Below are positions 1-64,000 of a stretch of 64,000 nucleotides of DNA, piece by piece. Each line of letters opens with the position of its first letter. Position 1 is the first letter of the stretch. The DNA comes from Gammaproteobacteria bacterium (GTDB lineage Bacteria; Pseudomonadota; Gammaproteobacteria; Steroidobacterales; Steroidobacteraceae). The stretch spans positions 1 to 64,000 of the forward strand of contig JANYJY010000001.1 in assembly GCA_025358295.1 (NCBI GenBank). The letters are read 5' to 3'. The position numbers and the translations under genes are program-made. The notes below the pieces were generated by a model. The model did not search any database. It was not told the DNA's origin and saw only the letters and a program-made list of their open reading frames with translations.

Positions 1-55
1 GAGCTTGAGTGTGACCACCATCGATATCTATTGATCGCCGGTTAATCGCGCCCAT

Positions 56-80
56 GCGTGGTCGCTACCGCCGACCACGC
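56..80 (-). terminator. Hairpin just downstream of the beta-barrel gene, possible terminator
   Basis: A perfect 9-bp inverted repeat (GCGTGGTCG / CGACCACGC) with a 7-nt loop lies 10 bases past the stop codon of the minus-strand gene that ends at 90. No T-run follows on the minus strand, so a canonical intrinsic terminator is not certain; it may only protect the 3' end. Confidence 0.35.
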
Positions 81-89
81 GAATACTCG

Positions 90-1346
90 TCACCGGCGGG
101 CTTTAGGCTTGGTGGGAGTCAGCACCGTCAAGTTGACTCCATAAATAGTCTGATCGAAAGCAGCGCCGATGTTGACGGAACTTCGTGTCTGGTAATTGGC
201 GTACGGTTTGATCACCAGCCAGCGCCGAGGCTGGTAGCTGACGTCCAGGGTTACGTATTCCTGAATATCTCTTCGGTCAGAACCGACCGGATCGTTGCCC
301 TGCCCCGGGTATTTGCGGTAAGTGAAGGTATAGCCCAAGTTCGCAGCTACCTTGTACGTCGCCTGCCAGTTGACGCTAAAGGCAGCAGAAGTATCGACCT
401 CGGCACTCGCGTTCGTGACATAGCTATTCAGCGCCCGGCTGAGCTTTGCCTGTACGGAAGTTTTGGCAGTCAATTGGTCCGTCACGGCGAAGTTGCCCGT
501 GATGCCGGACGTGTCGTTGGTGCCATTGGCGGAGGTGCGGCGGGTATAGCCGAGCTGACCATCCAAGGTAGAACGGCCGGATAGAAAGCTGGCGATTACG
601 CCTTCGGTGTTCTGGCGATAGCTGGAATTTCCGGTCCCGATCGTCCCCTGAAAATTGCCTGATGTGACTTGCGCATTTACGCCCATGGTAAAACCGGCAA
701 CCCCAAGATATTTGGCTGCCACCGAGCCGGACGTTTCTTTTAATTGCAGATCGGGTTGCGCCGGACTCGGCTGGTTCGACGTGCTTGTGGCGGCCGAGCC
801 GACGATTCTCCAGTTAGAGGGCAGCGTCAAACCGATCTCTGCAGTTTCCCGCTGTGTTGTGTTCAGCGACAAGGTCGTTCCATTGAGGTCGTAAAACTGG
901 ACCATGGTGCGAGAACGCGCGACGTCAAATCTCCCGTCCAGAAGATGGCCGAGCGCCCATTTCAGTCCCGCATCGAGATTGTAGTCGTTGTGATCCAAAT
1001 CCGTGAAACGCTGGTATTTGAATTCCGTGGTGCTCGCCGCAGCGTAAAGCTCCTGCATGCCCCAGAGATATTTGAGGTTGAAACCGCCCTGGTATGCCGC
1101 GAGGGAGTCACTCCCGCTACGGGCACTCTGGCCCAGTTGGAGTGCCCCGGAAGTGAGCGCGAACACATTCGAATTATGCTCGTATTGAACCGACCCCGAC
1201 GCTGACCCAGCGAATTGGGCGCGCGCCGTGATAGGGATGACGAGCAGTACGACGGCCGCAGTTACCACCAAGGTTCGCGCGACGGACAGCAGAATCTTCC
1301 GACGAAAGCGGTAGTTCAAGGTAACGATATCTCCCCGCCGGCCCAA
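90..1346 (-). CDS. Outer-membrane beta-barrel protein (exopolysaccharide-associated type)
   Basis: A 418-residue protein with a basic N-terminus, one hydrophobic segment (about residues 24-43, ending ITARAQ as a signal-peptidase-like site) and then alternating polar/aromatic strands typical of an outer-membrane barrel (for example GSVQYEHNSNVFAL, YQGGFNLKYLWGMQELYAAA, DVSYQPRRWLVIKPYANYQ). Proteins of this look (BBP2-like) often accompany exopolysaccharide or PEP-CTERM gene clusters, which would suit the polysaccharide genes elsewhere in the window. The called start is a TTG; a second in-frame TTG at 1319 has a better-placed GGGGAG upstream and gives a more normal signal peptide. Function as porin, export channel or structural barrel is not resolved. 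Confidence 0.75.
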   Translation of the reverse strand: MGRRGDIVTLNYRFRRKILLSVARTLVVTAAVVLLVIPITARAQFAGSASGSVQYEHNSNVFALTSGALQLGQSARSGSDSLAAYQGGFNLKYLWGMQELYAAASTTEFKYQRFTDLDHNDYNLDAGLKWALGHLLDGRFDVARSRTMVQFYDLNGTTLSLNTTQRETAEIGLTLPSNWRIVGSAATSTSNQPSPAQPDLQLKETSGSVAAKYLGVAGFTMGVNAQVTSGNFQGTIGTGNSSYRQNTEGVIASFLSGRSTLDGQLGYTRRTSANGTNDTSGITGNFAVTDQLTAKTSVQAKLSRALNSYVTNASAEVDTSAAFSVNWQATYKVAANLGYTFTYRKYPGQGNDPVGSDRRDIQEYVTLDVSYQPRRWLVIKPYANYQTRSSVNIGAAFDQTIYGVNLTVLTPTKPKARR

Positions 1347-1488
1347 ACGTAGTGGTTATAGTCGCCGGTGAATTGTAATACAGACGGCGGGCCAGGACGG
1401 AGACAACTGCCCGCTTCGGATCTCGGCACCCGAGCCGGTGATACCGTGCCTCCCGGCCGCGAAGCAGCAACCGGTTATCTCACTTTTG

Positions 1489-2880
1489 TCATTGAGCCGC
1501 CGCCGGCCCACCGGCCGGCCGGGGCCACACCTTGACTTTCACTTCGGGAAAACGGCTCGAAGCGCCGTCGAGCAGCGGTTCGGACTTACCCTGCAACTCG
1601 CGCTCGAAGAAACCGCAGACATACGCGTTCACGACTTCGAGCGCGCGAAACCGGTCGATGGCACCGCCGTCACGCAGGCGCCGCAGCGGCGAATGCAGAT
1701 TCATATCGGTAAAGTTTAAGTGAGTCGTACCCGGCACGGCCACTCGGGTCCCGCCGCTCCGTTCGAGGACACGCTGCGCGTTGACGTATTCCATTTGACC
1801 GTGTTGGGCGGCATACCGGGTATTGAGATTCGGCGCCACTAGCGCCTCGGTCGGCATACCTGAGGTTTCCGACAAGTATAGATACGGCCGCGGCACACCT
1901 TGTTGCAGCGATTCCAGCCAATGCCAGCCATCCAAGTTCACTACGGCCTTGAAACGCGGCTCGAGCCATCCGGCCTGCGCCGCCACGCCGCCGCCCATCG
2001 AAAAACCGAGCACGCCGGCATGATCGAGAGCCAGTCGCCCTCGAAACTGCGGTAGCGCGCCCTGCTCGTTCACGGTGCCGAGCAAATCCAGCATGGCCGC
2101 GGCGTCTTCGGAGCCGTGCCGCACCCGGGCTTCGAACATCTGATTCATGTGCTGGGCGGCCGCTGGAGTTGAATAATCCCAGGGTGTTTTAAACTCCGCG
2201 ACTTGTTGTGCGAATTCGGCGTCGCTCATCGATGGCAGCTTGCCGGGGTATATCAAGCTAACCACCATGAATCCGCGGCTTGCCAGCTCTCGAATGAGCA
2301 CGAAGTTCTGAATGTCCGTGCCGGGCCACCCCGCGAAATACAGCACGACGGGAAACCGCGCCGGAGCCGAAGAGGGTATCGCCCCTTCTACGGCGGGATC
2401 GCGATCGCGCGGGTAGAATTGCCGGCCAAGCCACGATTGCGGCGGCAAGGGCGCCGTGGGATACCACAGTCGCGCCAGCGGCGCCGGACGCGCCTGCGGA
2501 TTTGGCGACTTCGGTGTAAAGCGTTCGATCAATTCGGCGGGAACCACCATGGTGCCGGCGGAATAGGGGCCTGAGCTCGGCGGAAAGCTACGCAATGGCA
2601 GTACGATGCAGGCGCCGATGCTCGCGGCGAGCAGCAGCAGCCCCCCGCCCAACGCCAGGGATCGCAACGCTTGCGGCAAGCGCTCAACCTTCAACAATGC
2701 GGCAATCACCAGCCCGACGGCGAGCGCATAGGCAGGAACGAGCGGCCCACGCCAGCCTTCCAAAGCGAAGGTAGCCGCGGCAGTGCCAACGACCGCGACC
2801 AGAGCACGAGGGGTACTCCGGGGCCAACGCGCGAAAGCGAGCCCGCACGCGAGCATGAAAATTGCGTCTATCAACGTCAT
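1489..2880 (-). CDS. Membrane-anchored alpha/beta hydrolase (PAF-acetylhydrolase/dienelactone-hydrolase-like)
   Basis: 463 residues. The first ~95 contain three to four hydrophobic segments that should anchor the protein in the inner membrane; the rest is an alpha/beta-hydrolase domain. Visible: oxyanion-loop-like YFAGWPG (~181-187), nucleophile elbow GFSMGGG with Ser294, and a late His in GTTHLNF (~400). The arrangement resembles the platelet-activating-factor acetylhydrolase/dienelactone hydrolase group, but the substrate cannot be named. ATG start at 2880 with GGA seven bases upstream. It is 41 bases downstream of the PPTase gene on the same strand, so the two may be co-transcribed. Confidence 0.75.
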   Translation of the reverse strand: MTLIDAIFMLACGLAFARWPRSTPRALVAVVGTAAATFALEGWRGPLVPAYALAVGLVIAALLKVERLPQALRSLALGGGLLLLAASIGACIVLPLRSFPPSSGPYSAGTMVVPAELIERFTPKSPNPQARPAPLARLWYPTAPLPPQSWLGRQFYPRDRDPAVEGAIPSSAPARFPVVLYFAGWPGTDIQNFVLIRELASRGFMVVSLIYPGKLPSMSDAEFAQQVAEFKTPWDYSTPAAAQHMNQMFEARVRHGSEDAAAMLDLLGTVNEQGALPQFRGRLALDHAGVLGFSMGGGVAAQAGWLEPRFKAVVNLDGWHWLESLQQGVPRPYLYLSETSGMPTEALVAPNLNTRYAAQHGQMEYVNAQRVLERSGGTRVAVPGTTHLNFTDMNLHSPLRRLRDGGAIDRFRALEVVNAYVCGFFERELQGKSEPLLDGASSRFPEVKVKVWPRPAGGPAAAQ

Positions 2881-2921
2881 TTTTGTTCCATATTAGCGCA
2901 CGATTGCCGGCATCAATGGGT

Positions 2922-3671
2922 CTACCGTGACCCCGTTAAGTCGGCTCGACGCATCGCGACGCCGGCGGTGACGAATCCATCCCGAAACAAATATGCGCCG
3001 GTCACCGGAAGCCTCATTAGATTGGCCACCGCCAGCGGCCGGCAGGCTTGAATCTCGTACAGCGAGCCGCCGGGACCCCAAGCATCGACTCTGACATCCA
3101 AGTCCTTGAAATCCAACCATTCACGCGTCAAAGGATACTGACACTTATAGAAGGCTTCCTTTGCAGCGAAAATCAGGGCCACCGCCGCCGGCCGCTCGTG
3201 CGTCGGCAATGATTCAAGCCATTTCAACTCCGGGGCCCCGCAAATCGTGGGCCAGATCTCGGCGCTGACGTGCCCGACCACCTCACAGTCGATCCCGAGC
3301 GCGGCGACCTGGGACTGGGCGGCCACGGCCGCCAGATACATCCCGGCCGTGTGGCTGATACTCCCCACCACGCCTGCCGGCCATTCCGGCGTGCGATCTT
3401 GGCGGACCTTCAAAGCGAAATTGGCGATGCCGAATTCGGCCAGGGCCCTTCTCGCACATAGACGGCCCGCAACAAACTCGCCGATGCGCTTCGGCACGGC
3501 GCGCGTGAGCGTATCCGCCTCGCCCGGCAACAGCTGGGATACATCACCGGGTTCGCGCATTTCGGCCACCACCACGCCGGTCGGGAACAGCGCCTGCAGG
3601 GGCTGCGATAAGCGGGCGGCATTAGGCAAATGTTGAGATCCAGTTGACACTTTCGCAGTACATTGCCTCAA
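2922..3671 (-). CDS. 4'-phosphopantetheinyl transferase (Sfp/EntD family)
   Basis: Transfers the phosphopantetheine arm of CoA to a conserved Ser of carrier-protein domains, converting apo- to holo-PCP/ACP. The family motifs are present: Mg-binding GIDCE (Asp128, Glu130), FAAKEAFYK (Glu172, Lys176) and the upstream CoA-binding SISHT (~104-108). Length (249 aa) is normal for EntD-type PPTases. The start at 3671 is TTG; a GTG at 3650 is an alternative and the first ~20 residues are not conserved-looking. It is the only PPTase in the window and sits 7 kb from the PKS/NRPS genes, which carry four carrier domains, so it is the obvious candidate activator, though it is not in the same operon. Confidence 0.9.
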   Translation of the reverse strand: MRQCTAKVSTGSQHLPNAARLSQPLQALFPTGVVVAEMREPGDVSQLLPGEADTLTRAVPKRIGEFVAGRLCARRALAEFGIANFALKVRQDRTPEWPAGVVGSISHTAGMYLAAVAAQSQVAALGIDCEVVGHVSAEIWPTICGAPELKWLESLPTHERPAAVALIFAAKEAFYKCQYPLTREWLDFKDLDVRVDAWGPGGSLYEIQACRPLAVANLMRLPVTGAYLFRDGFVTAGVAMRRADLTGSR

Positions 3672-3721
3672 GCCTGAATTGGTAAGTTTACGCGGAATTG
3701 CCGCGAGGCAATCCGATCGGA

Positions 3722-4726
3722 CTAGCGCATCCGAACGGTTAGCTCGCGAATTCCCGCGTCGATAAGCTGACGCGTGCGCGGATCCTCAAGAATCTCGCCG
3801 TGGGCCGTTCCCTCGCCGAGGCTGCGCAAGCCGCCCTCCTGCGAGCCTGCCACCAGGCCGCGCAGCAGCTGCTCGTAGAGCTCGTTGGCCGGAGTCCGCT
3901 CGCGGAGATCCTGCGTGTAGATAAGCAGTGGAATCGATCCGGGCGGTTTTGCCTCGAGCACCTGTCGGGACAGCAGTCCGATCCGCATCCACTCCCGATC
4001 GACTGCCCACCAGTGCGAGAAGCGCAGCAGCACGGCGTGGGCCTTGCGCTCCTGCGTAGTCCGCAACACGAAGCGGCCGCGCCACTCGGCGATGCGGCTC
4101 GCCAGGCGGCGGATGCCGAACAGACTGGTGATCGTGTCCTGCAGGAGCGGCCTGAAGTACGTTCGGAACGGGTTGTGTCGCCCGGCAATTCGGCCTTCCA
4201 TCTCGGGGAGGTCGGGCTCGAGCAGCAGCATGCCCGCCACCCTCTCGGGGTAACGCGAGGCGAAGATCCGCGCGATCGAAGCAGAGGTTGAGTAGCCGAC
4301 CAAAACGGCCGGGCCCTTGATCCCGAGCTGGGTCAGAACCCCCGCGAGCTCGTCTGCTTGCGCGCCTGCGTCGTGCGCTTTGGAGCCGCGGCTCAGGCCA
4401 AGCCCCCCGCGGTCGTAGGTCAGCGCTGGAGCAAACGCGGCCACTTCGGACTGTAAGTTGTGCCACTGCTCGAGGCTGCCACCCATTCCGTTGATGAATA
4501 CGACAGCAGGACCCGGCTGCTGAGCCCCGTCCAGCCGATAGCGCACCCTGGCACCCCCTGCAACGACATAGGTTTCCGCGGGCGCCAACTCTCGCACGTC
4601 TCGCGCTTCCAGCCACTGCTCGGCCACCGCTGCAAGGACCAGCGCACCCCCGAGCGCGAGCAGCAAGCTGCCCAGGCGTCGCCGCAGCGGGTGCATCAAC
4701 CGCAAAGGATAAACCGCAGAGGACAT
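3722..4726 (-). CDS. Alpha/beta hydrolase with N-terminal membrane anchor
   Basis: 334 residues: one hydrophobic helix (~17-35), then an alpha/beta-hydrolase core with FINGMGGSLEQW (~78-88, oxyanion region), YDRGGLGLS (~104-112), nucleophile region VGYSTSAS with Ser146, and a distal His in GTAHGE (~309). The elbow is G-Y-S-T-S rather than the classic GxSxG, a tolerated variation. Probably an inner-membrane-tethered, periplasm-facing esterase or related enzyme; the substrate is unknown. Monocistronic or loosely grouped with the PPTase downstream of it (50-base gap). Confidence 0.7.
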   Translation of the reverse strand: MSSAVYPLRLMHPLRRRLGSLLLALGGALVLAAVAEQWLEARDVRELAPAETYVVAGGARVRYRLDGAQQPGPAVVFINGMGGSLEQWHNLQSEVAAFAPALTYDRGGLGLSRGSKAHDAGAQADELAGVLTQLGIKGPAVLVGYSTSASIARIFASRYPERVAGMLLLEPDLPEMEGRIAGRHNPFRTYFRPLLQDTITSLFGIRRLASRIAEWRGRFVLRTTQERKAHAVLLRFSHWWAVDREWMRIGLLSRQVLEAKPPGSIPLLIYTQDLRERTPANELYEQLLRGLVAGSQEGGLRSLGEGTAHGEILEDPRTRQLIDAGIRELTVRMR

Positions 4727-4822
4727 GGGAGGTAAAGGTACGGAGGTCGCCGAAAGGTAGCAACACCCGCGTTAATGCAGGTCAGCCGACCCGGGTCAGC
4801 TCTGCGCGGCGGTCGGCGAACC

Positions 4823-6433
4823 CTAGCGGGGCTCGTACAGCTCCAGATCCTCGAAGGCGACGGTGCGACGGTAGGTCTGATCGAGCGCGGCGATCAGCTC
4901 GGGGAAGCTGGTGAGCACGCTGAACTCGGCGGGGCCTCCGGGCCGCAGTGCCATCTGGGGGATCGCGATGATTGCCGCCCGCCGCGCCAGCACGCCGGCC
5001 ACCAGATCGGCTCGGTAGCGTGCGCGCCGCTCCGGCAGGCCCCAGACGGTGAACGCCTCGGGGGCGGTGATCGGCGTCAGCGCCGGACGATCGCTCAAGT
5101 AGTTGACCAGCGGATCCGCCCAAACGAAGACCTCGTCGCCCGGCCGGGTGCGCTCGGCTACGACGCGGGCGAATCGCAGATCGCGCGTGACTGAAAAGCC
5201 GAACGCGTCGTCGGGAGTCTGCCCCGAGAGCCACGGCAGCGGCCCCTCGAACGAGGCGCGATACTCTTCAAGGCTCTGTCGGCCCGCGACCAGGTGCAGC
5301 CAGTTGCCGACCTCCGCGGCGGGCACCTTCGCCACCTGGTACCCAAGCAGCAGCGCCGAGGCTGCCACCAACGTCCGCGCCGGGGCGAGGAGCGCCGCTC
5401 CGTTGCGCCACAGCCAGCCCAATCCGAGTGCGGCGGCGAGCAGGAGCGGCGGATACAGGGCGTGCAGCGAGTAGTTGTGGAAGAGGAACTTGCGCTGCGC
5501 CGCCACGGTCGCCAGCGCGAGCAGCGGCCAGAGCAGCAGCAACAGACCGGCCCGTCGTCGCTGAACGAGGGCGAGCGCGATCCCCAGCGCAGCGCCCGGG
5601 ACTGCCGGCGCCACGTCGGGATAGCTGGTGAGGATCGAGAGGGTGAGCATCACCAGCTTCGGTATGCCCATCTGCAGATTGGGGTCCGAAGCGAGTCGCT
5701 CGGCGTTGAAGCGCAGATGTAGGTCGATCAATGCCGACAACGCCCCGTGGGCCGCGAACCAGGCCGCCGCGACTGCGATCGGCACCGCAAAGGCCACCCC
5801 TGCCCCCACTGCCGCGCGGAGCCGGCGCGGCAGCTCCGGCGTCGACCCGAGCGCGGCCGCGACCAGCAGCAAATAGATCGCGTAGGTGGGCTTGATCAGC
5901 GTGAGCAGCCCGATCAAGGCGCCGGCTCCGATCACCCTCAACGCGGTGAGCTTCGGAAGCGCGAGCGTTGCGACCAGCACCACCAGCGCATGGGCCGCCC
6001 AGCCGTCGGGCTGCGCGGTGTACCAGTTGCCGAAACTTGCGAAGGCGAGGACCATCGTCGCGACGCCAAAGACCGCCACCGCGGGGCCCTCGAAGGTGCG
6101 AAGCAGCCGATAACCGGCGAACGTCGACGCCCCCAGCGCGAGCAGGTCCACCGCGCGCACGCTCCACATCTGGGGGCCGAACAGGTTCTGAGCAGATGCA
6201 TATAGGTAGAGCGCGAGCGGCCCTTTGACTTCCCAGACGTCGCGGTACGGCACTCCCCCGCGACGGATCACGTCGGAGACCGAGGCGAACACACCGTGAT
6301 CCCAACCGAAGGGAAGCCAGAGCGAGCTCAACGCCCAGACGGCGGCCAGCGCACCCAGCGCTGCGATCACAATCGCTGCGCCCCGGTCGGCCCGGGAACT
6401 CGCTACGACGATGCTTTGGGCAGGGGGTAGCAA
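4823..6433 (-). CDS. GT39/ArnT-like polytopic membrane glycosyltransferase
   Basis: 536 residues with about ten hydrophobic segments. After the first membrane helix there is a large loop with WDHGVFASVSDVIRRGGVPY (~44-63) followed by DVWEVKGPL, the arrangement of the catalytic Asp loop and the D-x-K-GP motif seen in the dolichyl-phosphate-mannose mannosyltransferase/ArnT (GT-C, PMT_2) group. Such enzymes move a sugar from a polyprenyl-phosphate donor to an acceptor on the outer face of the membrane. The donor could be made by the YbhN/DprE-like operon that is divergently placed at 6.8-9.9 kb (inference). Start is TTG at 6433; no strong ribosome site is visible. Confidence 0.75.
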   Translation of the reverse strand: MLPPAQSIVVASSRADRGAAIVIAALGALAAVWALSSLWLPFGWDHGVFASVSDVIRRGGVPYRDVWEVKGPLALYLYASAQNLFGPQMWSVRAVDLLALGASTFAGYRLLRTFEGPAVAVFGVATMVLAFASFGNWYTAQPDGWAAHALVVLVATLALPKLTALRVIGAGALIGLLTLIKPTYAIYLLLVAAALGSTPELPRRLRAAVGAGVAFAVPIAVAAAWFAAHGALSALIDLHLRFNAERLASDPNLQMGIPKLVMLTLSILTSYPDVAPAVPGAALGIALALVQRRRAGLLLLLWPLLALATVAAQRKFLFHNYSLHALYPPLLLAAALGLGWLWRNGAALLAPARTLVAASALLLGYQVAKVPAAEVGNWLHLVAGRQSLEEYRASFEGPLPWLSGQTPDDAFGFSVTRDLRFARVVAERTRPGDEVFVWADPLVNYLSDRPALTPITAPEAFTVWGLPERRARYRADLVAGVLARRAAIIAIPQMALRPGGPAEFSVLTSFPELIAALDQTYRRTVAFEDLELYEPR

Positions 6434-6439
6434 ACCGAG

Positions 6440-6556
6440 TCAGCTGCGATTCTTGAGTCGGCAGTGGATGATCGTCTCGAGCTCATTTTCTCTCCCGGCC
6501 ACGGCCGCACCGATTCCGGAGCTCGCTCCTGTGATCACGATCACTTTGGTATCCAA
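6440..6556 (-). pseudogene. SDR remnant: N-terminal Rossmann fragment only
   Basis: A 38-codon frame starting at TTG (6556) with AGGAG seven bases upstream encodes KVIVITGASSGIGAAVAG, the unmistakable NAD(P)-binding start of a short-chain dehydrogenase/reductase. After ~21 residues the similarity ends and the frame stops at 6440, seven bases before the start of the membrane glycosyltransferase. About 220 residues of a normal SDR, including the catalytic YxxxK, are missing. It is read as the 5' stump left by a deletion. Confidence 0.6.
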
Positions 6557-6812
6557 CGACCGACTCCTGAATGCTGCGCCGTGCGCAACTATACTACTTT
6601 GCGCCGCGGCTCAGGCTTGTTCAATCGGAGCGCACGCCCCAGTCCTGAGGCGGATTCCTTCGATAACTGTTAACCTAGCTATCGCCTTTTCCCGTCGTCG
6701 ATTGCGCCACAACACGGAAGATGTGATCGTCTATGCAGTCCGCGGAAGTCTGGATCGGTAAGCTTGGCTTTTAGCGGGAATTCCAACTTGGCTGTGAATC
6801 CCACCCGTCGCT
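6557..6812. promoter_or_regulatory. Divergent intergenic region
   Basis: 256 bases between the SDR stump/glycosyltransferase (minus) and the flippase operon (plus). It should hold both promoters. No tRNA, repeat or convincing coding frame was seen and no box pair was clear enough to mark. Confidence 0.3.
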
Positions 6813-7775
6813 GTGGCCACGCGTAAACGACACGCGCTGGTTGCGTTGGCTGCCTTTGGCGTGGTGGTGTACATGGCGGTGGCGCTGGCCGCTGACTCCG
6901 CTCGGTTGAAGGCCGCACTAACCCAGCTGGCCTGGACCAGTATCGCCCTGGTCCTGGCGCTGTCCTTTGCCAACTATCTGCTGCGATTCCTGCGCTGGCA
7001 GCTTTATATCGAAAAGCTCGGTCACCGCGTGCCGCCGCTACGCCATCTGCTCTACTACTTCAGCGGTTTCGCATTCACCATCAGTCCCGGCAAGGCCGGT
7101 GAGGCGGTACGATCCGTCTATCTGCGGGATCACGGCGTGACGTATTCGGAGAGCCTCGGCGCATTGTTTGTGGAACGTCTGCTGGATCTGGTGGTGATGA
7201 TCCTGCTGGCAGGCTGCATCGTAGTCTCCAACAATACTTACCGGCCGCTGTTGCTCGGCGTCGCCATCGCAACGCTGACGCTGCTGGTTCTGGTCGGACA
7301 TCCGGCCACGCTGGCGCAGCTGTGTGGCTGGGCGGAACGGCTGCAAGGCAAGCGGCTGGGCCGATGGCTGATGGCGCTGGTCAGCATGCAGCGTTCCTCG
7401 CAACAACTGCTGCGGCTGCAATACCTGTCATGGGGAACCCTGCTAGGGCTCGTCGCATGGGGCGCGGAAGGATTCGGCTTCTACCTGATCTGTCGCGGCC
7501 TGAATCTGCCTTTGACCCTGTTGGAAGCAACGGGTGTGTTTGCACTCTCGACTCTGATCGGCAGCGCGGCCATCTTCATGCCGGCCGGCATCGGCAGCAT
7601 TGAACTGGCGATGTCCACGTTGCTGATCGCCTACGGCTCCAGCATTCATGCGGCGCTGATCGCCACCGTCCTGTGCCGCCTGGCGACCCTGTGGTTCGCG
7701 GTCCTGATCGGTGTCATTAGTGCCGCGTCGCTCGAGTTCTTCGTGACGCGCCAGCGAGTGCCCGCGCCATCATGA
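6813..7775 (+). CDS. Flippase-like integral membrane protein (YbhN/AglD, LPG-synthase TM family)
   Basis: 320 residues, about eight membrane helices, GTG start. Contains the family signatures SPGKAGEAVRSVYLRDHG (~92-109), GALFVERLLDLVVM (~118-131) and PAGIGSIELAMS near the C-terminus. Members (PF03706) are proposed lipid or lipid-linked-sugar flippases and are common beside polyprenyl-phosphate-sugar genes. Its stop codon overlaps the ATG of the HAD stump (ATGA), and a DprE1-like and a DprE2-like gene follow, so a role in handling a polyprenyl-phosphate-pentose is a reasonable inference. Confidence 0.8.
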   Translation: MATRKRHALVALAAFGVVVYMAVALAADSARLKAALTQLAWTSIALVLALSFANYLLRFLRWQLYIEKLGHRVPPLRHLLYYFSGFAFTISPGKAGEAVRSVYLRDHGVTYSESLGALFVERLLDLVVMILLAGCIVVSNNTYRPLLLGVAIATLTLLVLVGHPATLAQLCGWAERLQGKRLGRWLMALVSMQRSSQQLLRLQYLSWGTLLGLVAWGAEGFGFYLICRGLNLPLTLLEATGVFALSTLIGSAAIFMPAGIGSIELAMSTLLIAYGSSIHAALIATVLCRLATLWFAVLIGVISAASLEFFVTRQRVPAPS

Positions 7776-7864
7776 CCCAGTGCACAGTAGCGCTGTGTCT
7801 GGATCTCGACGGCACCCTGACCCAGGTCGATAGCCTGGGCATCACTGCGCTGATATCGATTTGA
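7772..7864 (+). pseudogene. Truncated HAD-type phosphatase (HAD-UbiA fusion remnant)
   Basis: A 30-codon frame begins with ATG overlapping the flippase stop and encodes MTQCTVALCLDLDGTLTQVD, the first motif (DxDGTL) of a HAD phosphatase, then stops at 7862-7864. In related operons the gene in this slot encodes an N-terminal HAD domain fused to a UbiA prenyltransferase that makes a polyprenyl-phosphoryl pentose. Here all but the first motif is gone, with the following gene starting seven bases later. This is a deletion stump rather than a small functional gene. Confidence 0.65.
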
Positions 7865-7870
7865 TGTGAC

Positions 7871-9187
7871 ATGGCCGAGCCAATTACAAGCTGGCGCAGC
7901 GGTCCTGGTTCTTCCTGGGGAAACCTACTCCATTACTCCCACCGTGTCGTTCCACTCACGCACCGTTTCGCTGCGCTGCCGGATTCGTCGCCGTTGCTCG
8001 CCTACGGCAATGGACGCAGCTATGGCGACGTCTGCCTGAATCAGGATGGTGTGCTGCTCGCCACCCGCGGGCTCGACCGCTTCATTGCCTTCGACTCCGT
8101 CAGCGGTGTGATCGAATGCGAAGCCGGTGTGCTACTCAACGATCTCATCGAGCTCACGTTGCCCTACGGTTGGTTCCCTCCGGTGACGCCCGGAACGGGT
8201 TTCGTCACCCTCGGCGGTGCCATCGCCAATGACGTGCATGGCAAAAATCACCATCGCGTCGGAAGCTTCTGCAACCACGTGTTGGAATTCGAACTACAGC
8301 GCTCCGACGGCACCGTGTTGCGCTGTACGCCCGAGGAGAACCGCGAGTGGTTCTGCGCCACGGCCGGCGGACTCGGGCTCACCGGCCTGATTCGCCGGGT
8401 CCGACTCCAGCTGCGGCCCGTCCCTGGCCCGTGGCTAGGCGGCGACAGCCGGCGATTCCGCAGCCTCGGCGAATTCTTCGAACTGGATCGTGTCTCGGGC
8501 GGCAACTACGAATACACCGTCGCGTGGCTGGACTGCGCGACAGGCAAGTCACACCTCGGTCGAGGCGTGTACATGCGCGGCAATCATGTACCTGGCCGCG
8601 AACCCGTGAAATCGCGCTTACCCGTGCGCCTACCCCTGACCCCACCCTTCTCGCTGATCAACGGCCTGACGCGGAATTTCCTCAACCAGGCTTACTTTCA
8701 TCGGCCCGCCGCCGAGCAATCCGCTGCGCGGTGGCACTACCAGTCGTTCTTCTATCCGCTCGACGGGATTCTGGAATTGAACCGCATGTTCGGTCCGAAA
8801 GGTTTCTTCCAGTATCAGTGCGTCATACCGGAAGCGGTCGCCGAACGGTCCTTGACCGAGATATTCGAGCGCATCGCCGGCTCCGGCGAGAGGTCGTTCT
8901 TGGCGGTGCTGAAAATGTTCGGGCGCATTCCTCCGCTCGGCATGATGTCGTTCCCACGTCCGGGCGCGACTCTGGCGCTGGACTTCCCCAACCACGGCGC
9001 GCGTACACTGGCGTTGCTGGAGGCGCTTGACGCCATCACGGTGGCCGCCGGCGGGGCCGTTTATCCCGCCAAGGACGCACGCATGTCGCAGGATTCATTT
9101 CAGCAGTACTTTCCCAACTGGCGTCAGTTTAAAGCCTACGTCGATCCGGCGTTCTCGTCCTCGTTGTGGCGGCGTGTCACTCAATGA
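7871..9187 (+). CDS. FAD-binding oxidoreductase, DprE1-like
   Basis: 438 residues of the VAO/FAD_binding_4 fold. FAD-contact motifs are clear: YGNGRSYGD (~45-53) and TPGTGFVTLGGAIANDVHGK (~106-125), followed by NHHRVGSF; the C-terminus has YPAKDARMS and a YFPNWRQFKAYVDP block, as in decaprenylphosphoryl-ribose 2'-oxidase DprE1. The reaction would be oxidation of the 2'-OH of a polyprenyl-phosphoryl sugar to a keto form, reduced next by the SDR partner. It is flanked by the flippase and the SDR in a tight operon. Substrate identity in this organism is inferred only from family and neighbours. Confidence 0.85.
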   Translation: MAEPITSWRSGPGSSWGNLLHYSHRVVPLTHRFAALPDSSPLLAYGNGRSYGDVCLNQDGVLLATRGLDRFIAFDSVSGVIECEAGVLLNDLIELTLPYGWFPPVTPGTGFVTLGGAIANDVHGKNHHRVGSFCNHVLEFELQRSDGTVLRCTPEENREWFCATAGGLGLTGLIRRVRLQLRPVPGPWLGGDSRRFRSLGEFFELDRVSGGNYEYTVAWLDCATGKSHLGRGVYMRGNHVPGREPVKSRLPVRLPLTPPFSLINGLTRNFLNQAYFHRPAAEQSAARWHYQSFFYPLDGILELNRMFGPKGFFQYQCVIPEAVAERSLTEIFERIAGSGERSFLAVLKMFGRIPPLGMMSFPRPGATLALDFPNHGARTLALLEALDAITVAAGGAVYPAKDARMSQDSFQQYFPNWRQFKAYVDPAFSSSLWRRVTQ

Positions 9188-9200
9188 GGTTGCGCGAGAC

Positions 9201-9938
9201 GTGAGACGCATTCTAATCATGGGCGCCACCTCGGCGATTGCCGAGGCAACCGCGCGCGAATTCGCACGGCGTGGCGATGCCTTGTTCCTCGTCGGTCGAT
9301 CTGCGGAGCGTTTGCAGGCGATCGCGGCCGACCTCAAGCTACGTGGCGCCACCGCCGCCGAATGCCACGTGCTGGATGCACGCGGCATGGACCGGTTCCC
9401 TGCCCTGGTGGACTCGGCCGCCGAGGTCCTCGGCGGACTGGACACGGCGTTGATTGCCCACGGGACGCTTTCCGATCAGGCGGCCTGCGAGGCTTCGGTG
9501 GAAACAATGATGCAGGAGTTCGCGACCAACGCTCTCAGCGCCATGGCTCTATGCACGTTACTGGCCAACCGCTTTGCCGCGCAACGACACGGGACCATCG
9601 CCGTGATTTCCTCGGTCGCCGGTGATCGAGGGCGACAGTCCAACTACGTATACGGCTCCGCAAAAGCCGCGCTCAGTGCCTTCACGAGCGGGATGCGCCA
9701 GCGGCTCCATTCTCAAGGCGTGAGAATGGTCACCATCAAGCCAGGCTTCGTGGACACGCCTATGACCGTGGCATTCAGGAAAGGAGTGCTTTGGGCCTCT
9801 CCTGCCACCGCCGCCCGGTATATCGTCCGCGCGATGATCAAAGGCACACCCGTGCTGTATGTGCCCTGGTTCTGGCGTCCGGTCATGGCCATCATCCGCG
9901 CCGTGCCGGAGTTCATCTTCCAACGCTTGCGGCTCTGA
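9201..9938 (+). CDS. Short-chain dehydrogenase/reductase, DprE2-like
   Basis: 245 residues from a GTG at 9201, which puts RRILIMGATSAIAEATAREF at the N-terminus as in DprE2-type proteins; GTG at 9174 is an in-frame alternative. NAD(P) motif GATSAIAEA and catalytic YGSAKAA (YxxxK) are visible. It would reduce the 2'-keto intermediate made by the oxidase upstream (13-base gap), completing epimerisation of a polyprenyl-phosphoryl sugar. The C-terminus (AVPEFIFQRLRL) is membrane-associated-looking. Convergent with the hydrolase gene ending at 9979. Confidence 0.85.
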   Translation: MRRILIMGATSAIAEATAREFARRGDALFLVGRSAERLQAIAADLKLRGATAAECHVLDARGMDRFPALVDSAAEVLGGLDTALIAHGTLSDQAACEASVETMMQEFATNALSAMALCTLLANRFAAQRHGTIAVISSVAGDRGRQSNYVYGSAKAALSAFTSGMRQRLHSQGVRMVTIKPGFVDTPMTVAFRKGVLWASPATAARYIVRAMIKGTPVLYVPWFWRPVMAIIRAVPEFIFQRLRL

Positions 9939-9978
9939 CCCAGTAGCCGTCTGCGCGAAGGCACGCGGCCGTTGCGAC

Positions 9979-10824
9979 TCAGGGAAAGTGCGTCTGCATC
10001 CAGCCCTTGATTCGGGCGAGCAGCTTCTCTCGGTCGGCGAGTGCCGTAAAGACGTGATCCGCCTTCTCGAAGTACTCAACCTCGATGCGAGGCTCTCCTC
10101 GCAACGTGGGGAACATGTCGTAGAACTGACCCGCGTAGTTGTTCGCGTGATCCGAACCGTAGCCGCCTGAGTAGACAAACAGCATGCTCACGCCGCGCGC
10201 CGCCATCGCCGTGTAGTTCTGCGCGAGCAGGTCTCGCGTTGGATAGCTCCGACTATAGATCTCCACCACTTCGCCGGCCTCGCGGATGTGGGGTCTCATG
10301 GCGGGAATGTAGCGGGCGAGTGTCCGTAGCCAGTAGCTATGCCAGAAACGCCTGGACCACGGCCGCTTGAGGTACCTGCGCGCGTAGAACTGCGGCGTCG
10401 GAAACGAATACCCCTCGATGAAAATCGCGCCAACCACGCGCGGATCCTCGATAGCCACGGCGTGCGCACTGTCCACGCCCGAGCAGAACCCCAGCTGCAC
10501 GAACTTTCGAGCGCCACTGCGATCCGTGAGAGCCTGCATCGCGTCCTGCACGTCGAGGATGGCCCGCTCGAGCTCTCTATGATTGTCGAGCCGCGACTCA
10601 CTGTCGCCCATGCCGGAGAGATCGAAGCGCAGCATAGAGTAGCCGACTTTGGCGAGATCCCGCGCGAGGCACACGTAAGATCGATACGGCCCGATTCGGT
10701 GGTTCAACCCGACATTCGACGCGATGATCACGGGAGCACCGGGACGCGCGACGGCCGGGTCCGGCTCCGTCAAAATGCCGACAATGGAGCCGCGCGGGCC
10801 AAACGTGTAGATCTTCTCGCGCAT
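9979..10824 (-). CDS. Alpha/beta hydrolase with Cys nucleophile (exosortase-system hydrolase 1-like)
   Basis: 281 residues. N-terminal SNVGLNHRIGPYR (~36-48), then RFDLSGMGDSES, and nucleophile elbow LGFCSGVDSA, i.e. G-x-Cys-x-G with Cys114, as in dienelactone-hydrolase-type enzymes; a late His lies in KADHVFTAL (~258-266). From memory of the families, this matches the 'exosortase A system-associated hydrolase 1' pattern. It is the last gene of the PKS/NRPS operon, six bases after the partner hydrolase. Because the assembly line lacks a thioesterase, this protein is a candidate for product release or editing (inference). Confidence 0.75.
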   Translation of the reverse strand: MREKIYTFGPRGSIVGILTEPDPAVARPGAPVIIASNVGLNHRIGPYRSYVCLARDLAKVGYSMLRFDLSGMGDSESRLDNHRELERAILDVQDAMQALTDRSGARKFVQLGFCSGVDSAHAVAIEDPRVVGAIFIEGYSFPTPQFYARRYLKRPWSRRFWHSYWLRTLARYIPAMRPHIREAGEVVEIYSRSYPTRDLLAQNYTAMAARGVSMLFVYSGGYGSDHANNYAGQFYDMFPTLRGEPRIEVEYFEKADHVFTALADREKLLARIKGWMQTHFP

Positions 10825-10830
10825 CTTGCG

Positions 10831-11601
10831 TCAGCCGAGGCGGTCCGCGATCGCGTTCAACATCGAGTTCGAGAGCAGCGCCGCCTGGAGCTCGTCGCTG
10901 CGGGGAGTGACGCTCTCCTCGGGAACAAGGTGAAACGTAACGTTCGCTGCGCGGCGAGCGAGTGACCGATGCAGATCGTGGAAAATGGGGCGATCCTCCG
11001 ACACCATGATGGCGATGCGGGCCGCCTTCGGCGCCTCCTCCTGCAGGAGGTTCAGACCACGTACCTCGTCCTCCAGCGCAACCGGTAGGGGGAACCCGAG
11101 CAGCTCGGGCGGACGCTCCATCGCTTGCCACGGTGGATGCAGATTGCGCTCCAGCTGACGCGCCTGGATGGTCTCGAGCTCGCTAAGGTAGATGCGTCCG
11201 TCGACGACGGGTTCCCAGAGGACAAGGTCGGTGAGCGAGAGTCCGGAAGTCGCGGCCAAGGCGGCGCCCAGCCGCAAGCCTATGGCTGAAATCTTGTTGA
11301 CAGCGGCAATGTCGCGCAGCTCCTGCGCCGCGGCGTTCACGTTGGCCCTCCACGTCGACAGCCTTCCCTCGTCACTAGCGCCCGCCGAGTCGCCCGTCCC
11401 GAAGTAGTCGAAGCGGAAGACATGAAACCCCTTTTTCGCGAGCATCGCCGCGAGCTTTCGAAATGCCCAGTGCGTTCGCATGTACTCTTGCGGTCCCGGA
11501 TAACTAAGTAACACGCCCACGTCCCGCTGCCCTGGGCCCACTGGAGGGTGATAGACGCCGAAGAGCGGCGCCTCGCTGCTGCCAAAAAAGCTGGGAGTCA
11601 T
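10831..11601 (-). CDS. Alpha/beta-hydrolase-fold protein with nucleophile replaced by Arg (hydrolase 2-like)
   Basis: 256 residues. Has the fold markers LLSYPGPQEYMRTHWAFRKL (~31-50) and FRFDYFGTGDS (~62-72), but the elbow reads IGLRLGAAL, so Arg110 occupies the place of the nucleophile. The same GLRLGA elbow is, as I recall, characteristic of 'exosortase A system-associated hydrolase 2'. It is therefore probably not a classical hydrolase by itself and may work as a partner of the Cys hydrolase encoded next. ATG overlaps the NRPS stop (ATGA, 11598-11601), indicating translational coupling. Confidence 0.7.
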   Translation of the reverse strand: MTPSFFGSSEAPLFGVYHPPVGPGQRDVGVLLSYPGPQEYMRTHWAFRKLAAMLAKKGFHVFRFDYFGTGDSAGASDEGRLSTWRANVNAAAQELRDIAAVNKISAIGLRLGAALAATSGLSLTDLVLWEPVVDGRIYLSELETIQARQLERNLHPPWQAMERPPELLGFPLPVALEDEVRGLNLLQEEAPKAARIAIMVSEDRPIFHDLHRSLARRAANVTFHLVPEESVTPRSDELQAALLSNSMLNAIADRLG

Positions 11602-14600
11602 TTCGAACGTACCGCCCCCGGTCGGCCGCGTATCTTTTCAATTACCTTCTTTATGAGGCGGCTGGCGCGAGAACCGTACCACGAGTTGGCAGATGCCGTG
11701 GAGGGGTAAGGGGATGAAGTCGGGCCACTATTGACTTCGGGCATGACCGGCAGGTGCGCGGCGACCTGCGCGAGCGTATTGAGGAGCAGCACTCTGGGGC
11801 TGAGTCGGACCCCGGTCCGCTCCTCGATCGCTGCTATCACTTTGAGCGACAGCAGTGAATGGCCGCCCACGGTGAAGAAGTTGTCGAGGGCCGAGACGCG
11901 AGACACCCCGAGGGCAATCCCCCAGATCTCGGCTACCAGGCGTTCCTGGGCCGTTCCCGGCTCGACGTGCGAATCGTCGAGGCGAGCCGCAAAGGGTGCG
12001 GGCAGAGCTTTTCTGTCGATCTTGCCGTTAGGCGTCAGGGGCAGCTCGGCGAGCTCCACGAAATGCTGCGGCAGCATGTAGTCTGGTAGAAACGCTCGGA
12101 GGTGACTGCGCAGCTCCGAGTCCGTGGCCTCCACGCCGGGACTCTTAGTTACGTATACAACCAGGCGGGCGTCGCCCACCCGGTCCTCACGCACCAGCGC
12201 GACGGCTTGCAGGACCGCGGGATGCCGCTCGAGCATCGTCTCGATCTCCCCGAGCTCGATTCGATATCCCCTGAGCTTCACCTGGCTGTCGTTGCGCCGC
12301 AGGTACTCCAGGCTGCCGTCCGCGAGCAACCGCACCACGTCGCCAGTGCGGTACACCCGCCCGCCCGTCAGGAACGGATCGGGAACAAACCGTTCTCCGG
12401 TCAGCTCAGGACGGTTAAGGTATCCGCGCGTCACGCCGTCCCCGCCTATATAGAGCTCTCCCGGCACTCCCATCGGGCAGAGCTCGCCATTACCGTCGAG
12501 CACGTAAATCTGGGTGTTCTGGAGCGGTCGCCCAATCCTCACTTGCTCGACCGGGGTCCGCAGCATGGAGCTGGTGCTCCAGACGGTGGTCTCTGTGGGG
12601 CCATACATGTTCCACGCCGAGTCGACTCGCTGCGCCAGCTCGTCCGCCAGATCACGCGGCACCGCCTCGCCACCGACGAGCGCAGTCCGAAGCTCCCCGG
12701 CTTGCAACCCCGCGGCAAGCAGCAACCGCCAGGTGCCCGGCGTTGCCTGAAGGACCGTCGCGCCCGTGTCGCGGAGACGGGCGAGAAGCCTATCGCCGTC
12801 CTCCGCCTCCTCTCGCGATGCGAGCGCGACTATGGCGCCCACCGAGAGCGGTAGCCAGAGTTCGAGGACGGCGATGTCGAACGAGAGAGTCGTCACCGCG
12901 AGAACGGTGTCCCGCTCGGCGACTCCAGGCGCCTTCGCGACGCTCGACAGGAAGTTCACGACGCTCCGATGCGGCACCATCACGCCCTTCGGCTTGCCCG
13001 TCGATCCAGACGTGTAGATCACGTACGCGAGCGCGTCTCCGACGGGCTCCGATGCCATCGGCAACGGCTCGGCCGTATAGCTCTCAGCGTCGTCCAGGCA
13101 CAGCACGTGGCCGTCGTGGGGCGGCATCGCGGACTCAAGCGAGTGCTCCGTCACGACGACCCGGAGGCCCGAGTCCTTCACCATGAACGCGAGCCGATCC
13201 GCCGGAAAAGCGGGATCGAGCGGAACGTACGCTCCTCCGGCCTTGAGCACGGCGAGCATGGCCACGAGCATCGCAGGGGTCCGCCCGACGAACAGGCCGA
13301 CCAGGTGGTCACGGCCCACGCCGAGCTCGCGCAGCCGCCGGCCGAGACGGCCGGCGCGCTCGTCCAGCTCCCGGTACGTCATACCAGTGCCCTGGAAGAT
13401 GATCGCCGTGCGTTCCGGGTGTTCGAGCGCTCGGCGTTCCACGAGCTGGTGAACGCCTGCTGCTCGCGGATAGTCCGCGCCGGTCTCGTTCACGGCGCGG
13501 ATCGCCCGTCGCTCTGCGTCGGGCAAGATGCAGATCCGGGCGATCGGCTGGGACGGATCCTCACACACGGAGGTGAGCAGCCGGCGCAGCTGCTTCACGA
13601 AGCGCGCCATCGTCGCCTGCTCGAATAGGTCCGTGGCGTAGTCGATGCCGCCCGTCAGCCCCTGCCCTGTCTCCTTCGTCCACAAGTACACGTCCGTCGG
13701 CGAGACCGGAGCGTGAACGTGAACTTGTGAATAGGTGAGATCGCCCACGTGCAGCGCGCGGTTCGAGACGTCCTGAAACGTGAAGAACGCCTGGAAGACC
13801 GGCGTCCGGCTCAAGTCGCGCTGCACGCCGAGGCGTTGCACGAGCAACTCGAACGGCATCTCCTGATGGCCGTAACCTTCGATGGCAACGCTCCGTACGC
13901 GCTCGAGGAGCTCCAGGAAGCTTAGGTCCCCCGACAGATCCGTGCGAAAAACGAGCGTGTTGACGAAGAAGCCGAGCAGATTCTCCGTCTCGGGCTGAGT
14001 TCGCCCCCGGATGGGGGTGCCCACGAGGACGTCTTCTTGACCGGTGTGCCGGTAGAGAAGCACCTTGAAGGCAGCCAGGAGCACCATGTAGAGCGTCGCG
14101 CCCGCACGACGACCGAGCGCCGTGAGCGCGTCCACCTCGGCCTTCGAGAGCACGAACGACTCGGTCGCGCCGCGGTGGCTGAGCTCGGGCGGACGCGGCT
14201 TGTCGGTGGGCAGCTCGAGGTTCGGCAGTTCCCCGCCGAGCTGCGCTTGCCAGTATCTCGCCTGACGCTCGAGTTCCTCACCGGCGAGGAAGTTCCGGTG
14301 CCATTCGGCGAAATCCTGATACCGAATTGGCAGCGGCGGCAGAGGCGACGGCAGCCCCTTGGTGAACGCAGCGTAGAGCTCATCGATCTCGCCGAGGAAG
14401 ACGTCGAACGACCAGCCGTCCCAGATGGCGTGGTGCGGCATCCAGAAGAACACGTGCTCTTCCTTTGCCAAGCGATACAGCGATGCGTGAACAAGCGGGC
14501 CGCGAACCAGGTCGAACGAAGCAGCAGCCTCGACACGGAGCCGCTCGAGAAGCTCAGCTTCACGCTCGGCGGCGGGCCGCTGCGAGAGGTCCACGAGCGG

Positions 14601-17600
14601 CCGCAGCGAGACCTGCAGCTCGGCCAGGATCTTCTGCACGGGCTCCCCCGCTTCGGCGTGAAACGTGGTTCGCGTGGCCTCGTGCCGCCGGACGATCTCG
14701 TTCACCGCCCGCTCGAGCGCGTCGATGTCGAGCTCCCCCTTGAGCCGAAAAGCGGATGGCAGGTTGTAGACGGCGAGCCCCGGATAGAGCTGCTCGAGCA
14801 GCCAGATGCGTTGCTGCATCAACGAGAGTGGCGCGGCACCCGACCCTGCGCGCCGCGGGATGCCGGCGGGTTTATCGGCCGCACCTGCCCCCTTCACCTC
14901 GCCGTCGACCAAGCGAGCGAGTCCCTCTGCGGTGGGGGATTCGAACATCCGGCGAAGCTGAAGGATGATGCCGTGATTCTGCTGCAGCCGCGAAAAGGCT
15001 TGAGCCGCGAGCAGCGAGTGTCCTCCGAGCTCAAAGAAGTTGTCGTCGATCGATACCCGCCGAACCCCCAGCACCTGCTGGAACACGTCGACGATCGCGG
15101 CTTCGGTAGGGCTCCGCGGCTCGCGCTGCTCACGTGCGTCGGCACCGTGATCGAGTTCCGGGAGCGGCAGCGCCTTCCGGTCGAGCTTGCCGTTGGGCGT
15201 GAGAGGAAGCGCGCCGAGCCGGACAAAATGCTGAGGCACCATGTAGTCTGGCAGATGCTTGCGCACATGCGCCCGGAGCTCCGTGTCGCTCGGACCTTCG
15301 ACCCCCTCGGGGACCAGATAGCCCACGAGACGCACGTCCCCCGGGAGTAGCTGGCGCAGCGCGACCGCCGCGTGTTTCACACCGGGCGCTATGGAAAGGC
15401 TTGCCTCGATTTCTCCCAGCTCGATGCGATACCCCCGCAGCTTCACCTGATTGTCGTTGCGCCGGAGATACTCGATGCTGCCGTCGGCGAGGTAACGCGC
15501 GAGATCTCCCGTCTTGTAGAGACGTGATCCCGGAGTGGAGGAGAATGGATCGTGCACGAAGCGCTCTGCGGTGAGCTCGGGCCGGTTGAGATACCCTCGG
15601 GTCACGCCGTCGCCCCCGACATGCAGCTCGCCGGGCACGCCGATGGGCACCGGCGTCATCCGCTCGTCGAGGATGTAGACCGTCGTATTGGCGATGGGCT
15701 TGCCAATCAGAATGCGGCCGGAGCCCGTCACTCGGTGGCAGGTGGACCAGACAGTGGTCTCGGTCGGCCCGTACATGTTCCAGAGGCTGCCCGCGCGACG
15801 CGTGAGCTCCCCGGCGAGGTCCCGGGGCAGCGCTTCTCCTCCGGCAAGGGCCTTGAAATGATTGTGACCCTTCCACCCCGCGCCGATCAGCAGGCGCCAG
15901 GTCGCCGGAGTCGCCTGCATGACGTTCACGCCCTGCTGCTCGATGGTGGCTCTGAGGAGCGCGCCGTCGGTGGCGATCTCGCGGGTGGCCAGCACGATCC
16001 GAGCACCGACCGACAGGGGTAGAAAGAGCTCGAGCACCGCGATATCGAACGACAGCGTCGTCACCGCGAGGAGCATGTCGCCGTGTTGCAAGCCAGGTTC
16101 CCGCGCCATCGATGTAACGAAGTTCACGACGGCGCGGTGGGGAACAGCGACGCCCTTGGGCTTGCCCGTCGATCCGGACGTGTAGATGACGTACGCGAGA
16201 TTCTCGGGTGTCGCGTCGTCCGCGCTACCGTGACCAAGCGATGCCGTGCTCTCTTTCAGGAGGGCCGCGGCTTCGGTGTCCAGGCAGAGCACGCGGGCCT
16301 CCGTGGACGGCAGCTGCGCGGCGAGCCGCGCTTCGGTCACGAGGACCGGCATCCGCGAGTCCGTCATCATGAACTCGAGGCGATCTCGCGGGAAAGCCGG
16401 GTCGAGCGGGACGTAGGCCCCGCCGGCCTTGAGAATGCCGAGGAGGCCCACGACCATCGCGATGGAGCGATCCACGCACAGTCCGACGAGAGTCTCACTT
16501 CTCACTCCCATCGCCCTCAGGCGATGAGCGAGGCGATTGGCCCGGACGTCGAGTTCTGCAAACGTGATGCGCTCGTCGCCGCACACGACGGCGACCGCGT
16601 CCGGGGTTCGGTTCGCCTGGTCCTCGAAGAGGCGATGGACCGCGATGTCCCGCGGAAAGTCCATGAAGGTGGCGTTCCATTCGTAAACGAGCCGGGCACG
16701 CTCCGCAATGGGCAGTATCGGGATCTCGCCGAGCGGGCAGGCGTCGTTCGCGACGAGCCCGCGAAGAATCTCCTCGTACGCCGAGAGCCAGCGGCGGATG
16801 GTGTCTTGCGCGAATAGATCCGTGTTGAACTGACACTCGAGCACGACGCGGCCGTCCATCTCGGCCGCGTTGATGAAGATCTCGAAATTCTCGAAGGAAC
16901 GCGGGTTGGATTGATAGGACGCCTTCAGGCCCTCGAACGCGAGCTCGTCCCCGCTGACGGCCTGATCGACGTTAAACAGCACCGAGACGAGCGGCAGCCG
17001 ACTCGGGTCGCGCGAGATCTGGAGCCTCTTGATCAGGCTCCCGAACGTCAGGCGCTGGTGATCGTACGCGTCGAGCATCGTCGTGCGCAGTTCGCGCAGG
17101 AAATCCGAGAACTTCTGCGTCGAGTCCACCTGCGTGCGAAGCGGGAGGGTGTTCACGCAGTGGCCTACAAGATCCGGCTGCCCGGTCACGGATTGCCCGG
17201 CCGCGGGGATGCCCACGATGACGTCGTCGTCCCCGGAGAGACGCGCGACAAGCACGTAGAAGGCGCCGAGCATCGTGGTGAAGAAGCTCGCACCCGCCTT
17301 CGCACCGGCCTTCTTCACGCGCTCGACGAGCGCGGGCTCGAGGACGTAGTCCTCGCGCAGCGAGGCGTAGGTTTTCGCCGGTGGGCGTGCGCCGTCGAGC
17401 GGCAGCTCGAGCGTGGGCAGGGTACCGGAGAGCTTCTTGAGCCAGTAGCGCTCCGATGCCGCATATTCCGGGCTGGCCTCGAAAGCGCGGTCGTCCCGCG
17501 CGTACGTGCTAAACGGCGTGGCGGCTGAAAGATCGGCAGCGACCCCCCGACGACGCGCGGAATAGAGGACGCAAACGTCGCGAAGCAACACGGCCATCGA

Positions 17601-18101
17601 CCATCCGTCGCAGACGATATGGTGGGCGGTGAACGTCGCCAGGTGACGGTGCTCCCCCAGCCGGACGAGTTCGGTGCGAAAGAGCGGACCTTGTTCGAGC
17701 CGGAAAGGCGCCTCGACTTGCCAGGCGAGGATGCCGCGAATCTTGGCCTCACGCTCGCGCGCGTCGAGATCGCGGAGGTCGGTGCGAGTCACGGGCACCG
17801 CGAGGCGCACCGCGACACACAGCGTCAGTCCGTCCGAGCTGAACGTGGTCCGGAGTGCTTCATGGCGCATCACGAGATCTTGGATGGCCGCCTCGAACGC
17901 CGCCGGATCCAGGTCACCCTCGAGCGTCAACGTGACCGACTCGTTGAACGCGGCGGACGCGTCGTCCCCCATCTGCACCGCGGTCCAGATCTCTCGCTGC
18001 GCCTCCGTGGACGGAGCGGTGGCAGCCAGCTCAGGAGCCGCAAAAGGGTCGAAGTCGACTTCGCGAAGCAAGTGCCCGCGACTCACCTCGCTCGTGCTCA
18101 A
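11598..18101 (-). CDS. Non-ribosomal peptide synthetase, C-A-PCP-C-A-PCP
   Basis: 2167 residues, two elongation modules. C1 ~30-465 (HHIVCDGWS, catalytic His ~161); A1 ~485-985 (YTSGSTGKPKG, YGPTETT, GYRIELGEIE, NGKLDRKALP); PCP1 with GGHSL (Ser1029); C2 ~1090-1530 (HHAIWDGWS); A2 ~1555-2020; PCP2 with GGHSL (Ser2082). No epimerase, methyltransferase, reductase or thioesterase follows; the last ~40 residues are a Ser/Pro-rich linker ending in a basic helix. By-eye ten-residue codes against GrsA are D-I-L-Q-L-G-M-V-W-K for both A domains, the pattern usually assigned to glycine. TTG start overlaps the stop of the upstream PKS gene (TTGA), so the order A-PCP-KS-AT-ACP-AMT then C-A-PCP-C-A-PCP is one line. 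Confidence 0.95.
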   Translation of the reverse strand: MSTSEVSRGHLLREVDFDPFAAPELAATAPSTEAQREIWTAVQMGDDASAAFNESVTLTLEGDLDPAAFEAAIQDLVMRHEALRTTFSSDGLTLCVAVRLAVPVTRTDLRDLDAREREAKIRGILAWQVEAPFRLEQGPLFRTELVRLGEHRHLATFTAHHIVCDGWSMAVLLRDVCVLYSARRRGVAADLSAATPFSTYARDDRAFEASPEYAASERYWLKKLSGTLPTLELPLDGARPPAKTYASLREDYVLEPALVERVKKAGAKAGASFFTTMLGAFYVLVARLSGDDDVIVGIPAAGQSVTGQPDLVGHCVNTLPLRTQVDSTQKFSDFLRELRTTMLDAYDHQRLTFGSLIKRLQISRDPSRLPLVSVLFNVDQAVSGDELAFEGLKASYQSNPRSFENFEIFINAAEMDGRVVLECQFNTDLFAQDTIRRWLSAYEEILRGLVANDACPLGEIPILPIAERARLVYEWNATFMDFPRDIAVHRLFEDQANRTPDAVAVVCGDERITFAELDVRANRLAHRLRAMGVRSETLVGLCVDRSIAMVVGLLGILKAGGAYVPLDPAFPRDRLEFMMTDSRMPVLVTEARLAAQLPSTEARVLCLDTEAAALLKESTASLGHGSADDATPENLAYVIYTSGSTGKPKGVAVPHRAVVNFVTSMAREPGLQHGDMLLAVTTLSFDIAVLELFLPLSVGARIVLATREIATDGALLRATIEQQGVNVMQATPATWRLLIGAGWKGHNHFKALAGGEALPRDLAGELTRRAGSLWNMYGPTETTVWSTCHRVTGSGRILIGKPIANTTVYILDERMTPVPIGVPGELHVGGDGVTRGYLNRPELTAERFVHDPFSSTPGSRLYKTGDLARYLADGSIEYLRRNDNQVKLRGYRIELGEIEASLSIAPGVKHAAVALRQLLPGDVRLVGYLVPEGVEGPSDTELRAHVRKHLPDYMVPQHFVRLGALPLTPNGKLDRKALPLPELDHGADAREQREPRSPTEAAIVDVFQQVLGVRRVSIDDNFFELGGHSLLAAQAFSRLQQNHGIILQLRRMFESPTAEGLARLVDGEVKGAGAADKPAGIPRRAGSGAAPLSLMQQRIWLLEQLYPGLAVYNLPSAFRLKGELDIDALERAVNEIVRRHEATRTTFHAEAGEPVQKILAELQVSLRPLVDLSQRPAAEREAELLERLRVEAAASFDLVRGPLVHASLYRLAKEEHVFFWMPHHAIWDGWSFDVFLGEIDELYAAFTKGLPSPLPPLPIRYQDFAEWHRNFLAGEELERQARYWQAQLGGELPNLELPTDKPRPPELSHRGATESFVLSKAEVDALTALGRRAGATLYMVLLAAFKVLLYRHTGQEDVLVGTPIRGRTQPETENLLGFFVNTLVFRTDLSGDLSFLELLERVRSVAIEGYGHQEMPFELLVQRLGVQRDLSRTPVFQAFFTFQDVSNRALHVGDLTYSQVHVHAPVSPTDVYLWTKETGQGLTGGIDYATDLFEQATMARFVKQLRRLLTSVCEDPSQPIARICILPDAERRAIRAVNETGADYPRAAGVHQLVERRALEHPERTAIIFQGTGMTYRELDERAGRLGRRLRELGVGRDHLVGLFVGRTPAMLVAMLAVLKAGGAYVPLDPAFPADRLAFMVKDSGLRVVVTEHSLESAMPPHDGHVLCLDDAESYTAEPLPMASEPVGDALAYVIYTSGSTGKPKGVMVPHRSVVNFLSSVAKAPGVAERDTVLAVTTLSFDIAVLELWLPLSVGAIVALASREEAEDGDRLLARLRDTGATVLQATPGTWRLLLAAGLQAGELRTALVGGEAVPRDLADELAQRVDSAWNMYGPTETTVWSTSSMLRTPVEQVRIGRPLQNTQIYVLDGNGELCPMGVPGELYIGGDGVTRGYLNRPELTGERFVPDPFLTGGRVYRTGDVVRLLADGSLEYLRRNDSQVKLRGYRIELGEIETMLERHPAVLQAVALVREDRVGDARLVVYVTKSPGVEATDSELRSHLRAFLPDYMLPQHFVELAELPLTPNGKIDRKALPAPFAARLDDSHVEPGTAQERLVAEIWGIALGVSRVSALDNFFTVGGHSLLSLKVIAAIEERTGVRLSPRVLLLNTLAQVAAHLPVMPEVNSGPTSSPYPSTASANSWYGSRASRLIKKVIEKIRGRPGAVRSK

Positions 18102-21100
18102 GAAATCTCGACCTTCATGTACTTTCCCTGTTCGGCCGGATTCGGCACGAACCAGGCGGGATTGCCGCTGGGATCACGACCGAGACGGGCACCGGGGATC
18201 GGCGGCTTGCCCGCGTCGAACGCGGCAGGCACTTCCGCCCTGCGCGGCGCTGCGTGAAAGAAACCGGCTTCCTGCATCTCGTCCACGCTCTCCCGAAACG
18301 CGACGATTATGCGGTCGACGTCCGCATCCGTGTGAGCTTCCGTCAGGAAGCAGGGAAACCCGTCCCAGATGTGGATGCCTTTGTGCCTGAGAAAGCAGAA
18401 GAGCAAATCCTGCATCGGCTGCTCCTCGACGTGGAACGCCTTCCACAAGGACCCGAAGTGCTTGATCTTGATGGGCGCGCCCACCTTCTCGAGGTGTTCG
18501 TTGATCGTCGCCGCGAGGCGATCGGTACGCGCGTTCATCTCTTGCTGAAGGCTCGGCCCGCGCGCCTTCATGTGCTCGAGCGTCGCTTTCGCCGCGATCA
18601 TGGCGAGCGGATGCCGGACAAAGGTCCCGGCGAAGTAGGTGACTCCGACCGTGGGCACCGAGTCGTCCCCGAACTGCCAGGCCCCGCCGTCGAGGGCGTC
18701 CATCCACGCGGCCTTCCCCGAGATGACGCCGAACGGCAGGCCGCCGCCAACAACCTTGCCGTAGGTCACGAGATCGGCCCGGACACCGAAGTGCGCCTGT
18801 GCGCCGCCCGGATGAATGCGAAAGCCGGTGATGACTTCATCCCAGATGTAAGCGCACTCGGCTTGCTCGGTGACGCCGCGAAGCTCGCGTAAAAACTCCA
18901 CGGGGTGGAAATCCGGGCGACGGCTCTGTACAGGTTCCACCATGACCGCGGCTAGCTCGTGCGCGCGCTCCTTGATGATCGCCATTGATTCAGGCGTGCC
19001 GTAGTCGAGCACCAGAACGTTCTCCACGCTCTCCGGCAGAATGCCGGGTGCCGCAGGGATGGAGCGGAGGCGCTTCGTCCCGCGCACGATGACCTCGTCG
19101 AAGATGCCGTGATACGAACCGCTGAAGAGGGCGATGAGGCTGCGGCCGGTGACAGTGCGGGCGATGCGCATCGCGCCCATGACCGCTTCGGACCCCGTGT
19201 TGCAGAACGCGGTTCGGTCGTTGCCCGTCATTTCGCAGATCAGGCGCGCGCAATCGCCCACGATCGGCTGCATCGGGCCGATCTCGTAGCCCGCGTCGAT
19301 CTGCGCTTTGAGCGCCTGCGCGACCACCGGAGATGCGTGCCCCAAGAAATTCGAGCCGAAGCCATTGAGAGCGTCGATGTACTCGTTGCCGTCGATGTCC
19401 CATATCCGCGAGCCCGCGGAGCGCACCGCGACGATGGGATAGACGAGTTCCTTGATGACAGGACGAAACCCGTTCACGACCCGCGGATCGGCCAAAACGC
19501 GCCGGTGCTCTTCGGTCCAGGCCTTGGACCCCTTCGTCTTCTCGTTGTAGCGCCGCGAGAACGCCGCAAGCGCGTCCCGCTGAGCGGCGGAGAGCGCGTC
19601 GTCGCCGCCGGTGTGGATGCGAGCGATGGCTCCGAACGCCTTCTTGGCGTCGTACTTGACGACGCCAATGGGTTCGTCCCCCTCGAGGTACGGCGAGGCG
19701 CTCGGCGGTCCGGTGTGTTCTGCCGACGAGGGGACGGCTGTCCCGTTGAGAAGTTCGAGCTGCTGCTGCATCAAGCGCAGCTGTGTTTCCACGACGTGCT
19801 GGATGGTTCCCGGGTCTGCCGCGCCCGCGCTACCACGAACGAGCAGCGCAAGCGCCGCGGGGACCACGGCCGGCTCGGGCTCCGCGGGCAGCACCTGAAT
19901 CAAGTGAGCGGCGAGGCGATCGAGATTGCCGAGATCCTCCAGCAACTGGCGGAATCCGATGGTGACGCCCAGCTGCTTCTTCAAGGACATTGAGATCTGG
20001 GTGAGAAAGAGCGAGTCGAGTCCGAGCTCCAGGAAGGTCATGCTCGGGTCCGCGTCGGCGAAATCAACTCCTGATGCTTCCTCTAGAAGCACCTTGAGCT
20101 TCCCAATGATGCCTGCCTTGCGAGTCGCACTCGCGGAACCTGTCGAGGTCTGCATACTTTTCGCCTTGTCCGTGTGAGTCCGCGCGTGTCCGGTGGTATC
20201 AGGAGCGGCCGAATGCGCGGGGCCGCAAGCGCGTGCGGGGAGAGGATCTAGCCAGTGACGCTGCCGCTCGAACGGATAGGTGGGCAGCCGGATGCGCCGT
20301 CGTACCTCGTGCTGGTATAACTGTCGCGCGTCGATGGCGACGCCCGCGAGCCAGAGCTGCCCTATTGCCGCCAAGAGCGCGGTCCACTCGGCGTCGTCCT
20401 CAGCGGTATCTGCGAGTGACGACACGGCCACCTGACGCGCCTTGTCCGTGATTTGCTGGCGGGCGAGTACGGCAAGCGTCGTGCGGGGGCCCACCTCGAG
20501 CAACACACGCCCGGGCTCTTTCCAGGCCTCGGCCACCGCCTCGGCGAAGCGAACCGTCTGCCGGAGATGCCGGGCCCAGTACATGGGATCGGTGGCAAGC
20601 TCGGCAGTGATCGGAAGGGCCGTCACCGTGGAGATGAAGGGAATCCTCGGCGGGGACAGGGGCATCGACCGAGCGAGCAGGAAAAAAGGCTCCACCGCCG
20701 GCTCCATCATGGGCGAATGGAACGCGTGCGACGTGTGGAGCGACTTGCAGACGACGCCTTCGGCTTCGAGCTCTCCTTGAAGACGATCGACGGCGTCGGT
20801 TGGCCCCGCAACGACACAGAGAGTCGGCCCGTTGCTCGACGCGATGGCGAGATCGCCCGAGAGGCGCGGCTCGATCGTCGCCGCGGGAAGTCTGACGGAG
20901 AGCATCGTTCCCGCGGGCAACGCCTGCATGAGCCGCCCTCGGGCCGCTACGAGAGAAAGAGCGTCCTCGAGCCGCATCACGCCGGACAGCACGGCGCACA
21001 CGAATTCGCCGATGCTGTGGCCCACCATGAGACTCGGACGTACGCCCCAGCTCATCCAGAGGCTCGCGAGGGCATATTCCAGCGTGAAGAGGGCAGCCTG

Positions 21101-24100
21101 CGTGAACTCGGTGCGGCGGAGCGTCGCCGCCGCCTCTTCGCTCCTCGGCTCCGACGGGTAGAGCACCGTACGCAGATCGCACCCGAGGTGAGGCAAGAGA
21201 ATGTCCGCGCACTGATCAACGATCACGCGGAATGCCGGCTCGTCCCGGTAGAGATTCGCGCCCATGCCCACGTATTGCGCCCCTTGGCCCGGGAACAGGA
21301 ACACGACCGGCGGATCCCGCCTTTCGGTTGCTCTCTTGGCGGACCGACGGGGATCGAGGCTCGCAAGAGTGGCGGACGCGTCGCGGGCGTCGGACGCGAC
21401 GACGTACCTTCGGTGCGAGAATGCGCGACGGCCTGCGTGCAGCGTGTACGCCACGTCCGCAAGGCTCACGTCGGGATGTTCGCGCAGGAACACGCCGAGG
21501 TTGGCGGTGGCCGCTTCGAGCGCGCTCTCCGTGCGCGCCGAGAGCAGGAGGAGCTGTCTCGGGCGGGACGGGGAAGAAGCAGGCTGAACGGGGGCCTCCT
21601 CAACGATGACGTGTGCGTTCGTGCCCCCGACGCCGAACGAGCTGACACCGGCTCGGCGTGGCGCCGCGCTGCGTGGCCATGGTGTCGCTCTCGCGACAAC
21701 GTAAAACGGGCTCTTCGAAAAATCGATGCTGGGACTCGGTTCCCGAAAGTGAACCGTCGGGGGGATGAGCTCGTGCTCGAGGGCGAGGACGATCTTGACG
21801 AGGCCCGCCACGCCCGCCGCGGCAGTGAGGTGCCCGAAGTTGCTCTTGATGGACCCGATGCCGCAAAATCCGGTGTCTTCGGTCTTTTCCCGGAAGGCCA
21901 AAGTGAGCGCCTCTACCTCGATGGGATCGCCGAGCGGCGTGGCCGTCCCGTGCGCTTCCACGTACGAGATCGAACGAGGGTCGACGCCGGCCAGCGCCTG
22001 CGCGGCCGCGATGACTGTCGCCTGACCTTCGACGCTCGGCGCCGTGAAGCTCACTTTGCTCGCGCCGTCGTTGTTCAGAGCAGCTCCCCGGATGACGGCG
22101 AGGACGGTGTCGTGGTCGGCGCGCGCGTCCGAGAGCCGCTTCAGCACGACCATCGCCGCGCCGTCGCTGAACGTCGTTCCTCGGGCGCCTGCGTCGAACG
22201 AGCGGGTGTGACCGTCGTCCGAGAGCATCCCGCCCTCTTGGTAGAGATGGCCGCTCTTCTGAGGCACGGTGACTGACGCGCCTCCGGCGAGCGCCATGTC
22301 GCAGTCGCCGGCAATGAGGCTGCGCACTGCCGTGGCGATGGCGACGAGTGACGTCGAGCATGCGGTGTGAATGCTGAGTGCGGGTCCCGTAAGGTTCAAC
22401 TTGTAAGCGATACGCGTCGCGACGTAGTCCTTCTCGTTGGCGGCCATCGTGGTGAAGGCGCCTACCCGCTCGATCACGTCGGGACGAGGCTGCACAGTCG
22501 TGACGAAATACGAGTTGTTGTGAATTCCGGCGAACACGCCGACGGCTCCGGAAGTGGTCTCGGGCGCGTAACCTGCGCTCTCGAGCGCCTCCCAGGCGAC
22601 CTCGAGGCCCACACGCTGCTGAGGATCCATGACCTCGGCCTCCTTAGGGCTCATGCCGAAGAAGGCCGCGTCGAACCGATCGGCGTCCGCGAGCACGCCC
22701 CGCCTCCGCACATAGGTCGGGTCGGCGCGCTCGGCGTCCGAAACGAGAAGATCGAGATCGCCGTCGGCAAAAGACGTCGTGGTGTCGATCCCCCCCTTAA
22801 GCACGTCCCACAGCTCGCCGATGGTTCGCGCTCCCGGAAACCGCCCGGCCATCCCCACGATGGCGACGGCGTCGCCCTCCCCATCCGTACCCGATGCCAC
22901 TCGACGCAGGCGAGTCGCCGCTGCCGCGAGACGGCGGCTCTTGCCTCCCCCCTCGAGGTACGAAGCAAGCTCGCTCACGGTGGGGTGAGCGAACAGCTGC
23001 ACTACCGGGAGCTGGATCAGCTTCTCCTGGCGCAGACGGGCAATGGCTTGCAGAGCAAGGAGCGAGCTGCCGCCGAGGTCGAAGAAGTTGTCGAAGACGC
23101 CGACGCGATCAATCTTGATGAGCCGCGCCCAAAGCGCGCACAAGACCTCCTCGAGTTCCGTCCGCGGCGCGATGTAACTAGTCTCAAGCTCCGGCCGCTT
23201 GCCTTCCGGCCGGGGTAAAGCCCGACGGTCGACCTTGCCGGTCGGCGTTCGGGGGAAATCCCGGACGACGACGAAGACCGAAGGAAGCATGTACTCCGGA
23301 ACCGCGCCGCCCAGGTGCCGCCGCAGCTCGTTCGTGAGGCCGGCATCGGAGCCGAACGGAATCACGTAAGCAACGAGCCGCTTGTCGCCCGGATCGTCCT
23401 CGCGCGCGACAACGACTGCCTGGCGCACCAGCGGGTGTGCGCCGAGGGCCGCCTCGATTTCGCCGAGCTCGATCCGGTAGCCTCGCACCTTCACTTGGTG
23501 GTCGAGCCGCCCGAGAAACTCGACATTGCCGTCTGCACGTGTTCGCGCAAGATCCCCGGTCCGATAGAGCCGCGCCGCGGGATCGCCCGAAAACGGATCC
23601 GGGACGAACCGCGCCGTTGTCAGGTCGGGGCGATACAAATAACCGCGTGCCACCGAGACCCCACCCAGGTATATCTCACCCTCCTCGCCGGTTTGGACGG
23701 GCCGCATGGCGTCGTCGAGCAGGTGGACGGCAGCGCCATCGATTGCCTTGCCTATCGGAGGGAGTGACGGCCAGGTGCTCGGAGCGCCCTCGAGCGTGTA
23801 CGCCGTGACCACATGCGTCTCGGACGGGCCGTAGTGATTGTGCAGCGTGCAAGACGGAAGTTGCTCGAAGAATCGGGCGAGCGACTGGGTGACGAGCAGC
23901 TGTTCACCGGCCGTGATGACTTCACGAAGGCTTCCGGGAACGAGCTGCTCGGCAATCGCCACGTCCGCTAGGTTCTGCAGCGCGACGAAGGGCAAGAAGA
24001 TCCGCGCCACGCGCCGTTCGTGAAGCAAGCGGAGCAGTTTCCCGGCGTCGAGCCGCAGAGTGTCGTCGACGAGGACGAGTTCGCCACCCGCGGCCCACGT

Positions 24101-24826
24101 CGCGAACATTTCCTGGAAATGCACGTCGAAGCTAAGCGGCGCGAACTGAAGAGTCCTCTGCCCGGCACCCACGCCCGAGTTCGCGAGCTGCCAGACAATG
24201 AGATTGGCGAGACAGCCCCGCGGCATCGCCACGCCCTTCGGCGTACCCGTCGAGCCCGAGGTGTAGATGACGTAGGCAAGATGTAAAGACGTCGCCGTGT
24301 CTACCAGTCGTTCAGCCGACTCCTTGAGGATTTCGGCGGAGCGCGCGTCCACACAGACGACTTCCGCGCCGCCACCCGGAAAATCCGCGGCGAGGCGCGA
24401 GGTCGTGAGGAGCACGGGGGCTTGGGTGTCCTGCAGCATGAACGCCAGCCGGGAGCTCGGGTAGGACGGGTCGAGAGGTGCGTAGGCCCCGCCCGCCTTG
24501 AGCACGGCGAGCACGGCCACTGTCATCTCGATCGATCGATCGATGGCGACGCCCACGAGGACGTCGGGACCGATGCCGCGAGCGCGTAGGTAACGCGCCA
24601 GACGGTTGGATCGGGCGTCCAGATCGGCGTAAGTGATCCTAGCCTCGGCGTACGACGCCGCCACGGCGTCCGGAGTGCGGTCGACCTGTCGCTCGAACAG
24701 CTCGGGGAGACGCGGCAAGGTTTGGGTGGGCATGGCGAACCAGTTTATCGGAATCTTTCGGCTAACACGGCCCCCCCAAGCCCTACGAAATATATCAGGA
24801 GGAGTTTCAAAATCGGCAGCAACCAC
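18098..24826 (-). CDS. Hybrid NRPS-PKS: A-PCP-KS-AT-ACP-class III aminotransferase (MycA-like architecture)
   Basis: 2242 residues. Loading A ~40-545 (YTSGSTGTPKG, HYGPSETH, NGxGKVDRRALP region); PCP (GGSSL, Ser588); KS ~650-1080 (HTACSTS Cys823, EAHGT His959, NFGHL His999); AT ~1172-1500 (GHSIGE Ser1271, HAFH 1367-1370, the malonyl-type motif); ACP (GLDSL, Ser1605); helical linker ~1660-1695; PLP aminotransferase ~1790-2190 (DEVITGF, Schiff-base Lys2024 in YGKVVGGG). No KR, DH or ER, so the beta-keto group should go straight to the aminotransferase, as in MycA/ItuA, but here an A-PCP replaces the acyl-ligase loader. By-eye A code D-V-Q-F-I-A-H-V-V-K suggests proline. Start: GTG 24826 or, perhaps better, ATG 24733 (residue 32), directly before the A domain; numbering is from the GTG. 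The C-terminal tail looks like a docking linker. Confidence 0.95.
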   Translation of the reverse strand: MVAADFETPPDIFRRAWGGRVSRKIPINWFAMPTQTLPRLPELFERQVDRTPDAVAASYAEARITYADLDARSNRLARYLRARGIGPDVLVGVAIDRSIEMTVAVLAVLKAGGAYAPLDPSYPSSRLAFMLQDTQAPVLLTTSRLAADFPGGGAEVVCVDARSAEILKESAERLVDTATSLHLAYVIYTSGSTGTPKGVAMPRGCLANLIVWQLANSGVGAGQRTLQFAPLSFDVHFQEMFATWAAGGELVLVDDTLRLDAGKLLRLLHERRVARIFLPFVALQNLADVAIAEQLVPGSLREVITAGEQLLVTQSLARFFEQLPSCTLHNHYGPSETHVVTAYTLEGAPSTWPSLPPIGKAIDGAAVHLLDDAMRPVQTGEEGEIYLGGVSVARGYLYRPDLTTARFVPDPFSGDPAARLYRTGDLARTRADGNVEFLGRLDHQVKVRGYRIELGEIEAALGAHPLVRQAVVVAREDDPGDKRLVAYVIPFGSDAGLTNELRRHLGGAVPEYMLPSVFVVVRDFPRTPTGKVDRRALPRPEGKRPELETSYIAPRTELEEVLCALWARLIKIDRVGVFDNFFDLGGSSLLALQAIARLRQEKLIQLPVVQLFAHPTVSELASYLEGGGKSRRLAAAATRLRRVASGTDGEGDAVAIVGMAGRFPGARTIGELWDVLKGGIDTTTSFADGDLDLLVSDAERADPTYVRRRGVLADADRFDAAFFGMSPKEAEVMDPQQRVGLEVAWEALESAGYAPETTSGAVGVFAGIHNNSYFVTTVQPRPDVIERVGAFTTMAANEKDYVATRIAYKLNLTGPALSIHTACSTSLVAIATAVRSLIAGDCDMALAGGASVTVPQKSGHLYQEGGMLSDDGHTRSFDAGARGTTFSDGAAMVVLKRLSDARADHDTVLAVIRGAALNNDGASKVSFTAPSVEGQATVIAAAQALAGVDPRSISYVEAHGTATPLGDPIEVEALTLAFREKTEDTGFCGIGSIKSNFGHLTAAAGVAGLVKIVLALEHELIPPTVHFREPSPSIDFSKSPFYVVARATPWPRSAAPRRAGVSSFGVGGTNAHVIVEEAPVQPASSPSRPRQLLLLSARTESALEAATANLGVFLREHPDVSLADVAYTLHAGRRAFSHRRYVVASDARDASATLASLDPRRSAKRATERRDPPVVFLFPGQGAQYVGMGANLYRDEPAFRVIVDQCADILLPHLGCDLRTVLYPSEPRSEEAAATLRRTEFTQAALFTLEYALASLWMSWGVRPSLMVGHSIGEFVCAVLSGVMRLEDALSLVAARGRLMQALPAGTMLSVRLPAATIEPRLSGDLAIASSNGPTLCVVAGPTDAVDRLQGELEAEGVVCKSLHTSHAFHSPMMEPAVEPFFLLARSMPLSPPRIPFISTVTALPITAELATDPMYWARHLRQTVRFAEAVAEAWKEPGRVLLEVGPRTTLAVLARQQITDKARQVAVSSLADTAEDDAEWTALLAAIGQLWLAGVAIDARQLYQHEVRRRIRLPTYPFERQRHWLDPLPARACGPAHSAAPDTTGHARTHTDKAKSMQTSTGSASATRKAGIIGKLKVLLEEASGVDFADADPSMTFLELGLDSLFLTQISMSLKKQLGVTIGFRQLLEDLGNLDRLAAHLIQVLPAEPEPAVVPAALALLVRGSAGAADPGTIQHVVETQLRLMQQQLELLNGTAVPSSAEHTGPPSASPYLEGDEPIGVVKYDAKKAFGAIARIHTGGDDALSAAQRDALAAFSRRYNEKTKGSKAWTEEHRRVLADPRVVNGFRPVIKELVYPIVAVRSAGSRIWDIDGNEYIDALNGFGSNFLGHASPVVAQALKAQIDAGYEIGPMQPIVGDCARLICEMTGNDRTAFCNTGSEAVMGAMRIARTVTGRSLIALFSGSYHGIFDEVIVRGTKRLRSIPAAPGILPESVENVLVLDYGTPESMAIIKERAHELAAVMVEPVQSRRPDFHPVEFLRELRGVTEQAECAYIWDEVITGFRIHPGGAQAHFGVRADLVTYGKVVGGGLPFGVISGKAAWMDALDGGAWQFGDDSVPTVGVTYFAGTFVRHPLAMIAAKATLEHMKARGPSLQQEMNARTDRLAATINEHLEKVGAPIKIKHFGSLWKAFHVEEQPMQDLLFCFLRHKGIHIWDGFPCFLTEAHTDADVDRIIVAFRESVDEMQEAGFFHAAPRRAEVPAAFDAGKPPIPGARLGRDPSGNPAWFVPNPAEQGKYMKVEIS

Positions 24827-25121
24827 TTGATTCTACATCGTTCTCCAGCCCACCGTGCGGTCCGGCAATCCAGTTCCGGCCTCGCCTGCGGGCCGCCGCG
24901 CACCGAAATTAGGCGGGGTGGGGCCAGCGAGCGAGCATGTTCGGCCGTCTGCACCGCACCGATGCGCATCTCGAGCAGCGCCGACAAGAGCGTACTCCAG
25001 GCAGGCCGGCTAGAACCCAGACAACCGTTCCAGATTTACCAGAATGACGCACTGGCGGCCGCCAAGCTGGCTGCCAGCGCTGAGCTTTGCACCCTGGCCC
25101 GCTTGGCGGTAACCTGCCGCC
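24827..25121. promoter_or_regulatory. Divergent intergenic region of the biosynthetic cluster
   Basis: 295 bases (388 if the ATG at 24733 is used) between the assembly-line operon (minus) and a JmjC/cupin gene (plus). It should hold both promoters. An AGGAGGAG run at 24798-24805 faces the plus strand but no start codon follows at a useful distance. No operator-like palindrome or reliable coding frame was seen. Confidence 0.35.
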
Positions 25122-25973
25122 ATGCCTCCTTTGCTGCAACTGGGCGACGCTCCGTTCGACCTTGACGACATCACCGGCATCCACCACGAACTCGCGGGCC
25201 ACCCGCTCTTGGCGCTACCGAAGCTGCGCGCGCTGGCCAATCGGCTGCAGACGGTCCGCTACCACTCAGGAAAGCTTGCCGCCACCGACTCGTTCGAGCA
25301 CGCCGCCAAGGAACACCCCAACGGCCTGACCATGGACCAGACCATCGAGGACCTCGAACACGCGGGGTCGTGGGTCTACTTCTCCCACATCGAGTCCGAC
25401 CCCGAATACAAGCCGCTGGTCGACGAGGTGCTGGACTGCGTGCAGTCGCAGCTCCCCTCCGGATCGGGTCCGCTCCTCTTGCGGGCCGGATGGGTGTTTC
25501 TCTCCTCGCCCGGCGCTGTGACGCCGTACCACATGGATCACGAGCAGAACTTCCTGCTCCAGATTCGCGGGTCGAAGATCATCAACGTCTGGGATCCGCG
25601 CGACCGCAGCGTGGTCAGCGAGAGCGAGTTGGAGTCGTTCCACGCGACCTACACCCTCAAGGAGACGAAGTACCGCGAGGAGTTCCAACCCCAGGCGCGC
25701 GTTTTTCACGCCAACAGCGGCGAGGGCGTGTACATGCCGTTCACCGCACCGCACTGGGTGACCAACGGGCCGGAGGTGTCGGTGACCTTCAGCTGCACCT
25801 TCGTCACGCCGCAGGCGCTGCGCGAGGGGCAGGCATTTGCCGCCAACCACAAGCTCCGGCAGCTGGGGATCTCGCCCAAGCCGGTGGGCAGTTCCCCCCT
25901 GCGGGACTCGCTCAAGGGCCAAGTGCTGCGCGCCTGGAAGTCGACGCGCGGGAGCATCGCCAAAAAGCCCTAG
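25122..25973 (+). CDS. JmjC/cupin-type Fe(II)/2-oxoglutarate dioxygenase-like protein, copy 1
   Basis: 283 residues. A double-stranded beta-helix core shows the facial triad: TPYHMDHEQNF (His137, Asp139) and FTAPHWV (His211). The surrounding WVFLSSPGAVTPYHMDHE and LQIRGSKIINVWDP are typical of cupin_8/JmjC-like small-molecule or protein hydroxylases. It is 45% or so alike by eye to the gene at 26809-27681 (shared order LAGHPL, ESDPEY, YTLxET, MPFxAPHWV). Divergent from the PKS/NRPS operon and convergent (4-base overlap) with the hydrolase gene that ends at 25970. A role in hydroxylating the peptide product or its amino-acid precursors is plausible but inferred. Confidence 0.75.
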   Translation: MPPLLQLGDAPFDLDDITGIHHELAGHPLLALPKLRALANRLQTVRYHSGKLAATDSFEHAAKEHPNGLTMDQTIEDLEHAGSWVYFSHIESDPEYKPLVDEVLDCVQSQLPSGSGPLLLRAGWVFLSSPGAVTPYHMDHEQNFLLQIRGSKIINVWDPRDRSVVSESELESFHATYTLKETKYREEFQPQARVFHANSGEGVYMPFTAPHWVTNGPEVSVTFSCTFVTPQALREGQAFAANHKLRQLGISPKPVGSSPLRDSLKGQVLRAWKSTRGSIAKKP

Positions 25974-26809
25974 CGCGGCAGCAGCGAGCGGTCGAAGAAG
26001 TCGCGCAGGCCTGCCACGTAGCGCTCCTTGAGGACACGGCCGAATTCGCCGTGGCCGGCGCCCGGCACCGGCCAGAGCTGCTTGGGCTCAAAGGCTGCGT
26101 CGAAGAGCGCCTTGCTCATAGCGAAGGGGATGACTTGGTCTTCCGTGCCCGCGATCACCAAGAGTGGCCGCCCCGCGAGCATCGCGGCCGCCTGGCGCGA
26201 GTCGAGTTCTTCCACCCGATAGCCGGCGCGACGGGCGCCGACCCGGGCTGGCCACTGCGCGATGGGTCCCCAGCGCCGATATTCGTAGTCCAGGTGCTCG
26301 CGGGCGCTCGCATAGGGCGACAAGAGGGCGATGGCCGCGAGGCGCGGGTCTCTGGCCGCGGCCTGGAGCAGGACACCGCAGCCGCTGGAGAAGGCCTGCC
26401 CGCCCAGGTGCAAGACGCCCGGTTGCGCGGCGAGAAACTCGACGCCTGCCTCCACCGCGCCCACGGCCAGCGGCGCCCAGTCAACTCCGCGCCGGCCGTC
26501 CAGCGTAGGCAGGTCTATGAGCAGCGCGCCAAATCCGTTGGCGACTGCGTCGCTCGCCTCGGGCCACGCTTGATCGCGCGAGGCACCCCAACCGTGGACG
26601 TAGATGATGGCGGCGCCGTTGCGCGAAGGCACATACCAGGCGGCCATGCTGCCGATCGCGATCACGCGAATCGAAGGCGATGGCGGCGGCGGCGCGGGCG
26701 CACGCGAGCCATCGGCGTCGGCTTCAGCACGGTAAGCGCGGTAGCCGATCCCCCCCGCGGCGAGGGCGGCGACGCTCGCGCCAGCGAGCAGGAAACAGGC
26801 CGCACGCAT
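25970..26809 (-). CDS. Secreted or membrane-anchored alpha/beta hydrolase
   Basis: 279 residues from ATG 26809, chosen because this ATG overlaps the TGA of the preceding gene (TGATG) and gives a clean hydrophobic N-terminus (MRAACFLLAGASVAALAAGG); a longer form from 26842 is possible. Then an alpha/beta-hydrolase core: IIYVHGWGASRDQAW (oxyanion His-Gly), nucleophile region GGQAFSSGCG (Ser in A-F-S-S-G), acid-containing GTEDQVIPF and His in GAGHGEFG. It resembles the serine-aminopeptidase/BAAT-like hydrolases of the periplasm. Coupled to JmjC copy 2, so the two may act together. Confidence 0.75.
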   Translation of the reverse strand: MRAACFLLAGASVAALAAGGIGYRAYRAEADADGSRAPAPPPPSPSIRVIAIGSMAAWYVPSRNGAAIIYVHGWGASRDQAWPEASDAVANGFGALLIDLPTLDGRRGVDWAPLAVGAVEAGVEFLAAQPGVLHLGGQAFSSGCGVLLQAAARDPRLAAIALLSPYASAREHLDYEYRRWGPIAQWPARVGARRAGYRVEELDSRQAAAMLAGRPLLVIAGTEDQVIPFAMSKALFDAAFEPKQLWPVPGAGHGEFGRVLKERYVAGLRDFFDRSLLPR

Positions 26810-27681
26810 CAACTGACCGACTTGCCCCGCAGGTTGAGCCACGATCGCATCGCCAGGTATTTCAGCCGATCAACCGCGGGCGAGAGGCCCGCGCCGTTGG
26901 GATTGAGCCCTGCCCTGCGCAGCACCTTGTTGGTACGGTGCACATACTCGATGCGCTGCGACGAGCGGGTGTTGCAGGTGACGCTGAAGGAGATGGACAC
27001 CTCGTCGTGGTTCTTCACCCAATGTGGCGCTGAGAAAGGCATGTACAGGCCCATGCCCGGCGAGATGGTGAAGACCTTCGCCTTCGGCTCGATCTCGGGC
27101 CGGTAGACCGTCTCGCGCAGCGTGTACGCGCTGTGGAAGGTCTCGTTCTCGCTGGCCGAGACCACCGAGGGATCCTCCGGATCGAAGACGCTCAACGACT
27201 TGGCGCCGCGGATCTGAAAGAGGAAGGTCTTCTCGTGATCGCGATGGTACGGCGTCTCCGCGCCCGGCGATGACAGGAACACCCAGCCGCAGCGGCCGTA
27301 CATCCCCGGGTCCTGCTTGTTCGTCTGTGGCTCGATCACTCCCAGCACGCCCTGGATCACCTCGTTGTATTCCGGGTCGGTCTCCAGGTTCTGCAGGAAG
27401 ACATAGGACTTCTTCTCGGCGATGCGGCTGATCGCCTCGTCCAGCGAGAGGTCGCCCTTGTGGCGCTCGGCTACTCCCTCCAGCGCGGAGTAGGCCTTAA
27501 CGTCGGTGGCGTAATAGAACCGGACCTGGTTCTTCGGTAACCGCTTCGCCAGCACCAAGAGTTTCTCGAGCGTGAAGAGGGGGTGACCGGCAAGCTGGTG
27601 AGACAGCAGCGAGGGCTGGTCGTACCTGAACTGCGCCGCATCCAGCTGGACGATATTATTCGCGCGCACAACATCTGACAT
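26809..27681 (-). CDS. JmjC/cupin-type Fe(II)/2-oxoglutarate dioxygenase-like protein, copy 2
   Basis: 290 residues, paralogue of the protein at 25122-25973. Metal-binding residues: TPYHRDHEKTF (His146, Asp148) and FSAPHWV (His220). ATG at 27681 has an AGGATGG eight bases upstream. The first gene of a two-gene operon with the hydrolase. Nearby genes suggest a tailoring function for the assembly-line product, but cupin_8 proteins also include tRNA- and protein-hydroxylases, so this is open. Confidence 0.75.
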   Translation of the reverse strand: MSDVVRANNIVQLDAAQFRYDQPSLLSHQLAGHPLFTLEKLLVLAKRLPKNQVRFYYATDVKAYSALEGVAERHKGDLSLDEAISRIAEKKSYVFLQNLETDPEYNEVIQGVLGVIEPQTNKQDPGMYGRCGWVFLSSPGAETPYHRDHEKTFLFQIRGAKSLSVFDPEDPSVVSASENETFHSAYTLRETVYRPEIEPKAKVFTISPGMGLYMPFSAPHWVKNHDEVSISFSVTCNTRSSQRIEYVHRTNKVLRRAGLNPNGAGLSPAVDRLKYLAMRSWLNLRGKSVS

Positions 27682-27715
27682 AGGAAGCCATCCTAGGCGG
27701 ATGCCGCGCTCACCG

Positions 27716-27916
27716 TCAACGTGAGAAAAAATCTAGGCAATCCCACTTAATTCCTAGAATGTCCGCCAAGAGTGCGGCCTGCGCAACATCGAACATTGCA
27801 TAATGGGTTCTACTAACGGCGCTATCGTTGGCGCCGGCGTTCAAAGCGAGCCTGGCAACTGTCAGAGCCCTTTTGCCTTTTCGCACCAAGGCACGTTCGA
27901 ATGGCGCCTTCGTCAC
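27716..27916 (-). pseudogene. Truncated HEPN-domain protein (toxin remnant)
   Basis: Starts with GTG overlapping the stop of the nucleotidyltransferase fragment (GTGA, 27913-27916), the normal coupling for MNT-HEPN pairs. Residues FERALVRKGKRALTVARLAL and NDSAVSRTHYAMFDVAQAAL match the first two helices of HEPN proteins (NDxAVSRxYYAMFxAA). After ~66 residues it stops; a full HEPN is about 130, and the downstream RxxxxxH toxin motif is missing. Likely dead. Confidence 0.6.
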
Positions 27917-28143
27917 AGAACGATGCCTTCGCGGGCGACGTTCCTTAGAAACCCCGGCCTCGGAAATGCAGCTGGATTTAGCCAATCTTCGATGGCGATG
28001 GGCACCGGTTGAACCATGATCCCAGTATCAAGATACGCGTAGTAGGCTAATTCAGCCAACATCATCAAAGTCATCCCATCGTCGCCACGTTCGTGCAACA
28101 TCAGGGCAACATCTGCATCACTATCCCATCCGCTATAGTTGCT
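27913..28143 (-). pseudogene. MNT-type nucleotidyltransferase fragment (antitoxin remnant)
   Basis: An open frame without a credible start reads WDSDADVALML (the D-x-D nucleotidyltransferase core), then LAELAYYAYLDTGIMVQPVP, EDWLNP and FLRNVAREGIVL, the usual C-terminal half of MntA-like antitoxins. The N-terminal part with the GSxxxG motif is lost: an in-frame stop lies at 28144-28146. The break is next to the mazE operator, so the mazEF insertion or a deletion may have removed it. The internal ATG at 28101 is not a convincing start. Confidence 0.6.
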
Positions 28144-28152
28144 TCACAGAGC

Positions 28153-28179
28153 GTAACGCGTTACACTGTCACGCGTTAC
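28153..28179 (+). promoter_or_regulatory. Tandem palindromic operator upstream of the MazEF-type pair
   Basis: GTAACGCGTTAC at 28153-28164 is a perfect 12-bp palindrome; GTCACGCGTTAC at 28168-28179 is the same site with one changed base per arm, start-to-start spacing 15. Both lie just upstream of the antitoxin ATG at 28193, where an autoregulatory antitoxin would bind. Function inferred from position and symmetry. Confidence 0.55.
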
Positions 28180-28192
28180 AGGGAGACTGCCC

Positions 28193-28396
28193 ATGGCATT
28201 AGCGTCCGAGCGAATGAAGGCCATGCGCGAGCGGCGCAGAGCGAGAGGCCTACGCGAATTACGCTTGATCGTCCCCGACGCGCGCTCGAAGGCCGTCCGC
28301 CGACGCCTCGCGAGGGAGGTGGCAGGCTTGGATCGATCGCGCGAGTCGGAGGCACTAGCGTGGATCGAGTCGGTTTCCGAATTTGACGGCCGATGA
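28193..28396 (+). CDS. MazE-like antitoxin (DUF3018 type)
   Basis: 67 residues, strongly basic N-terminal half (ASERMKAMRERRRARGLREL) followed by RLIVPDARSK, typical of the small MazE/DUF3018 antitoxins that precede MazF. ATG has GGGAG eight bases upstream. Its last codons overlap the toxin start (ATGA, 28393-28396). It would bind the palindromes at 28153-28179 and neutralise the MazF protein. Confidence 0.75.
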   Translation: MALASERMKAMRERRRARGLRELRLIVPDARSKAVRRRLAREVAGLDRSRESEALAWIESVSEFDGR

Positions 28397-28722
28397 AGCG
28401 CGGCGACGTGGTGACAGTTGCAGCATCCGGCGACTACGGCAAGCCACGACCTGCCGTGATCGTGCAGACGGACGCCTTTCCGGCCGAGCATGCTTCTGTG
28501 GTGGTCTGCCAGATGACCTCCGACTGCAGCGATGCACCAGATTTTCGGGTGACCATCGAACCGACTGAGAAAAACGGCTTGCGAGTGAGATCGCAAGTGA
28601 TGGCCGACAAACCTGTCACGATTCGGCGTGAGAGAATCGGACGGCAAGTCGGCCGCCTGGACGATAAAGACGTCGCGCAACTCAATATTGCTTTGGCGTT
28701 CGTCATGGGATTGGCGGACTAA
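28393..28722 (+). CDS. MazF/PemK-family endoribonuclease toxin
   Basis: 109 residues. Family landmarks: MKRGDVVTVA at the start, GKPRPAVIVQTDAF, CQMTSDCSDAPDFRVTIEP, and RSQVMADKPVTIRRERIG (the S/T-Q-V-x-x-D-x-P loop). MazF proteins cut single-stranded mRNA at short sequences; this one appears full length and intact. Translationally coupled to the antitoxin. Specificity is not predictable. Confidence 0.85.
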   Translation: MKRGDVVTVAASGDYGKPRPAVIVQTDAFPAEHASVVVCQMTSDCSDAPDFRVTIEPTEKNGLRVRSQVMADKPVTIRRERIGRQVGRLDDKDVAQLNIALAFVMGLAD

Positions 28723-28754
28723 CGAGCGGCTACAAGCCTGAAAAAGCTCAGGGC

Positions 28755-28785
28755 GTGGCGTCCCTAAGGGGAGAAACTTCGAACC
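28755..28785 (+). repeat. Imperfect copy of the tRNA-Glu 3' end (possible att site)
   Basis: 28755-28772 matches 29695-29712 (inside the CCA end of tRNA-Glu) at 16 of 18 positions, and after a 5-base insertion TTCGAACC (28778-28785) matches 29713-29720 exactly. Same orientation. The two copies bracket the Phd/PIN toxin-antitoxin pair, as direct repeats do when an element integrates into a tRNA gene. Confidence 0.5.
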
Positions 28786-28825
28786 AACTTCTGGAAAGTT
28801 TCAGCAGTTCACCCCTGCAGGTTGA

Positions 28826-29206
28826 TTATTTCGGCCTAATAACCACGGCGCCGAACGTAGCAAGCGTGCGGTCGATGCTGAGGAGCCGGTATCCTGCATG
28901 GCGCGCTTGCGCGTAAAGAAGCCGATCGAACGGATCGCCATGACTTTGACGCAATTCGCACGAGACGAGCAACGGTTCCATTTGAATTGGCAATGGGCGA
29001 AGGCCGTTGGCGAATGCCTGGTCGGCAAGGCGCCGTGGTTGGATAGCGATCTTACCCTTGCGCCATTTGAGCCCCAGTTCCCAAATTGACGCTTCGGAAA
29101 ACCATACACCCTCGGCATTCGCAATGACCGAGCGAGAGGCGGCATCTAACTGCGGTGCGTCAGTAAGCACCCAAATCAGGCAATGCGTGTCGAGCAGCAG
29201 CTTCAA
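28826..29206 (-). CDS. PIN-domain toxin (VapC-like RNase)
   Basis: 126 residues. Acidic active-site residues are in LLLDTHCLIW (Asp6), SEASIWELGLK (Glu ~43) and GDPFDRLLYAQA (Asp ~94), the spacing of PIN/VapC nucleases. ATG overlaps the end of the Phd-type antitoxin gene by four bases. This combination of Phd/YefM antitoxin and PIN toxin is common. Full-length and apparently functional. Confidence 0.85.
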   Translation of the reverse strand: MKLLLDTHCLIWVLTDAPQLDAASRSVIANAEGVWFSEASIWELGLKWRKGKIAIQPRRLADQAFANGLRPLPIQMEPLLVSCELRQSHGDPFDRLLYAQARHAGYRLLSIDRTLATFGAVVIRPK

Positions 29207-29439
29207 AGGTCTATAAGATCGTCGTCCGTGAGCGGGGCATGGAAATCGGCCGATAATTTAAGCTTAGCAGGCTTGACTCCTCCGAATCGAACGCCGCTGC
29301 GCGAGTCGGCGGTCGCGACTATCGGCGTAAGCCGGGCTACTGGCTTGCCAGCGCGAGCAATCACAATTTCTTCGCCGGCTTGAGCCCTTTCCAACAAGGC
29401 CGAGAGCTGGCTCTTGGCCTGATATATGTTTACCAGCAT
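29203..29439 (-). CDS. Phd/YefM-family antitoxin
   Basis: 78 residues with the Phd fold signature: VNIYQAKSQLSALLERAQAG, EEIVIARAGKPVARLTPI, then a flexible acidic tail (LTDDDLIDL) that would thread onto the toxin. ATG at 29439 lies 18 bases from a 10-bp inverted repeat that looks like its operator. First gene of the pair. Confidence 0.8.
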   Translation of the reverse strand: MLVNIYQAKSQLSALLERAQAGEEIVIARAGKPVARLTPIVATADSRSGVRFGGVKPAKLKLSADFHAPLTDDDLIDL

Positions 29440-29456
29440 GCCACTACTCCGGCACT

Positions 29457-29490
29457 CAGTTGGTCAAATAATAACAAATATGACCAACTG
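29457..29490. promoter_or_regulatory. Inverted repeat, probable Phd operator
   Basis: CAGTTGGTCA (29457-29466) and TGACCAACTG (29481-29490) are perfect inverted repeats with a 14-base A/T-rich spacer, immediately upstream of the antitoxin start. The AT-rich spacer may include the -10 region. Confidence 0.55.
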
Positions 29491-29695
29491 CGCCAATCAG
29501 GGGAGTCGACCGCATCGCTCATGCTGCAGCTCCACAAATTAGATATGTTGCTCAAGAAGTGATGACAGAGCCGCCGAATATAGCGATATCAAACTTATGG
29601 ATTTCCGCCCGTAGCATTAGGCGGAATTTTAGAGCCCCTGAAATATCTTGCATTTACAGAGCTTTACGACGCTCTTCTGACAGACACGCAGGAAG

Positions 29696-29771
29696 TGGCG
29701 TCCCCACGGGGATTCGAACCCCGGTCGCATCCGTGAAAGGGATGTGTCCTAGGCCTCTAGACGATGGGGAC
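29696..29771 (-). tRNA. tRNA-Glu (TTC)
   Basis: 76 nt with encoded CCA. Acceptor GTCCCCA pairs with TGGGGAC; anticodon stem/loop CCCTTTCACGG gives TTC; T-arm GGGGTTCGAATCCCC. Follows tRNA-Ala and gltX on the minus strand, likely one transcript. Its 3' end is duplicated at 28755-28785. Confidence 0.93.
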
Positions 29772-29810
29772 GCAGGCCTGAAAAAACTGTCTCTCGTTGT
29801 CATCAAAAAC

Positions 29811-29886
<76 letters not shown>

Positions 29887-29943
29887 ACATGGAGGCGCCG
29901 GACGTTACCTGAGAGGCGCCACTTCGTCAAGAAAATGAACGAG

Positions 29944-31341
29944 CTACGCGCTCCAGGCAGCCAGCGCCTTGGCCAACCGGGCCAATGCCTCGTCTTTTCC
30001 CAAAATCGCCAGTGTGGCGTCGATGGGCGGTGAAACCGTGCCGCCGCACACCGCGAGGCGAATGGGCTGCGCCAGCTTTCCGAGGGACGCCCCTTTCGCC
30101 GCGGCAAAGCCGCTAATGAGTGCGTGAATCGCGGGCGCCGACCAATCAGCCAATTGACTCAGTTCCTTCGATACCTCGCCCACCCAGGCCCATACATCGG
30201 CCGTGACATGCTTACGCACCGCCTTCTCATCGTAGGACGTCGGCGCTATGAAAAAGAACCGGCTATTGACGGCCATTTCCAGTAGCGTCTTTGCGCGCTC
30301 ACGCTGCGACACCACTATCTGCTCGAGCTGATCGTCACTTGTCGCCTGAATCCCTTCATGCTCCAAATGCCAGCGCAGCACCGGAACGAGGCGGGACGCA
30401 GGGGCACGCATCATGTGCTGCTGATTGAGCCAGGCGAGTTTGCCAACGTCGAATGCCGAAGCGGATTTATTGACATCTGCGATGTCAAAAAGACGCACCA
30501 TTTCTTCGATCGAGAAGTACTCCTGGTCACCGTGCGACCAGCCCAATCGAACCAGGTAATTGAGCACCGCCTCTGGCAGGAATCCCTCGTCGCGGTACTG
30601 CAACACACTGACCGCGCCATGGCGCTTGGAAAGCTTGGCACCGTCCGGGCCCAATATCATGGGCAAATGGGCATAAACGGGCGGCTTTTTCCCGAGCGCC
30701 AGCAACATGTTCAATTGTCGCGGCGTGTTGTTCAAATGATCATCACCGCGAATCACATGGGTAATTTCCATGTCCATGTCGTCCACGACGACGCAAAAAT
30801 TGTACGTCGGAGTGCCGTCTGAACGCGCAATGATCAGGTCATCCAGCTCACTGTTTTGAAACACTACGCGGCCATGAACGACGTCATCGACGACTACTTC
30901 GCCGCTCAATGGATTCTTGAAGCGCACGACGGGGGCTACGCCCGGCAGCGAATCGGTGCGCTCGCGCCACCGCCCGTCGTAACGCGGCTTCTCGCCGCGT
31001 GCAGTCTGTTGGGCGCGCAGCTGTTCGAGCTCTTCCTTGCTGCAGTAACAGCGATAGGCATGGCCCGTTTCAATCAATTCAGCGATCACATCCCGGTAGC
31101 GATCGAAACGCTTGGTCTGAAAGAAAGGACCCTCATCGTGATCGAGGCCGGCCCATTCCAGACCATCCAAAATTTGCTGGATGGCCTCGGGGGTGGAGCG
31201 CTCCAGATCGGTATCCTCGATCCGCAATACCATGTGACCGGCGTGACGTCGGGCATACAACCAGCAAAACAACGCGGTCCGCAGTCCGCCAATGTGCAAA
31301 AAGCCGGTGGGACTGGGGGCAAATCGAGTGCGGACAGTCAT
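29944..31341 (-). CDS. gltX: Glutamyl-tRNA synthetase
   Basis: 465 residues, class I synthetase that charges tRNA-Glu. Motifs: RFAPSPTGFLHIGGLRTALF (HIGH-type HIGG) at ~6-25 and KLSKRHG at ~238-244; the body continues through the anticodon-binding region to a normal C-terminus. The gene runs towards tRNA-Ala and tRNA-Glu, an arrangement known from Pseudomonas and relatives. ATG at 31341. Housekeeping gene that marks the end of the accessory region on its right side. Confidence 0.97.
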   Translation of the reverse strand: MTVRTRFAPSPTGFLHIGGLRTALFCWLYARRHAGHMVLRIEDTDLERSTPEAIQQILDGLEWAGLDHDEGPFFQTKRFDRYRDVIAELIETGHAYRCYCSKEELEQLRAQQTARGEKPRYDGRWRERTDSLPGVAPVVRFKNPLSGEVVVDDVVHGRVVFQNSELDDLIIARSDGTPTYNFCVVVDDMDMEITHVIRGDDHLNNTPRQLNMLLALGKKPPVYAHLPMILGPDGAKLSKRHGAVSVLQYRDEGFLPEAVLNYLVRLGWSHGDQEYFSIEEMVRLFDIADVNKSASAFDVGKLAWLNQQHMMRAPASRLVPVLRWHLEHEGIQATSDDQLEQIVVSQRERAKTLLEMAVNSRFFFIAPTSYDEKAVRKHVTADVWAWVGEVSKELSQLADWSAPAIHALISGFAAAKGASLGKLAQPIRLAVCGGTVSPPIDATLAILGKDEALARLAKALAAWSA

Positions 31342-31425
31342 TGACCTGGTCTGGGGAAATTGAGGGGGGCAGAGTTTAGCAGAGGCGCCAAAATACGCGC
31401 AGGCAAGCGCCTGAATTGCATGCCG

Positions 31426-31454
31426 TTGTCTTAGCCGGTGGCGGATGTCATACT
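31426..31454 (+). promoter_or_regulatory. Probable promoter of tRNA-Val
   Basis: TTGTCT (-35 like) at 31426-31431 and CATACT (-10 like) at 31449-31454, spacing 17, end 15 bases before the tRNA-Val start. Assigned by eye. Confidence 0.4.
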
Positions 31455-31469
31455 TCCGCGCTGATTTAT

Positions 31470-31544
31470 GGGCGGTTAGCTCAGCGGTAGAGCACTGCTT
31501 TCACACGGCAGGGGTCACAGGTTCAATCCCTGTACCGCCCACCA
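31470..31544 (+). tRNA. tRNA-Val (CAC)
   Basis: 75 nt with encoded CCA. GGGCGGT pairs with ACCGCCC; D-arm GCTCAGCGGTAGAGC; anticodon arm CTGCTTTCACACGGCAG gives CAC; T-arm CAGGTTCAATCCCTG. Divergent from gltX. Confidence 0.93.
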
Positions 31545-31634
31545 TTTAAATATAAGCAGCTCCTTCACTCAATTCGTTGCAGAAATCAGAAATAACTACG
31601 CCTGCCGCGCGATTGGCGAAGTCCAGCGACGCGC

Positions 31635-34600
31635 CTATGACCCCAAGGTCAGAGCCAGCAGCACCACACTATTCGTGCTCGGCAGCGTGATGCTCTTGAG
31701 CGTCTTGGTGTTATCGATCGCAAGCGTGTAGCCATATAGATAGAACGTGCGGTTGTCAGTAGACCCATCCGGGTTGAGTCGATAGGCATAGCTCAGCGCC
31801 TGGGTTTCCCCTATGAAATTCTGCGGCGTGCGCCAATCACTAAGGCTCTGCGTAATTGTGCTGATGGTGCCGTCGGTATAGGTCACCACAAAAACCTGGT
31901 TGACCTGATTGCCGTTGACACCAGTGGCCAGCATGTAGAGTTTGGAGAAACTACTGGCAGGCAAAGCCAAAGTCGTATCGCTGGCGGCGTCGGCGATCCC
32001 CGCGGCACCGAACGAAAACGAGATGCCCGCCCAAGTAGCGGAGGAGCCGAGTAGGGCCGCAGAGTACGCGTGCCCACTACCATCGATGCCCCAATGCAGC
32101 ACGGGCGAGCCGTCATTGGCTACACCATAGACGTTCCCCGCTGTGCCAAAGGCGACGCTCGCTGTCGACCCTGGCAAAGTGATGCTGTATGTCCCGCCAG
32201 CGACGGTGCTGTTCGTACAGCCGGCGGCAGTGGCGAGCGCCTTGATCGTCATCGTCGCCGCGACCGTGATGGGCGCGGTGTACACCGCCGACGAAGTCGT
32301 CGGCGTCGTGCCGTCGATGGTGTAGTAAATCGTCGCACTCGCCGTGCCATCCGTCAGTAGTACGGATTGGGTCGCAGTGTAGATCCCCGGCACCGGGCTC
32401 AGCACCGGGGTCGCGACCTTGAGCGGCGTGATCATGAAGGTGCCGCTTGAGACGGCGCTGTTCGCATAGCCGCTGGCCGCTGCGAGCGCCTTGATCGTCG
32501 TGGTCGCAGCAATCGGCAGTGCGGCGCTGTACTTCGTGGAACCGGTCGTCGGCGTGCTGCCATCGGTGGTGTAGTAAATAATTGCGCCGCTCATGCTATC
32601 GGCCAGCGTGACCGACAGGGCCGCCGTGTAAGTCCCGGGTGCCGGGCTGAAGGTCGGTGCCGTGGCGGTGGCTGCAGACGGTAGGAAGTCGATCGCCAGC
32701 GTAACGATGTTGCGATTGTTCGGCAGCGTGAGGCTTTGGACTGTCCTGGCGCTATCGATCGCGAAAGAATAGCCGTACAGATAGAAAGCTCTGTTGTCAC
32801 GCGTACCTTTCGCAAGAACTCTATAGGGCATCGTCACGGCCACCGATTCGCCGGCAAAGCTCTGCGGCGTGTGCCAATCACTCAGGCTTTGCGTGAAAGT
32901 GCTGGTGGTGCCGTCGGTATAGGTCACGACGAATTTTTGACTCGCCGCGTTGCCGTTGACCGCCGTGGCCAACAGGTACATCGTCGAATAGTTATTCGCG
33001 GGCACGACGATGGTGCCACCCGACGCCGCATCCAAAGTTGCGGCACCGCCCATTGCAAAAGTAACACCCGACCAAGTAACCGATGAACCGAGCAGGGTTG
33101 CGGAGTATGCGCTACCGAAGCTATCCATGCCGCCGCCGGCAGGTATTGTGCCGTCGTTTGCTATCGCGTAGACGTTCGCCGCGCTCGATAGCGCGACATT
33201 GACCGGTACGTTATTGGCGGACGCAATCGTGAACGTGCCGCTGGCCACGGCACTGTTGGTATAGCCGGTGGCGGTCGCGAGCGCCTTGATCGTCGTCGTC
33301 GCCGCAATCGTGATGGGGGCGTTGTACACCGCCGACGAGGTCGTTGGCGTCGTGCCGTTGACGGTGTAGTGAATCGTCGCACCTGCCGTGCTGTCCGTGA
33401 TCGTTACCGATTGCGTGGCCGCGTATGACCCCGCCGCCGGACTCAACGCCGGCGCCGCAACCGTGGGCAGCGTGATCGTGTAGGCCCCGCTCGTGACTGC
33501 GCTGTTCGCATAGCCGCTGGCCGCGGCGAGCGCTTTGATCGTCGTGGTGACAGCAATCGGCAGTGCTGCGCTGTACTTCGTGGAACCGGTCGTCGGCGTG
33601 CGGCCATCGGTGGTGTAGTAAATAGCCGCGCCGCTCGTGCCGTCGGCCAGCGTGACCGATTGCGCCGCCGTGTATGTCCCGGGTACAGGGCTGATGGTCG
33701 GATCCAACGTGGTCGGTGCGGACGGTACGAAGTCGATCGCCAGCGTAATGACGTCGCGATTGTTCGGCAGCGTAAGGCTTTGGACCGTTTTGGCACTATT
33801 GATCGTGAAAGAATAGCCGTACAGATAGAAAGTTCTGTTGTCGAGCGTACCGTTCGCCAGAACTCTATAAGGCATCGTCACGGCCGTCGATTCGCCGGCA
33901 AAGCTCTGCGGCGTGTGCCAATCACTCAGGTTTTGCGTGAAAGTGCTGGTGGTGTCGTCGGTATAGGTTACGACGAATTTTTGACTCGCCGCGTTGCCGT
34001 GGACCGCGGTGGCCAAGAGGTACATCGTTGAGTAATTATTCGCCGGCACGGCAATAGTGCCACCCGACGCCGCATCCAAGGTTGCGGCGCCGCCCATTGC
34101 AAAAGTAACCCCCGACCAAGTAACCGATGAACCGAGCAGGGTTGCGGAGTACGCGCTACCGAAGCCATCCATGCCACCGCCGGCAGGTCCTGTACCGTCG
34201 TTTGCTATCGCGTAAACGTTCGCCGCGCTCGACAGCGCGACATTGACCGGTGCGTTGTTGGCCGACGCCATGGTGAATGTGCCGCTGGCTACAGCACTGT
34301 TGGTATAGCCGGTGGCGGTCGCGAGCGCCTTGATCGTCGTCGTCGCCGCAACCGTGATGGGGGCGCTGTACACCGCCGACGAGGTCGTCGGGGTTGTGCC
34401 GTTCACCGTGTAATAAATCGTCGCACCCGCCGTGCTGTCCGTCAGTTTTACGGATTGGGTCGACGTGTAAGTTCCGGCCGCCGGACTAAATGCAGGCGCC
34501 GCCGCCTGCGGTGTGCTGATCGTGTAGGTGCCGCTCGCCACCGCGCTAAGCAGATAGTTGCCGGCGCTTGCGACCGCCTTGATCGTCTTGGTTGCTGCAA

Positions 34601-34757
34601 TCGGCAGTGCTGCGCTGTACTTCGTTGAATTGGACGTCGGCGTGCTGCCATCGGTGGTGTAGTAAATAACCGCGCCGCTCGTGCTGTCGGCCAGCGTGAC
34701 CGATTGCGCCGCCGTGTAAGTCCCGGGCGCCGGGCTGAAGTTCGGTGTTGCAGTCTT
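31635..34757 (-). repeat. Three tandem ~1,044-bp coding repeats
   Basis: The same run recurs at 1,044-bp spacing, e.g. CCGGCAAAGCTCTGCGGCGT at 32851 and 33895; the two units covering about 32.7-34.75 kb are near-identical at DNA level, the 31.6-32.7 kb unit is only partly alike. In-frame, so domain number can vary by recombination. Confidence 0.7.
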
Positions 34758-36392
34758 GGGTGTAGCGCTCAAGAGACCAAAACCTGACACCGCATACTGG
34801 CTGCCGATGTAGACCTTGCCGTTGGCGATAATCGGCGTCGTCCACTTGACCGCTCCACCGGGAACATCGCGGTTATTCGCGGCTTGGTTGCTGTTGTACA
34901 ACATAGTCGCCAAATTAGTTGCGTCGTACGCGTACAAGATCTGGCAATTGACGTTACCGTTACATTGGGTATATGAGCGGCTGTCATCCACTCCCCACAG
35001 TATTCCGTTCGCCGTACCGTTGGCTGAGATCGAGGGTTGCGGCGCGGAAAAACCAAAGGTCGCTGCGGACTTCGAGGTTGCCGTCGTAGATAGCAAGCCG
35101 CTATTGTTGTTATTGAAGGAGAAGGCGGTAATGTGATCCGCCACCCCAGTATCCTTATTGGCGGCGCCCCAGTACACGTAGCCGTTCCAGTACGCCGGCG
35201 CTCCCCAGATGCCCACCGTCGCATGCGGTATCTCCTGCACAATCTGCGAATCGGCACCACTACAGGCGGGCGTTTGATTGGGGCAAAACTTCCCTAGATT
35301 GCTGCTGTCGAGCAGGTAGATCTTGCCTTCCTTGGCCTGCAGCGCGATCAACTGCTTCCCGTTGGTCAGTGGCGGCAGCAGCACCGGGCCCGTGGACGCG
35401 ACATCTTGGTCGTTATTGGCCAAAGAGGCCTGGTTATAAGGTGTGAAGTAATCGGCCAGCGGGAATTTCCCGCCGCTCGGTGGACCCAGCTTGACGAGAC
35501 TGTCGCCAAGATCGGTTGTGCCGTTCCAAGACCCATTGCCGGTGGCAAAATAAATATTGCCGCTGGCATCGGCCGCCATGCCGCTGTTGCTCAACCAAAC
35601 GCCGTTGCCATAGCCATTGGGAGAGGTGTTGTACACCGCTTCCTGCGCCAGCGTCGTGGCATTGTAAGACATTACCCAACCGTGCCAGGGAGACTGATCG
35701 CAGTGCGACGCCCAGCCGATTACGACGTGCCCATTCTCGAGCAACAGGCCGGCGCGCTGACTCTCGTGGAGCGTACTGAAGGTCAGCGTTGTGCCGTCGC
35801 CGTCCGCGGCCTTTCCTGTGGCGGTTGCCTGGATATTGATCGGTGCGCCAAATTTCTCAACCGCGGTGGAGATGTCGAGGGCGTGGAGATATTGATAGTA
35901 GCCGCTGCCGACTTTCGACGAGGCGACAACGTAGATCGTGCCGGTGTTTATATCGATTACCGGAGTTCCGGTGATGCCGATTTCAGGGGTTAAGTCACCG
36001 CAATTCAGGTCGGCTATGCTGCCAATCGTCGATCCACCGGGAGCGATCAGGCTGACTCGCCAGTAAATCGCGCCCGTGTCGGCGTCGATGGCATACAAAG
36101 AGTCATGTTCAGTGGCGACGTACATGACGTTGTGGGTGCCACCGTCGATCGCGACATTCGACAGATACAGTGGCTGTGCATACACCCAGCCATCGACGGC
36201 AGTGGTGAACAGCTTGCCGAATTGGCTGCTGTTGACGTTCGACGGGGTAAGGATGGATTCCTGCGTGAACTGCCCGGTACGGACATTGTCATTGTGATAC
36301 GTGGTCACGTTGACCTGAGCACGAAGGGAAATGCTGGCAATGCTCAGCAGCATCGCAGCGAGTGTGCCAAAAGGGCGACTACCGGTTTCCAT
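31635..36392 (-). CDS. Large secreted quinoprotein-type beta-propeller with triplicated CHB_HEX_C/carbohydrate-binding-like repeats
   Basis: 1585 residues. Signal peptide in the first ~25. Residues ~28-540 form a PQQ/quinoprotein-like propeller (YHNDNVRTGQF, YAQPLYLSNV, SLYAIDADTGAIYWR, PVIDINTGTIYVVASS). Residues ~545-1585 are three units of ~345 aa, each two CHB_HEX_C_1-type domains (PGTYTAAQSVTLAD, IYYTTDGSTP, AATTTIKALA) plus one beta-rich module (NVYAIANDG, SATLLGSSVTWSGVTFAMG, SLTLPNNRDVITLAIDF). The first two units are nearly identical, the third is diverged. Probably an exported cell-surface or matrix protein binding glycans. The N-terminal propeller is a paralogue of the C-terminal half of the protein at 48389-51385. 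Substrate and cofactor are unknown. Confidence 0.85.
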   Translation of the reverse strand: METGSRPFGTLAAMLLSIASISLRAQVNVTTYHNDNVRTGQFTQESILTPSNVNSSQFGKLFTTAVDGWVYAQPLYLSNVAIDGGTHNVMYVATEHDSLYAIDADTGAIYWRVSLIAPGGSTIGSIADLNCGDLTPEIGITGTPVIDINTGTIYVVASSKVGSGYYQYLHALDISTAVEKFGAPINIQATATGKAADGDGTTLTFSTLHESQRAGLLLENGHVVIGWASHCDQSPWHGWVMSYNATTLAQEAVYNTSPNGYGNGVWLSNSGMAADASGNIYFATGNGSWNGTTDLGDSLVKLGPPSGGKFPLADYFTPYNQASLANNDQDVASTGPVLLPPLTNGKQLIALQAKEGKIYLLDSSNLGKFCPNQTPACSGADSQIVQEIPHATVGIWGAPAYWNGYVYWGAANKDTGVADHITAFSFNNNNSGLLSTTATSKSAATFGFSAPQPSISANGTANGILWGVDDSRSYTQCNGNVNCQILYAYDATNLATMLYNSNQAANNRDVPGGAVKWTTPIIANGKVYIGSQYAVSGFGLLSATPKTATPNFSPAPGTYTAAQSVTLADSTSGAVIYYTTDGSTPTSNSTKYSAALPIAATKTIKAVASAGNYLLSAVASGTYTISTPQAAAPAFSPAAGTYTSTQSVKLTDSTAGATIYYTVNGTTPTTSSAVYSAPITVAATTTIKALATATGYTNSAVASGTFTMASANNAPVNVALSSAANVYAIANDGTGPAGGGMDGFGSAYSATLLGSSVTWSGVTFAMGGAATLDAASGGTIAVPANNYSTMYLLATAVHGNAASQKFVVTYTDDTTSTFTQNLSDWHTPQSFAGESTAVTMPYRVLANGTLDNRTFYLYGYSFTINSAKTVQSLTLPNNRDVITLAIDFVPSAPTTLDPTISPVPGTYTAAQSVTLADGTSGAAIYYTTDGRTPTTGSTKYSAALPIAVTTTIKALAAASGYANSAVTSGAYTITLPTVAAPALSPAAGSYAATQSVTITDSTAGATIHYTVNGTTPTTSSAVYNAPITIAATTTIKALATATGYTNSAVASGTFTIASANNVPVNVALSSAANVYAIANDGTIPAGGGMDSFGSAYSATLLGSSVTWSGVTFAMGGAATLDAASGGTIVVPANNYSTMYLLATAVNGNAASQKFVVTYTDGTTSTFTQSLSDWHTPQSFAGESVAVTMPYRVLAKGTRDNRAFYLYGYSFAIDSARTVQSLTLPNNRNIVTLAIDFLPSAATATAPTFSPAPGTYTAALSVTLADSMSGAIIYYTTDGSTPTTGSTKYSAALPIAATTTIKALAAASGYANSAVSSGTFMITPLKVATPVLSPVPGIYTATQSVLLTDGTASATIYYTIDGTTPTTSSAVYTAPITVAATMTIKALATAAGCTNSTVAGGTYSITLPGSTASVAFGTAGNVYGVANDGSPVLHWGIDGSGHAYSAALLGSSATWAGISFSFGAAGIADAASDTTLALPASSFSKLYMLATGVNGNQVNQVFVVTYTDGTISTITQSLSDWRTPQNFIGETQALSYAYRLNPDGSTDNRTFYLYGYTLAIDNTKTLKSITLPSTNSVVLLALTLGS

Positions 36393-36554
36393 CCACGCGC
36401 TCCGTTCCTTGCAAGACTGTATTTTGCGGGTCTACGCCATACTTCCACGCAAGATATAGTATGTTTAACGCATTATCCGCAAAATGCGACATATCCATTG
36501 CATTATTTGCCGCTCGCCGGACGCCACCAAGACCTTGCTATATGTGCCGCGTTG

Positions 36555-37568
36555 CTATTCCGTGGCCAGCGCGATGACATCGTGGGTGAAGTCATCGACG
36601 CTCGAATTCAGCGCCCCGACCAGACGAAGGCGGCCGCTGCCATCCAATACAAAGGTAGCGGTCGAGTGATCGATCGTGTAGTCGCTCCCGACAGCGACCC
36701 GCGCATACTGCACGAAGAAACTAGCCGCAGCCCGGTCGATTTGGGCCGGCGTCCCCGTGAGGCCGACAAACCGTGGGTCGAACGCGCCGACATAGTCCTT
36801 CAAGACGCTCGGCGTGTCGCGTTCCGGATCGAGTGTGATGAAGAGCACCTGAACGCGCTTGGCGCTGGGCCCGAGCTTCTTCATGACCAGGGCGAGCTTA
36901 AACAGTTCGGCCGGGCACGCGTCCGGACATCGTACGAAGCCGAAAAAGACCACGACGATACGACCGCGATAGTCGGCCAGCACGCGCGGCCGGCCTTCAA
37001 AATCCATGAGCTGGAACTCCGGGGTAGTGGCTCGTCGCGGCCAAGTCGGCAATCGGTACTCCGTCGGTGGGAGAATGGTGCCTGCGGTCGGCGTTTGCGC
37101 ACCGAGCCTCTGCACGATCGCCTCCACATGCACTCGCTGTGAGCCCTTGAACACCAGCGTTAAAGGAACACGCTGCCCCTCCTTGAGCGGCTGTTTCAAG
37201 TCGATCAGCATGGCATGCAATCCGCCGGGACTGAACAGGATACGTCCCCCGCGGGGGACGTCCACCCTGCGTGTCGGGCGCATTTGCACGATGCCGTCCA
37301 CCGTGGTCGTCGAGTGCAATTCCACTCGCCGCGCGCTCGGAGTCTCAATGGCCTCTAACTGATCCGCCGCACCCGAGTTGATGATTTCAAAATAGGCGAC
37401 GCCCACCGACGTACCAGGGGCAGTTGTTCGTGACCACGCGTGAACTACCGTCACGGAATTTGGCGCCGCGCCGGCTGCCAGTGATGCGCTCGCTAGCAGC
37501 AGCGCTTGGCAGGCCAGAGTCGTGATCAAGCGAGCCGAGGGCGGTCGCGACAGACCAATGCACGTCAT
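36555..37568 (-). CDS. Copper chaperone fusion: PCuAC domain plus Sco1/SenC domain
   Basis: 337 residues: signal peptide (~1-34), PCu(A)C domain (~38-155) with the exact H-X10-M-X21-H-X-M copper site (His85, Met96, His118, Met120), then a thioredoxin-fold Sco domain (~180-335) with CPDACP (Cys214, Cys218) and the distal His301 in DHSTATF. PCuAC and Sco deliver Cu(I) to copper enzymes such as the CuA site of cytochrome oxidase; here both functions are on one chain. Its ATG overlaps the stop of the copper-monooxygenase-like gene (ATGA), so that protein is the likely client (inference). Confidence 0.9.
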   Translation of the reverse strand: MTCIGLSRPPSARLITTLACQALLLASASLAAGAAPNSVTVVHAWSRTTAPGTSVGVAYFEIINSGAADQLEAIETPSARRVELHSTTTVDGIVQMRPTRRVDVPRGGRILFSPGGLHAMLIDLKQPLKEGQRVPLTLVFKGSQRVHVEAIVQRLGAQTPTAGTILPPTEYRLPTWPRRATTPEFQLMDFEGRPRVLADYRGRIVVVFFGFVRCPDACPAELFKLALVMKKLGPSAKRVQVLFITLDPERDTPSVLKDYVGAFDPRFVGLTGTPAQIDRAAASFFVQYARVAVGSDYTIDHSTATFVLDGSGRLRLVGALNSSVDDFTHDVIALATE

Positions 37569-39433
37569 TCGCAGAGCGCCGATCGTAATGCGCCAACCGT
37601 TTGCAGAGAGGTGACATTAATACCTCTGAGGCGCGCGTCGCCGATTAGAACACCTTTAACCGCCAGCTTCTGTCCAGCGTGGATCTCGAGATTGAAAGGG
37701 CCTGCGCCGAGCAACTGGTACTCTTGTTTGCCGAACGGTTCGTCCTTGGCCGCCTCGAGTTCAGTCAATGACGTCGACTGCGTCTGCGTGACGCCGGGGT
37801 CACCGGCCTGAGCCAGCGTCCACCTTCCGGAGGGGTCCCGCGCAGCACAGCCGACGACCTTCACGATTTGCAGCGCCTTCGTGGTTCGCGACTGCATCTG
37901 GCCTGCGGCCGGCATTGCCTGGACCGGATCATCACTGTCAATTGAATACTGGATGAGGGGCGTGAACATTTCATCCCAACTCTGATTCTCGTTGCGAAAG
38001 TACGCCTGTTTTTCGGGTCCGCATTTACGTGCAGGATCTTTGGCGCTCATCTCGGTTAGATCCTTGTTCTTCAGGGAATTGTCGTAGCGCGCGGTAACGA
38101 CCAGCTTGCTGCCGGCCGGCAGCTTAAGGGGAGTTTCCAAGTCGTAGGCCAGTTGCCAGTGGAAGTCGTACTGCGGCACGGTCAGTACGGTCAGTTCGCG
38201 GCCGTCGGGATACACCACATCGTATCTGAAGTATTTGCCTCGCAAATGCGCATGCGGTTGGAATTGGTAGATCGTCACCGGTTTGGTGTATGCCGTAATT
38301 CCTATCAACTCATAGTTATCGGCATACGGCGAAATCGGCGGGATCGCCACGTCGGTGCCCTCAGCCTTCGTCCCGGGCTCGTCGGTGAGTAATTGCCGGC
38401 CGTTGGCGATGATGGTTTTTCCGGGGGCAGGGACCCGGTACAGCTGATGTTGCGGCGGTTGCGGCTGAAACCAAAAAGCGAGCTGCGAGCGATCCTTCTC
38501 CTGCTTGCCTGTCGCCGTGTAATGAACATTGAAATTGATGTACAGATTCTTGCCGCCCTTCAGCAGCTTGGCATTGCCATCCCCATAGGTTTCGAATGTC
38601 GTGCCTGGCGTGTACACGCCGAGCATGTCGAAACTAGCAGGATTTTCGGGATCAATGACAGCCGGCCGAGCCGTCGCGAATGCACCGCTCGCCATGCCCA
38701 GCTGTTGGGCGACCCTATCGAGGGTTTCGAGATCCTCAGGCCTCAGAGCGTCGGCCATCGCGACCTCGGTGATCGCCATGTGGTGTACCAGCGCACTGTT
38801 GCCAGGACGCACCTGCAAGGCCGTAATCCATCGGTCCCGTGCAAGCGGAACCACGACCCGTACTTGGATATAAGGGACTTCGCCCGACGCCGCCACCGAA
38901 TACTCCGGCAAAGAAACCACGACATCTGGCGCGCGTCCCCGCGGATGCTGCCATCCTTGAGAAAAATCCGGCATCGGCGGCAGGTCGGAATCGTTTCCTT
39001 TGGGGCCGCCCGCGTCGACCCACGCAACCAGCGTATCGATGTCCTGCTGGCTGAGTCGGGCGTCATTGCTGAACTTAACGCTGTGCGCCGAATCTGCCGG
39101 CCATGGCGGCATCGTGCGCTTCAAGACTTGAACTTTGATCGACGCGGCCCAGGACTTCGCGGCCTCGTATGAAACGAGCGGCACCCCCGCCGCTACTTCA
39201 CCTGCGCGATGACAGCCCACACAGTGATTGTACAAAATCGGGGCCACTTGCTTATTGAAAGCCGGCGCTTCCGCCATGGTAGGCGGCGCTGCCAGCAGCA
39301 TAAGACCCAGCGCGATTGAGGCCAACGTAGCGGCAAGGCGGCGTCGACGTTCCGAAAAGCTACGTAAGTTCAAGATGACAATCCGGAAAATGTATCCTGC
39401 TCTGGGCAGCAGTCGGATTGTAGAATGGCACAC
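37565..39433 (-). CDS. Cytochrome c-fused PHM-like copper type II monooxygenase
   Basis: 622 residues. Signal/anchor region up to ~55; cytochrome c motif CVGCH (71-75) with a likely axial Met in KRTMPPWP (~108); then a peptidylglycine-monooxygenase-like part with candidate copper ligands HH (217-218), His304 in NFNVHYTATG, HAH (394-396) and Met489 in WDEMF. Proteins of this architecture belong to the copper type II ascorbate-dependent monooxygenase superfamily; their bacterial substrates are largely unknown. GTG start at 39433; a TTG at 39373 gives a more ordinary signal peptide. First gene of a two-gene operon with the copper chaperone fusion. Confidence 0.8.
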   Translation of the reverse strand: MCHSTIRLLPRAGYIFRIVILNLRSFSERRRRLAATLASIALGLMLLAAPPTMAEAPAFNKQVAPILYNHCVGCHRAGEVAAGVPLVSYEAAKSWAASIKVQVLKRTMPPWPADSAHSVKFSNDARLSQQDIDTLVAWVDAGGPKGNDSDLPPMPDFSQGWQHPRGRAPDVVVSLPEYSVAASGEVPYIQVRVVVPLARDRWITALQVRPGNSALVHHMAITEVAMADALRPEDLETLDRVAQQLGMASGAFATARPAVIDPENPASFDMLGVYTPGTTFETYGDGNAKLLKGGKNLYINFNVHYTATGKQEKDRSQLAFWFQPQPPQHQLYRVPAPGKTIIANGRQLLTDEPGTKAEGTDVAIPPISPYADNYELIGITAYTKPVTIYQFQPHAHLRGKYFRYDVVYPDGRELTVLTVPQYDFHWQLAYDLETPLKLPAGSKLVVTARYDNSLKNKDLTEMSAKDPARKCGPEKQAYFRNENQSWDEMFTPLIQYSIDSDDPVQAMPAAGQMQSRTTKALQIVKVVGCAARDPSGRWTLAQAGDPGVTQTQSTSLTELEAAKDEPFGKQEYQLLGAGPFNLEIHAGQKLAVKGVLIGDARLRGINVTSLQTVGALRSALCE

Positions 39434-39713
39434 GCGATACGCCAGAGCCAGATGTAAGAGTCCGCGTGACCTTCGCGGTCTCTCCGAAAAAATGATTCAC
39501 GGATCGCGTACGGCTGAAAAAAATCTGCGGCCCTCATCGTCGTTCACCGTTGCGCCGAGCCAACAACCGCGTCTCTGCATTTAACTTACTGCATTTGAAA
39601 ATGTGGGGCGCTATGCGAATCAGCAGTACAGAGGCGCTGACGATCTGTTTTCGTGTGATCCAGTTCCGGCGCTGCGGTAACCTCCCGGTCAACGACTAAG
39701 GGGAGTTCGCAAC

Positions 39714-41864
39714 TTGTACTCAAAAGCACTCGGAACTTTTTATAAATCACTGACTGTTGCCACAGCACTGACACTTGCCGCATGCGGCGGTGGTGGCGGC
39801 GGCGGCGGCTCGCCCAATCCGATCGGTAGCTCCTCTTCGTCAGGAGGTTCGAGTTCATCGAGCAGCTCCTCTTCAGGTAGTTCGTCGTCCGGTGGAACCT
39901 CCTCGTCCAGCAGTTCCTCTTCCGGAAGCTCATCTTCTAGTAGCTCCTCATCTTCCAGCAGCGGCGGCAGTTCGTCTTCAAGCAGTAGCTCGTCTTCCTC
40001 CGGTGGCTCCTCCTCATCGAGCGGCGGCGTGGTAACGCCCAACATGACCGGTACAGTAGTTACCGGCACTCAAGCCATCGTCGGTGCCACGGTCAGTTTG
40101 TGGTCGAGCGGCATTGCTGCCGCGCAAGTCGGCGCGAGCGCAACAACGGATGCCACGGGACACTTCGGCCTTGTCTTCACCTGCCCCACTGCAGGGACCT
40201 TGATGTACGTGATTGCCACGGGGGGTCACGTCGGCAGCGGCGCTGCGAATTCACACATCCAGCTGGCGTCGGGCCTCGGCGCCTGCAGCGCCTTGCCGGC
40301 AAGCATCGTCGTAAATGAGTTCACCACCGCGGCCACCGCCTATGCGTTGAGCGGCTTTGCATCGCCGGCCATGGGTGCCGTGAAATTCCAAGGGAAATCG
40401 CAGGGGCTTGGCCAAGCGTTCACCACCTTGAGCAATCTCACGGTTACCAGCACCGGCGCATTCGAAAGCACCGGACCGGAGACTAACAAGCCGCTGGTTC
40501 AACAAACACTCGACACCCTGGCCAACGCATTGGCCGGCTGCGACGCTTCGACCACTGCAGGCCCTTGTGCAGAATTGTTCTCCTGCGCAACACCAGGCGC
40601 CGCTTACGCGGGCACGGGGCAGACTTGCACCACGACCGGTGCCCCGCTCCAGGCAGCCGACACCTTGAGCGCGGCGCTCGCCGTCACGCAAAATGCAGGC
40701 ACCATCGCCATGCAGGGCATCTTCGATGTGGGCACGACCACGGGCAAACCGTTTACCCCCGTACTCGCCGCCTCGCCCAACGACTGGACGCTGCCGCTGA
40801 TTTATCCTCTGACGAATTACGGCCCCATGGCCATCGATGGCTCGGGTCACATCTGGGTACTGAGCGCGGACCCCACGCCCCCGCCCCTTCCTGCAATCGC
40901 GTCTTTGGCCGTGATCGAATTCGATGCCAGCTTCAATATTCTCTCTCCCTTGGACCACGGTTGGAACGGTGGCGGCATCTCCAGCTACGATCACACGGAC
41001 CTCACCAATCTGGCCATTGATGGGTCCGGTAATGTCTGGGTGGGGGGCAGCAGTACCAAAATCGCGGTACTGAATTCTTTGGGCGCGCCGGTTTCTCCTG
41101 CCGGAGGCTTCAGCACCGGCTCCACGGGTCCCGACGGCACCGCGGGAGTTGCCATTGATTCCTCGGGCAATGCCTGGTTTGCCAGTGGCAAAACGAATGC
41201 CACGGTCTATGAATTGGGGCCGACGGGTACTCGACTGAATCTGCCGTCGAGTGGTTTCGCCGCCGACAACTGCCCTTGCAACGGCATCACAGCCGATGCT
41301 TTGGGCAATGTTTGGGTGGTCGGCAGCAGTTCGACTCAATTTCTCGCGCGGATCAACTCCAGCGGAACACAGGGGGCCATCCTTCATCCGCCGGGCTTCC
41401 CTGGTGCGACCTTCTATTCCATTGCGGCGGACGCCTCGGGAAATCTCTGGATCGCCGATCAGCACGATCACGGCGTGTGGCAATACTCCACCGGCGTCTA
41501 TCCAGCGACAACCGGCTTTTCGGGCGTTTCGGGCAATCCATTCCCGAACAATGCCGCTATTGCAACGCCCTCGCACCCCAAGGGCATTGCGATCGACGGG
41601 GCAGGTCATAAATGGATCGCCAACGAGGGCACCACGGCGATGACGTCGAGCGTGACGGAACTGAGCGCCGACGGCACCGCCAATCTTTCGCCGTACGACG
41701 GATTCGGATCAGGCGTCATCAGCGGCGCCTATTCCGTCGCCATCGACGGCGCCGGCAATGTCTGGATTGCCGACGGTGGCACCACCATCATCCAATTAGT
41801 GGGCGCAGCGGCGCCGACGAGAAACCCCATCGTCAGCGCGGTGAATAGTAGTTTCGCGCCCTAA
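39714..41864 (+). CDS. Ser/Gly-rich lipoprotein with NHL/Vgb-like beta-propeller
   Basis: 716 residues. TTG start at 39714 supported by AGGGGAG eight bases upstream. Lipobox LTLAAC at ~20-25, so a lipoprotein. It is followed by a ~90-residue low-complexity Ser/Gly linker (~35-105), which would hold the rest away from the membrane. A beta-sandwich-like part follows (~110-330), then repeats of the type MAIDGSGHIWVLS, LAIDGSGNVWVGG, VAIDSSGNAWFAS, IAIDGAGHKWIAN, VAIDGAGNVWIAD, i.e. NHL/Vgb-type propeller blades. No enzymatic residue set was recognised. Monocistronic. Confidence 0.8.
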   Translation: MYSKALGTFYKSLTVATALTLAACGGGGGGGGSPNPIGSSSSSGGSSSSSSSSSGSSSSGGTSSSSSSSSGSSSSSSSSSSSSGGSSSSSSSSSSSGGSSSSSGGVVTPNMTGTVVTGTQAIVGATVSLWSSGIAAAQVGASATTDATGHFGLVFTCPTAGTLMYVIATGGHVGSGAANSHIQLASGLGACSALPASIVVNEFTTAATAYALSGFASPAMGAVKFQGKSQGLGQAFTTLSNLTVTSTGAFESTGPETNKPLVQQTLDTLANALAGCDASTTAGPCAELFSCATPGAAYAGTGQTCTTTGAPLQAADTLSAALAVTQNAGTIAMQGIFDVGTTTGKPFTPVLAASPNDWTLPLIYPLTNYGPMAIDGSGHIWVLSADPTPPPLPAIASLAVIEFDASFNILSPLDHGWNGGGISSYDHTDLTNLAIDGSGNVWVGGSSTKIAVLNSLGAPVSPAGGFSTGSTGPDGTAGVAIDSSGNAWFASGKTNATVYELGPTGTRLNLPSSGFAADNCPCNGITADALGNVWVVGSSSTQFLARINSSGTQGAILHPPGFPGATFYSIAADASGNLWIADQHDHGVWQYSTGVYPATTGFSGVSGNPFPNNAAIATPSHPKGIAIDGAGHKWIANEGTTAMTSSVTELSADGTANLSPYDGFGSGVISGAYSVAIDGAGNVWIADGGTTIIQLVGAAAPTRNPIVSAVNSSFAP

Positions 41865-43204
41865 TTGGACGGTCTTTGCGGGACCGGCGCTGATTCCTCT
41901 GCGCCGGTCCCGGCCCCCGTAGGAGCCCGATAGCGCAGGAATGGCAGCAGCGGAATCAATCGCCGCAATAGTCCGTGCTCGTTCATCCAGAGAGCATACG
42001 CCACATAGGCTGGATCACGGCTTAAGTGCCTCTCCTCGGTACGCGCACGCAGGTAATAAATCCCGTTCAGCAGCGCCAACAAACAGCAGTCGCGCAGCAT
42101 CGTGTTCCAACCCATGCCACCGGCAAAGGGCACGGAGATGAGCCACCAGCTCAAATTCTTAGCTAGATAGGCGGGATGCTTGGTGAAGCGGTACGGGCCG
42201 CTGGTGATGATCCCTCGATGCGTCAAGTTCGAAAATCGCAGCCCAAAGGACACGGTGCATAGCGCATAGGTGAGTGCCAGAACGATGATGGCTGCCGCCC
42301 AAAATGCGCGCAGGGTGGGCCACGCTTGCAGCCAGTTGTCCCAAAACGTGCCTTGGTCGTACTGCAAATAAAATCGGCCAATCACGGAATAAAACGGCTG
42401 GTAGCAAATCAGCGCCACGAGCCAACCGGCGACGGTCGGCTCGACGCTGCGGATGTGCGAATCGAAAAGCCGGGTAGTCGCGGTATAGCCGACGACGCAA
42501 TACAACAAGTCGATCGCGTAGGATAAATGGTAGAAAAGTTGATACGCGGGCATGGTCGCGGGCTCCGCTGCTCCCCACGCGCCGTACAGAGACCTCAGTT
42601 CGCTGTCCAAGTACACCGTCATCAGGGGTAGAAAGAAGGCCTTCACGGTCCACCCCAGCAGGTGACGTCCGATGAGCGGCCATTCGGAGGCTGTTGTGCG
42701 CCCTAGCAACAGAGACCCGAACACATAGTATTCGTCGCGCGATTCGCCGGTGCGCGGATCCGCCCACAGAAAATACAGCGGCACCAATACAGCGAAAGGT
42801 GCGAGGGTGCGCAGAAAAAGCCAGTAGGGACCGTAGAAGTCGCCGTGGTATTCGGGCAGCAACCAATAGACGAATGCGATCAACCCTAGCGTTGCGGCAA
42901 ACCCCCAGAGGCGCACGCAAACACGCCGAAGATCGAGCGGCCGCAACGTGCGTTGGGTGAGTCCACCGGGCCGTGCGGCGCGTAACCGCGGCAGCATCAG
43001 CTCGGCGCCCGCGATGACCAAAATAACTCCTAGACAAGGAATGAGCGGCAGGTATTGAAATGCTCGGCCCATGTCCGGCTGGTGCCAGGGAGCAATTAAC
43101 CAGACGAGTCCCAGACCGACGGCCATCGCAACGACACTTAGAGCAAAGTTCGTTGCCGATTGCGGCCGGCGGGCCGCGGTCTCCTGAAACTCCCTAGACA
43201 CCAT
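41861..43204 (-). CDS. Polytopic membrane protein with isoprenylcysteine-methyltransferase-like C-terminus
   Basis: 447 residues, about ten hydrophobic helices. The C-terminal quarter has the ICMT/PEMT signature THRGIITSGPYRFTKHPAYL followed by a membrane segment and a final RAxxEERHLSRDPAY block, which is how membrane-embedded SAM-dependent methyltransferases of the isoprenylcysteine/phospholipid N-methyltransferase group bind SAM. A lipid substrate is likely but unproved. Overlaps the 3' end of the upstream glycosyltransferase-like gene by 11 bases, so the two form an operon, and its own 3' end overlaps (4 bases) the convergent lipoprotein gene. Confidence 0.75.
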   Translation of the reverse strand: MVSREFQETAARRPQSATNFALSVVAMAVGLGLVWLIAPWHQPDMGRAFQYLPLIPCLGVILVIAGAELMLPRLRAARPGGLTQRTLRPLDLRRVCVRLWGFAATLGLIAFVYWLLPEYHGDFYGPYWLFLRTLAPFAVLVPLYFLWADPRTGESRDEYYVFGSLLLGRTTASEWPLIGRHLLGWTVKAFFLPLMTVYLDSELRSLYGAWGAAEPATMPAYQLFYHLSYAIDLLYCVVGYTATTRLFDSHIRSVEPTVAGWLVALICYQPFYSVIGRFYLQYDQGTFWDNWLQAWPTLRAFWAAAIIVLALTYALCTVSFGLRFSNLTHRGIITSGPYRFTKHPAYLAKNLSWWLISVPFAGGMGWNTMLRDCCLLALLNGIYYLRARTEERHLSRDPAYVAYALWMNEHGLLRRLIPLLPFLRYRAPTGAGTGAEESAPVPQRPSN

Positions 43205-44480
43205 GATCTGCCCCTCGCCGCTTATTAGATCGCCCGCCGCTCATCACGAGTAACGCCGAACACACCAGAATGGCATCAATCGGCTCACGGAACCGTGCCT
43301 CCATCACCCCTTCGCTTTGCAGTGCCAACAGAACAAGGGTTCCCAGCCCACAAATAGGCAAAATCATCTCTTGGCCGCGGTAGCGATGCTTGAACAACGC
43401 CACGGCCACGACCGCAATCAATGGCGCCCACACCCAGCGTGTCCACAGGGTCAGCCACCCGACAACGCTCGATCGATCGGAATTTGGCCAACTTTGTCCG
43501 AAAAGAAGATACAGCACATCTTCCCCTCGCTGCCTCCAGCCGGGAAATGTGCGTTCGCTCGCCATCCGCTGCTTCTCAGCCAGCCATCCGGCCCGGCCTT
43601 GCGTAAGATCGATTGCGATGGATGCGATGCCCCGCCTGCCCGTACTCCAATCGGAGAAGGGATAAAACGTGGGATTGTAGAAACTTGGACAGCCGAAATG
43701 ATAAGCGCCCTCTGCGCCGTAATTCACTTCGATCTCGCGCTGGCCGCTGGCGCTGTAGATTTCGTTGAAATACAGGTTGCCCAAGGGTGCAAAGAAACCC
43801 AATTTGGCTTGCGAATGCAGTCCGGCCGGGATGGCCAACAGCAGCACGATTGCACCGGCAGCGAGAGATTTTGAAATTTTCTGCGCCTGGGTGGCCCAGA
43901 GCCAAGCCAGGCAGGCGGCCGCCATAGGCAAGGCGATGGTGCGGGTGAATACCGCACAGGACCATAGCGCCGCCGTCAGAACGAAGGCAGCCAGCGTCCC
44001 CTTGCGATGGGCACACAGTGTGGTCCAGAAGCAGAAACCCAACAGCGACAGCAACAGCGTCTCGTTCATGAAGTACGCGTAAATACCGACCGATTCGGGG
44101 ATCACTGCGATGACGCAGGCCGCCACTAGCGCGCGCTCCTGCGTCAGCAACTCGCGCAGCGCCCGATACCAACCGTAGGGCATTGCCGCACATAAAAGAC
44201 CGCTGCCAAGCGCCACGGCGGGTGCCGAACCATGCGCGGCGAACCGCAGCAGGTAAATCCACACTTGGTACAGAAACGGATCGATGCTTCCCAAAATGCT
44301 CGGGCGCAGGAGCCGCGCGCCGTTCTCCCAATGCCGCTGCGGGTCCGAGAAAAGATGCTCCAGGGGCGAATCGAAGAATGGATACAGAAGACGCAACAGC
44401 AGCAACGACGCGAACAGGCGTTGCAGCGACTTCTCTGTTCGTAGCGATGCCGGCACCAATCGGACCCCCTGATCAGCCAT
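43194..44480 (-). CDS. GT39-like polytopic membrane protein
   Basis: 428 residues with about nine membrane helices. First loop DPQRHWENGARLLRPSILGSIDPF has the acidic/aromatic character of the GT-C catalytic loop, and the topology matches PMT_2/ArnT-like proteins of about this size. Start ATG at 44480. A membrane glycosyltransferase acting on a polyprenyl-linked sugar is likely; donor and acceptor cannot be named. Forms an operon with the ICMT-like gene. Confidence 0.65.
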   Translation of the reverse strand: MADQGVRLVPASLRTEKSLQRLFASLLLLRLLYPFFDSPLEHLFSDPQRHWENGARLLRPSILGSIDPFLYQVWIYLLRFAAHGSAPAVALGSGLLCAAMPYGWYRALRELLTQERALVAACVIAVIPESVGIYAYFMNETLLLSLLGFCFWTTLCAHRKGTLAAFVLTAALWSCAVFTRTIALPMAAACLAWLWATQAQKISKSLAAGAIVLLLAIPAGLHSQAKLGFFAPLGNLYFNEIYSASGQREIEVNYGAEGAYHFGCPSFYNPTFYPFSDWSTGRRGIASIAIDLTQGRAGWLAEKQRMASERTFPGWRQRGEDVLYLLFGQSWPNSDRSSVVGWLTLWTRWVWAPLIAVVAVALFKHRYRGQEMILPICGLGTLVLLALQSEGVMEARFREPIDAILVCSALLVMSGGRSNKRRGADHGV

Positions 44481-44569
44481 CTCCCTGCGCGCAGGATAAA
44501 TGACTGGCCGGAAATCCGCTTGGATACGCAGTAACGGCCGCGTAGGCCGGCGCTATCCTGCGCCGTGAA

Positions 44570-45523
44570 TCATATAGTCAACGACAAAACCGCTGAGAAT
44601 TTGCTTTCGATCTTATCGGAATTAAACGCAGTCACCGCAAAATACCAAGTGCCTTGCGGCAGCTTGTTGAGAACTTGGCTGGTAATGCCCGCGCCCTCGA
44701 CAGAGATCACCGTGCTCAACTGGGAGGAACTTTTGCCGTAATAAATGTGGTAACCCGCTAGGTCTGTCAGACCCGAACCGTCGGCATTGACCGACGGCGC
44801 CGTCCAATACAGCGTCAGGGATTGTGTGCCTCCCGTCGTGACTGCGATTGAAAACGGATTCAGAGCGGCGTGGCCTTGCCCGTCGCTGACACTGATCTCA
44901 ACATGATCATAGACGCCGATATTGGATGCCGAGGGCGTGCCTGTGAGTCGGCCCGTGGCCGCATCGAAGGCCGCCCAGGAGGGTTGGTTTGCAATGGCGA
45001 ACGTAAAACTCGCGCCAGGCACATCGGTGACCGTGGGCTGGAAACTGTAACGCGAACCCACGAGAATCGAATCCGAAGCGGTGCCGGAAATCGTCAATAC
45101 AGCGGAAGTCGACGCGGGCTTAACCGCAATCACAAACGCAGCGAGCCCCACGTTCGCGGTTCCATCGCTAACCTTGATCTGAATCTGGGTTTCGTGGCCG
45201 ACGTCAGCCGCCGTCGGACTGCCGGTGAGCGTGCCGGTGGCAGTGTCGAACAAGACCCAGGCTGGTTTGCCCGTGATCGAAAAAATCAACGCGGCACCGG
45301 AAGCGGCGGTGGTCGTCGGTTGGAAAAAATACTTGCTACCGACTTGGATCGAAGCCGGCGGCGTACCCGAAATCGTCAGTGCAGTGGTATTCCCCACCGA
45401 CTGGCCGCCGCCGGAATTTTGCGCGGCTCCGGAACTGCTGCCAAAGCCGTTGCAGCCACTCAGCGTAGCGCCGAGGGCGGCCACCAATACAAACGCAGTA
45501 AAGCGATTAACCGTTATTGCCAT
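44570..45523 (-). CDS. Lipoprotein with two cadherin-like/He_PIG repeats and a C-terminal FN3-like domain
   Basis: 317 residues from ATG 45523, chosen over 45577 because AGGTGG lies just upstream and it gives a compact lipobox signal (ALGATLSGC). Two homologous ~90-residue repeats start LTISGTPPASIQVGSKYFFQ and LTISGTASDSILVGSRYSFQ, each with a PxWxxFDxATGxLTGxP core, the He_PIG/cadherin-like fold. The last ~90 residues (LTLYWTAPSVNADGSGLTDLAGYHIYYG) look like a fibronectin type III domain. Surface or matrix adhesion is a reasonable guess. No catalytic motif. Confidence 0.8.
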   Translation of the reverse strand: MAITVNRFTAFVLVAALGATLSGCNGFGSSSGAAQNSGGGQSVGNTTALTISGTPPASIQVGSKYFFQPTTTAASGAALIFSITGKPAWVLFDTATGTLTGSPTAADVGHETQIQIKVSDGTANVGLAAFVIAVKPASTSAVLTISGTASDSILVGSRYSFQPTVTDVPGASFTFAIANQPSWAAFDAATGRLTGTPSASNIGVYDHVEISVSDGQGHAALNPFSIAVTTGGTQSLTLYWTAPSVNADGSGLTDLAGYHIYYGKSSSQLSTVISVEGAGITSQVLNKLPQGTWYFAVTAFNSDKIESKFSAVLSLTI

Positions 45524-45857
45524 GTCCACCTGTTCCCTGAGTTGATGAGTCACACGGGTTGCAGGCAGCGGACACAATATCGGTAGTTCACGGTGACGGT
45601 GCTAACACCACCACCGGCAACTCCGCTATCTGCCGCCTGCAGACCGGAAGCTTTGCGCCCTCGCCTCGCGACGAGTTTGCCCCTATGTGTGGCTAGTTAA
45701 CGCTCACTACACATGATCGGCAAGATGTCGTCGCACGACGACAATTGCGAGTTTCCCTCACTCGCATCGAATAAGATTCCTGAGAAATTTGCGCATGTAT
45801 GTGGAAATGCGCGAGGTGAACAATATCAGCGGAATTGCCGTCTTATTTGCGGCTTTC
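45524..45857. other. Intergenic region with a short palindrome
   Basis: About 330 bases between the MBOAT gene end and the lipoprotein start. Contains GTCGTCG-CA-CGACGAC at 45727-45742, a perfect 7-bp palindrome with 2-base centre that could be an operator or part of a terminator. No gene was recognised; it should include the lipoprotein promoter. Confidence 0.35.
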
Positions 45858-47273
45858 TTAGAATTTGAAGTAGATGAAATCGCCTGAATTTGCAGTGCGC
45901 AGCACGAGTATGGCGAGAAACAAACCGGTCGCCGTCGCCGTTCGCAACAGCAACGATTTTGCAGCCGCATGCGGCAGTGCGGCGTTGACACCAGTGCGGC
46001 CATCCGCAAACCAATGAATGACCAGAGGCACGGAGTAAATACCCACCAAGCAAACGAAATACGCTGCCGCTTGCCAGTTTTGCGCTGTGGCATCCCAAGG
46101 CCGCAGCATCAATTCGTTGCGAAGGTAGTGAAAGTCCGTTTCTCTGAACAACAGCCAGCCTATGTTGGTCAGCATGAACATGAAGAATACTTGCAGAGCC
46201 CCGACCCAGCGCCGACTCCACATCTGCGCAGGCACTACACCACCTAAGTTCCGCGACACGATGATCAGCAGACCCCAGTACCCGCCCCACAGGACGTAGT
46301 TCCAATTCGCGCCATGCCACAATCCGCTCAGCAGAAAAGTAATCATGACGTTTCGCGCCTCGAACAGCCGTCCCTTGCGATTTCCGCCGAGCGGAATGTA
46401 GACGTAATCGCGAAACCAACTCGACAATGAAATATGCCATCGACGCCAGAAATCCGTAGGCGACGAGGCCGCATACGGATGTCGAAAATTCTCCACCAGA
46501 TTGATGCCGAGCATTTTTGCGCTGCCTCGAGCGATATCCGTATAGGCGGAGAAATCTGCAAAAATCTGGATGCAAAACGCCAATACCCCGGCCCACAGCA
46601 AGGGGAAGCTCGGGTGTTCGAGCGCAAACACTTTGTTGGCAATGATCGAGACGTTGTCCGCAATCACCAATTTCTTGAAGAAACCCCAAATGAGCAGCAG
46701 AAACCCCTCCACCAATAGATCCATCCGTAACTCGCGATTTTTCTCCAGTTGCGGCAGCAAGTGAGTCGCTCTTTCAATGGGCCCCGCCACGAGTTGCGGA
46801 AAGAAAGCCTTGAAAAGCGCCACGCTGACGAAATTGGTTCGCGCCTGCACCTGGCCGCGGTAAACATCGATCACGTAGCTCATGCCCTGGAAGGCGAAGA
46901 ACGAGATACCGACCGGCAGCACTATTTGAAAAACCGGATCGGAGACATCTAGCCCAAGCGCACGCAAGGCGAGCACGAAATTTTCCGCAAAGAAATGAAA
47001 ATACTTGAACACGCCCAGCATGCCGAGACAGGCCGCAAGACCCATCGATAGAAATGCCTTGCGGTAGGTCGGCAATCGTTCGATGCCGAGTGCGCAACCG
47101 TAGACCGCGATGGTCACGAACCAGAGCAGGAAAAGAAACCAGGGGTGCACATAGCCGTAGAATACGTAGCTGCCGGCAAGCAGAAAAAGGCTGCGAAAGC
47201 GCGGCGGCAGCAGCCAATGGACGCTGACGACAATCAGCAGAAATACGATGAAGTCCAGGCTCTGGAAAATCAT
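45858..47273 (-). CDS. MBOAT-family O-acyltransferase (AlgI-like)
   Basis: 471 residues from ATG 47273, which overlaps the stop of the upstream gene (ATGA); about ten membrane helices. The MBOAT signatures are WRRWHISLSSWFRDYVYIPL (~276-295) and the catalytic His in SGLWHGANWNYVLWG (His320). AlgI-type proteins pass acetyl groups across the membrane for O-acetylation of an exopolysaccharide. The immediately upstream SGNH-like gene is the expected periplasmic partner. Target polysaccharide unknown. Confidence 0.92.
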   Translation of the reverse strand: MIFQSLDFIVFLLIVVSVHWLLPPRFRSLFLLAGSYVFYGYVHPWFLFLLWFVTIAVYGCALGIERLPTYRKAFLSMGLAACLGMLGVFKYFHFFAENFVLALRALGLDVSDPVFQIVLPVGISFFAFQGMSYVIDVYRGQVQARTNFVSVALFKAFFPQLVAGPIERATHLLPQLEKNRELRMDLLVEGFLLLIWGFFKKLVIADNVSIIANKVFALEHPSFPLLWAGVLAFCIQIFADFSAYTDIARGSAKMLGINLVENFRHPYAASSPTDFWRRWHISLSSWFRDYVYIPLGGNRKGRLFEARNVMITFLLSGLWHGANWNYVLWGGYWGLLIIVSRNLGGVVPAQMWSRRWVGALQVFFMFMLTNIGWLLFRETDFHYLRNELMLRPWDATAQNWQAAAYFVCLVGIYSVPLVIHWFADGRTGVNAALPHAAAKSLLLRTATATGLFLAILVLRTANSGDFIYFKF

Positions 47274-48328
47274 TGGAACACGGCCTGCAACCGTGTCAGG
47301 AACAATTGGGTCGATTCCGCCTTCCATTGCGGACGAATATGATCACCGTCCAAATAATGGTCGAGCGTTAATTCGGGGTCGCCGGTGAAATCGTAGTACT
47401 GAACGCCGTTTGCGGCGAAATAGGCCCGCAGTTTGGCAATGTATGACCGCAGCTCGGGGCTTTGCGCCGGCGGGCCCGACGCCGTGGGCCGTCGCTGCAC
47501 CCGGACGAACACCAACTTCACACCGCCCTGCTTAGCCAAGCGAATCATCGAAGGCAGCAGGGACGGATCGATCCGTGCATCGAAATCGAACTCCGCCATG
47601 CCCTGATCCCCGAACGCGGTGTCGTCCGCCTCGACGCTGCGCAATTTGTCGAGGTCGAAGAGCCTGTCGTAGGTCGCTCCGGCCGATTGTCCATAGCGGA
47701 CTCTCCCCGGAGTGACCACTTCGCTCGCGATCCACGACAGAGCCAAACTGGCCTGGTCGCGAACTTTCTGCATCGGATAGATTTCGCCTAATCGGAATTC
47801 CAATTGTTCCTGCCAGGTGCGGCTCAGGGTCATCGCGCGGTTCAGCTCGGGCTCGTTGTCATGCGAGAGATGCTCGATCCGCCACCAGTAACGGTCCGTG
47901 GCTCGATACGTGGGCTGTGTCAGGAATGCATCTCTGAAGAATATGAAAACGACTTTCGGCCGTTGCCGCGCCGCGAGGACGACATTCTTCAGGGCCTGAT
48001 GCGTCCAGGCGCTCTCCGCGCCGCCGGTCGAGAGCAGGAAGCAACAGTGCTCCCCCAGACGGGCGGCCAGCACGTGCTCATCGATGCGGCTGGTGAGCAT
48101 TGAGTTGCCGATGAACACATAGGCGGGACTGACTGCGTCGAGCTCGCTGAGCAATTGGCCGTCGAAGGACAGCTTCCCTTGCGCGCTGGGCCGAATGAGC
48201 GCCGGCGGCAGCAGCACGGCCAACATGACGGCAATCGCCGTGAGCACCCGCACGCGGCCGGTCGTCGATCGGCCGGCGCGTTGTTCCTCATCATCGGTGA
48301 TGGAGCTTTTGTCGACTACATCAACCAT
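47270..48328 (-). CDS. SGNH/DHHW-like membrane-anchored partner of the MBOAT acyltransferase
   Basis: 352 residues: one N-terminal membrane helix (~28-45), then an SGNH-type domain with block I YVFIGNSMLTSRI (Ser76) and the C-terminal block DHYLDGDHIRPQW (Asp327-x-x-His330). AlgX/AlgJ-like and related proteins with this plan transfer acetyl to sugar chains in the periplasm, working with an MBOAT protein. The overlap with the MBOAT start supports that role. Confidence 0.8.
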   Translation of the reverse strand: MVDVVDKSSITDDEEQRAGRSTTGRVRVLTAIAVMLAVLLPPALIRPSAQGKLSFDGQLLSELDAVSPAYVFIGNSMLTSRIDEHVLAARLGEHCCFLLSTGGAESAWTHQALKNVVLAARQRPKVVFIFFRDAFLTQPTYRATDRYWWRIEHLSHDNEPELNRAMTLSRTWQEQLEFRLGEIYPMQKVRDQASLALSWIASEVVTPGRVRYGQSAGATYDRLFDLDKLRSVEADDTAFGDQGMAEFDFDARIDPSLLPSMIRLAKQGGVKLVFVRVQRRPTASGPPAQSPELRSYIAKLRAYFAANGVQYYDFTGDPELTLDHYLDGDHIRPQWKAESTQLFLTRLQAVFQ

Positions 48329-48388
48329 TCGCGTCGTACCTGGGTCCGGATAGACTGTATCGCAGGCAGATCCACTCGGCCGCGCTAA

Positions 48389-51385
48389 TCAGGGTGCCAG
48401 CCCGTAAACGGTCAACTGATTGCTGTTGCCGAGATACACATGGCCGTTGGCGACCACGGGCAGCGTGAACTTGACTGCGTTGCCCGCCGTGTCGGCGGCG
48501 AGGGTCGAACTGTCGTACAAAATCGTTGCTAAATTGCTCGCATCATACGCACGCAGTATCGCCGGCCCGGCAGGCGTGGTTCCGGTGTCCCCCTGGTTCG
48601 CAAAATTATTGTTGTCAAGCACCCAGATGACGCCTGCACCGAGCGGCGATGCGGATATGGACGGCGTTGCGGCCGGGTACCCGTATGACTGGGTGCTCAT
48701 GGTCGACGGCACCGCAACCTGGGTTATCTCGTTGAATAGTCCAGCCGTCAGCGGCAGCGCCATCACATGTCCCTTCACGAGCACGGCGTAAACCGTCTGG
48801 TTGTAATAGGCAAATGTACTAAAGATGCAATTCACTTTGCACGAAGTGGTGCCGGTGGTGCCGGGCAATATCAAATATTGCACGACATTATCTGCACCCA
48901 CATTGAAACCGCTCATGTTGGCGCGATCGATCAGCCACAGATGTCCCTGCTTGTCGGACCCGACCAACAAGTTCGGGTGTCCGCTCGGCCCAATCCCGTC
49001 CGGCAACACCGTCACGCCCGACGCCGAAATGTCGAGATCGCTGCCGCTCCACATCGATTCCTTCGACGGCGTGTAGAAATCTTGGACCGCGAGAGTCGCC
49101 GGATTGAAATTGATGAAGCTCATGGAGAGATCGTTTTGCGGCGAGACCGGGGGCAATGCGCTCGCTGTATTGTCGAATGTTCCATTGCCGGTGGTGAGAA
49201 ACATGCCGCCAGCTGAGTCCACTGCCGGCGCCGCGGCCGACATCCAGATGCCGCCTGCGACCCCGTTCGGCGCCACGTTGTACACAGCAGTCTGAGCCAG
49301 CGTGGTGGCGTCGTAGCGCATCTGCCAACCCCAATAGGGTGCTTTATCGCAGTGCCCGGACCATGCGATAAACACGCCCCCATTATAAAATGCGAGGCCC
49401 GGCCGTTGATTTTCCAACAGCGCGCCGAAGGTAACCCTGCTGCCGCCTGCGCCGCTGCCCGGCACAGTGGCTTGAATGTCGACCGGCGACCCGCTCCGCT
49501 CATCTCCCGTTTGGACGTTCAAAGCATGCAGCCGTTGGTGAAAAGTGCCGTGCTCTTTGGTGGCAGCAACGAAGTACAAGGTCTGGCCCGTCGGATCGAT
49601 CACGGGTGTCCCGGTGATGCCGAACTCGGTAATGTCGTTGCAACCTCCTAGGTCGTTATAGGTAATCGGAACCACGGTGGTGCCGATCACCAGTGTCTCC
49701 TTCCAGTACGTCACGCAACTTGGGTCGTCGGCGTCGAAGGCATAGGCAGTGTCATGCTGAGTCACCAAAAATACGACATTGTGTACGCCGCCGCCGATTG
49801 GCAGGTTGGCCAAGTACAGGGGCTGAGCATAGATCTCGCCATCCACAGGGCAGGACCATCGTTTGCCAAAATTGCCGCTGCTCACAGTGGCCGGCGACAG
49901 TGCATATTCTTGAAGATTCCCACCGGTGCGCGCCAGATCGTTGTGATAGGTGTAAACGCCCGCGAGGTCGGTCACCGCAGCCGTCGCCGTACCGGCCTTC
50001 GTCGCGTCGGCGACGCTGGTGGCGAGGATGCTGTGCAATCCCGGCATTGCGGGCGGAGCATACAAGCCGGTTGCGCTGACCGTCCCCACCGTCGTATTTC
50101 CACCGGGGATGGCGTCTACGCTCCAGCTCACAGCGCCACCGCCAGGCACTGCGGCAGTGAACTGTTGCGACTGCGACAACGTCAGCGGGGCAATTCTCGG
50201 CGTCACGAGGAATGCGGCCGTGTTGGTAATGCTCACGGTGACTGTATTGTTGGCGGGAGTCGTGCCACTCGCCCCGGTGCAAGTGAGCGTATAGCTCGCC
50301 GCTGCATTCAACGCGCCGGTCGATGCCGTGCCGCTCGTCGCCTTGGTGCCGCTCCAACTCCCAGAAGCGGTACAGCTGATCGCATTCGTCGTGCTCCAGC
50401 TAAAGGTTGCACTGCCGCCGCTCACCACGCTCGCGGGGGACACCGTGAAGTTCAAGGTCGGCGACGCCGGCGGTGGCTGCGTCACCGTGACCGTGGCCGT
50501 CGCCATGGCGGGCGTCGTGCCACTCGCCCCCGCGCAAGTCAGCGTGTAGCTCGTGGTCGTGCCCAGCGCGCCGGTTGAGACTGAACCGCTCGCCGCTTTA
50601 GTGCCGTTCCAACCCACAGAAGCGGTACACGACGTCGCATTCGTCGTGCTCCAATTCAACATCGCACTGCCGCCGCTCACCACGCTGACGGGCAACGCCG
50701 TGAAGGTCAGGGTCAGCGACGCCGGTGGTGGCGGTGGCTGCGTCACCGTGACCGTTGCCGTCGCGGTGGCGGCAGTCGTACCGCTTGCTCCCGCGCAAGA
50801 CAGCGTGTAGCTCGTGGTCGCGCCCAGCGCGCCGGTCGAGACTGAACCGCTCGTCGCTTTGGTACCGTTCCAACCCACAGAAGCGGTACACGACGTCGCG
50901 TTCGTCGCGCTCCAATTCAACATGGCACCGCTGCCTGTCGCCACGCTGGTGGGCAACGCGGTGAAAGTCAGGGTTGGCGACGCCGGCGGTGGCGGTGTCA
51001 CCGTGACCGTTGCCGACGCGGTGGCATCGGTCGTGCCGCTCACCCCCGCGCAAGTCAAGGTGTAGGTCGTAGTTGCGCTCAGCGCGGCGGTTGACTCCGT
51101 ACTGCTGGTCGCCTTGGCGCCGCTCCAACCCGTGGAAGCCGTACACGACGTCGCGTTCGTCGTGCTCCAAGTCAGAGTCGCGCCGGCGCCGCTCGCTACG
51201 CTCGTGGGAGATGCAGTGAAGGTCAGAGTCGGTGAGGCCGGAGGCGGTGTTACCACCGGCGGCGTGGTCGATGACGCATCATGGCCACTTCCACCGCAAG
51301 CGGCGAGCATGACTCCTGCATAAACAACTGCCGCAACAGCTCGGAGTAACGGTAGGCGCGACATCCGGCTAACAGGCTCACTCAT
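48389..51385 (-). CDS. Lipoprotein with Ig-like repeat array and quinoprotein-like beta-propeller
   Basis: 998 residues from ATG 51385 (a TTG at 51397 is in frame). Lipobox VMLAACGG. Four ~85-residue Ig-like repeats (LTFTAxPTSVxSGxGAxLxWSTTNATSCTAS, split by TVTVTPPPP linkers) are followed by a Big-2-like domain, then a propeller from ~475 (YHNDLARTGGNLQ, YAQPLYLANLPIGGGVHNVVF, TGTPVIDPTGQTLYFVA). The propeller is clearly homologous to residues 28-540 of the protein at 31635-36392, so one propeller was combined with different modules. Exported, glycan- or matrix-facing function is inferred. Confidence 0.82.
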   Translation of the reverse strand: MSEPVSRMSRLPLLRAVAAVVYAGVMLAACGGSGHDASSTTPPVVTPPPASPTLTFTASPTSVASGAGATLTWSTTNATSCTASTGWSGAKATSSTESTAALSATTTYTLTCAGVSGTTDATASATVTVTPPPPASPTLTFTALPTSVATGSGAMLNWSATNATSCTASVGWNGTKATSGSVSTGALGATTSYTLSCAGASGTTAATATATVTVTQPPPPPASLTLTFTALPVSVVSGGSAMLNWSTTNATSCTASVGWNGTKAASGSVSTGALGTTTSYTLTCAGASGTTPAMATATVTVTQPPPASPTLNFTVSPASVVSGGSATFSWSTTNAISCTASGSWSGTKATSGTASTGALNAAASYTLTCTGASGTTPANNTVTVSITNTAAFLVTPRIAPLTLSQSQQFTAAVPGGGAVSWSVDAIPGGNTTVGTVSATGLYAPPAMPGLHSILATSVADATKAGTATAAVTDLAGVYTYHNDLARTGGNLQEYALSPATVSSGNFGKRWSCPVDGEIYAQPLYLANLPIGGGVHNVVFLVTQHDTAYAFDADDPSCVTYWKETLVIGTTVVPITYNDLGGCNDITEFGITGTPVIDPTGQTLYFVAATKEHGTFHQRLHALNVQTGDERSGSPVDIQATVPGSGAGGSRVTFGALLENQRPGLAFYNGGVFIAWSGHCDKAPYWGWQMRYDATTLAQTAVYNVAPNGVAGGIWMSAAAPAVDSAGGMFLTTGNGTFDNTASALPPVSPQNDLSMSFINFNPATLAVQDFYTPSKESMWSGSDLDISASGVTVLPDGIGPSGHPNLLVGSDKQGHLWLIDRANMSGFNVGADNVVQYLILPGTTGTTSCKVNCIFSTFAYYNQTVYAVLVKGHVMALPLTAGLFNEITQVAVPSTMSTQSYGYPAATPSISASPLGAGVIWVLDNNNFANQGDTGTTPAGPAILRAYDASNLATILYDSSTLAADTAGNAVKFTLPVVANGHVYLGNSNQLTVYGLAP
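50210..51250 (-). repeat. Four ~250-bp tandem coding repeats (Ig-like domains)
   Basis: The block encoding NATSCTASVGWNGTKA and flanks recurs at intervals of about 250 bp; copies 2 and 3 are close to identical at DNA level. In-frame repeats allow length variation by recombination. Confidence 0.6.
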
Positions 51386-51493
51386 CGGCTTCCCCAAGCG
51401 CGCTGAAAGTACGTATTGCTACGATACAGGCCGTATTGATCGTCTGCACTGCCATCGAGGCGTGCATTAACATATCGCGATTCAACCTGAGGA

Positions 51494-53002
51494 CTAGTGC
51501 CGCAATGGAAACGGATCGGCGGACGAATAGACCGGTGAGTCGTATTTGACCGCATGGTTGTCGGGGCGAAAGGGCTTGCGCAGAAGCGTTTCAAGAATCT
51601 CATCGGACCGCGTGTATGGCGTCGGCCGCCGGATCGCACCGGTATTCCTAAGTACCTCGACGGTTATTTCGCCGCTTTGCACCTGCCCCGTCACTCTCCA
51701 GCCGATCTTGGGATACTCGATTCGATAGTCCGCCACTTCGACCGGCAGCGCCGCCGGGCGGTCGAACCAAAAATGGTCGCCGGCAGCGTGCATAAATGCC
51801 AGCACCAGCGACCGCAGCCCCCATTGGCAGCTGCCACCGCCGGAATAATTATCGAGAAAACGAAGATCGGGCGCGAAATAGCCCTGCGTCAATGCACCAT
51901 CGAGCAGCACCTCATGGGCGACGAAATATTTCCACACTAGGTCGAGCGCATGTCGCGCGCGCCCCGGCGCCTCGTCCGCCCCGTCGATAAATTCGGCCGC
52001 CAGTATTGGCACCGGCACCGCCGTCCGGTAGCAGATGCTTCGCCCCATGATGGGAATGCCGTGCGGACTGATCAGATGCTGCGTGATCCCTGCGCTTTGG
52101 CCAATGGCGCCACGGATAAAATCGGCATCGAATTCCGGATCGATTTGCGTCATCCAGAACAAATCGTAGGTTATGCCCCACGCGTTGTAAAAGTCGATCC
52201 TGTTCGATCCGTCGAGGAACCAGCCGCTTTCCAGATAGAACGCCTTGTATCGCTCGAAGTCTCGATGTGCCCGTGCAATCAGGTCCGAATCGCGCCCGGA
52301 ACCCCCCAGATTCGCCACTACGAGATCAACGATGATCGGAAACAAGAGCCAATTATCTTGCGGCGTCGTCGCCCGGGTTGCCGGCAGCAGCCACTGCCCG
52401 ACCATGAGTTTTTCGTCTGCAGTGAATGTATCCCAGACGCTGGTTCGGGTCAGCCATAAGATCCTCGCGATATCTGCCGCTTCTACGATGCGTTGGTCGT
52501 AGTCCGCGACAGGCCCCCAATAATCGAGGGAGCGGCGATCGGCGCCGCTCAATATGCCTGCCTTCAAAACAGCGACGAGATCGATGCTGCGTCCGTCAGC
52601 TGAGTCGCGAATGACTCTCTCCCGGCCCGAATACAACCACGCCGCCAGCAAGGGTCCGGTCCGCGCAAAGCCCTCCAGACCATTGAGCGCATAGCTGTTG
52701 ACACTTCCAGCGCCGCAATATTGCACGCGTCCCAAGCCGGCGCTGCGATGCTTAATGAAGCCGTGCGCAAAATACGCGAACAGTTCGGCGTAACGCTGAT
52801 CGGCCGGTGCGTTTGAAAGAAAAGCTTGCTGAAGGCGCCGCTCCCCATCGCCCGGGGCTGCACAGGCAACATGCGCATGCCAAGAGGGTTTCACGGCTAT
52901 CCTACGAACCTCCACAGCCCCCAGGATCAGCAGCAGCACGCCTGCGACCCCGAGAGGGCCGGCGTACCGCCGACGCAGCAGGCCGCGACCTTGATCCGTC
53001 AT
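51494..53002 (-). CDS. DUF2264-family protein with N-terminal membrane segment
   Basis: 502 residues: a membrane helix at ~14-32, then a long alpha-helical domain of the DUF2264 type (ALNGLEGFARTGPLLAAWLYSG, DYWGPVADYDQRIVEAADIA, TPQDNWLLFPIIVDLVVANLG, YNAWGITYDLFWMTQIDPEF). DUF2264 proteins have an alpha/alpha-toroid shape like GH88/GH105 hydrolases and heparinases, and are often near polysaccharide genes, but activity is unproven. ATG overlaps the GT4 gene end by four bases, so it belongs to the same operon. Confidence 0.75.
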   Translation of the reverse strand: MTDQGRGLLRRRYAGPLGVAGVLLLILGAVEVRRIAVKPSWHAHVACAAPGDGERRLQQAFLSNAPADQRYAELFAYFAHGFIKHRSAGLGRVQYCGAGSVNSYALNGLEGFARTGPLLAAWLYSGRERVIRDSADGRSIDLVAVLKAGILSGADRRSLDYWGPVADYDQRIVEAADIARILWLTRTSVWDTFTADEKLMVGQWLLPATRATTPQDNWLLFPIIVDLVVANLGGSGRDSDLIARAHRDFERYKAFYLESGWFLDGSNRIDFYNAWGITYDLFWMTQIDPEFDADFIRGAIGQSAGITQHLISPHGIPIMGRSICYRTAVPVPILAAEFIDGADEAPGRARHALDLVWKYFVAHEVLLDGALTQGYFAPDLRFLDNYSGGGSCQWGLRSLVLAFMHAAGDHFWFDRPAALPVEVADYRIEYPKIGWRVTGQVQSGEITVEVLRNTGAIRRPTPYTRSDEILETLLRKPFRPDNHAVKYDSPVYSSADPFPLRH

Positions 53003-54132
53003 GGGCTAACCGTGCCGCCAAGGTACCGCAAGATCTCGGAACGCATCCGCGCACCGACCGCCGGCCACGTATAGCGCTCCATCGCCAATTGATATCCGGC
53101 CGCGCCGAATTGCCGGCACTGCTGCGGGTTCTGCAGCAACTCGATGAGCGCGGCGCTCAAGGCCTTTACGTCGCCCGGCGGCACCAAGCGGCCGGTAACC
53201 CCGTCGAGCACCATATCCGGAAGCGCACCCTCCATAGTGGCGACCACGGGCAAGCGGTGCATCATTGCCTCCACCACGGATATTCCGAACGGCTCGAGCC
53301 TCGTCGGCAGGCAAAACACCGATGAACGCGAAAAATGCGCACTCAGCTCGGTGAGCGGCACACGTCCGAGCAGCGTGCAATTCGGCAGCGTCAGGAGCGG
53401 GCTTGCACCTGCAATCGTCAAATGCGCCTGCGGTGCGACCCTCAATACTTCGCCAAATGCCTCCGCCAATTGCGGGCCGCCCTTGCGCACCCAGTCTTCT
53501 CCGACGAAGAGGATGCGTTGATTGGCATACGCCTCATTGGCGAGATCCTCGCGGCCGCCGGCCCTGACATTGCCACCGGCGTATATGCAGATGACTTTCT
53601 CCGGCGACATGCCGTAATGCTTGAGCAGATCTGCCGTCACATTGTGGCTGCGCGTAAAAATCCGCGCGCAGTTTTGATAAATCGTGCGCTCGAGGGCCAC
53701 CCACCGCGGCGGCCGCAAATTTCGTCGGTCGAAAAATGCCGACTCGAGATTCGACAAATGCGTGTGGTCGGTGTAAATGAAATGCGGCACACCGGGTACG
53801 CTGGTGTCGAACAGCGACTGAGTCTGTAGGGAAAATACGTGACGCTCAGGATCGATGAGGGACTGCATCGCCTGGCGAATGCGACGGAACAGGTAGCCTG
53901 TTCGAAAATAGCTTTCGCGCAGCGTCGCATCGCCCTGCAGAATCCGATCGCCATATTCAGAGACAATATGGTAAAGATTTGGCAACATCCAACGCCGGCG
54001 CGCTTTCACCAAATCCTTGAGCACGATATTCTCCAGCCGGTATTCGGGAAACGCTTCCCGAACGGTCTGCTCGATACTGTCACGCGACGGGTGCTCGTAC
54101 GTGCTTATGAAAGCAATGGTGTCTGGTCGCAT
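52999..54132 (-). CDS. Family 4-type glycosyltransferase
   Basis: 377 residues from ATG 54132; an upstream ATG at 54219 would overlap the divergent gene and adds an unconserved 29-residue leader. Two Rossmann domains, with the donor-binding signatures ILFVGEDWVRKGGPQLAEAF and the C-terminal PFGISVVEAMMHRLPVVAT (E-x7-E type) followed by GRLVPPGDVKAL. Transfers a nucleotide-sugar residue to a lipid-linked oligosaccharide or similar, cytoplasmic face of the membrane. Operon with the DUF2264 gene. Confidence 0.87.
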   Translation of the reverse strand: MRPDTIAFISTYEHPSRDSIEQTVREAFPEYRLENIVLKDLVKARRRWMLPNLYHIVSEYGDRILQGDATLRESYFRTGYLFRRIRQAMQSLIDPERHVFSLQTQSLFDTSVPGVPHFIYTDHTHLSNLESAFFDRRNLRPPRWVALERTIYQNCARIFTRSHNVTADLLKHYGMSPEKVICIYAGGNVRAGGREDLANEAYANQRILFVGEDWVRKGGPQLAEAFGEVLRVAPQAHLTIAGASPLLTLPNCTLLGRVPLTELSAHFSRSSVFCLPTRLEPFGISVVEAMMHRLPVVATMEGALPDMVLDGVTGRLVPPGDVKALSAALIELLQNPQQCRQFGAAGYQLAMERYTWPAVGARMRSEILRYLGGTVSP

Positions 54133-54217
54133 GGCAGTGGAGTTATCTCGTGCATCAAACCTATCATAAGTTGCCAACCGATAGTCGGACGGCCTCGCTT
54201 GCGTCCCGAGGTGGGGC

Positions 54218-54892
54218 ATGAACCGGCGCGAACGGGCGAGGCATGCGATCGAAGCGCGGGTATATCAAGATGCCATCGGCGCGCCGCCGCCCAGTAAATG
54301 GCGCTGCATCATCCCGCTTTTTACAGAACATGGCTATGCGTCCCGGGTATTACGCAAGCGCTTGGGTCTGCCCACTCCCTTGAACACCGAAGACCGTCGG
54401 GTTCTCGAGCAAACCATATTCCCCTGCTACGGGGTCAACCCGAGCTTTAAGAACGTGCTTTTCGTGGGGTGCAACACTTACACATCCGACTACCAACGGC
54501 TCTACTTCGCGGATCATAATTTCTGGACGATCGAACCGAATGCCGATTTGACCCAATTCGGTGCGCGCCAGCACGTGGTTGCACCGCTAGAGGAAATGGG
54601 CCGGCACTTTGCTGAGAACTTCTTCGACCTAATCATCTGCAACGGCGTCTTCGGCTGGGGATTGGACCGCGAGGAGCAGTGCAATGCTGCATTTGAACAG
54701 TGCCACACCTGTTTGCGCGAGGGCGGTCACCTGATTTTCGGCTGGGACGACGTCCCGCGTCGCACACCGATCGAAGTGGCGCAAATTGGTAGTCTGGCGC
54801 GGTATGGTCGATTCAACTTTCCGCCGCTTGGAACCTGGCGCTATCTGACCGACACGCCCTATCGGCACACCTTTGATTTTTATCAAAAGTGA
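54218..54892 (+). CDS. Class I SAM-dependent methyltransferase-like protein
   Basis: 224 residues. Motif I region NVLFVGCNTYTSDYQRLY (~87-104), post-I acidic TIEPNADLTQFGARQHV, and motif IV-like FFDLIICNGVFGWGLDREEQ are visible, as is a strand HLIFGWDDVP. This is a reduced class I methyltransferase fold, probably methylating a sugar or a small molecule of the polysaccharide pathway. Divergent from the GT4 gene, convergent with the membrane glycosyltransferase gene ending at 54906. Substrate not known. Confidence 0.7.
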   Translation: MNRRERARHAIEARVYQDAIGAPPPSKWRCIIPLFTEHGYASRVLRKRLGLPTPLNTEDRRVLEQTIFPCYGVNPSFKNVLFVGCNTYTSDYQRLYFADHNFWTIEPNADLTQFGARQHVVAPLEEMGRHFAENFFDLIICNGVFGWGLDREEQCNAAFEQCHTCLREGGHLIFGWDDVPRRTPIEVAQIGSLARYGRFNFPPLGTWRYLTDTPYRHTFDFYQK

Positions 54893-54905
54893 CAGCCGCC
54901 GGCCG

Positions 54906-56339
54906 TCACGGCGCCAACAGCGCGCCCATTCTTGTCACCCAAATAGGCCGGTAATTATGTTGGATGATGGTCGAACAGGACGGCGGCAATTGATTTGATC
55001 CTCGGCCGTCGCTGGAATTCAGCTGCAACAGCGGGATGTATTTGCCATCGAAAACCGCGGCGCAGGCCATGGTTGGCTGCTTGCCCAACTTGAGTCGCTG
55101 ACCGTAATTGAAGAAATCGAGCATGAACCGATTTTTCCCCCAGTAACACAGCGCAGGCGCTTCGCAAGCCGCTCGCCCACCGCCGCTCTCGGCGATGAAA
55201 CGTACGGCGGCCAGTGTATCGCGCTCACGCTCGTTCAAGGACTGCAAGTCCCGCCATGTACCGTGCAATAGGCTCCCGGCATAGATGACCACCCAGCTGC
55301 CGAACAGCAAGGTGAGGGCCGGGCCGACTTGGCAATTTGGCAGTGAACCCGATAATCGCCGCCGCCAAAATGCCTCAGCCGCGAGCGCGGCACACAGGCT
55401 CGCGGCAATCACGACGTCGAAATAGGCGTTGATGTCGACGCCGACACCACCGGAGGACACCACCGCCACCAGCGCAGCTATCAAGGCGTATACCACGGCA
55501 AATTCCGCAGATTCGCTGCGCCTGGCGTGGGGAATGAGCAGCAGGGTGAGCGCGATGATCGGCGCCAGGCACTGCATTGCCCAGCGGAATCGCACGATTG
55601 CCTGGTGGCGGGAAAATTCGCGCGCGGAAAGCAGGCTGTCAAAAAAGGAGCTGCCAAACACTCGCCAAACCAACAGGCTGATCGCAGCAAGCAGCAGCGC
55701 GCAGCACCCAGCCCAGGTGAGGAACGCGGATCTGGAACGCCGCATCAGCCACCAGGTGACCGCAATCGGCAGCGGAATCAATAAATGTTTGGTCCACCCT
55801 CCGGCGAGAATAAGCATCGATCCGAGCATGATCGCCCGCGTGCTCGCGTTGCCTCGCCACAGCACCACCATGCCCGATGTCATCAGGGCATGTGCCAGCC
55901 ACTGCGGATCGTCCATGCCGGCGTAGGAACGCGCATAGGTGAGGGCAAAAGCCGCAAATATTCCCGCACCCAGCCATCCCACTCGAGCCGATGCACCGAC
56001 GGTCCGCAGCCAAAAATAGATGTTTCCGGCGACGACGAACATGCTGATCAACGCAACCGCCCTGCCGGCAAATATATTATCGCCGGTTAGTTGGCCGATG
56101 CTCCCGACTATGTAAAACGACAGCGGTGGGTAATTGTTGATAATGGTGCCGCCGGACGACGAATACAGATCGCCCCCCTGAAGCGCTATTTGCGCAAAAA
56201 ACGCGTTCCAGCCTTCATTCGGATCGAGTGGCACGAAACGCCACAGCAGCGCCACGGGCTCGATGAGGCCCATCAGGACAGCCGCACCGATCAACGATAA
56301 TCCGCACCAATAGAGAAAATCATTGGCCGTGGTACGCAT
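54906..56339 (-). CDS. GT39/ArnT-like membrane glycosyltransferase
   Basis: 477 residues from ATG 56339; the frame is open back to 56471 but that would run into the divergent GT2 gene. Around eleven membrane helices. First loop FVPLDPNEGWNAFFAQIALQ carries the acidic catalytic patch (DPNEG) typical of PMT_2/GT39, and NNYPPLSFYIVG matches the second conserved loop. Likely transfers a polyprenyl-phosphate-linked sugar in the periplasm. The GT2-GtrA gene next door is a natural maker of such a donor. Confidence 0.78.
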   Translation of the reverse strand: MRTTANDFLYWCGLSLIGAAVLMGLIEPVALLWRFVPLDPNEGWNAFFAQIALQGGDLYSSSGGTIINNYPPLSFYIVGSIGQLTGDNIFAGRAVALISMFVVAGNIYFWLRTVGASARVGWLGAGIFAAFALTYARSYAGMDDPQWLAHALMTSGMVVLWRGNASTRAIMLGSMLILAGGWTKHLLIPLPIAVTWWLMRRSRSAFLTWAGCCALLLAAISLLVWRVFGSSFFDSLLSAREFSRHQAIVRFRWAMQCLAPIIALTLLLIPHARRSESAEFAVVYALIAALVAVVSSGGVGVDINAYFDVVIAASLCAALAAEAFWRRRLSGSLPNCQVGPALTLLFGSWVVIYAGSLLHGTWRDLQSLNERERDTLAAVRFIAESGGGRAACEAPALCYWGKNRFMLDFFNYGQRLKLGKQPTMACAAVFDGKYIPLLQLNSSDGRGSNQLPPSCSTIIQHNYRPIWVTRMGALLAP

Positions 56340-56412
56340 ATGACCGCTAGCGCCGAGCGGATCGGCCGATGGTTGGGAGAGTTTCGCGATCAAAGCGGAG
56401 TTATCATGTGAC

Positions 56413-57543
56413 TTGGCCGCCATTGCCGCAGGAGTGCGTGACATTAATCCCGGACCTGAATTGTCGATCATCGTACCGACCTATAACGAACGTGACAACG
56501 TTGGCGAGTTGGTTCGCCGATTGTCCGAGTGCCTCGGGGTTTTGCGATGGGAAGTGGTTTTCGTCGATGACGATTCGAAGGATGGCACTGCCGATATCAG
56601 CAGAGAGATCGGCCGTGCGGATGTGCGGGTGCGTTGCCTGCAGCGCATCGGCAGGCGCGGCCTGGCGTCCGCCTGCGTTGAGGGCATGCTGGCGACCACC
56701 GCTCCGATGCTGGCCGTCATGGATGCTGATTTGCAGCACGATGAGACACTGCTCGCGTCGATGTTTGCCCTGCTGAAGGACGAACCAGAAGTCGATATTG
56801 TTGTCGGCAGCCGCTACATTGCCGGCGGCAGCATCGGCGACTGGGACCGGTCGCGGGCCGGCATCAGCCGGTTTGCCACTCGGTTGAGCCGCCTCGTGGT
56901 GCCCGCAGACCTGACTGATCCCATGAGCGGCTTCTTCATGTTGCGACGGTCGACGCTCGACCTCAGCGTACGCGGACTATCGGCGATCGGATTCAAGATA
57001 CTCGCTGACATATTCGCATCGGCGCCGCGCACGCTCGTCTTCAAGGAATTGCCATACCGATTCGCACAACGCCAGCATGGCGAAAGCAAGCTCGATTCCG
57101 TCGTCGCGTGGGACTACGGCATGCTGGTGATGGACAAGCTTATCGGGCATGTCATCCCGGTGCGTTTTGTTGGCTTCGCGATCGTAGGCGGGATGGGAGT
57201 GGCCGTACACTTCTTCGTACTCGCCGTCCTGTTCAATGTGCTGCATGCGGAATTTGTGTTGAGCCAGGCAGTGGCAACACTGCTGGCGATGACGTTCAAT
57301 TTTTCCCTGAACAATGTACTAACCTATCGCGACATACGGCTGCGGGGCTGGCGCTGGCTGCGTGGCTGGCTGACTTTTGTCGCCGTCTGCGGCCTCGGCG
57401 CGTTCGCCAACGTGGGCGTGGCATCGTATTTGTACAAGGCCAACAACGGCTGGATACCCTCGGCAATCGCCGGCATCATGATCGGCGTCGTCTGGAATTA
57501 TGTCGCCTCCACCACGTTTACCTGGGGTCGTTCGAAGCGCTAG
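56413..57543 (+). CDS. Polyprenyl-phosphate glycosyltransferase (GT2, DPM-like) fused to a GtrA domain
   Basis: 376 residues from TTG 56413 (GTG at 56434 is an alternative). N-terminal GT2 domain: SIIVPTYNERDNV (~17-29), VDDDSKDGT, catalytic MDADLQHDE (~103-111) and DPMSGFFMLRR, as in dolichyl-phosphate-mannose synthases. From ~235: RFVGFAIVGGMGVAVHFFVL and NFSLNNVLTYRD, a four-helix GtrA domain thought to flip the lipid-linked sugar. It would supply sugar donor for the GT39-like enzyme encoded divergently. Overlaps the convergent flippase gene by 4 bases. Confidence 0.92.
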   Translation: MAAIAAGVRDINPGPELSIIVPTYNERDNVGELVRRLSECLGVLRWEVVFVDDDSKDGTADISREIGRADVRVRCLQRIGRRGLASACVEGMLATTAPMLAVMDADLQHDETLLASMFALLKDEPEVDIVVGSRYIAGGSIGDWDRSRAGISRFATRLSRLVVPADLTDPMSGFFMLRRSTLDLSVRGLSAIGFKILADIFASAPRTLVFKELPYRFAQRQHGESKLDSVVAWDYGMLVMDKLIGHVIPVRFVGFAIVGGMGVAVHFFVLAVLFNVLHAEFVLSQAVATLLAMTFNFSLNNVLTYRDIRLRGWRWLRGWLTFVAVCGLGAFANVGVASYLYKANNGWIPSAIAGIMIGVVWNYVASTTFTWGRSKR

Positions 57544-59003
57544 TGATCGGCGACTCTGGGGGCGAGTACCGGGAAGAATGTGCCCAGGCATTCACGAATG
57601 CCGATTTTCAGCGACCGATCGCAGATCCAGGCGGCACCCAAAAAAACAGCGGCGCCGACCGCGCCTCCGACAATCACGCCCCCCGCGCCAGGGACAGTGC
57701 GCGCGATGAACCACGCCGCCCCTCCTGACAGCGCGGCGATGGTTGATAGAACGATTCCCGAGCGCAGCAATTGAGGCGCGATCGGCGCAAAGATCGGCGG
57801 AGCCACGGACACGCCGGCAACCACAACCACCAGACTGGCCAGTATGCGGGCGATGCCGGCGGCAACCAGCCCGAATGGCCCTGAGAACCACGCCATGCTG
57901 CCGATCAGCACTACGTATTGCAACGCGTCCACCAGGAACAACCGCGGCACGGCGCCGGTCGCGGTCAGCAACGGCGCGATGGCTTGGAACAACAATTCAA
58001 ATAGATAGCCGATAGCCAGCAGCACCACCATGGGCGACGTTCCAGCCCATGCCGGGCCCAACACCGATTTCTCCAAGGGTCCTGCAAGGGCCACCAATAG
58101 CGCGGTGGCGGGCAGCAAGAAGCACATCAGCGCGGTGACATGTGAGCGCACCGCGGCCGTCAGGCGATTGGGGTCGTCGCGCAATCGGGCATACAGCGGC
58201 ATAGCCACCGTTCCCACGGCTTCATTGGCAAGTTGATTGGGCGTTTCCGCAAGCTTGTCCGCGAGCGAAAACAGACCCAAAGACGCCGTGCCCAGTCGCG
58301 CCGAAATCAAGACTTTTAAAATCAAATCCGAGGCGACACCGAGAATGGCGATGGCAAACATCCAGCGCCCGAAAGCAATGAGGTGTCGGCCCGCGGCATG
58401 CCGAAATCGAAACTTGGGCACGTGCGGCGCCACGACATAGCTCGATACGGTGAGCATGACGGCGCCGGCGACTTTGCCGATTATGATGGCGATTCCGCCC
58501 AAGGACGTTGCCAAGAACACGGCAACGCCCAGCTCGACGACAACGGTGCCGATACCGATCATCGCCAGGCGCGAGAAATTCAATTCGCGAATGAGTTCGG
58601 CGAGGCGCGGGCTCGCCAGCGAGGCGATGAAGGGCACCAGCGCGAGAGTGCGAATGGGCCCCACCGCCCGCGAGTCGTCAAACAGTCCGGCAATCAAGGG
58701 TGCGGCCAGCATCAGCACCAGGCACACGACGGCGCCTCGCAACACATTGATCGTCCAAGCAAGATCGTAATGCGCCTCATCGCGGACCGATGACTGCACA
58801 ATGGCCGCCGTCATGCCGGTCTCGGTGGCGCCCATCGCGGTTGTGACGGCGACGGCGGCGATAGCCACCAGCCCGAAGTCCTGCGGCGTCAGGAGTCGCC
58901 CGAGGATCAGCGTGCCGACAAGATACAGCGCCTTGGATAAGACTTTCTGAACGCCGTTCCAAACGAGTGCGTGTCCCGCACGGCGCTCTTCGCTAGCTTG
59001 CAC
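57540..59003 (-). CDS. Wzx-type polysaccharide flippase (MOP superfamily)
   Basis: 487 residues, about fourteen membrane helices. N-terminus GHALVWNGVQKVLSKALYLV followed by LILGRLLTPQDFGLVAIA matches the Polysacc_synt/WzxC-like group, which exports lipid-linked polysaccharide repeat units. Spaced 14 bases from the upstream GT2 gene, so one operon. Sequence alone cannot tell O-antigen from exopolysaccharide use. Confidence 0.88.
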   Translation of the reverse strand: MQASEERRAGHALVWNGVQKVLSKALYLVGTLILGRLLTPQDFGLVAIAAVAVTTAMGATETGMTAAIVQSSVRDEAHYDLAWTINVLRGAVVCLVLMLAAPLIAGLFDDSRAVGPIRTLALVPFIASLASPRLAELIRELNFSRLAMIGIGTVVVELGVAVFLATSLGGIAIIIGKVAGAVMLTVSSYVVAPHVPKFRFRHAAGRHLIAFGRWMFAIAILGVASDLILKVLISARLGTASLGLFSLADKLAETPNQLANEAVGTVAMPLYARLRDDPNRLTAAVRSHVTALMCFLLPATALLVALAGPLEKSVLGPAWAGTSPMVVLLAIGYLFELLFQAIAPLLTATGAVPRLFLVDALQYVVLIGSMAWFSGPFGLVAAGIARILASLVVVVAGVSVAPPIFAPIAPQLLRSGIVLSTIAALSGGAAWFIARTVPGAGGVIVGGAVGAAVFLGAAWICDRSLKIGIRECLGTFFPVLAPRVADH

Positions 59004-59017
59004 GGAGCCGAGCCACG

Positions 59018-59884
59018 TTACTTTTCATTGAAACCGGCCGCCACTCCGCGCAGCAAATCGACCACGAACGCGCGGCCGTTGACTTTCCGCAGATAGTCGC
59101 CGCGCAGACTGCCCAGCGACCAACGCTTCGAGCCGCGAGCAAGCTCGTAACCTAGGCGAATCAAGAACGACAGGCGACCGCGTCGCAACTCGCGGCCAAA
59201 CCATCCGCCCTGCGAACGTGCATAATTTGCATAGACCAAGGCCATATTCTGATCGTCTCGCCAATGCAGGTGGGTAATGGTGATCTGGGGCCAATAATGG
59301 ATCGCATAGCCCTTTTGCAAGGCTCGGTAGGCCCATTCAGGGTCCTCACAATAACGCACCAGCTCGGTTTCATCCAGCGGCCCAACCGCTTGAAACACCG
59401 CGAGTTCGGCGCCGAAATTGCCCCCGCAAAAATGATCCCCTTTCAACGGCACCGAGGTGAACAGGCGGGCCGCGGCTGAGGTCGATGTCGATGGGGCGCC
59501 CGGCTCGTCGGCGAGCACCCGGCCCGTGGCAATTTCCATCGGCTGGGCCTCGAGCACAGATTTCAATTCCTCCACCCAATGGGGATCGGCAATGCAGTCA
59601 TCATCCGTGGTTGCAAAGAACCGCGACCTCACGCGGGCAATTCCGGCATTGCGGCCGGCTGCTGCACCGCGCTGGTCGGAATGGACGTACTGTACCCGCA
59701 GGCCAAGCGCTGCAAATTCCTCCAGCATCGGCGCCAAGGCACCCGGCACGCCTTGATGCGCGAGTATGATCTCTACCGGCCACATTGAGCCCTCGGCGAG
59801 GGCACGAACGGAAGCGCGCAGGCAATCGCGCCCCAGTGTTGGGATGACGACGGTGAGATTGGCGGCGATGGGCTTTGCAGACAT
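59018..59884 (-). CDS. GT2-family glycosyltransferase
   Basis: 288 residues. N-terminal NLTVVIPTLGRDCLRASVRA, metal/nucleotide motif FFATTDDDCIADP (~88-100, D-x-D type), and the acceptor-side block PLDETELVRYCEDPEWAYRA (ED-x-E/W type) are the standard GT2 features. Last ~60 residues are basic, suggesting membrane contact. It precedes the flippase gene by 14 bases in the same operon. A rhamnosyl- or other sugar transferase, substrate unknown. Confidence 0.88.
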   Translation of the reverse strand: MSAKPIAANLTVVIPTLGRDCLRASVRALAEGSMWPVEIILAHQGVPGALAPMLEEFAALGLRVQYVHSDQRGAAAGRNAGIARVRSRFFATTDDDCIADPHWVEELKSVLEAQPMEIATGRVLADEPGAPSTSTSAAARLFTSVPLKGDHFCGGNFGAELAVFQAVGPLDETELVRYCEDPEWAYRALQKGYAIHYWPQITITHLHWRDDQNMALVYANYARSQGGWFGRELRRGRLSFLIRLGYELARGSKRWSLGSLRGDYLRKVNGRAFVVDLLRGVAAGFNEK

Positions 59885-60120
59885 GGAGCTTTGTAGCGAA
59901 TCGCTGGGGCACCGGTCAACCGAATGCCGAGAGTTACGTTAAATCCACCGCCGGATTATGCGACCTGCGTCACGCTTCTGCCGAGCTATCGATAGCAACG
60001 CGCGTCGTAAAGCGCATAATTTGACGGATTCCCGTCATTGGATTGATAGCAGCGTCGCTCCGGCTGGTTACATTCATCTCGCGTAAGCACCGAGTTGTCA
60101 CGCGGCGATCGAGAAGAGCA

Positions 60121-60885
60121 ATGGCAGAACTACTGCCGCACGATTTATCGGGTCGATTCCAACACGATGGCTTCGCCGTGGTCGATGAATTGACGACGGC
60201 AGAGGATATCGGCCAGGTCAGAAGCCTATTGGACCCGCTGTTCGATAGATTCGATTCGCTCGGCGAGCGGGCTTTCGACTTGGCCGGGCCAATCCTCCCC
60301 GGCGCGTCGCCAAAATCACCGGAAGTCAACGAAGCGGCGGTGCTTGAACCGAAATTGCGCGCGACCTTGACCTATGAGCGTTGCCGCAAGATCGCGCGCC
60401 ATCTACTCGGGGTGCCGGTGGGCTACCAATTCGACCATGCCATTTATAAAGCACCTCATAACCAGGCGCCGACGGCTTGGCACCAGGATGAGGCCTACAA
60501 CCTTGAGCCGATACCGCTGCGTTCGATCCATTTTTGGATACCGTTGCAACCCGTCAACGTAGAGAATGGCTGCATGTGGTTTATTCCCGGATCTCATCAC
60601 GGCGGATTGGTCACCCACGGCCTGGCCAACCGCCGTGGCGCGGGGGGCACGCGCGCGGTCGAGAACCTTGATTCCAGCAGCGCGGTCGCCTGCCCGCTCA
60701 GCGTGGGCGGCGCCACCATTCATCAGCCCCTCACCCTGCACTATACCGGCGCGAACCAATCCCATGAACATCGCCGCGCGTGGATCCTGCACTTCGGCGC
60801 TTATGGCAAAATGCGACATCTCTTGCATCCCACGAGCATCGCTGCGAGGCTACGGGCATGGGTACCTCGCCGACCTACTCTCTGA
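60121..60885 (+). CDS. Phytanoyl-CoA dioxygenase (PhyH)-family Fe(II)/2OG oxygenase
   Basis: 254 residues from ATG 60121, preceded by GAGAAGAG; an upstream ATG at 60043 only adds an unconserved leader. Metal ligands TAWHQDEAY (His121, Asp123) and LHYTGANQS (His207), with Arg in HEHRRAW for 2-oxoglutarate. PhyH proteins hydroxylate lipids, sugars or secondary-metabolite intermediates. It is followed (66 bases) by a PIG-L-like gene inside the polysaccharide block, so modification of a glycan or glycolipid is plausible. Divergent from the GT2 gene; 236 bases between them should contain both promoters. Confidence 0.83.
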   Translation: MAELLPHDLSGRFQHDGFAVVDELTTAEDIGQVRSLLDPLFDRFDSLGERAFDLAGPILPGASPKSPEVNEAAVLEPKLRATLTYERCRKIARHLLGVPVGYQFDHAIYKAPHNQAPTAWHQDEAYNLEPIPLRSIHFWIPLQPVNVENGCMWFIPGSHHGGLVTHGLANRRGAGGTRAVENLDSSSAVACPLSVGGATIHQPLTLHYTGANQSHEHRRAWILHFGAYGKMRHLLHPTSIAARLRAWVPRRPTL

Positions 60886-60951
60886 AGCCTCCGCGGCCAT
60901 CCGTGGGGCACGGGCCATCAATGGCCACCGTCAATACATGAGGCCTGGGAG

Positions 60952-61680
60952 TTGACGGCCGACAATCGATGGCCTGCCCTCGATCGGGGGCGAATCGTGG
61001 TCATCTCGCCTCATATGGACGACGCAGTCATGTCCACGGGCGCCACCATTGCAACCGCAGTTCGAGCCGGCGCGAAGGTCGATATTCTCACCGTGTTCGG
61101 CTATGGACCTGGGTCAAATACGCCGGCGGACGCCTGGGACAGCAAATCCGGGTTCGCCACCGAGGGCGAAGCATGCCGCGTGCGGCGGCTTGAAGACCGC
61201 GAGGCCTGCGGCATTCTGGGGGCTACGCCGCAGTGGTTCGACTTCGGTTCAGACGGTTATGAGCGCCACGGCAGCCGGCAGGAGATTCTATCGAGCGTGA
61301 TTGCCGCGGTCGCGGGAGCCGACTGTGTGCTGATTCCGGGATTCCCCCTGCTGCATCCCGACCATGACGAACTCACGCGACTACTATTGGGGGCGAGGTT
61401 GCACACTCAGATCGGTTTGTACGCCGAACAGCCTTATGCTTTTTGGGAACGCAAGCGAATCGACCCTGCCATGCAGGCCCCGGCACTCGAGAACACACTT
61501 AATTCGCCACTGCTATGGACCCGCCGGCGCACCGACCGCGAGGCGCGCTGGATGAAGTGGCGGGCGGTTCGATGCTACCGATCGCAGCTCTATCAATTGG
61601 GCCTGGCTCGCGTCGGCCTATTTCATTTGCTATGGCACGAATCGGCGCAGGGGGGCGAAGCCATCGCCTGGCTGCCCTGA
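60952..61680 (+). CDS. PIG-L/LmbE-family N-deacetylase
   Basis: 242 residues, TTG start. Zinc-site motifs VVISPHMDDAVMSTG (His21, Asp23, Asp24) and LLHPDHDEL (His135, His138) are the PIG-L signature. Family members remove an acetyl from GlcNAc-type sugars or amides. Together with the PhyH gene it may tailor a lipid-linked sugar. Ends 2 bases before the convergent lipoprotein gene. Confidence 0.88.
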   Translation: MTADNRWPALDRGRIVVISPHMDDAVMSTGATIATAVRAGAKVDILTVFGYGPGSNTPADAWDSKSGFATEGEACRVRRLEDREACGILGATPQWFDFGSDGYERHGSRQEILSSVIAAVAGADCVLIPGFPLLHPDHDELTRLLLGARLHTQIGLYAEQPYAFWERKRIDPAMQAPALENTLNSPLLWTRRRTDREARWMKWRAVRCYRSQLYQLGLARVGLFHLLWHESAQGGEAIAWLP

Positions 61681-61682
61681 CA

Positions 61683-63221
61683 CTATCGGCCTGCAGCAAC
61701 CGTAAGATCCGCTCGCACTAAGTGCAAGGCATCGAGCTTGCTGCCGGGCAGTGGAAATAAGGCGCCGGACGGCGCTTCGCCGTCCGAGGAATACGCCATC
61801 CATAGAGTCCGGCCATCCACGCTGGTCCATGCATTGACGATGTGGACCCCGAGCGACTCGCCGGCAGCCGTCCCGAGATTTCCCCATCCACCGCTGCCGT
61901 TTGACGCATCGATGTTGTGGTAGGAAACCTCAGCCCACGGGCCCCAAGGATTGGTCGCTTCATAGAAAGAGGTCTGCGCCAGGTAGTCACCCTGCGCCAC
62001 GCCGATATAGCGCTTCAGCGCGGGGTCGTATACAGCCTCTTCCAAGGTGCTCGACATGGTGCATTGCCCGCCGCAACCGGGCTGCGACGGGTTGCGGTCG
62101 GTGAAAACAGGCTGCACTCGGTTGACGTCGGTACTCCACACAGGTCTGGACCGTGAATCCAGGCCGGCAAAGTACTGATACGCCGCTTGCACCAACAGCG
62201 CGCTGCGCTCGACTCTGGCGAGGTAGGTCCGCGCACCGGGCGCGTCTTGGCCGGCGCGCCGATCGGCTGCGGGCGAGTTCCCATACATATATACATAGGG
62301 GCCTGGAGCCCCGGCATTGCCGCGTCCAAAATTGACGAATCCGGCCGGGCAAAACGCTGCCGCGAGCTGTTGCGGCGGCTGGTCAAAATTGCAGAATGTC
62401 CAGTCGCTATCCTGCCAAGAATGCGCGTTGTGCCGGGAATACACGATTTCCACGTGTCCGGGACTGCCGGATATTGGCTGCGGATCGCCACCCTTGGGAT
62501 CAGCTCTGCGGTAGATCCCAGCGATGGCATAGAAATCCGACCCTATCGCGATGAGGGAGCGCGCCTTGCCGCTCAATAAGGCCGGATGACCGGCCTGATA
62601 GCCGCCGTAGACATTCTCCGTGGCGACAGGCGGCGGCGGGCCGTTGATCCTGGCGATGCCGAAACTGGTGCGGCCCCGGCGGTCATCGCCGCCGAATCCG
62701 CCACCGTCGCCGAAGAACGCGTACACATTGCCGTCTTGACCCCAGGTCACCGGCCACAGATCGCTGCCCTCCGCCGCCCGATAGGCGTGCGGCCAATCCC
62801 ATACCAACGCGCTGATCAGCGCGCTCGGGCAATAGGGGGCATCACCCAATCGAGTCGCGGGCGCAGTAGTCACTTTGAGCGGACCGGACGCGGCAGTATT
62901 GCCCGATGCATCAAGGGCACCGATGACATATTCGTAGGTCGTGGACGCCTCAACCGAGGTATCGGCGAAACTTGATCCGCTCGCGACGCCGACGGCCAGC
63001 CCGTTGCGAAGAATTCGGTATCCGATCACGTTGGCTGAAACGCCGCGCCAGCGCAAGCCGATCACGGCCGCCGTTGCACAATCGATGCTCACCGCTTGCG
63101 GCGCCTGGACTGCACCGCCAAACAGACTGCAGCCGGACACCACGATGCCGAGCGCGACCGGCCCCGCCCATCGGCCCATGCGACTGCTGATGGCGACTAT
63201 CGAACGACAGGCTCGTTGCAT
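61683..63221 (-). CDS. Lipoprotein with FN3-like domain and DUF4185-like propeller
   Basis: 512 residues; a second start at 63179 gives a compact lipobox signal (ALGIVVSGC) without overlap to the upstream gene. Residues ~42-120 resemble a fibronectin type III domain (VSANVIGYRILRNG, STTYEYVIGALDASGNTA). The rest (~125-512) has PVTWGQDGNVYAFFGDGGGFGG, IAIGSDFYAIAGIY, YDPALKRYIGVAQGDY and NPWGPWAEVSYHNID, a five-bladed glycosidase-like propeller of the DUF4185/DUF4978 sort. No catalytic residues could be assigned. Downstream of the partial glycosyltransferase, same strand. Confidence 0.72.
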   Translation of the reverse strand: MQRACRSIVAISSRMGRWAGPVALGIVVSGCSLFGGAVQAPQAVSIDCATAAVIGLRWRGVSANVIGYRILRNGLAVGVASGSSFADTSVEASTTYEYVIGALDASGNTAASGPLKVTTAPATRLGDAPYCPSALISALVWDWPHAYRAAEGSDLWPVTWGQDGNVYAFFGDGGGFGGDDRRGRTSFGIARINGPPPPVATENVYGGYQAGHPALLSGKARSLIAIGSDFYAIAGIYRRADPKGGDPQPISGSPGHVEIVYSRHNAHSWQDSDWTFCNFDQPPQQLAAAFCPAGFVNFGRGNAGAPGPYVYMYGNSPAADRRAGQDAPGARTYLARVERSALLVQAAYQYFAGLDSRSRPVWSTDVNRVQPVFTDRNPSQPGCGGQCTMSSTLEEAVYDPALKRYIGVAQGDYLAQTSFYEATNPWGPWAEVSYHNIDASNGSGGWGNLGTAAGESLGVHIVNAWTSVDGRTLWMAYSSDGEAPSGALFPLPGSKLDALHLVRADLTVAAGR

Positions 63222-64000
63222 AACTCACTGTAACGCTCAGCCACCAACCGCAAGTCGAACGGCGCCGCCGAAGCGCGGCCTGCCTCGCCGACCTGCGGCC
63301 AGCGCGGTTTCTGTTCGAGCGCCAAGCGCAGCACCGCCAGCATCGCCGCAGGATCCTTGGGCGGGAACAGGTAGCCATTGCGGCCGTGCTGAATGAGGTC
63401 GGGCGCGGCGCCGACCGCCGTCACCACCACCGGCATGGCGCAAGCAAGCGCCTCGACCAACGCGAGACTGAAACCCTCATACTCCGTTGGAAAGACGAAC
63501 AAATCCGCGGCCTGCAGATATTCGTGGACCCGGTCGCTCTCGCCCGCGAATTGAATGGAGTCTTGCAATTGCCGCAGCCGGACGAACTCGCGGATGCTGT
63601 CCTCGCAATCGTCGAACGACAGTTTTCCGGAACCCACGATCACCAAATATAGCTCCGGGTATTGCTGCAGCAAGGCCGGCCATGCCTCGACCAGCATCGG
63701 CAAACCTTTGGCACGCGACAGCCGGCCGGAAAAAATGAGCACTGTCCTGTCGCTGGGCAAACCGAAAGCCGCACGCAATCGCTGCTTCGTTGCGGCCGAA
63801 ACGGGGCAGAATTTCCCGGTGTCCACCGCATTCGGGATTTGGCGGATGCGCGACTGAGCCACCCCACGCTCGAGCAATTGCGCACGAATTTCAGCAGAGA
63901 TCGCAATGACGTAGTCCGCCCGTCGAATCATGCAACAGCGAATTGCGGCGGCGATAGCGCCGATGCCGCGGCCCGACGCCGCATGCATGGTCTGAAGACT
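63197..64000 (-). CDS. Glycosyltransferase family 4-type, N-terminus outside the window
   Basis: Partial: the frame is open to the right edge and only the C-terminal ~267 residues are seen. They hold the donor domain, with VLIFSGRLSRAKGLPMLVEA, DLFVFPTEYEGFSLALVEAL (E-x7-E) and VGAAPDLIQHGRNGYLFPPK, the classic GT4/GT1 signatures. The missing acceptor domain would need ~110 more residues. It overlaps the lipoprotein start (63221) by 25 bases if that ATG is used, so the two are probably in one operon. Confidence 0.87.
   Translation of the reverse strand, partial: SLQTMHAASGRGIGAIAAAIRCCMIRRADYVIAISAEIRAQLLERGVAQSRIRQIPNAVDTGKFCPVSAATKQRLRAAFGLPSDRTVLIFSGRLSRAKGLPMLVEAWPALLQQYPELYLVIVGSGKLSFDDCEDSIREFVRLRQLQDSIQFAGESDRVHEYLQAADLFVFPTEYEGFSLALVEALACAMPVVVTAVGAAPDLIQHGRNGYLFPPKDPAAMLAVLRLALEQKPRWPQVGEAGRASAAPFDLRLVAERYSELCNEPVVR

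Follow-up and report, generated by a model that had tools for sequence, protein, structure and literature searches.

A proline-type assembly line with an embedded aminotransferase and an adjacent hydrolase pair in a Steroidobacteraceae bacterium

Results

The window (the whole 64,000-nucleotide stretch analysed here) carries two large open reading frames on its reverse strand, at exactly the coordinates given by an earlier sequence-only reading. The gene at 18098..24826 encodes an A-PCP-KS-AT-ACP-aminotransferase protein of 2242 aa, in which Pfam places A at residues 44-531, PCP at 561-624, KS at 653-1143 and AT at 1175-1495, then a second carrier and Aminotran_3 at 1796-2152, each domain above cut-off; translation may begin at Met32 (about 24733) instead of the GTG at 24826. 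The gene at 11598..18101 encodes a C-A-PCP-C-A-PCP protein of 2167 aa, with two C, two A and two PCP domains, all above cut-off, and no TE after the C-terminal PCP. The domain order and active-site motifs claimed earlier were borne out by Pfam and motif reading, with intact motifs in the KS (TACSTS/EAHGT/NFGH), the AT (GHSIGE and HAFH), the carriers (LGGSSL, LGLDSL, LGGHSL and VGGHSL), the C domains (HHIVCDG and HHAIWDG) and the aminotransferase (AMT; PLP-Lys TYGKV and EPVQSRRPD). The AT, whose specificity had been left for a later call, is of the malonyl type (HAFH). Pfam lists no thioesterase, KR, DH, ER or third condensation-type stretch in either protein, in agreement with the earlier claim that KR, DH, ER, E and TE are absent in cis.

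Along the line the ten-letter adenylation codes, which are predictors only, read DVQFIAHVVK, DILQLGMVWK and DILQLGMVWK. The loading A domain (23234..24697, reverse strand; Pfam) has as its best single-A-domain match among solved structures tyrocidine synthase 2 (453 bits), whose first module takes Pro. In the excerpt of PMC12283262 used here, Pro domains are marked by Val236/Gln239 (n = 59 of 71); the code shared by A2 and A3 differs by a single residue from DILQLGMIWK, which is given there for Gly. The Pro pattern extends along the whole loader code. A Pro-type loader and two Gly-type modules, as first proposed, stand as code readings; a FAAL/CAL loader is ruled out by the amino-acid A domain. 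A DVQ loader code recurs in 42 of 77 readable relatives, and 20 relatives have a Val-type loader.

The class III AMT domain (18245..19585, reverse strand), which follows the ACP and has its PLP lysine in TYGKV at 18752-18766, is homologous over its full length to the mycosubtilin AMT (6kfm, 432 bits), against at most 181 bits for GSA aminomutases. Like the MycA/ItuA (mycosubtilin/iturin) and McyE (microcystin) lines, the window line has a class III AMT after KS-AT-ACP; those lines start from a fatty acyl or polyketide chain and thus give a mono-amine, whereas the window line has an amino-acid A domain (DVQFIAHVVK) in place of the acyl-ligase loader of MycA/ItuA, and its nitrogens would be neighbours. 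Statine pathways also join an amino acid to one malonyl unit and act at the beta-ketone, as in detoxinine, a statine-like build whose ketone is reduced to an alcohol. The excerpt of PMC12081711 used here describes the same for the statine of pepstatin, in which an amino acid and one malonyl unit are joined and the beta-ketone is reduced to an alcohol; the window line, in contrast, has an AMT and no reductase domain.

Directly downstream of the line, on the same strand, lie two alpha/beta hydrolase genes. The hydr2-like gene (10831..11601) overlaps the NRPS gene by 4 bases and has its nucleophile position replaced (GLRLG); the hydr1-like gene (9979..10824) has a Cys nucleophile (GFCSG, C114) and an invariant H257, and an AlphaFold2 model (pLDDT 79) places C114 between strand 108-113 and helix 116-126. 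This pattern holds across the present set: hydr1 has GxCSG with Cys in 6/6 and Asp or Glu after the next strand in 6/6, and hydr2 has neither Ser nor Cys at the nucleophile position in 7/7. By sequence and by fold, the nearest proteins to hydr1 are esterases and lipases. The earlier statement that the line has no release domain holds in cis only.

Among 76 fetched loci with the AMT, the last NRPS has a TE-sized tail in 55 (PF00975 in 9/9 tested), no such tail in 10 and is truncated in 9, and in 2 the line ends with the AMT protein. We found hydr2 and/or hydr1 in the fetched flank of six of the 10 TE-less loci and none of the 55 TE-sized ones (Fisher 2.5e-6); a hydr1 profile matched in 10/10 TE-less genomes and in 1/14 TE-bearing genomes searched, the 14 being our own selection from the 55. 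These counts are not independent, since the TE-less relatives partly form one clade. In the lone TE-bearing genome with a match, the match adjoins an NRPS that is distinct from the line, is itself without a TE and has hydr2-hydr1 next to it downstream. The profile match is on the line's contig, 20-25 kb away, in L016, L024 and L027, and on a different contig in L031 and L028, with hydr2 adjacent in L028. Two Variovorax plasmid loci (L114 and L115), in which the last NRPS ends shortly past a PCP, have no hydr homologue in the 35-38 kb of plasmid fetched. Overall, hydr1/hydr2 kin co-occur with TE loss, and a line without any candidate release enzyme is ruled out by this co-occurrence and by the downstream hydrolases.

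The pair resembles exosortase-A hydrolases 1 and 2 in its tandem arrangement, in the Cys of hydrolase 1 (GLCD in 12/12 true copies looked at) and in the missing nucleophile of most aligned hydrolase 2 copies, and some hydr1/hydr2 relatives sit within XrtA exopolysaccharide loci. It differs in score: the window hydrolases reach 86 bits against TIGR03100 (curated cut-off 168) and 85 bits against TIGR03101 (curated cut-off 203), so that both fall outside the curated families.

Further genes flank the line. Two cupin_8/JmjC oxygenase-like genes with an intact HxD...H lie at 25122..25973 (forward strand), which probably encodes a tailoring enzyme, and at 26809..27681 (reverse strand). Another alpha/beta hydrolase (25970..26842, reverse strand) has a homologue immediately upstream of the Corallococcus line. 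Three reverse-strand genes lie near the left end. A 4'-phosphopantetheinyl transferase (PPTase; 2922..3671, family match), with homologues in L049 and in 3/4 fetched genus relatives, probably serves the carriers of the line. A PAF-AH/dienelactone-hydrolase-like protein (1489..2880, family match) has homologues near the line in 7/80 relatives, six of them no more than about 1.1 kb beyond the final NRPS and one upstream (L011). An EpsL-like exopolysaccharide outer-membrane protein (90..1346; TIGR03014, 194 bits against a cut-off of 275) may be associated with the line; it lies at the window end, and the remaining eps genes of the genome are on other contigs. The sequence-only reading had overlooked the hydrolase pair, both cupins, the PPTase and the EpsL-like gene. 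Among 12 genes at 1.5-27.7 kb, Pfam/NCBIfam name no transporter except a flippase-like protein.

In all we fetched 80 homologous loci, assigned by their titles to Bacteroidota, Cyanobacteria, Proteobacteria, Myxococcota, Acidobacteriota, Planctomycetota and Verrucomicrobiota. The supposition that no pathway of this build was on record does not hold: A-CP-KS-AT-CP-AMT in one protein, with an NRPS module next, is tabulated for Pedobacter heparinus C6XWU5 in the excerpt used of PMC3870968 (Table 2, 2013), which gives Nrp-Mal-Gly-Pk as a predicted product and no isolated one; the domain order was compared with that in the table. Six fetched Pedobacter relatives differ from the window in having one C-A-PCP module and then a TE-sized tail, the window line having no cis thioesterase at its end. 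The identical domain order also occurs in Corallococcus carmarthensis (L005), which has both proteins in the same order, hydr2 and hydr1 downstream, the matching upstream hydrolase and the codes DVQFVAHVVK and, twice, DILQLGMVWK; it differs in that its fetched flanks hold no cupin homologue and match no EPS probe. Together these loci rule out uniqueness of the build. A 16S search of the genome gave no match; its GltX, compared across 21 named genomes, stands at 57% to Luteibacter and Lysobacteraceae, 55% to Rhodanobacter and 53% to a betaproteobacterium, which points to a gammaproteobacterial host. Genus relatives have a different, split line that falls elsewhere in the AMT tree. We know of no characterised product of an amino-acid-loaded AMT build, and the literature searched yielded none among the matches listed; the build is widespread and chemically uncharacterised.

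Discussion

Judged from sequence, the likely output of the two large enzymes is a short peptide headed by a proline-derived unit in which two nitrogens are neighbours. The line apparently passes this product on to a second pair of proteins, which are related to polysaccharide-cluster enzymes. Domain order, Pro- and Gly-type codes, the malonyl-type AT and AMT homology (432 bits) together support, as a prediction, the 3-amino-3-(pyrrolidin-2-yl)propanoyl starter and the pair of Gly residues originally suggested. The loading A domain would activate proline and load PCP1, and the KS-AT-ACP module would add one malonyl unit to give a 4-amino-3-oxo acyl-ACP; with no KR present, the embedded AMT would convert the ketone to an amine, yielding 3-amino-3-(pyrrolidin-2-yl)propanoyl-ACP, the analogue of a proline statine with an amino group in place of the hydroxyl, to which the two C-A-PCP modules would add Gly and Gly. 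As there is no TE on the second protein, release would fall to the neighbouring pair acting in trans, in which hydr1 would use its Cys and hydr2 would be a partner without catalytic activity; one of the residues may be hydroxylated on its carrier by the JmjC-type cupins. Our best reading of the product is thus 3-amino-3-(pyrrolidin-2-yl)propanoyl-Gly-Gly, which contains an aminostatine-like unit and would be released in trans; if hydrolysed, this peptide would have the formula C11H20N4O4 (272.15 Da). The substrates, the stereochemistry, the reaction of the AMT, release in trans and tailoring are what we infer, and we give the whole scheme (Pro-malonyl-AMT unit, Gly and Gly, in-trans release by hydr1/hydr2 and possible cupin hydroxylation) a probability of about 0.55.

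Parts of this scheme have competitors. The AMT belongs to the same superfamily as GSA aminomutase, and its substrate would be an alpha-aminoketone, as is glutamate semialdehyde, so that it might act as an internal aminomutase that shifts the loader amine to C3, in which case the product would have an oxo group at C4 and would not be a diamine; we consider this very improbable, because the mycosubtilin transaminase is much nearer (432 against 181 bits) and the secondary amine of the Pro ring cannot form a normal PLP aldimine; the 20 relatives with a Val-type loader are better candidates for it. Codes only predict, and two azetidine-carboxylate codes in the excerpt of PMC12283262 start D-V-Q and D-M-Q; the loader might hence take a Pro-like acid (pipecolate, azetidine carboxylate or hydroxyproline), or the second NRPS another small residue, but the Pro pattern kept throughout the loader code and the near-identity of all three codes in Corallococcus make it unlikely that the codes mislead. 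Somewhat less unlikely is that the terminal thioester is cleaved with no help from the pair, either through intramolecular aminolysis, which would form a lactam or a diketopiperazine, or through a general type II thioesterase, with proofreading as the sole task of the hydrolases: the chain would carry a free secondary and a free primary amine able to attack, and hydr1 is closest to esterases and lipases, whereas hydr1/hydr2 follow TE loss and not NRPS presence as such.

With similar reserve we consider that the peptide is not free, and that hydr1/hydr2 attach it to an exosortase-associated exopolysaccharide through one of the sugars of that polymer, the line being a polysaccharide-decoration system. 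The kinship of the pair to exosortase-A hydrolases, including the Cys of hydrolase 1, speaks for this, as do the EpsL-like gene and the lack of a named transporter beyond the flippase-like protein. In Luteibacter the best models name consecutively a chain-length determinant, a Tyr autokinase, a PEP-CTERM outer-membrane protein, hydr2 and hydr1 (several below cut-off), in the same locus as the line and about 20 kb from it; Rhodanobacter has the same gene order, the outer-membrane protein there having been tested (several models below cut-off). A PF02397 initiating sugar transferase lies within 20 kb in at least 13/48 genomes against 1.4 expected, but the excess over other NRPS clusters in 21 of these genomes is weak, both at 20 kb (at least 13/48 against at least 1/15, p 0.16) and at 40 kb (at least 21/48 against at least 2/15, p 0.04); near matches are lower counts for line and control alike, the 21 genomes were picked as positive within 40 kb, and their clusters were grouped by hand. 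Against decoration, no EPS probe matched in the fetched flanks of the Corallococcus locus, which has the same genes, or in those of a genus relative (L113); the probe names O-antigen ligase, deacetylase and GT2 are readings of sequence, not family matches. In this genome WcaJ-EpsE-EpsF is on contig C5 and the exosortase on C55, both apart from the line's contig C1, and the end 400 bases compared share no 15-25 base words that would join C1 to C5 or C55. A fuller version, in which an unsecreted aminostatine-type tripeptide is passed through the Cys-hydrolase and its silent twin onto this exopolysaccharide, the pair being common to NRPS lines and classical XrtA loci, is a shade more doubtful still. 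If decoration were true, it would be a nonribosomal peptide decoration of a glycan.

The co-occurrence of hydr1/hydr2 with TE loss links the pair to carrier-bound chains and gives a testable role to proteins that the models name only from their exosortase company. The 3,4-diamino (aminostatine-like) scaffold is used in synthetic aspartic-protease inhibitors; if the line makes such acids, this synthetic inhibitor scaffold would be a common natural unit.

The assembly line and its predicted product

Both reading frames claimed by the sequence-only reading are real, with exact coordinates: on the minus strand, 18098-24826 encodes protein 1, with the order A-PCP-KS-AT-ACP-aminotransferase, and 11598-18101 encodes protein 2, with the order C-A-PCP-C-A-PCP, the two frames overlapping by 4 bases. 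Pfam named no thioesterase (TE), KR, DH, ER or extra condensation-type domain in either protein, in agreement with the absence of the first four noted previously. All catalytic motifs are intact, and the AT carries HAFH, a mark of malonyl specificity. Read by alignment, the loader code is DVQFIAHVVK and that of both later modules DILQLGMVWK; in a 2025 survey (PMC12283262), 59 of the 71 Pro domains carry both Val236 and Gln239, and a reported Gly code, DILQLGMIWK, differs from that of the window at one residue. Based on these codes, their matches and the AT motif, the plain prediction is therefore the order Pro, malonate, amination, Gly, Gly, which the Pro loader and two Gly-type modules proposed earlier fit.

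The class III aminotransferase domain (AMT) aligns with the solved mycosubtilin AMT over nearly its full length (432 bits) and keeps the PLP lysine; the family ranked next, glutamate-1-semialdehyde aminomutase, scores 181 bits. The AMT would convert a 4-amino-3-oxo acyl-ACP to a 3,4-diamino acid, here predicted as 3-amino-3-(pyrrolidin-2-yl)propanoate, which would be the amino counterpart of statine. In the pepstatin pathway, as described in PMC12081711, the alcohol is made by a separate F420-dependent reductase, whereas the window line is predicted to yield an amine via its AMT.

Relatives of the build and neighboring genes

A scan of named genomes provided relatives, taken as the best 80 loci among the matches listed. 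Most match protein 1 end to end (42-61% identity in the best segment), and their usual order is A-PCP-KS-AT-ACP-AMT, encoded as a single protein or as two that part after the first PCP, followed by C-A-PCP modules. The 77 readable loader codes comprise 42 DVQ (Pro-type), 20 Val-type, 5 Thr-type and 10 others. The window AMT groups with that of Corallococcus carmarthensis (L005) in a rapid tree built from 81 AMT domains, at an SH-aLRT of 88, below the tool's mark of 95. L005 shares both proteins with the window, as well as the hydrolases downstream and upstream of them, its codes being DVQFVAHVVK, DILQLGMVWK and DILQLGMVWK. This locus contradicts the earlier suggestion of a build without precedent, as does A-CP-KS-AT-CP-AMT tabulated for Pedobacter heparinus in a 2013 survey (PMC3870968); that table and the 80 homologous loci rule out uniqueness. 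Related lines also reside on plasmids of Variovorax, Rhizobium, Sinorhizobium and Spirosoma; those on large Rhizobium and Sinorhizobium plasmids (hits H5-H10, H12-H15) show ~43% identity, several being from legume hosts or nodules. The individual parts of the line are ordinary PKS-NRPS, and this kind of assembly is widespread, with no characterized example found in the literature searched.

Two JmjC/cupin_8 genes (25122-25973, plus; 26809-27681, minus) flank the upstream alpha/beta hydrolase gene (25970-26842, minus) on either side, and both keep HxD...H. Clear homologues (>125 bits) occur in 11 of the best 80 loci, including Nostoc, Rhodanobacter and Bradyrhizobium, and also in a genus relative (L110), so a hydroxylated residue in the product is plausible but unproven. 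A PPTase gene (2922-3671, minus in the feature list) lies near the line. Elsewhere in the window, 6813-9938 (plus) encodes a DprE1-like oxidase (327 bits, cut-off 500), a DprE2-like SDR (177, cut-off 250) and an LPG-synthase-TM protein resembling flippases; 4823-6433 (minus) gives a weak PMT_2-type match, and the set looks like a polyprenyl-phosphate pentose pathway. A 1585-aa protein (31635-36392, minus) contains CHB_HEX_C_1 and Fn3_assoc stretches, six of each, and has low first-codon-position GC. At 36555-39433 (minus), an SCO1/SenC plus PCuAC copper chaperone adjoins a protein whose Cu2_monoox_C match falls just short of the cut-off.

Polysaccharide genes near related lines

The Luteibacter line (L027) lies within an exosortase A (XrtA)/PEP-CTERM exopolysaccharide (EPS) locus, with an EpsB_2 transferase upstream (561 bits, above cut-off) and, downstream, a TIGR03088-like glycosyltransferase (below cut-off) and, as read from sequence, further putative glycosyltransferases, a deacetylase and an O-antigen ligase. 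About 20 kb from that line, the best models are, in order, chain-length determinant, Tyr autokinase, outer-membrane protein and the two hydrolases hydr2 and hydr1 (all below cut-off), followed by GalE (above cut-off). Rhodanobacter (L016) has homologues of this set in identical order, the model scan covering its outer-membrane protein. Three of the four genus relatives fetched (L110-L112) carry a split line of related type, next to which lie a WcaJ transferase and an aminotransferase of the nucleotide-sugar type, with a regulator whose best model, run on L112, is GlrR and not the PEP-CTERM model; EPS probes had no match in the fourth, L113. The window begins with an EpsL-like gene, and elsewhere in the source genome a 5.9-kb contig carries WcaJ together with EpsE- and EpsF-like genes (EpsE and EpsF matches below cut-off) and a further contig carries an exosortase; comparison of contig ends joined neither to the window contig. 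In at least 13 of 48 genomes, a subset of those of the best 80 loci, the line has an initiating sugar transferase at a distance of 20 kb or less, against 1.4 expected at random; the same applies to at least 1 of 15 other NRPS clusters, taken from 21 of these genomes that were positive within 40 kb. At 20 kb the line does not differ significantly from the other clusters (p 0.16), and at 40 kb its excess is only slight (p 0.04). Because this excess is weak, we keep decoration of a glycan by the product as a bold reading, not the main one.

A hydrolase pair accompanies loss of the thioesterase

Two alpha/beta hydrolase genes sit directly downstream of the window NRPS: hydr2 (10831-11601) and hydr1 (9979-10824), both on the minus strand. 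In NCBIfam they match exosortase-A hydrolase 2 and exosortase-A hydrolase 1 best, respectively, each below cut-off. Among 76 fetched loci with an AMT, from the best 80 among the matches listed, 55 have a last NRPS protein that ends in a TE-sized tail and 10 have one without such a tail, while 9 are truncated and 2 lack a module after the AMT; all nine tails examined are PF00975. Homologues of the hydrolases occur in the fetched flank of 6/10 TE-less versus 0/55 TE-sized loci (Fisher 2.5e-6), as a pair in L005, L044, L051, L063 and L068 and, in L028, as a lone hydr2 gene at the end of a contig. When whole genomes were searched with a hydr1 profile (E 1e-12 or better), all 10 TE-less genomes matched, versus 1 of 14 TE-bearing genomes that we had chosen. 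The match is on the line's own contig in eight of the ten, 20-25 kb away in L016, L024 and L027, and on a different contig in L028 and L031. Counting against the link, no homologue was found in the fetched stretch of two Variovorax plasmid lines that appear TE-less (L114, L115); these A-PCP-KS-AT-ACP-AMT lines have a 2OG-Fe(II) oxygenase upstream and two TIGR04325 methyltransferase genes downstream.

In the lone TE-bearing genome with a match, Bradyrhizobium rifense, hydr1 adjoins another NRPS, a C-A-PCP-C-A-PCP line with neither TE nor PKS, in the order NRPS, hydr2, hydr1 (GLCSG) at 4540-12650 of L135, suggesting that the pair serves more than one kind of NRPS line.

All six hydr1 sequences have G-x-C-S-G, an invariant later His and, past the following strand, an Asp or Glu (Glu in the window), and in all seven hydr2 sequences the nucleophile position is Arg or Gly. 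True exosortase-A hydrolase 1 has GLCD in all 12 copies looked at, drawn from 30 genomes with this protein among 196 of the order, so the Cys is common to hydr1 and that family. Modelled with AlphaFold2 from 6 sequences (pLDDT 79), hydr1 takes an alpha/beta hydrolase fold, with C114 placed at a strand-helix elbow and esterases and lipases as nearest folds. Such a Cys nucleophile fits removal of the chain from its carrier, with water, an amine or a hydroxyl group as candidate acceptors. The earlier observation of a missing release domain holds for the line itself, in which Pfam names no TE, but not for its surroundings, where the pair directly downstream tracks TE loss in relatives. Judging from these gene contexts, release is predicted to differ from that of TE-bearing relatives, a trans-acting pair related to exosortase hydrolases replacing the TE, and this is what is new in this build.
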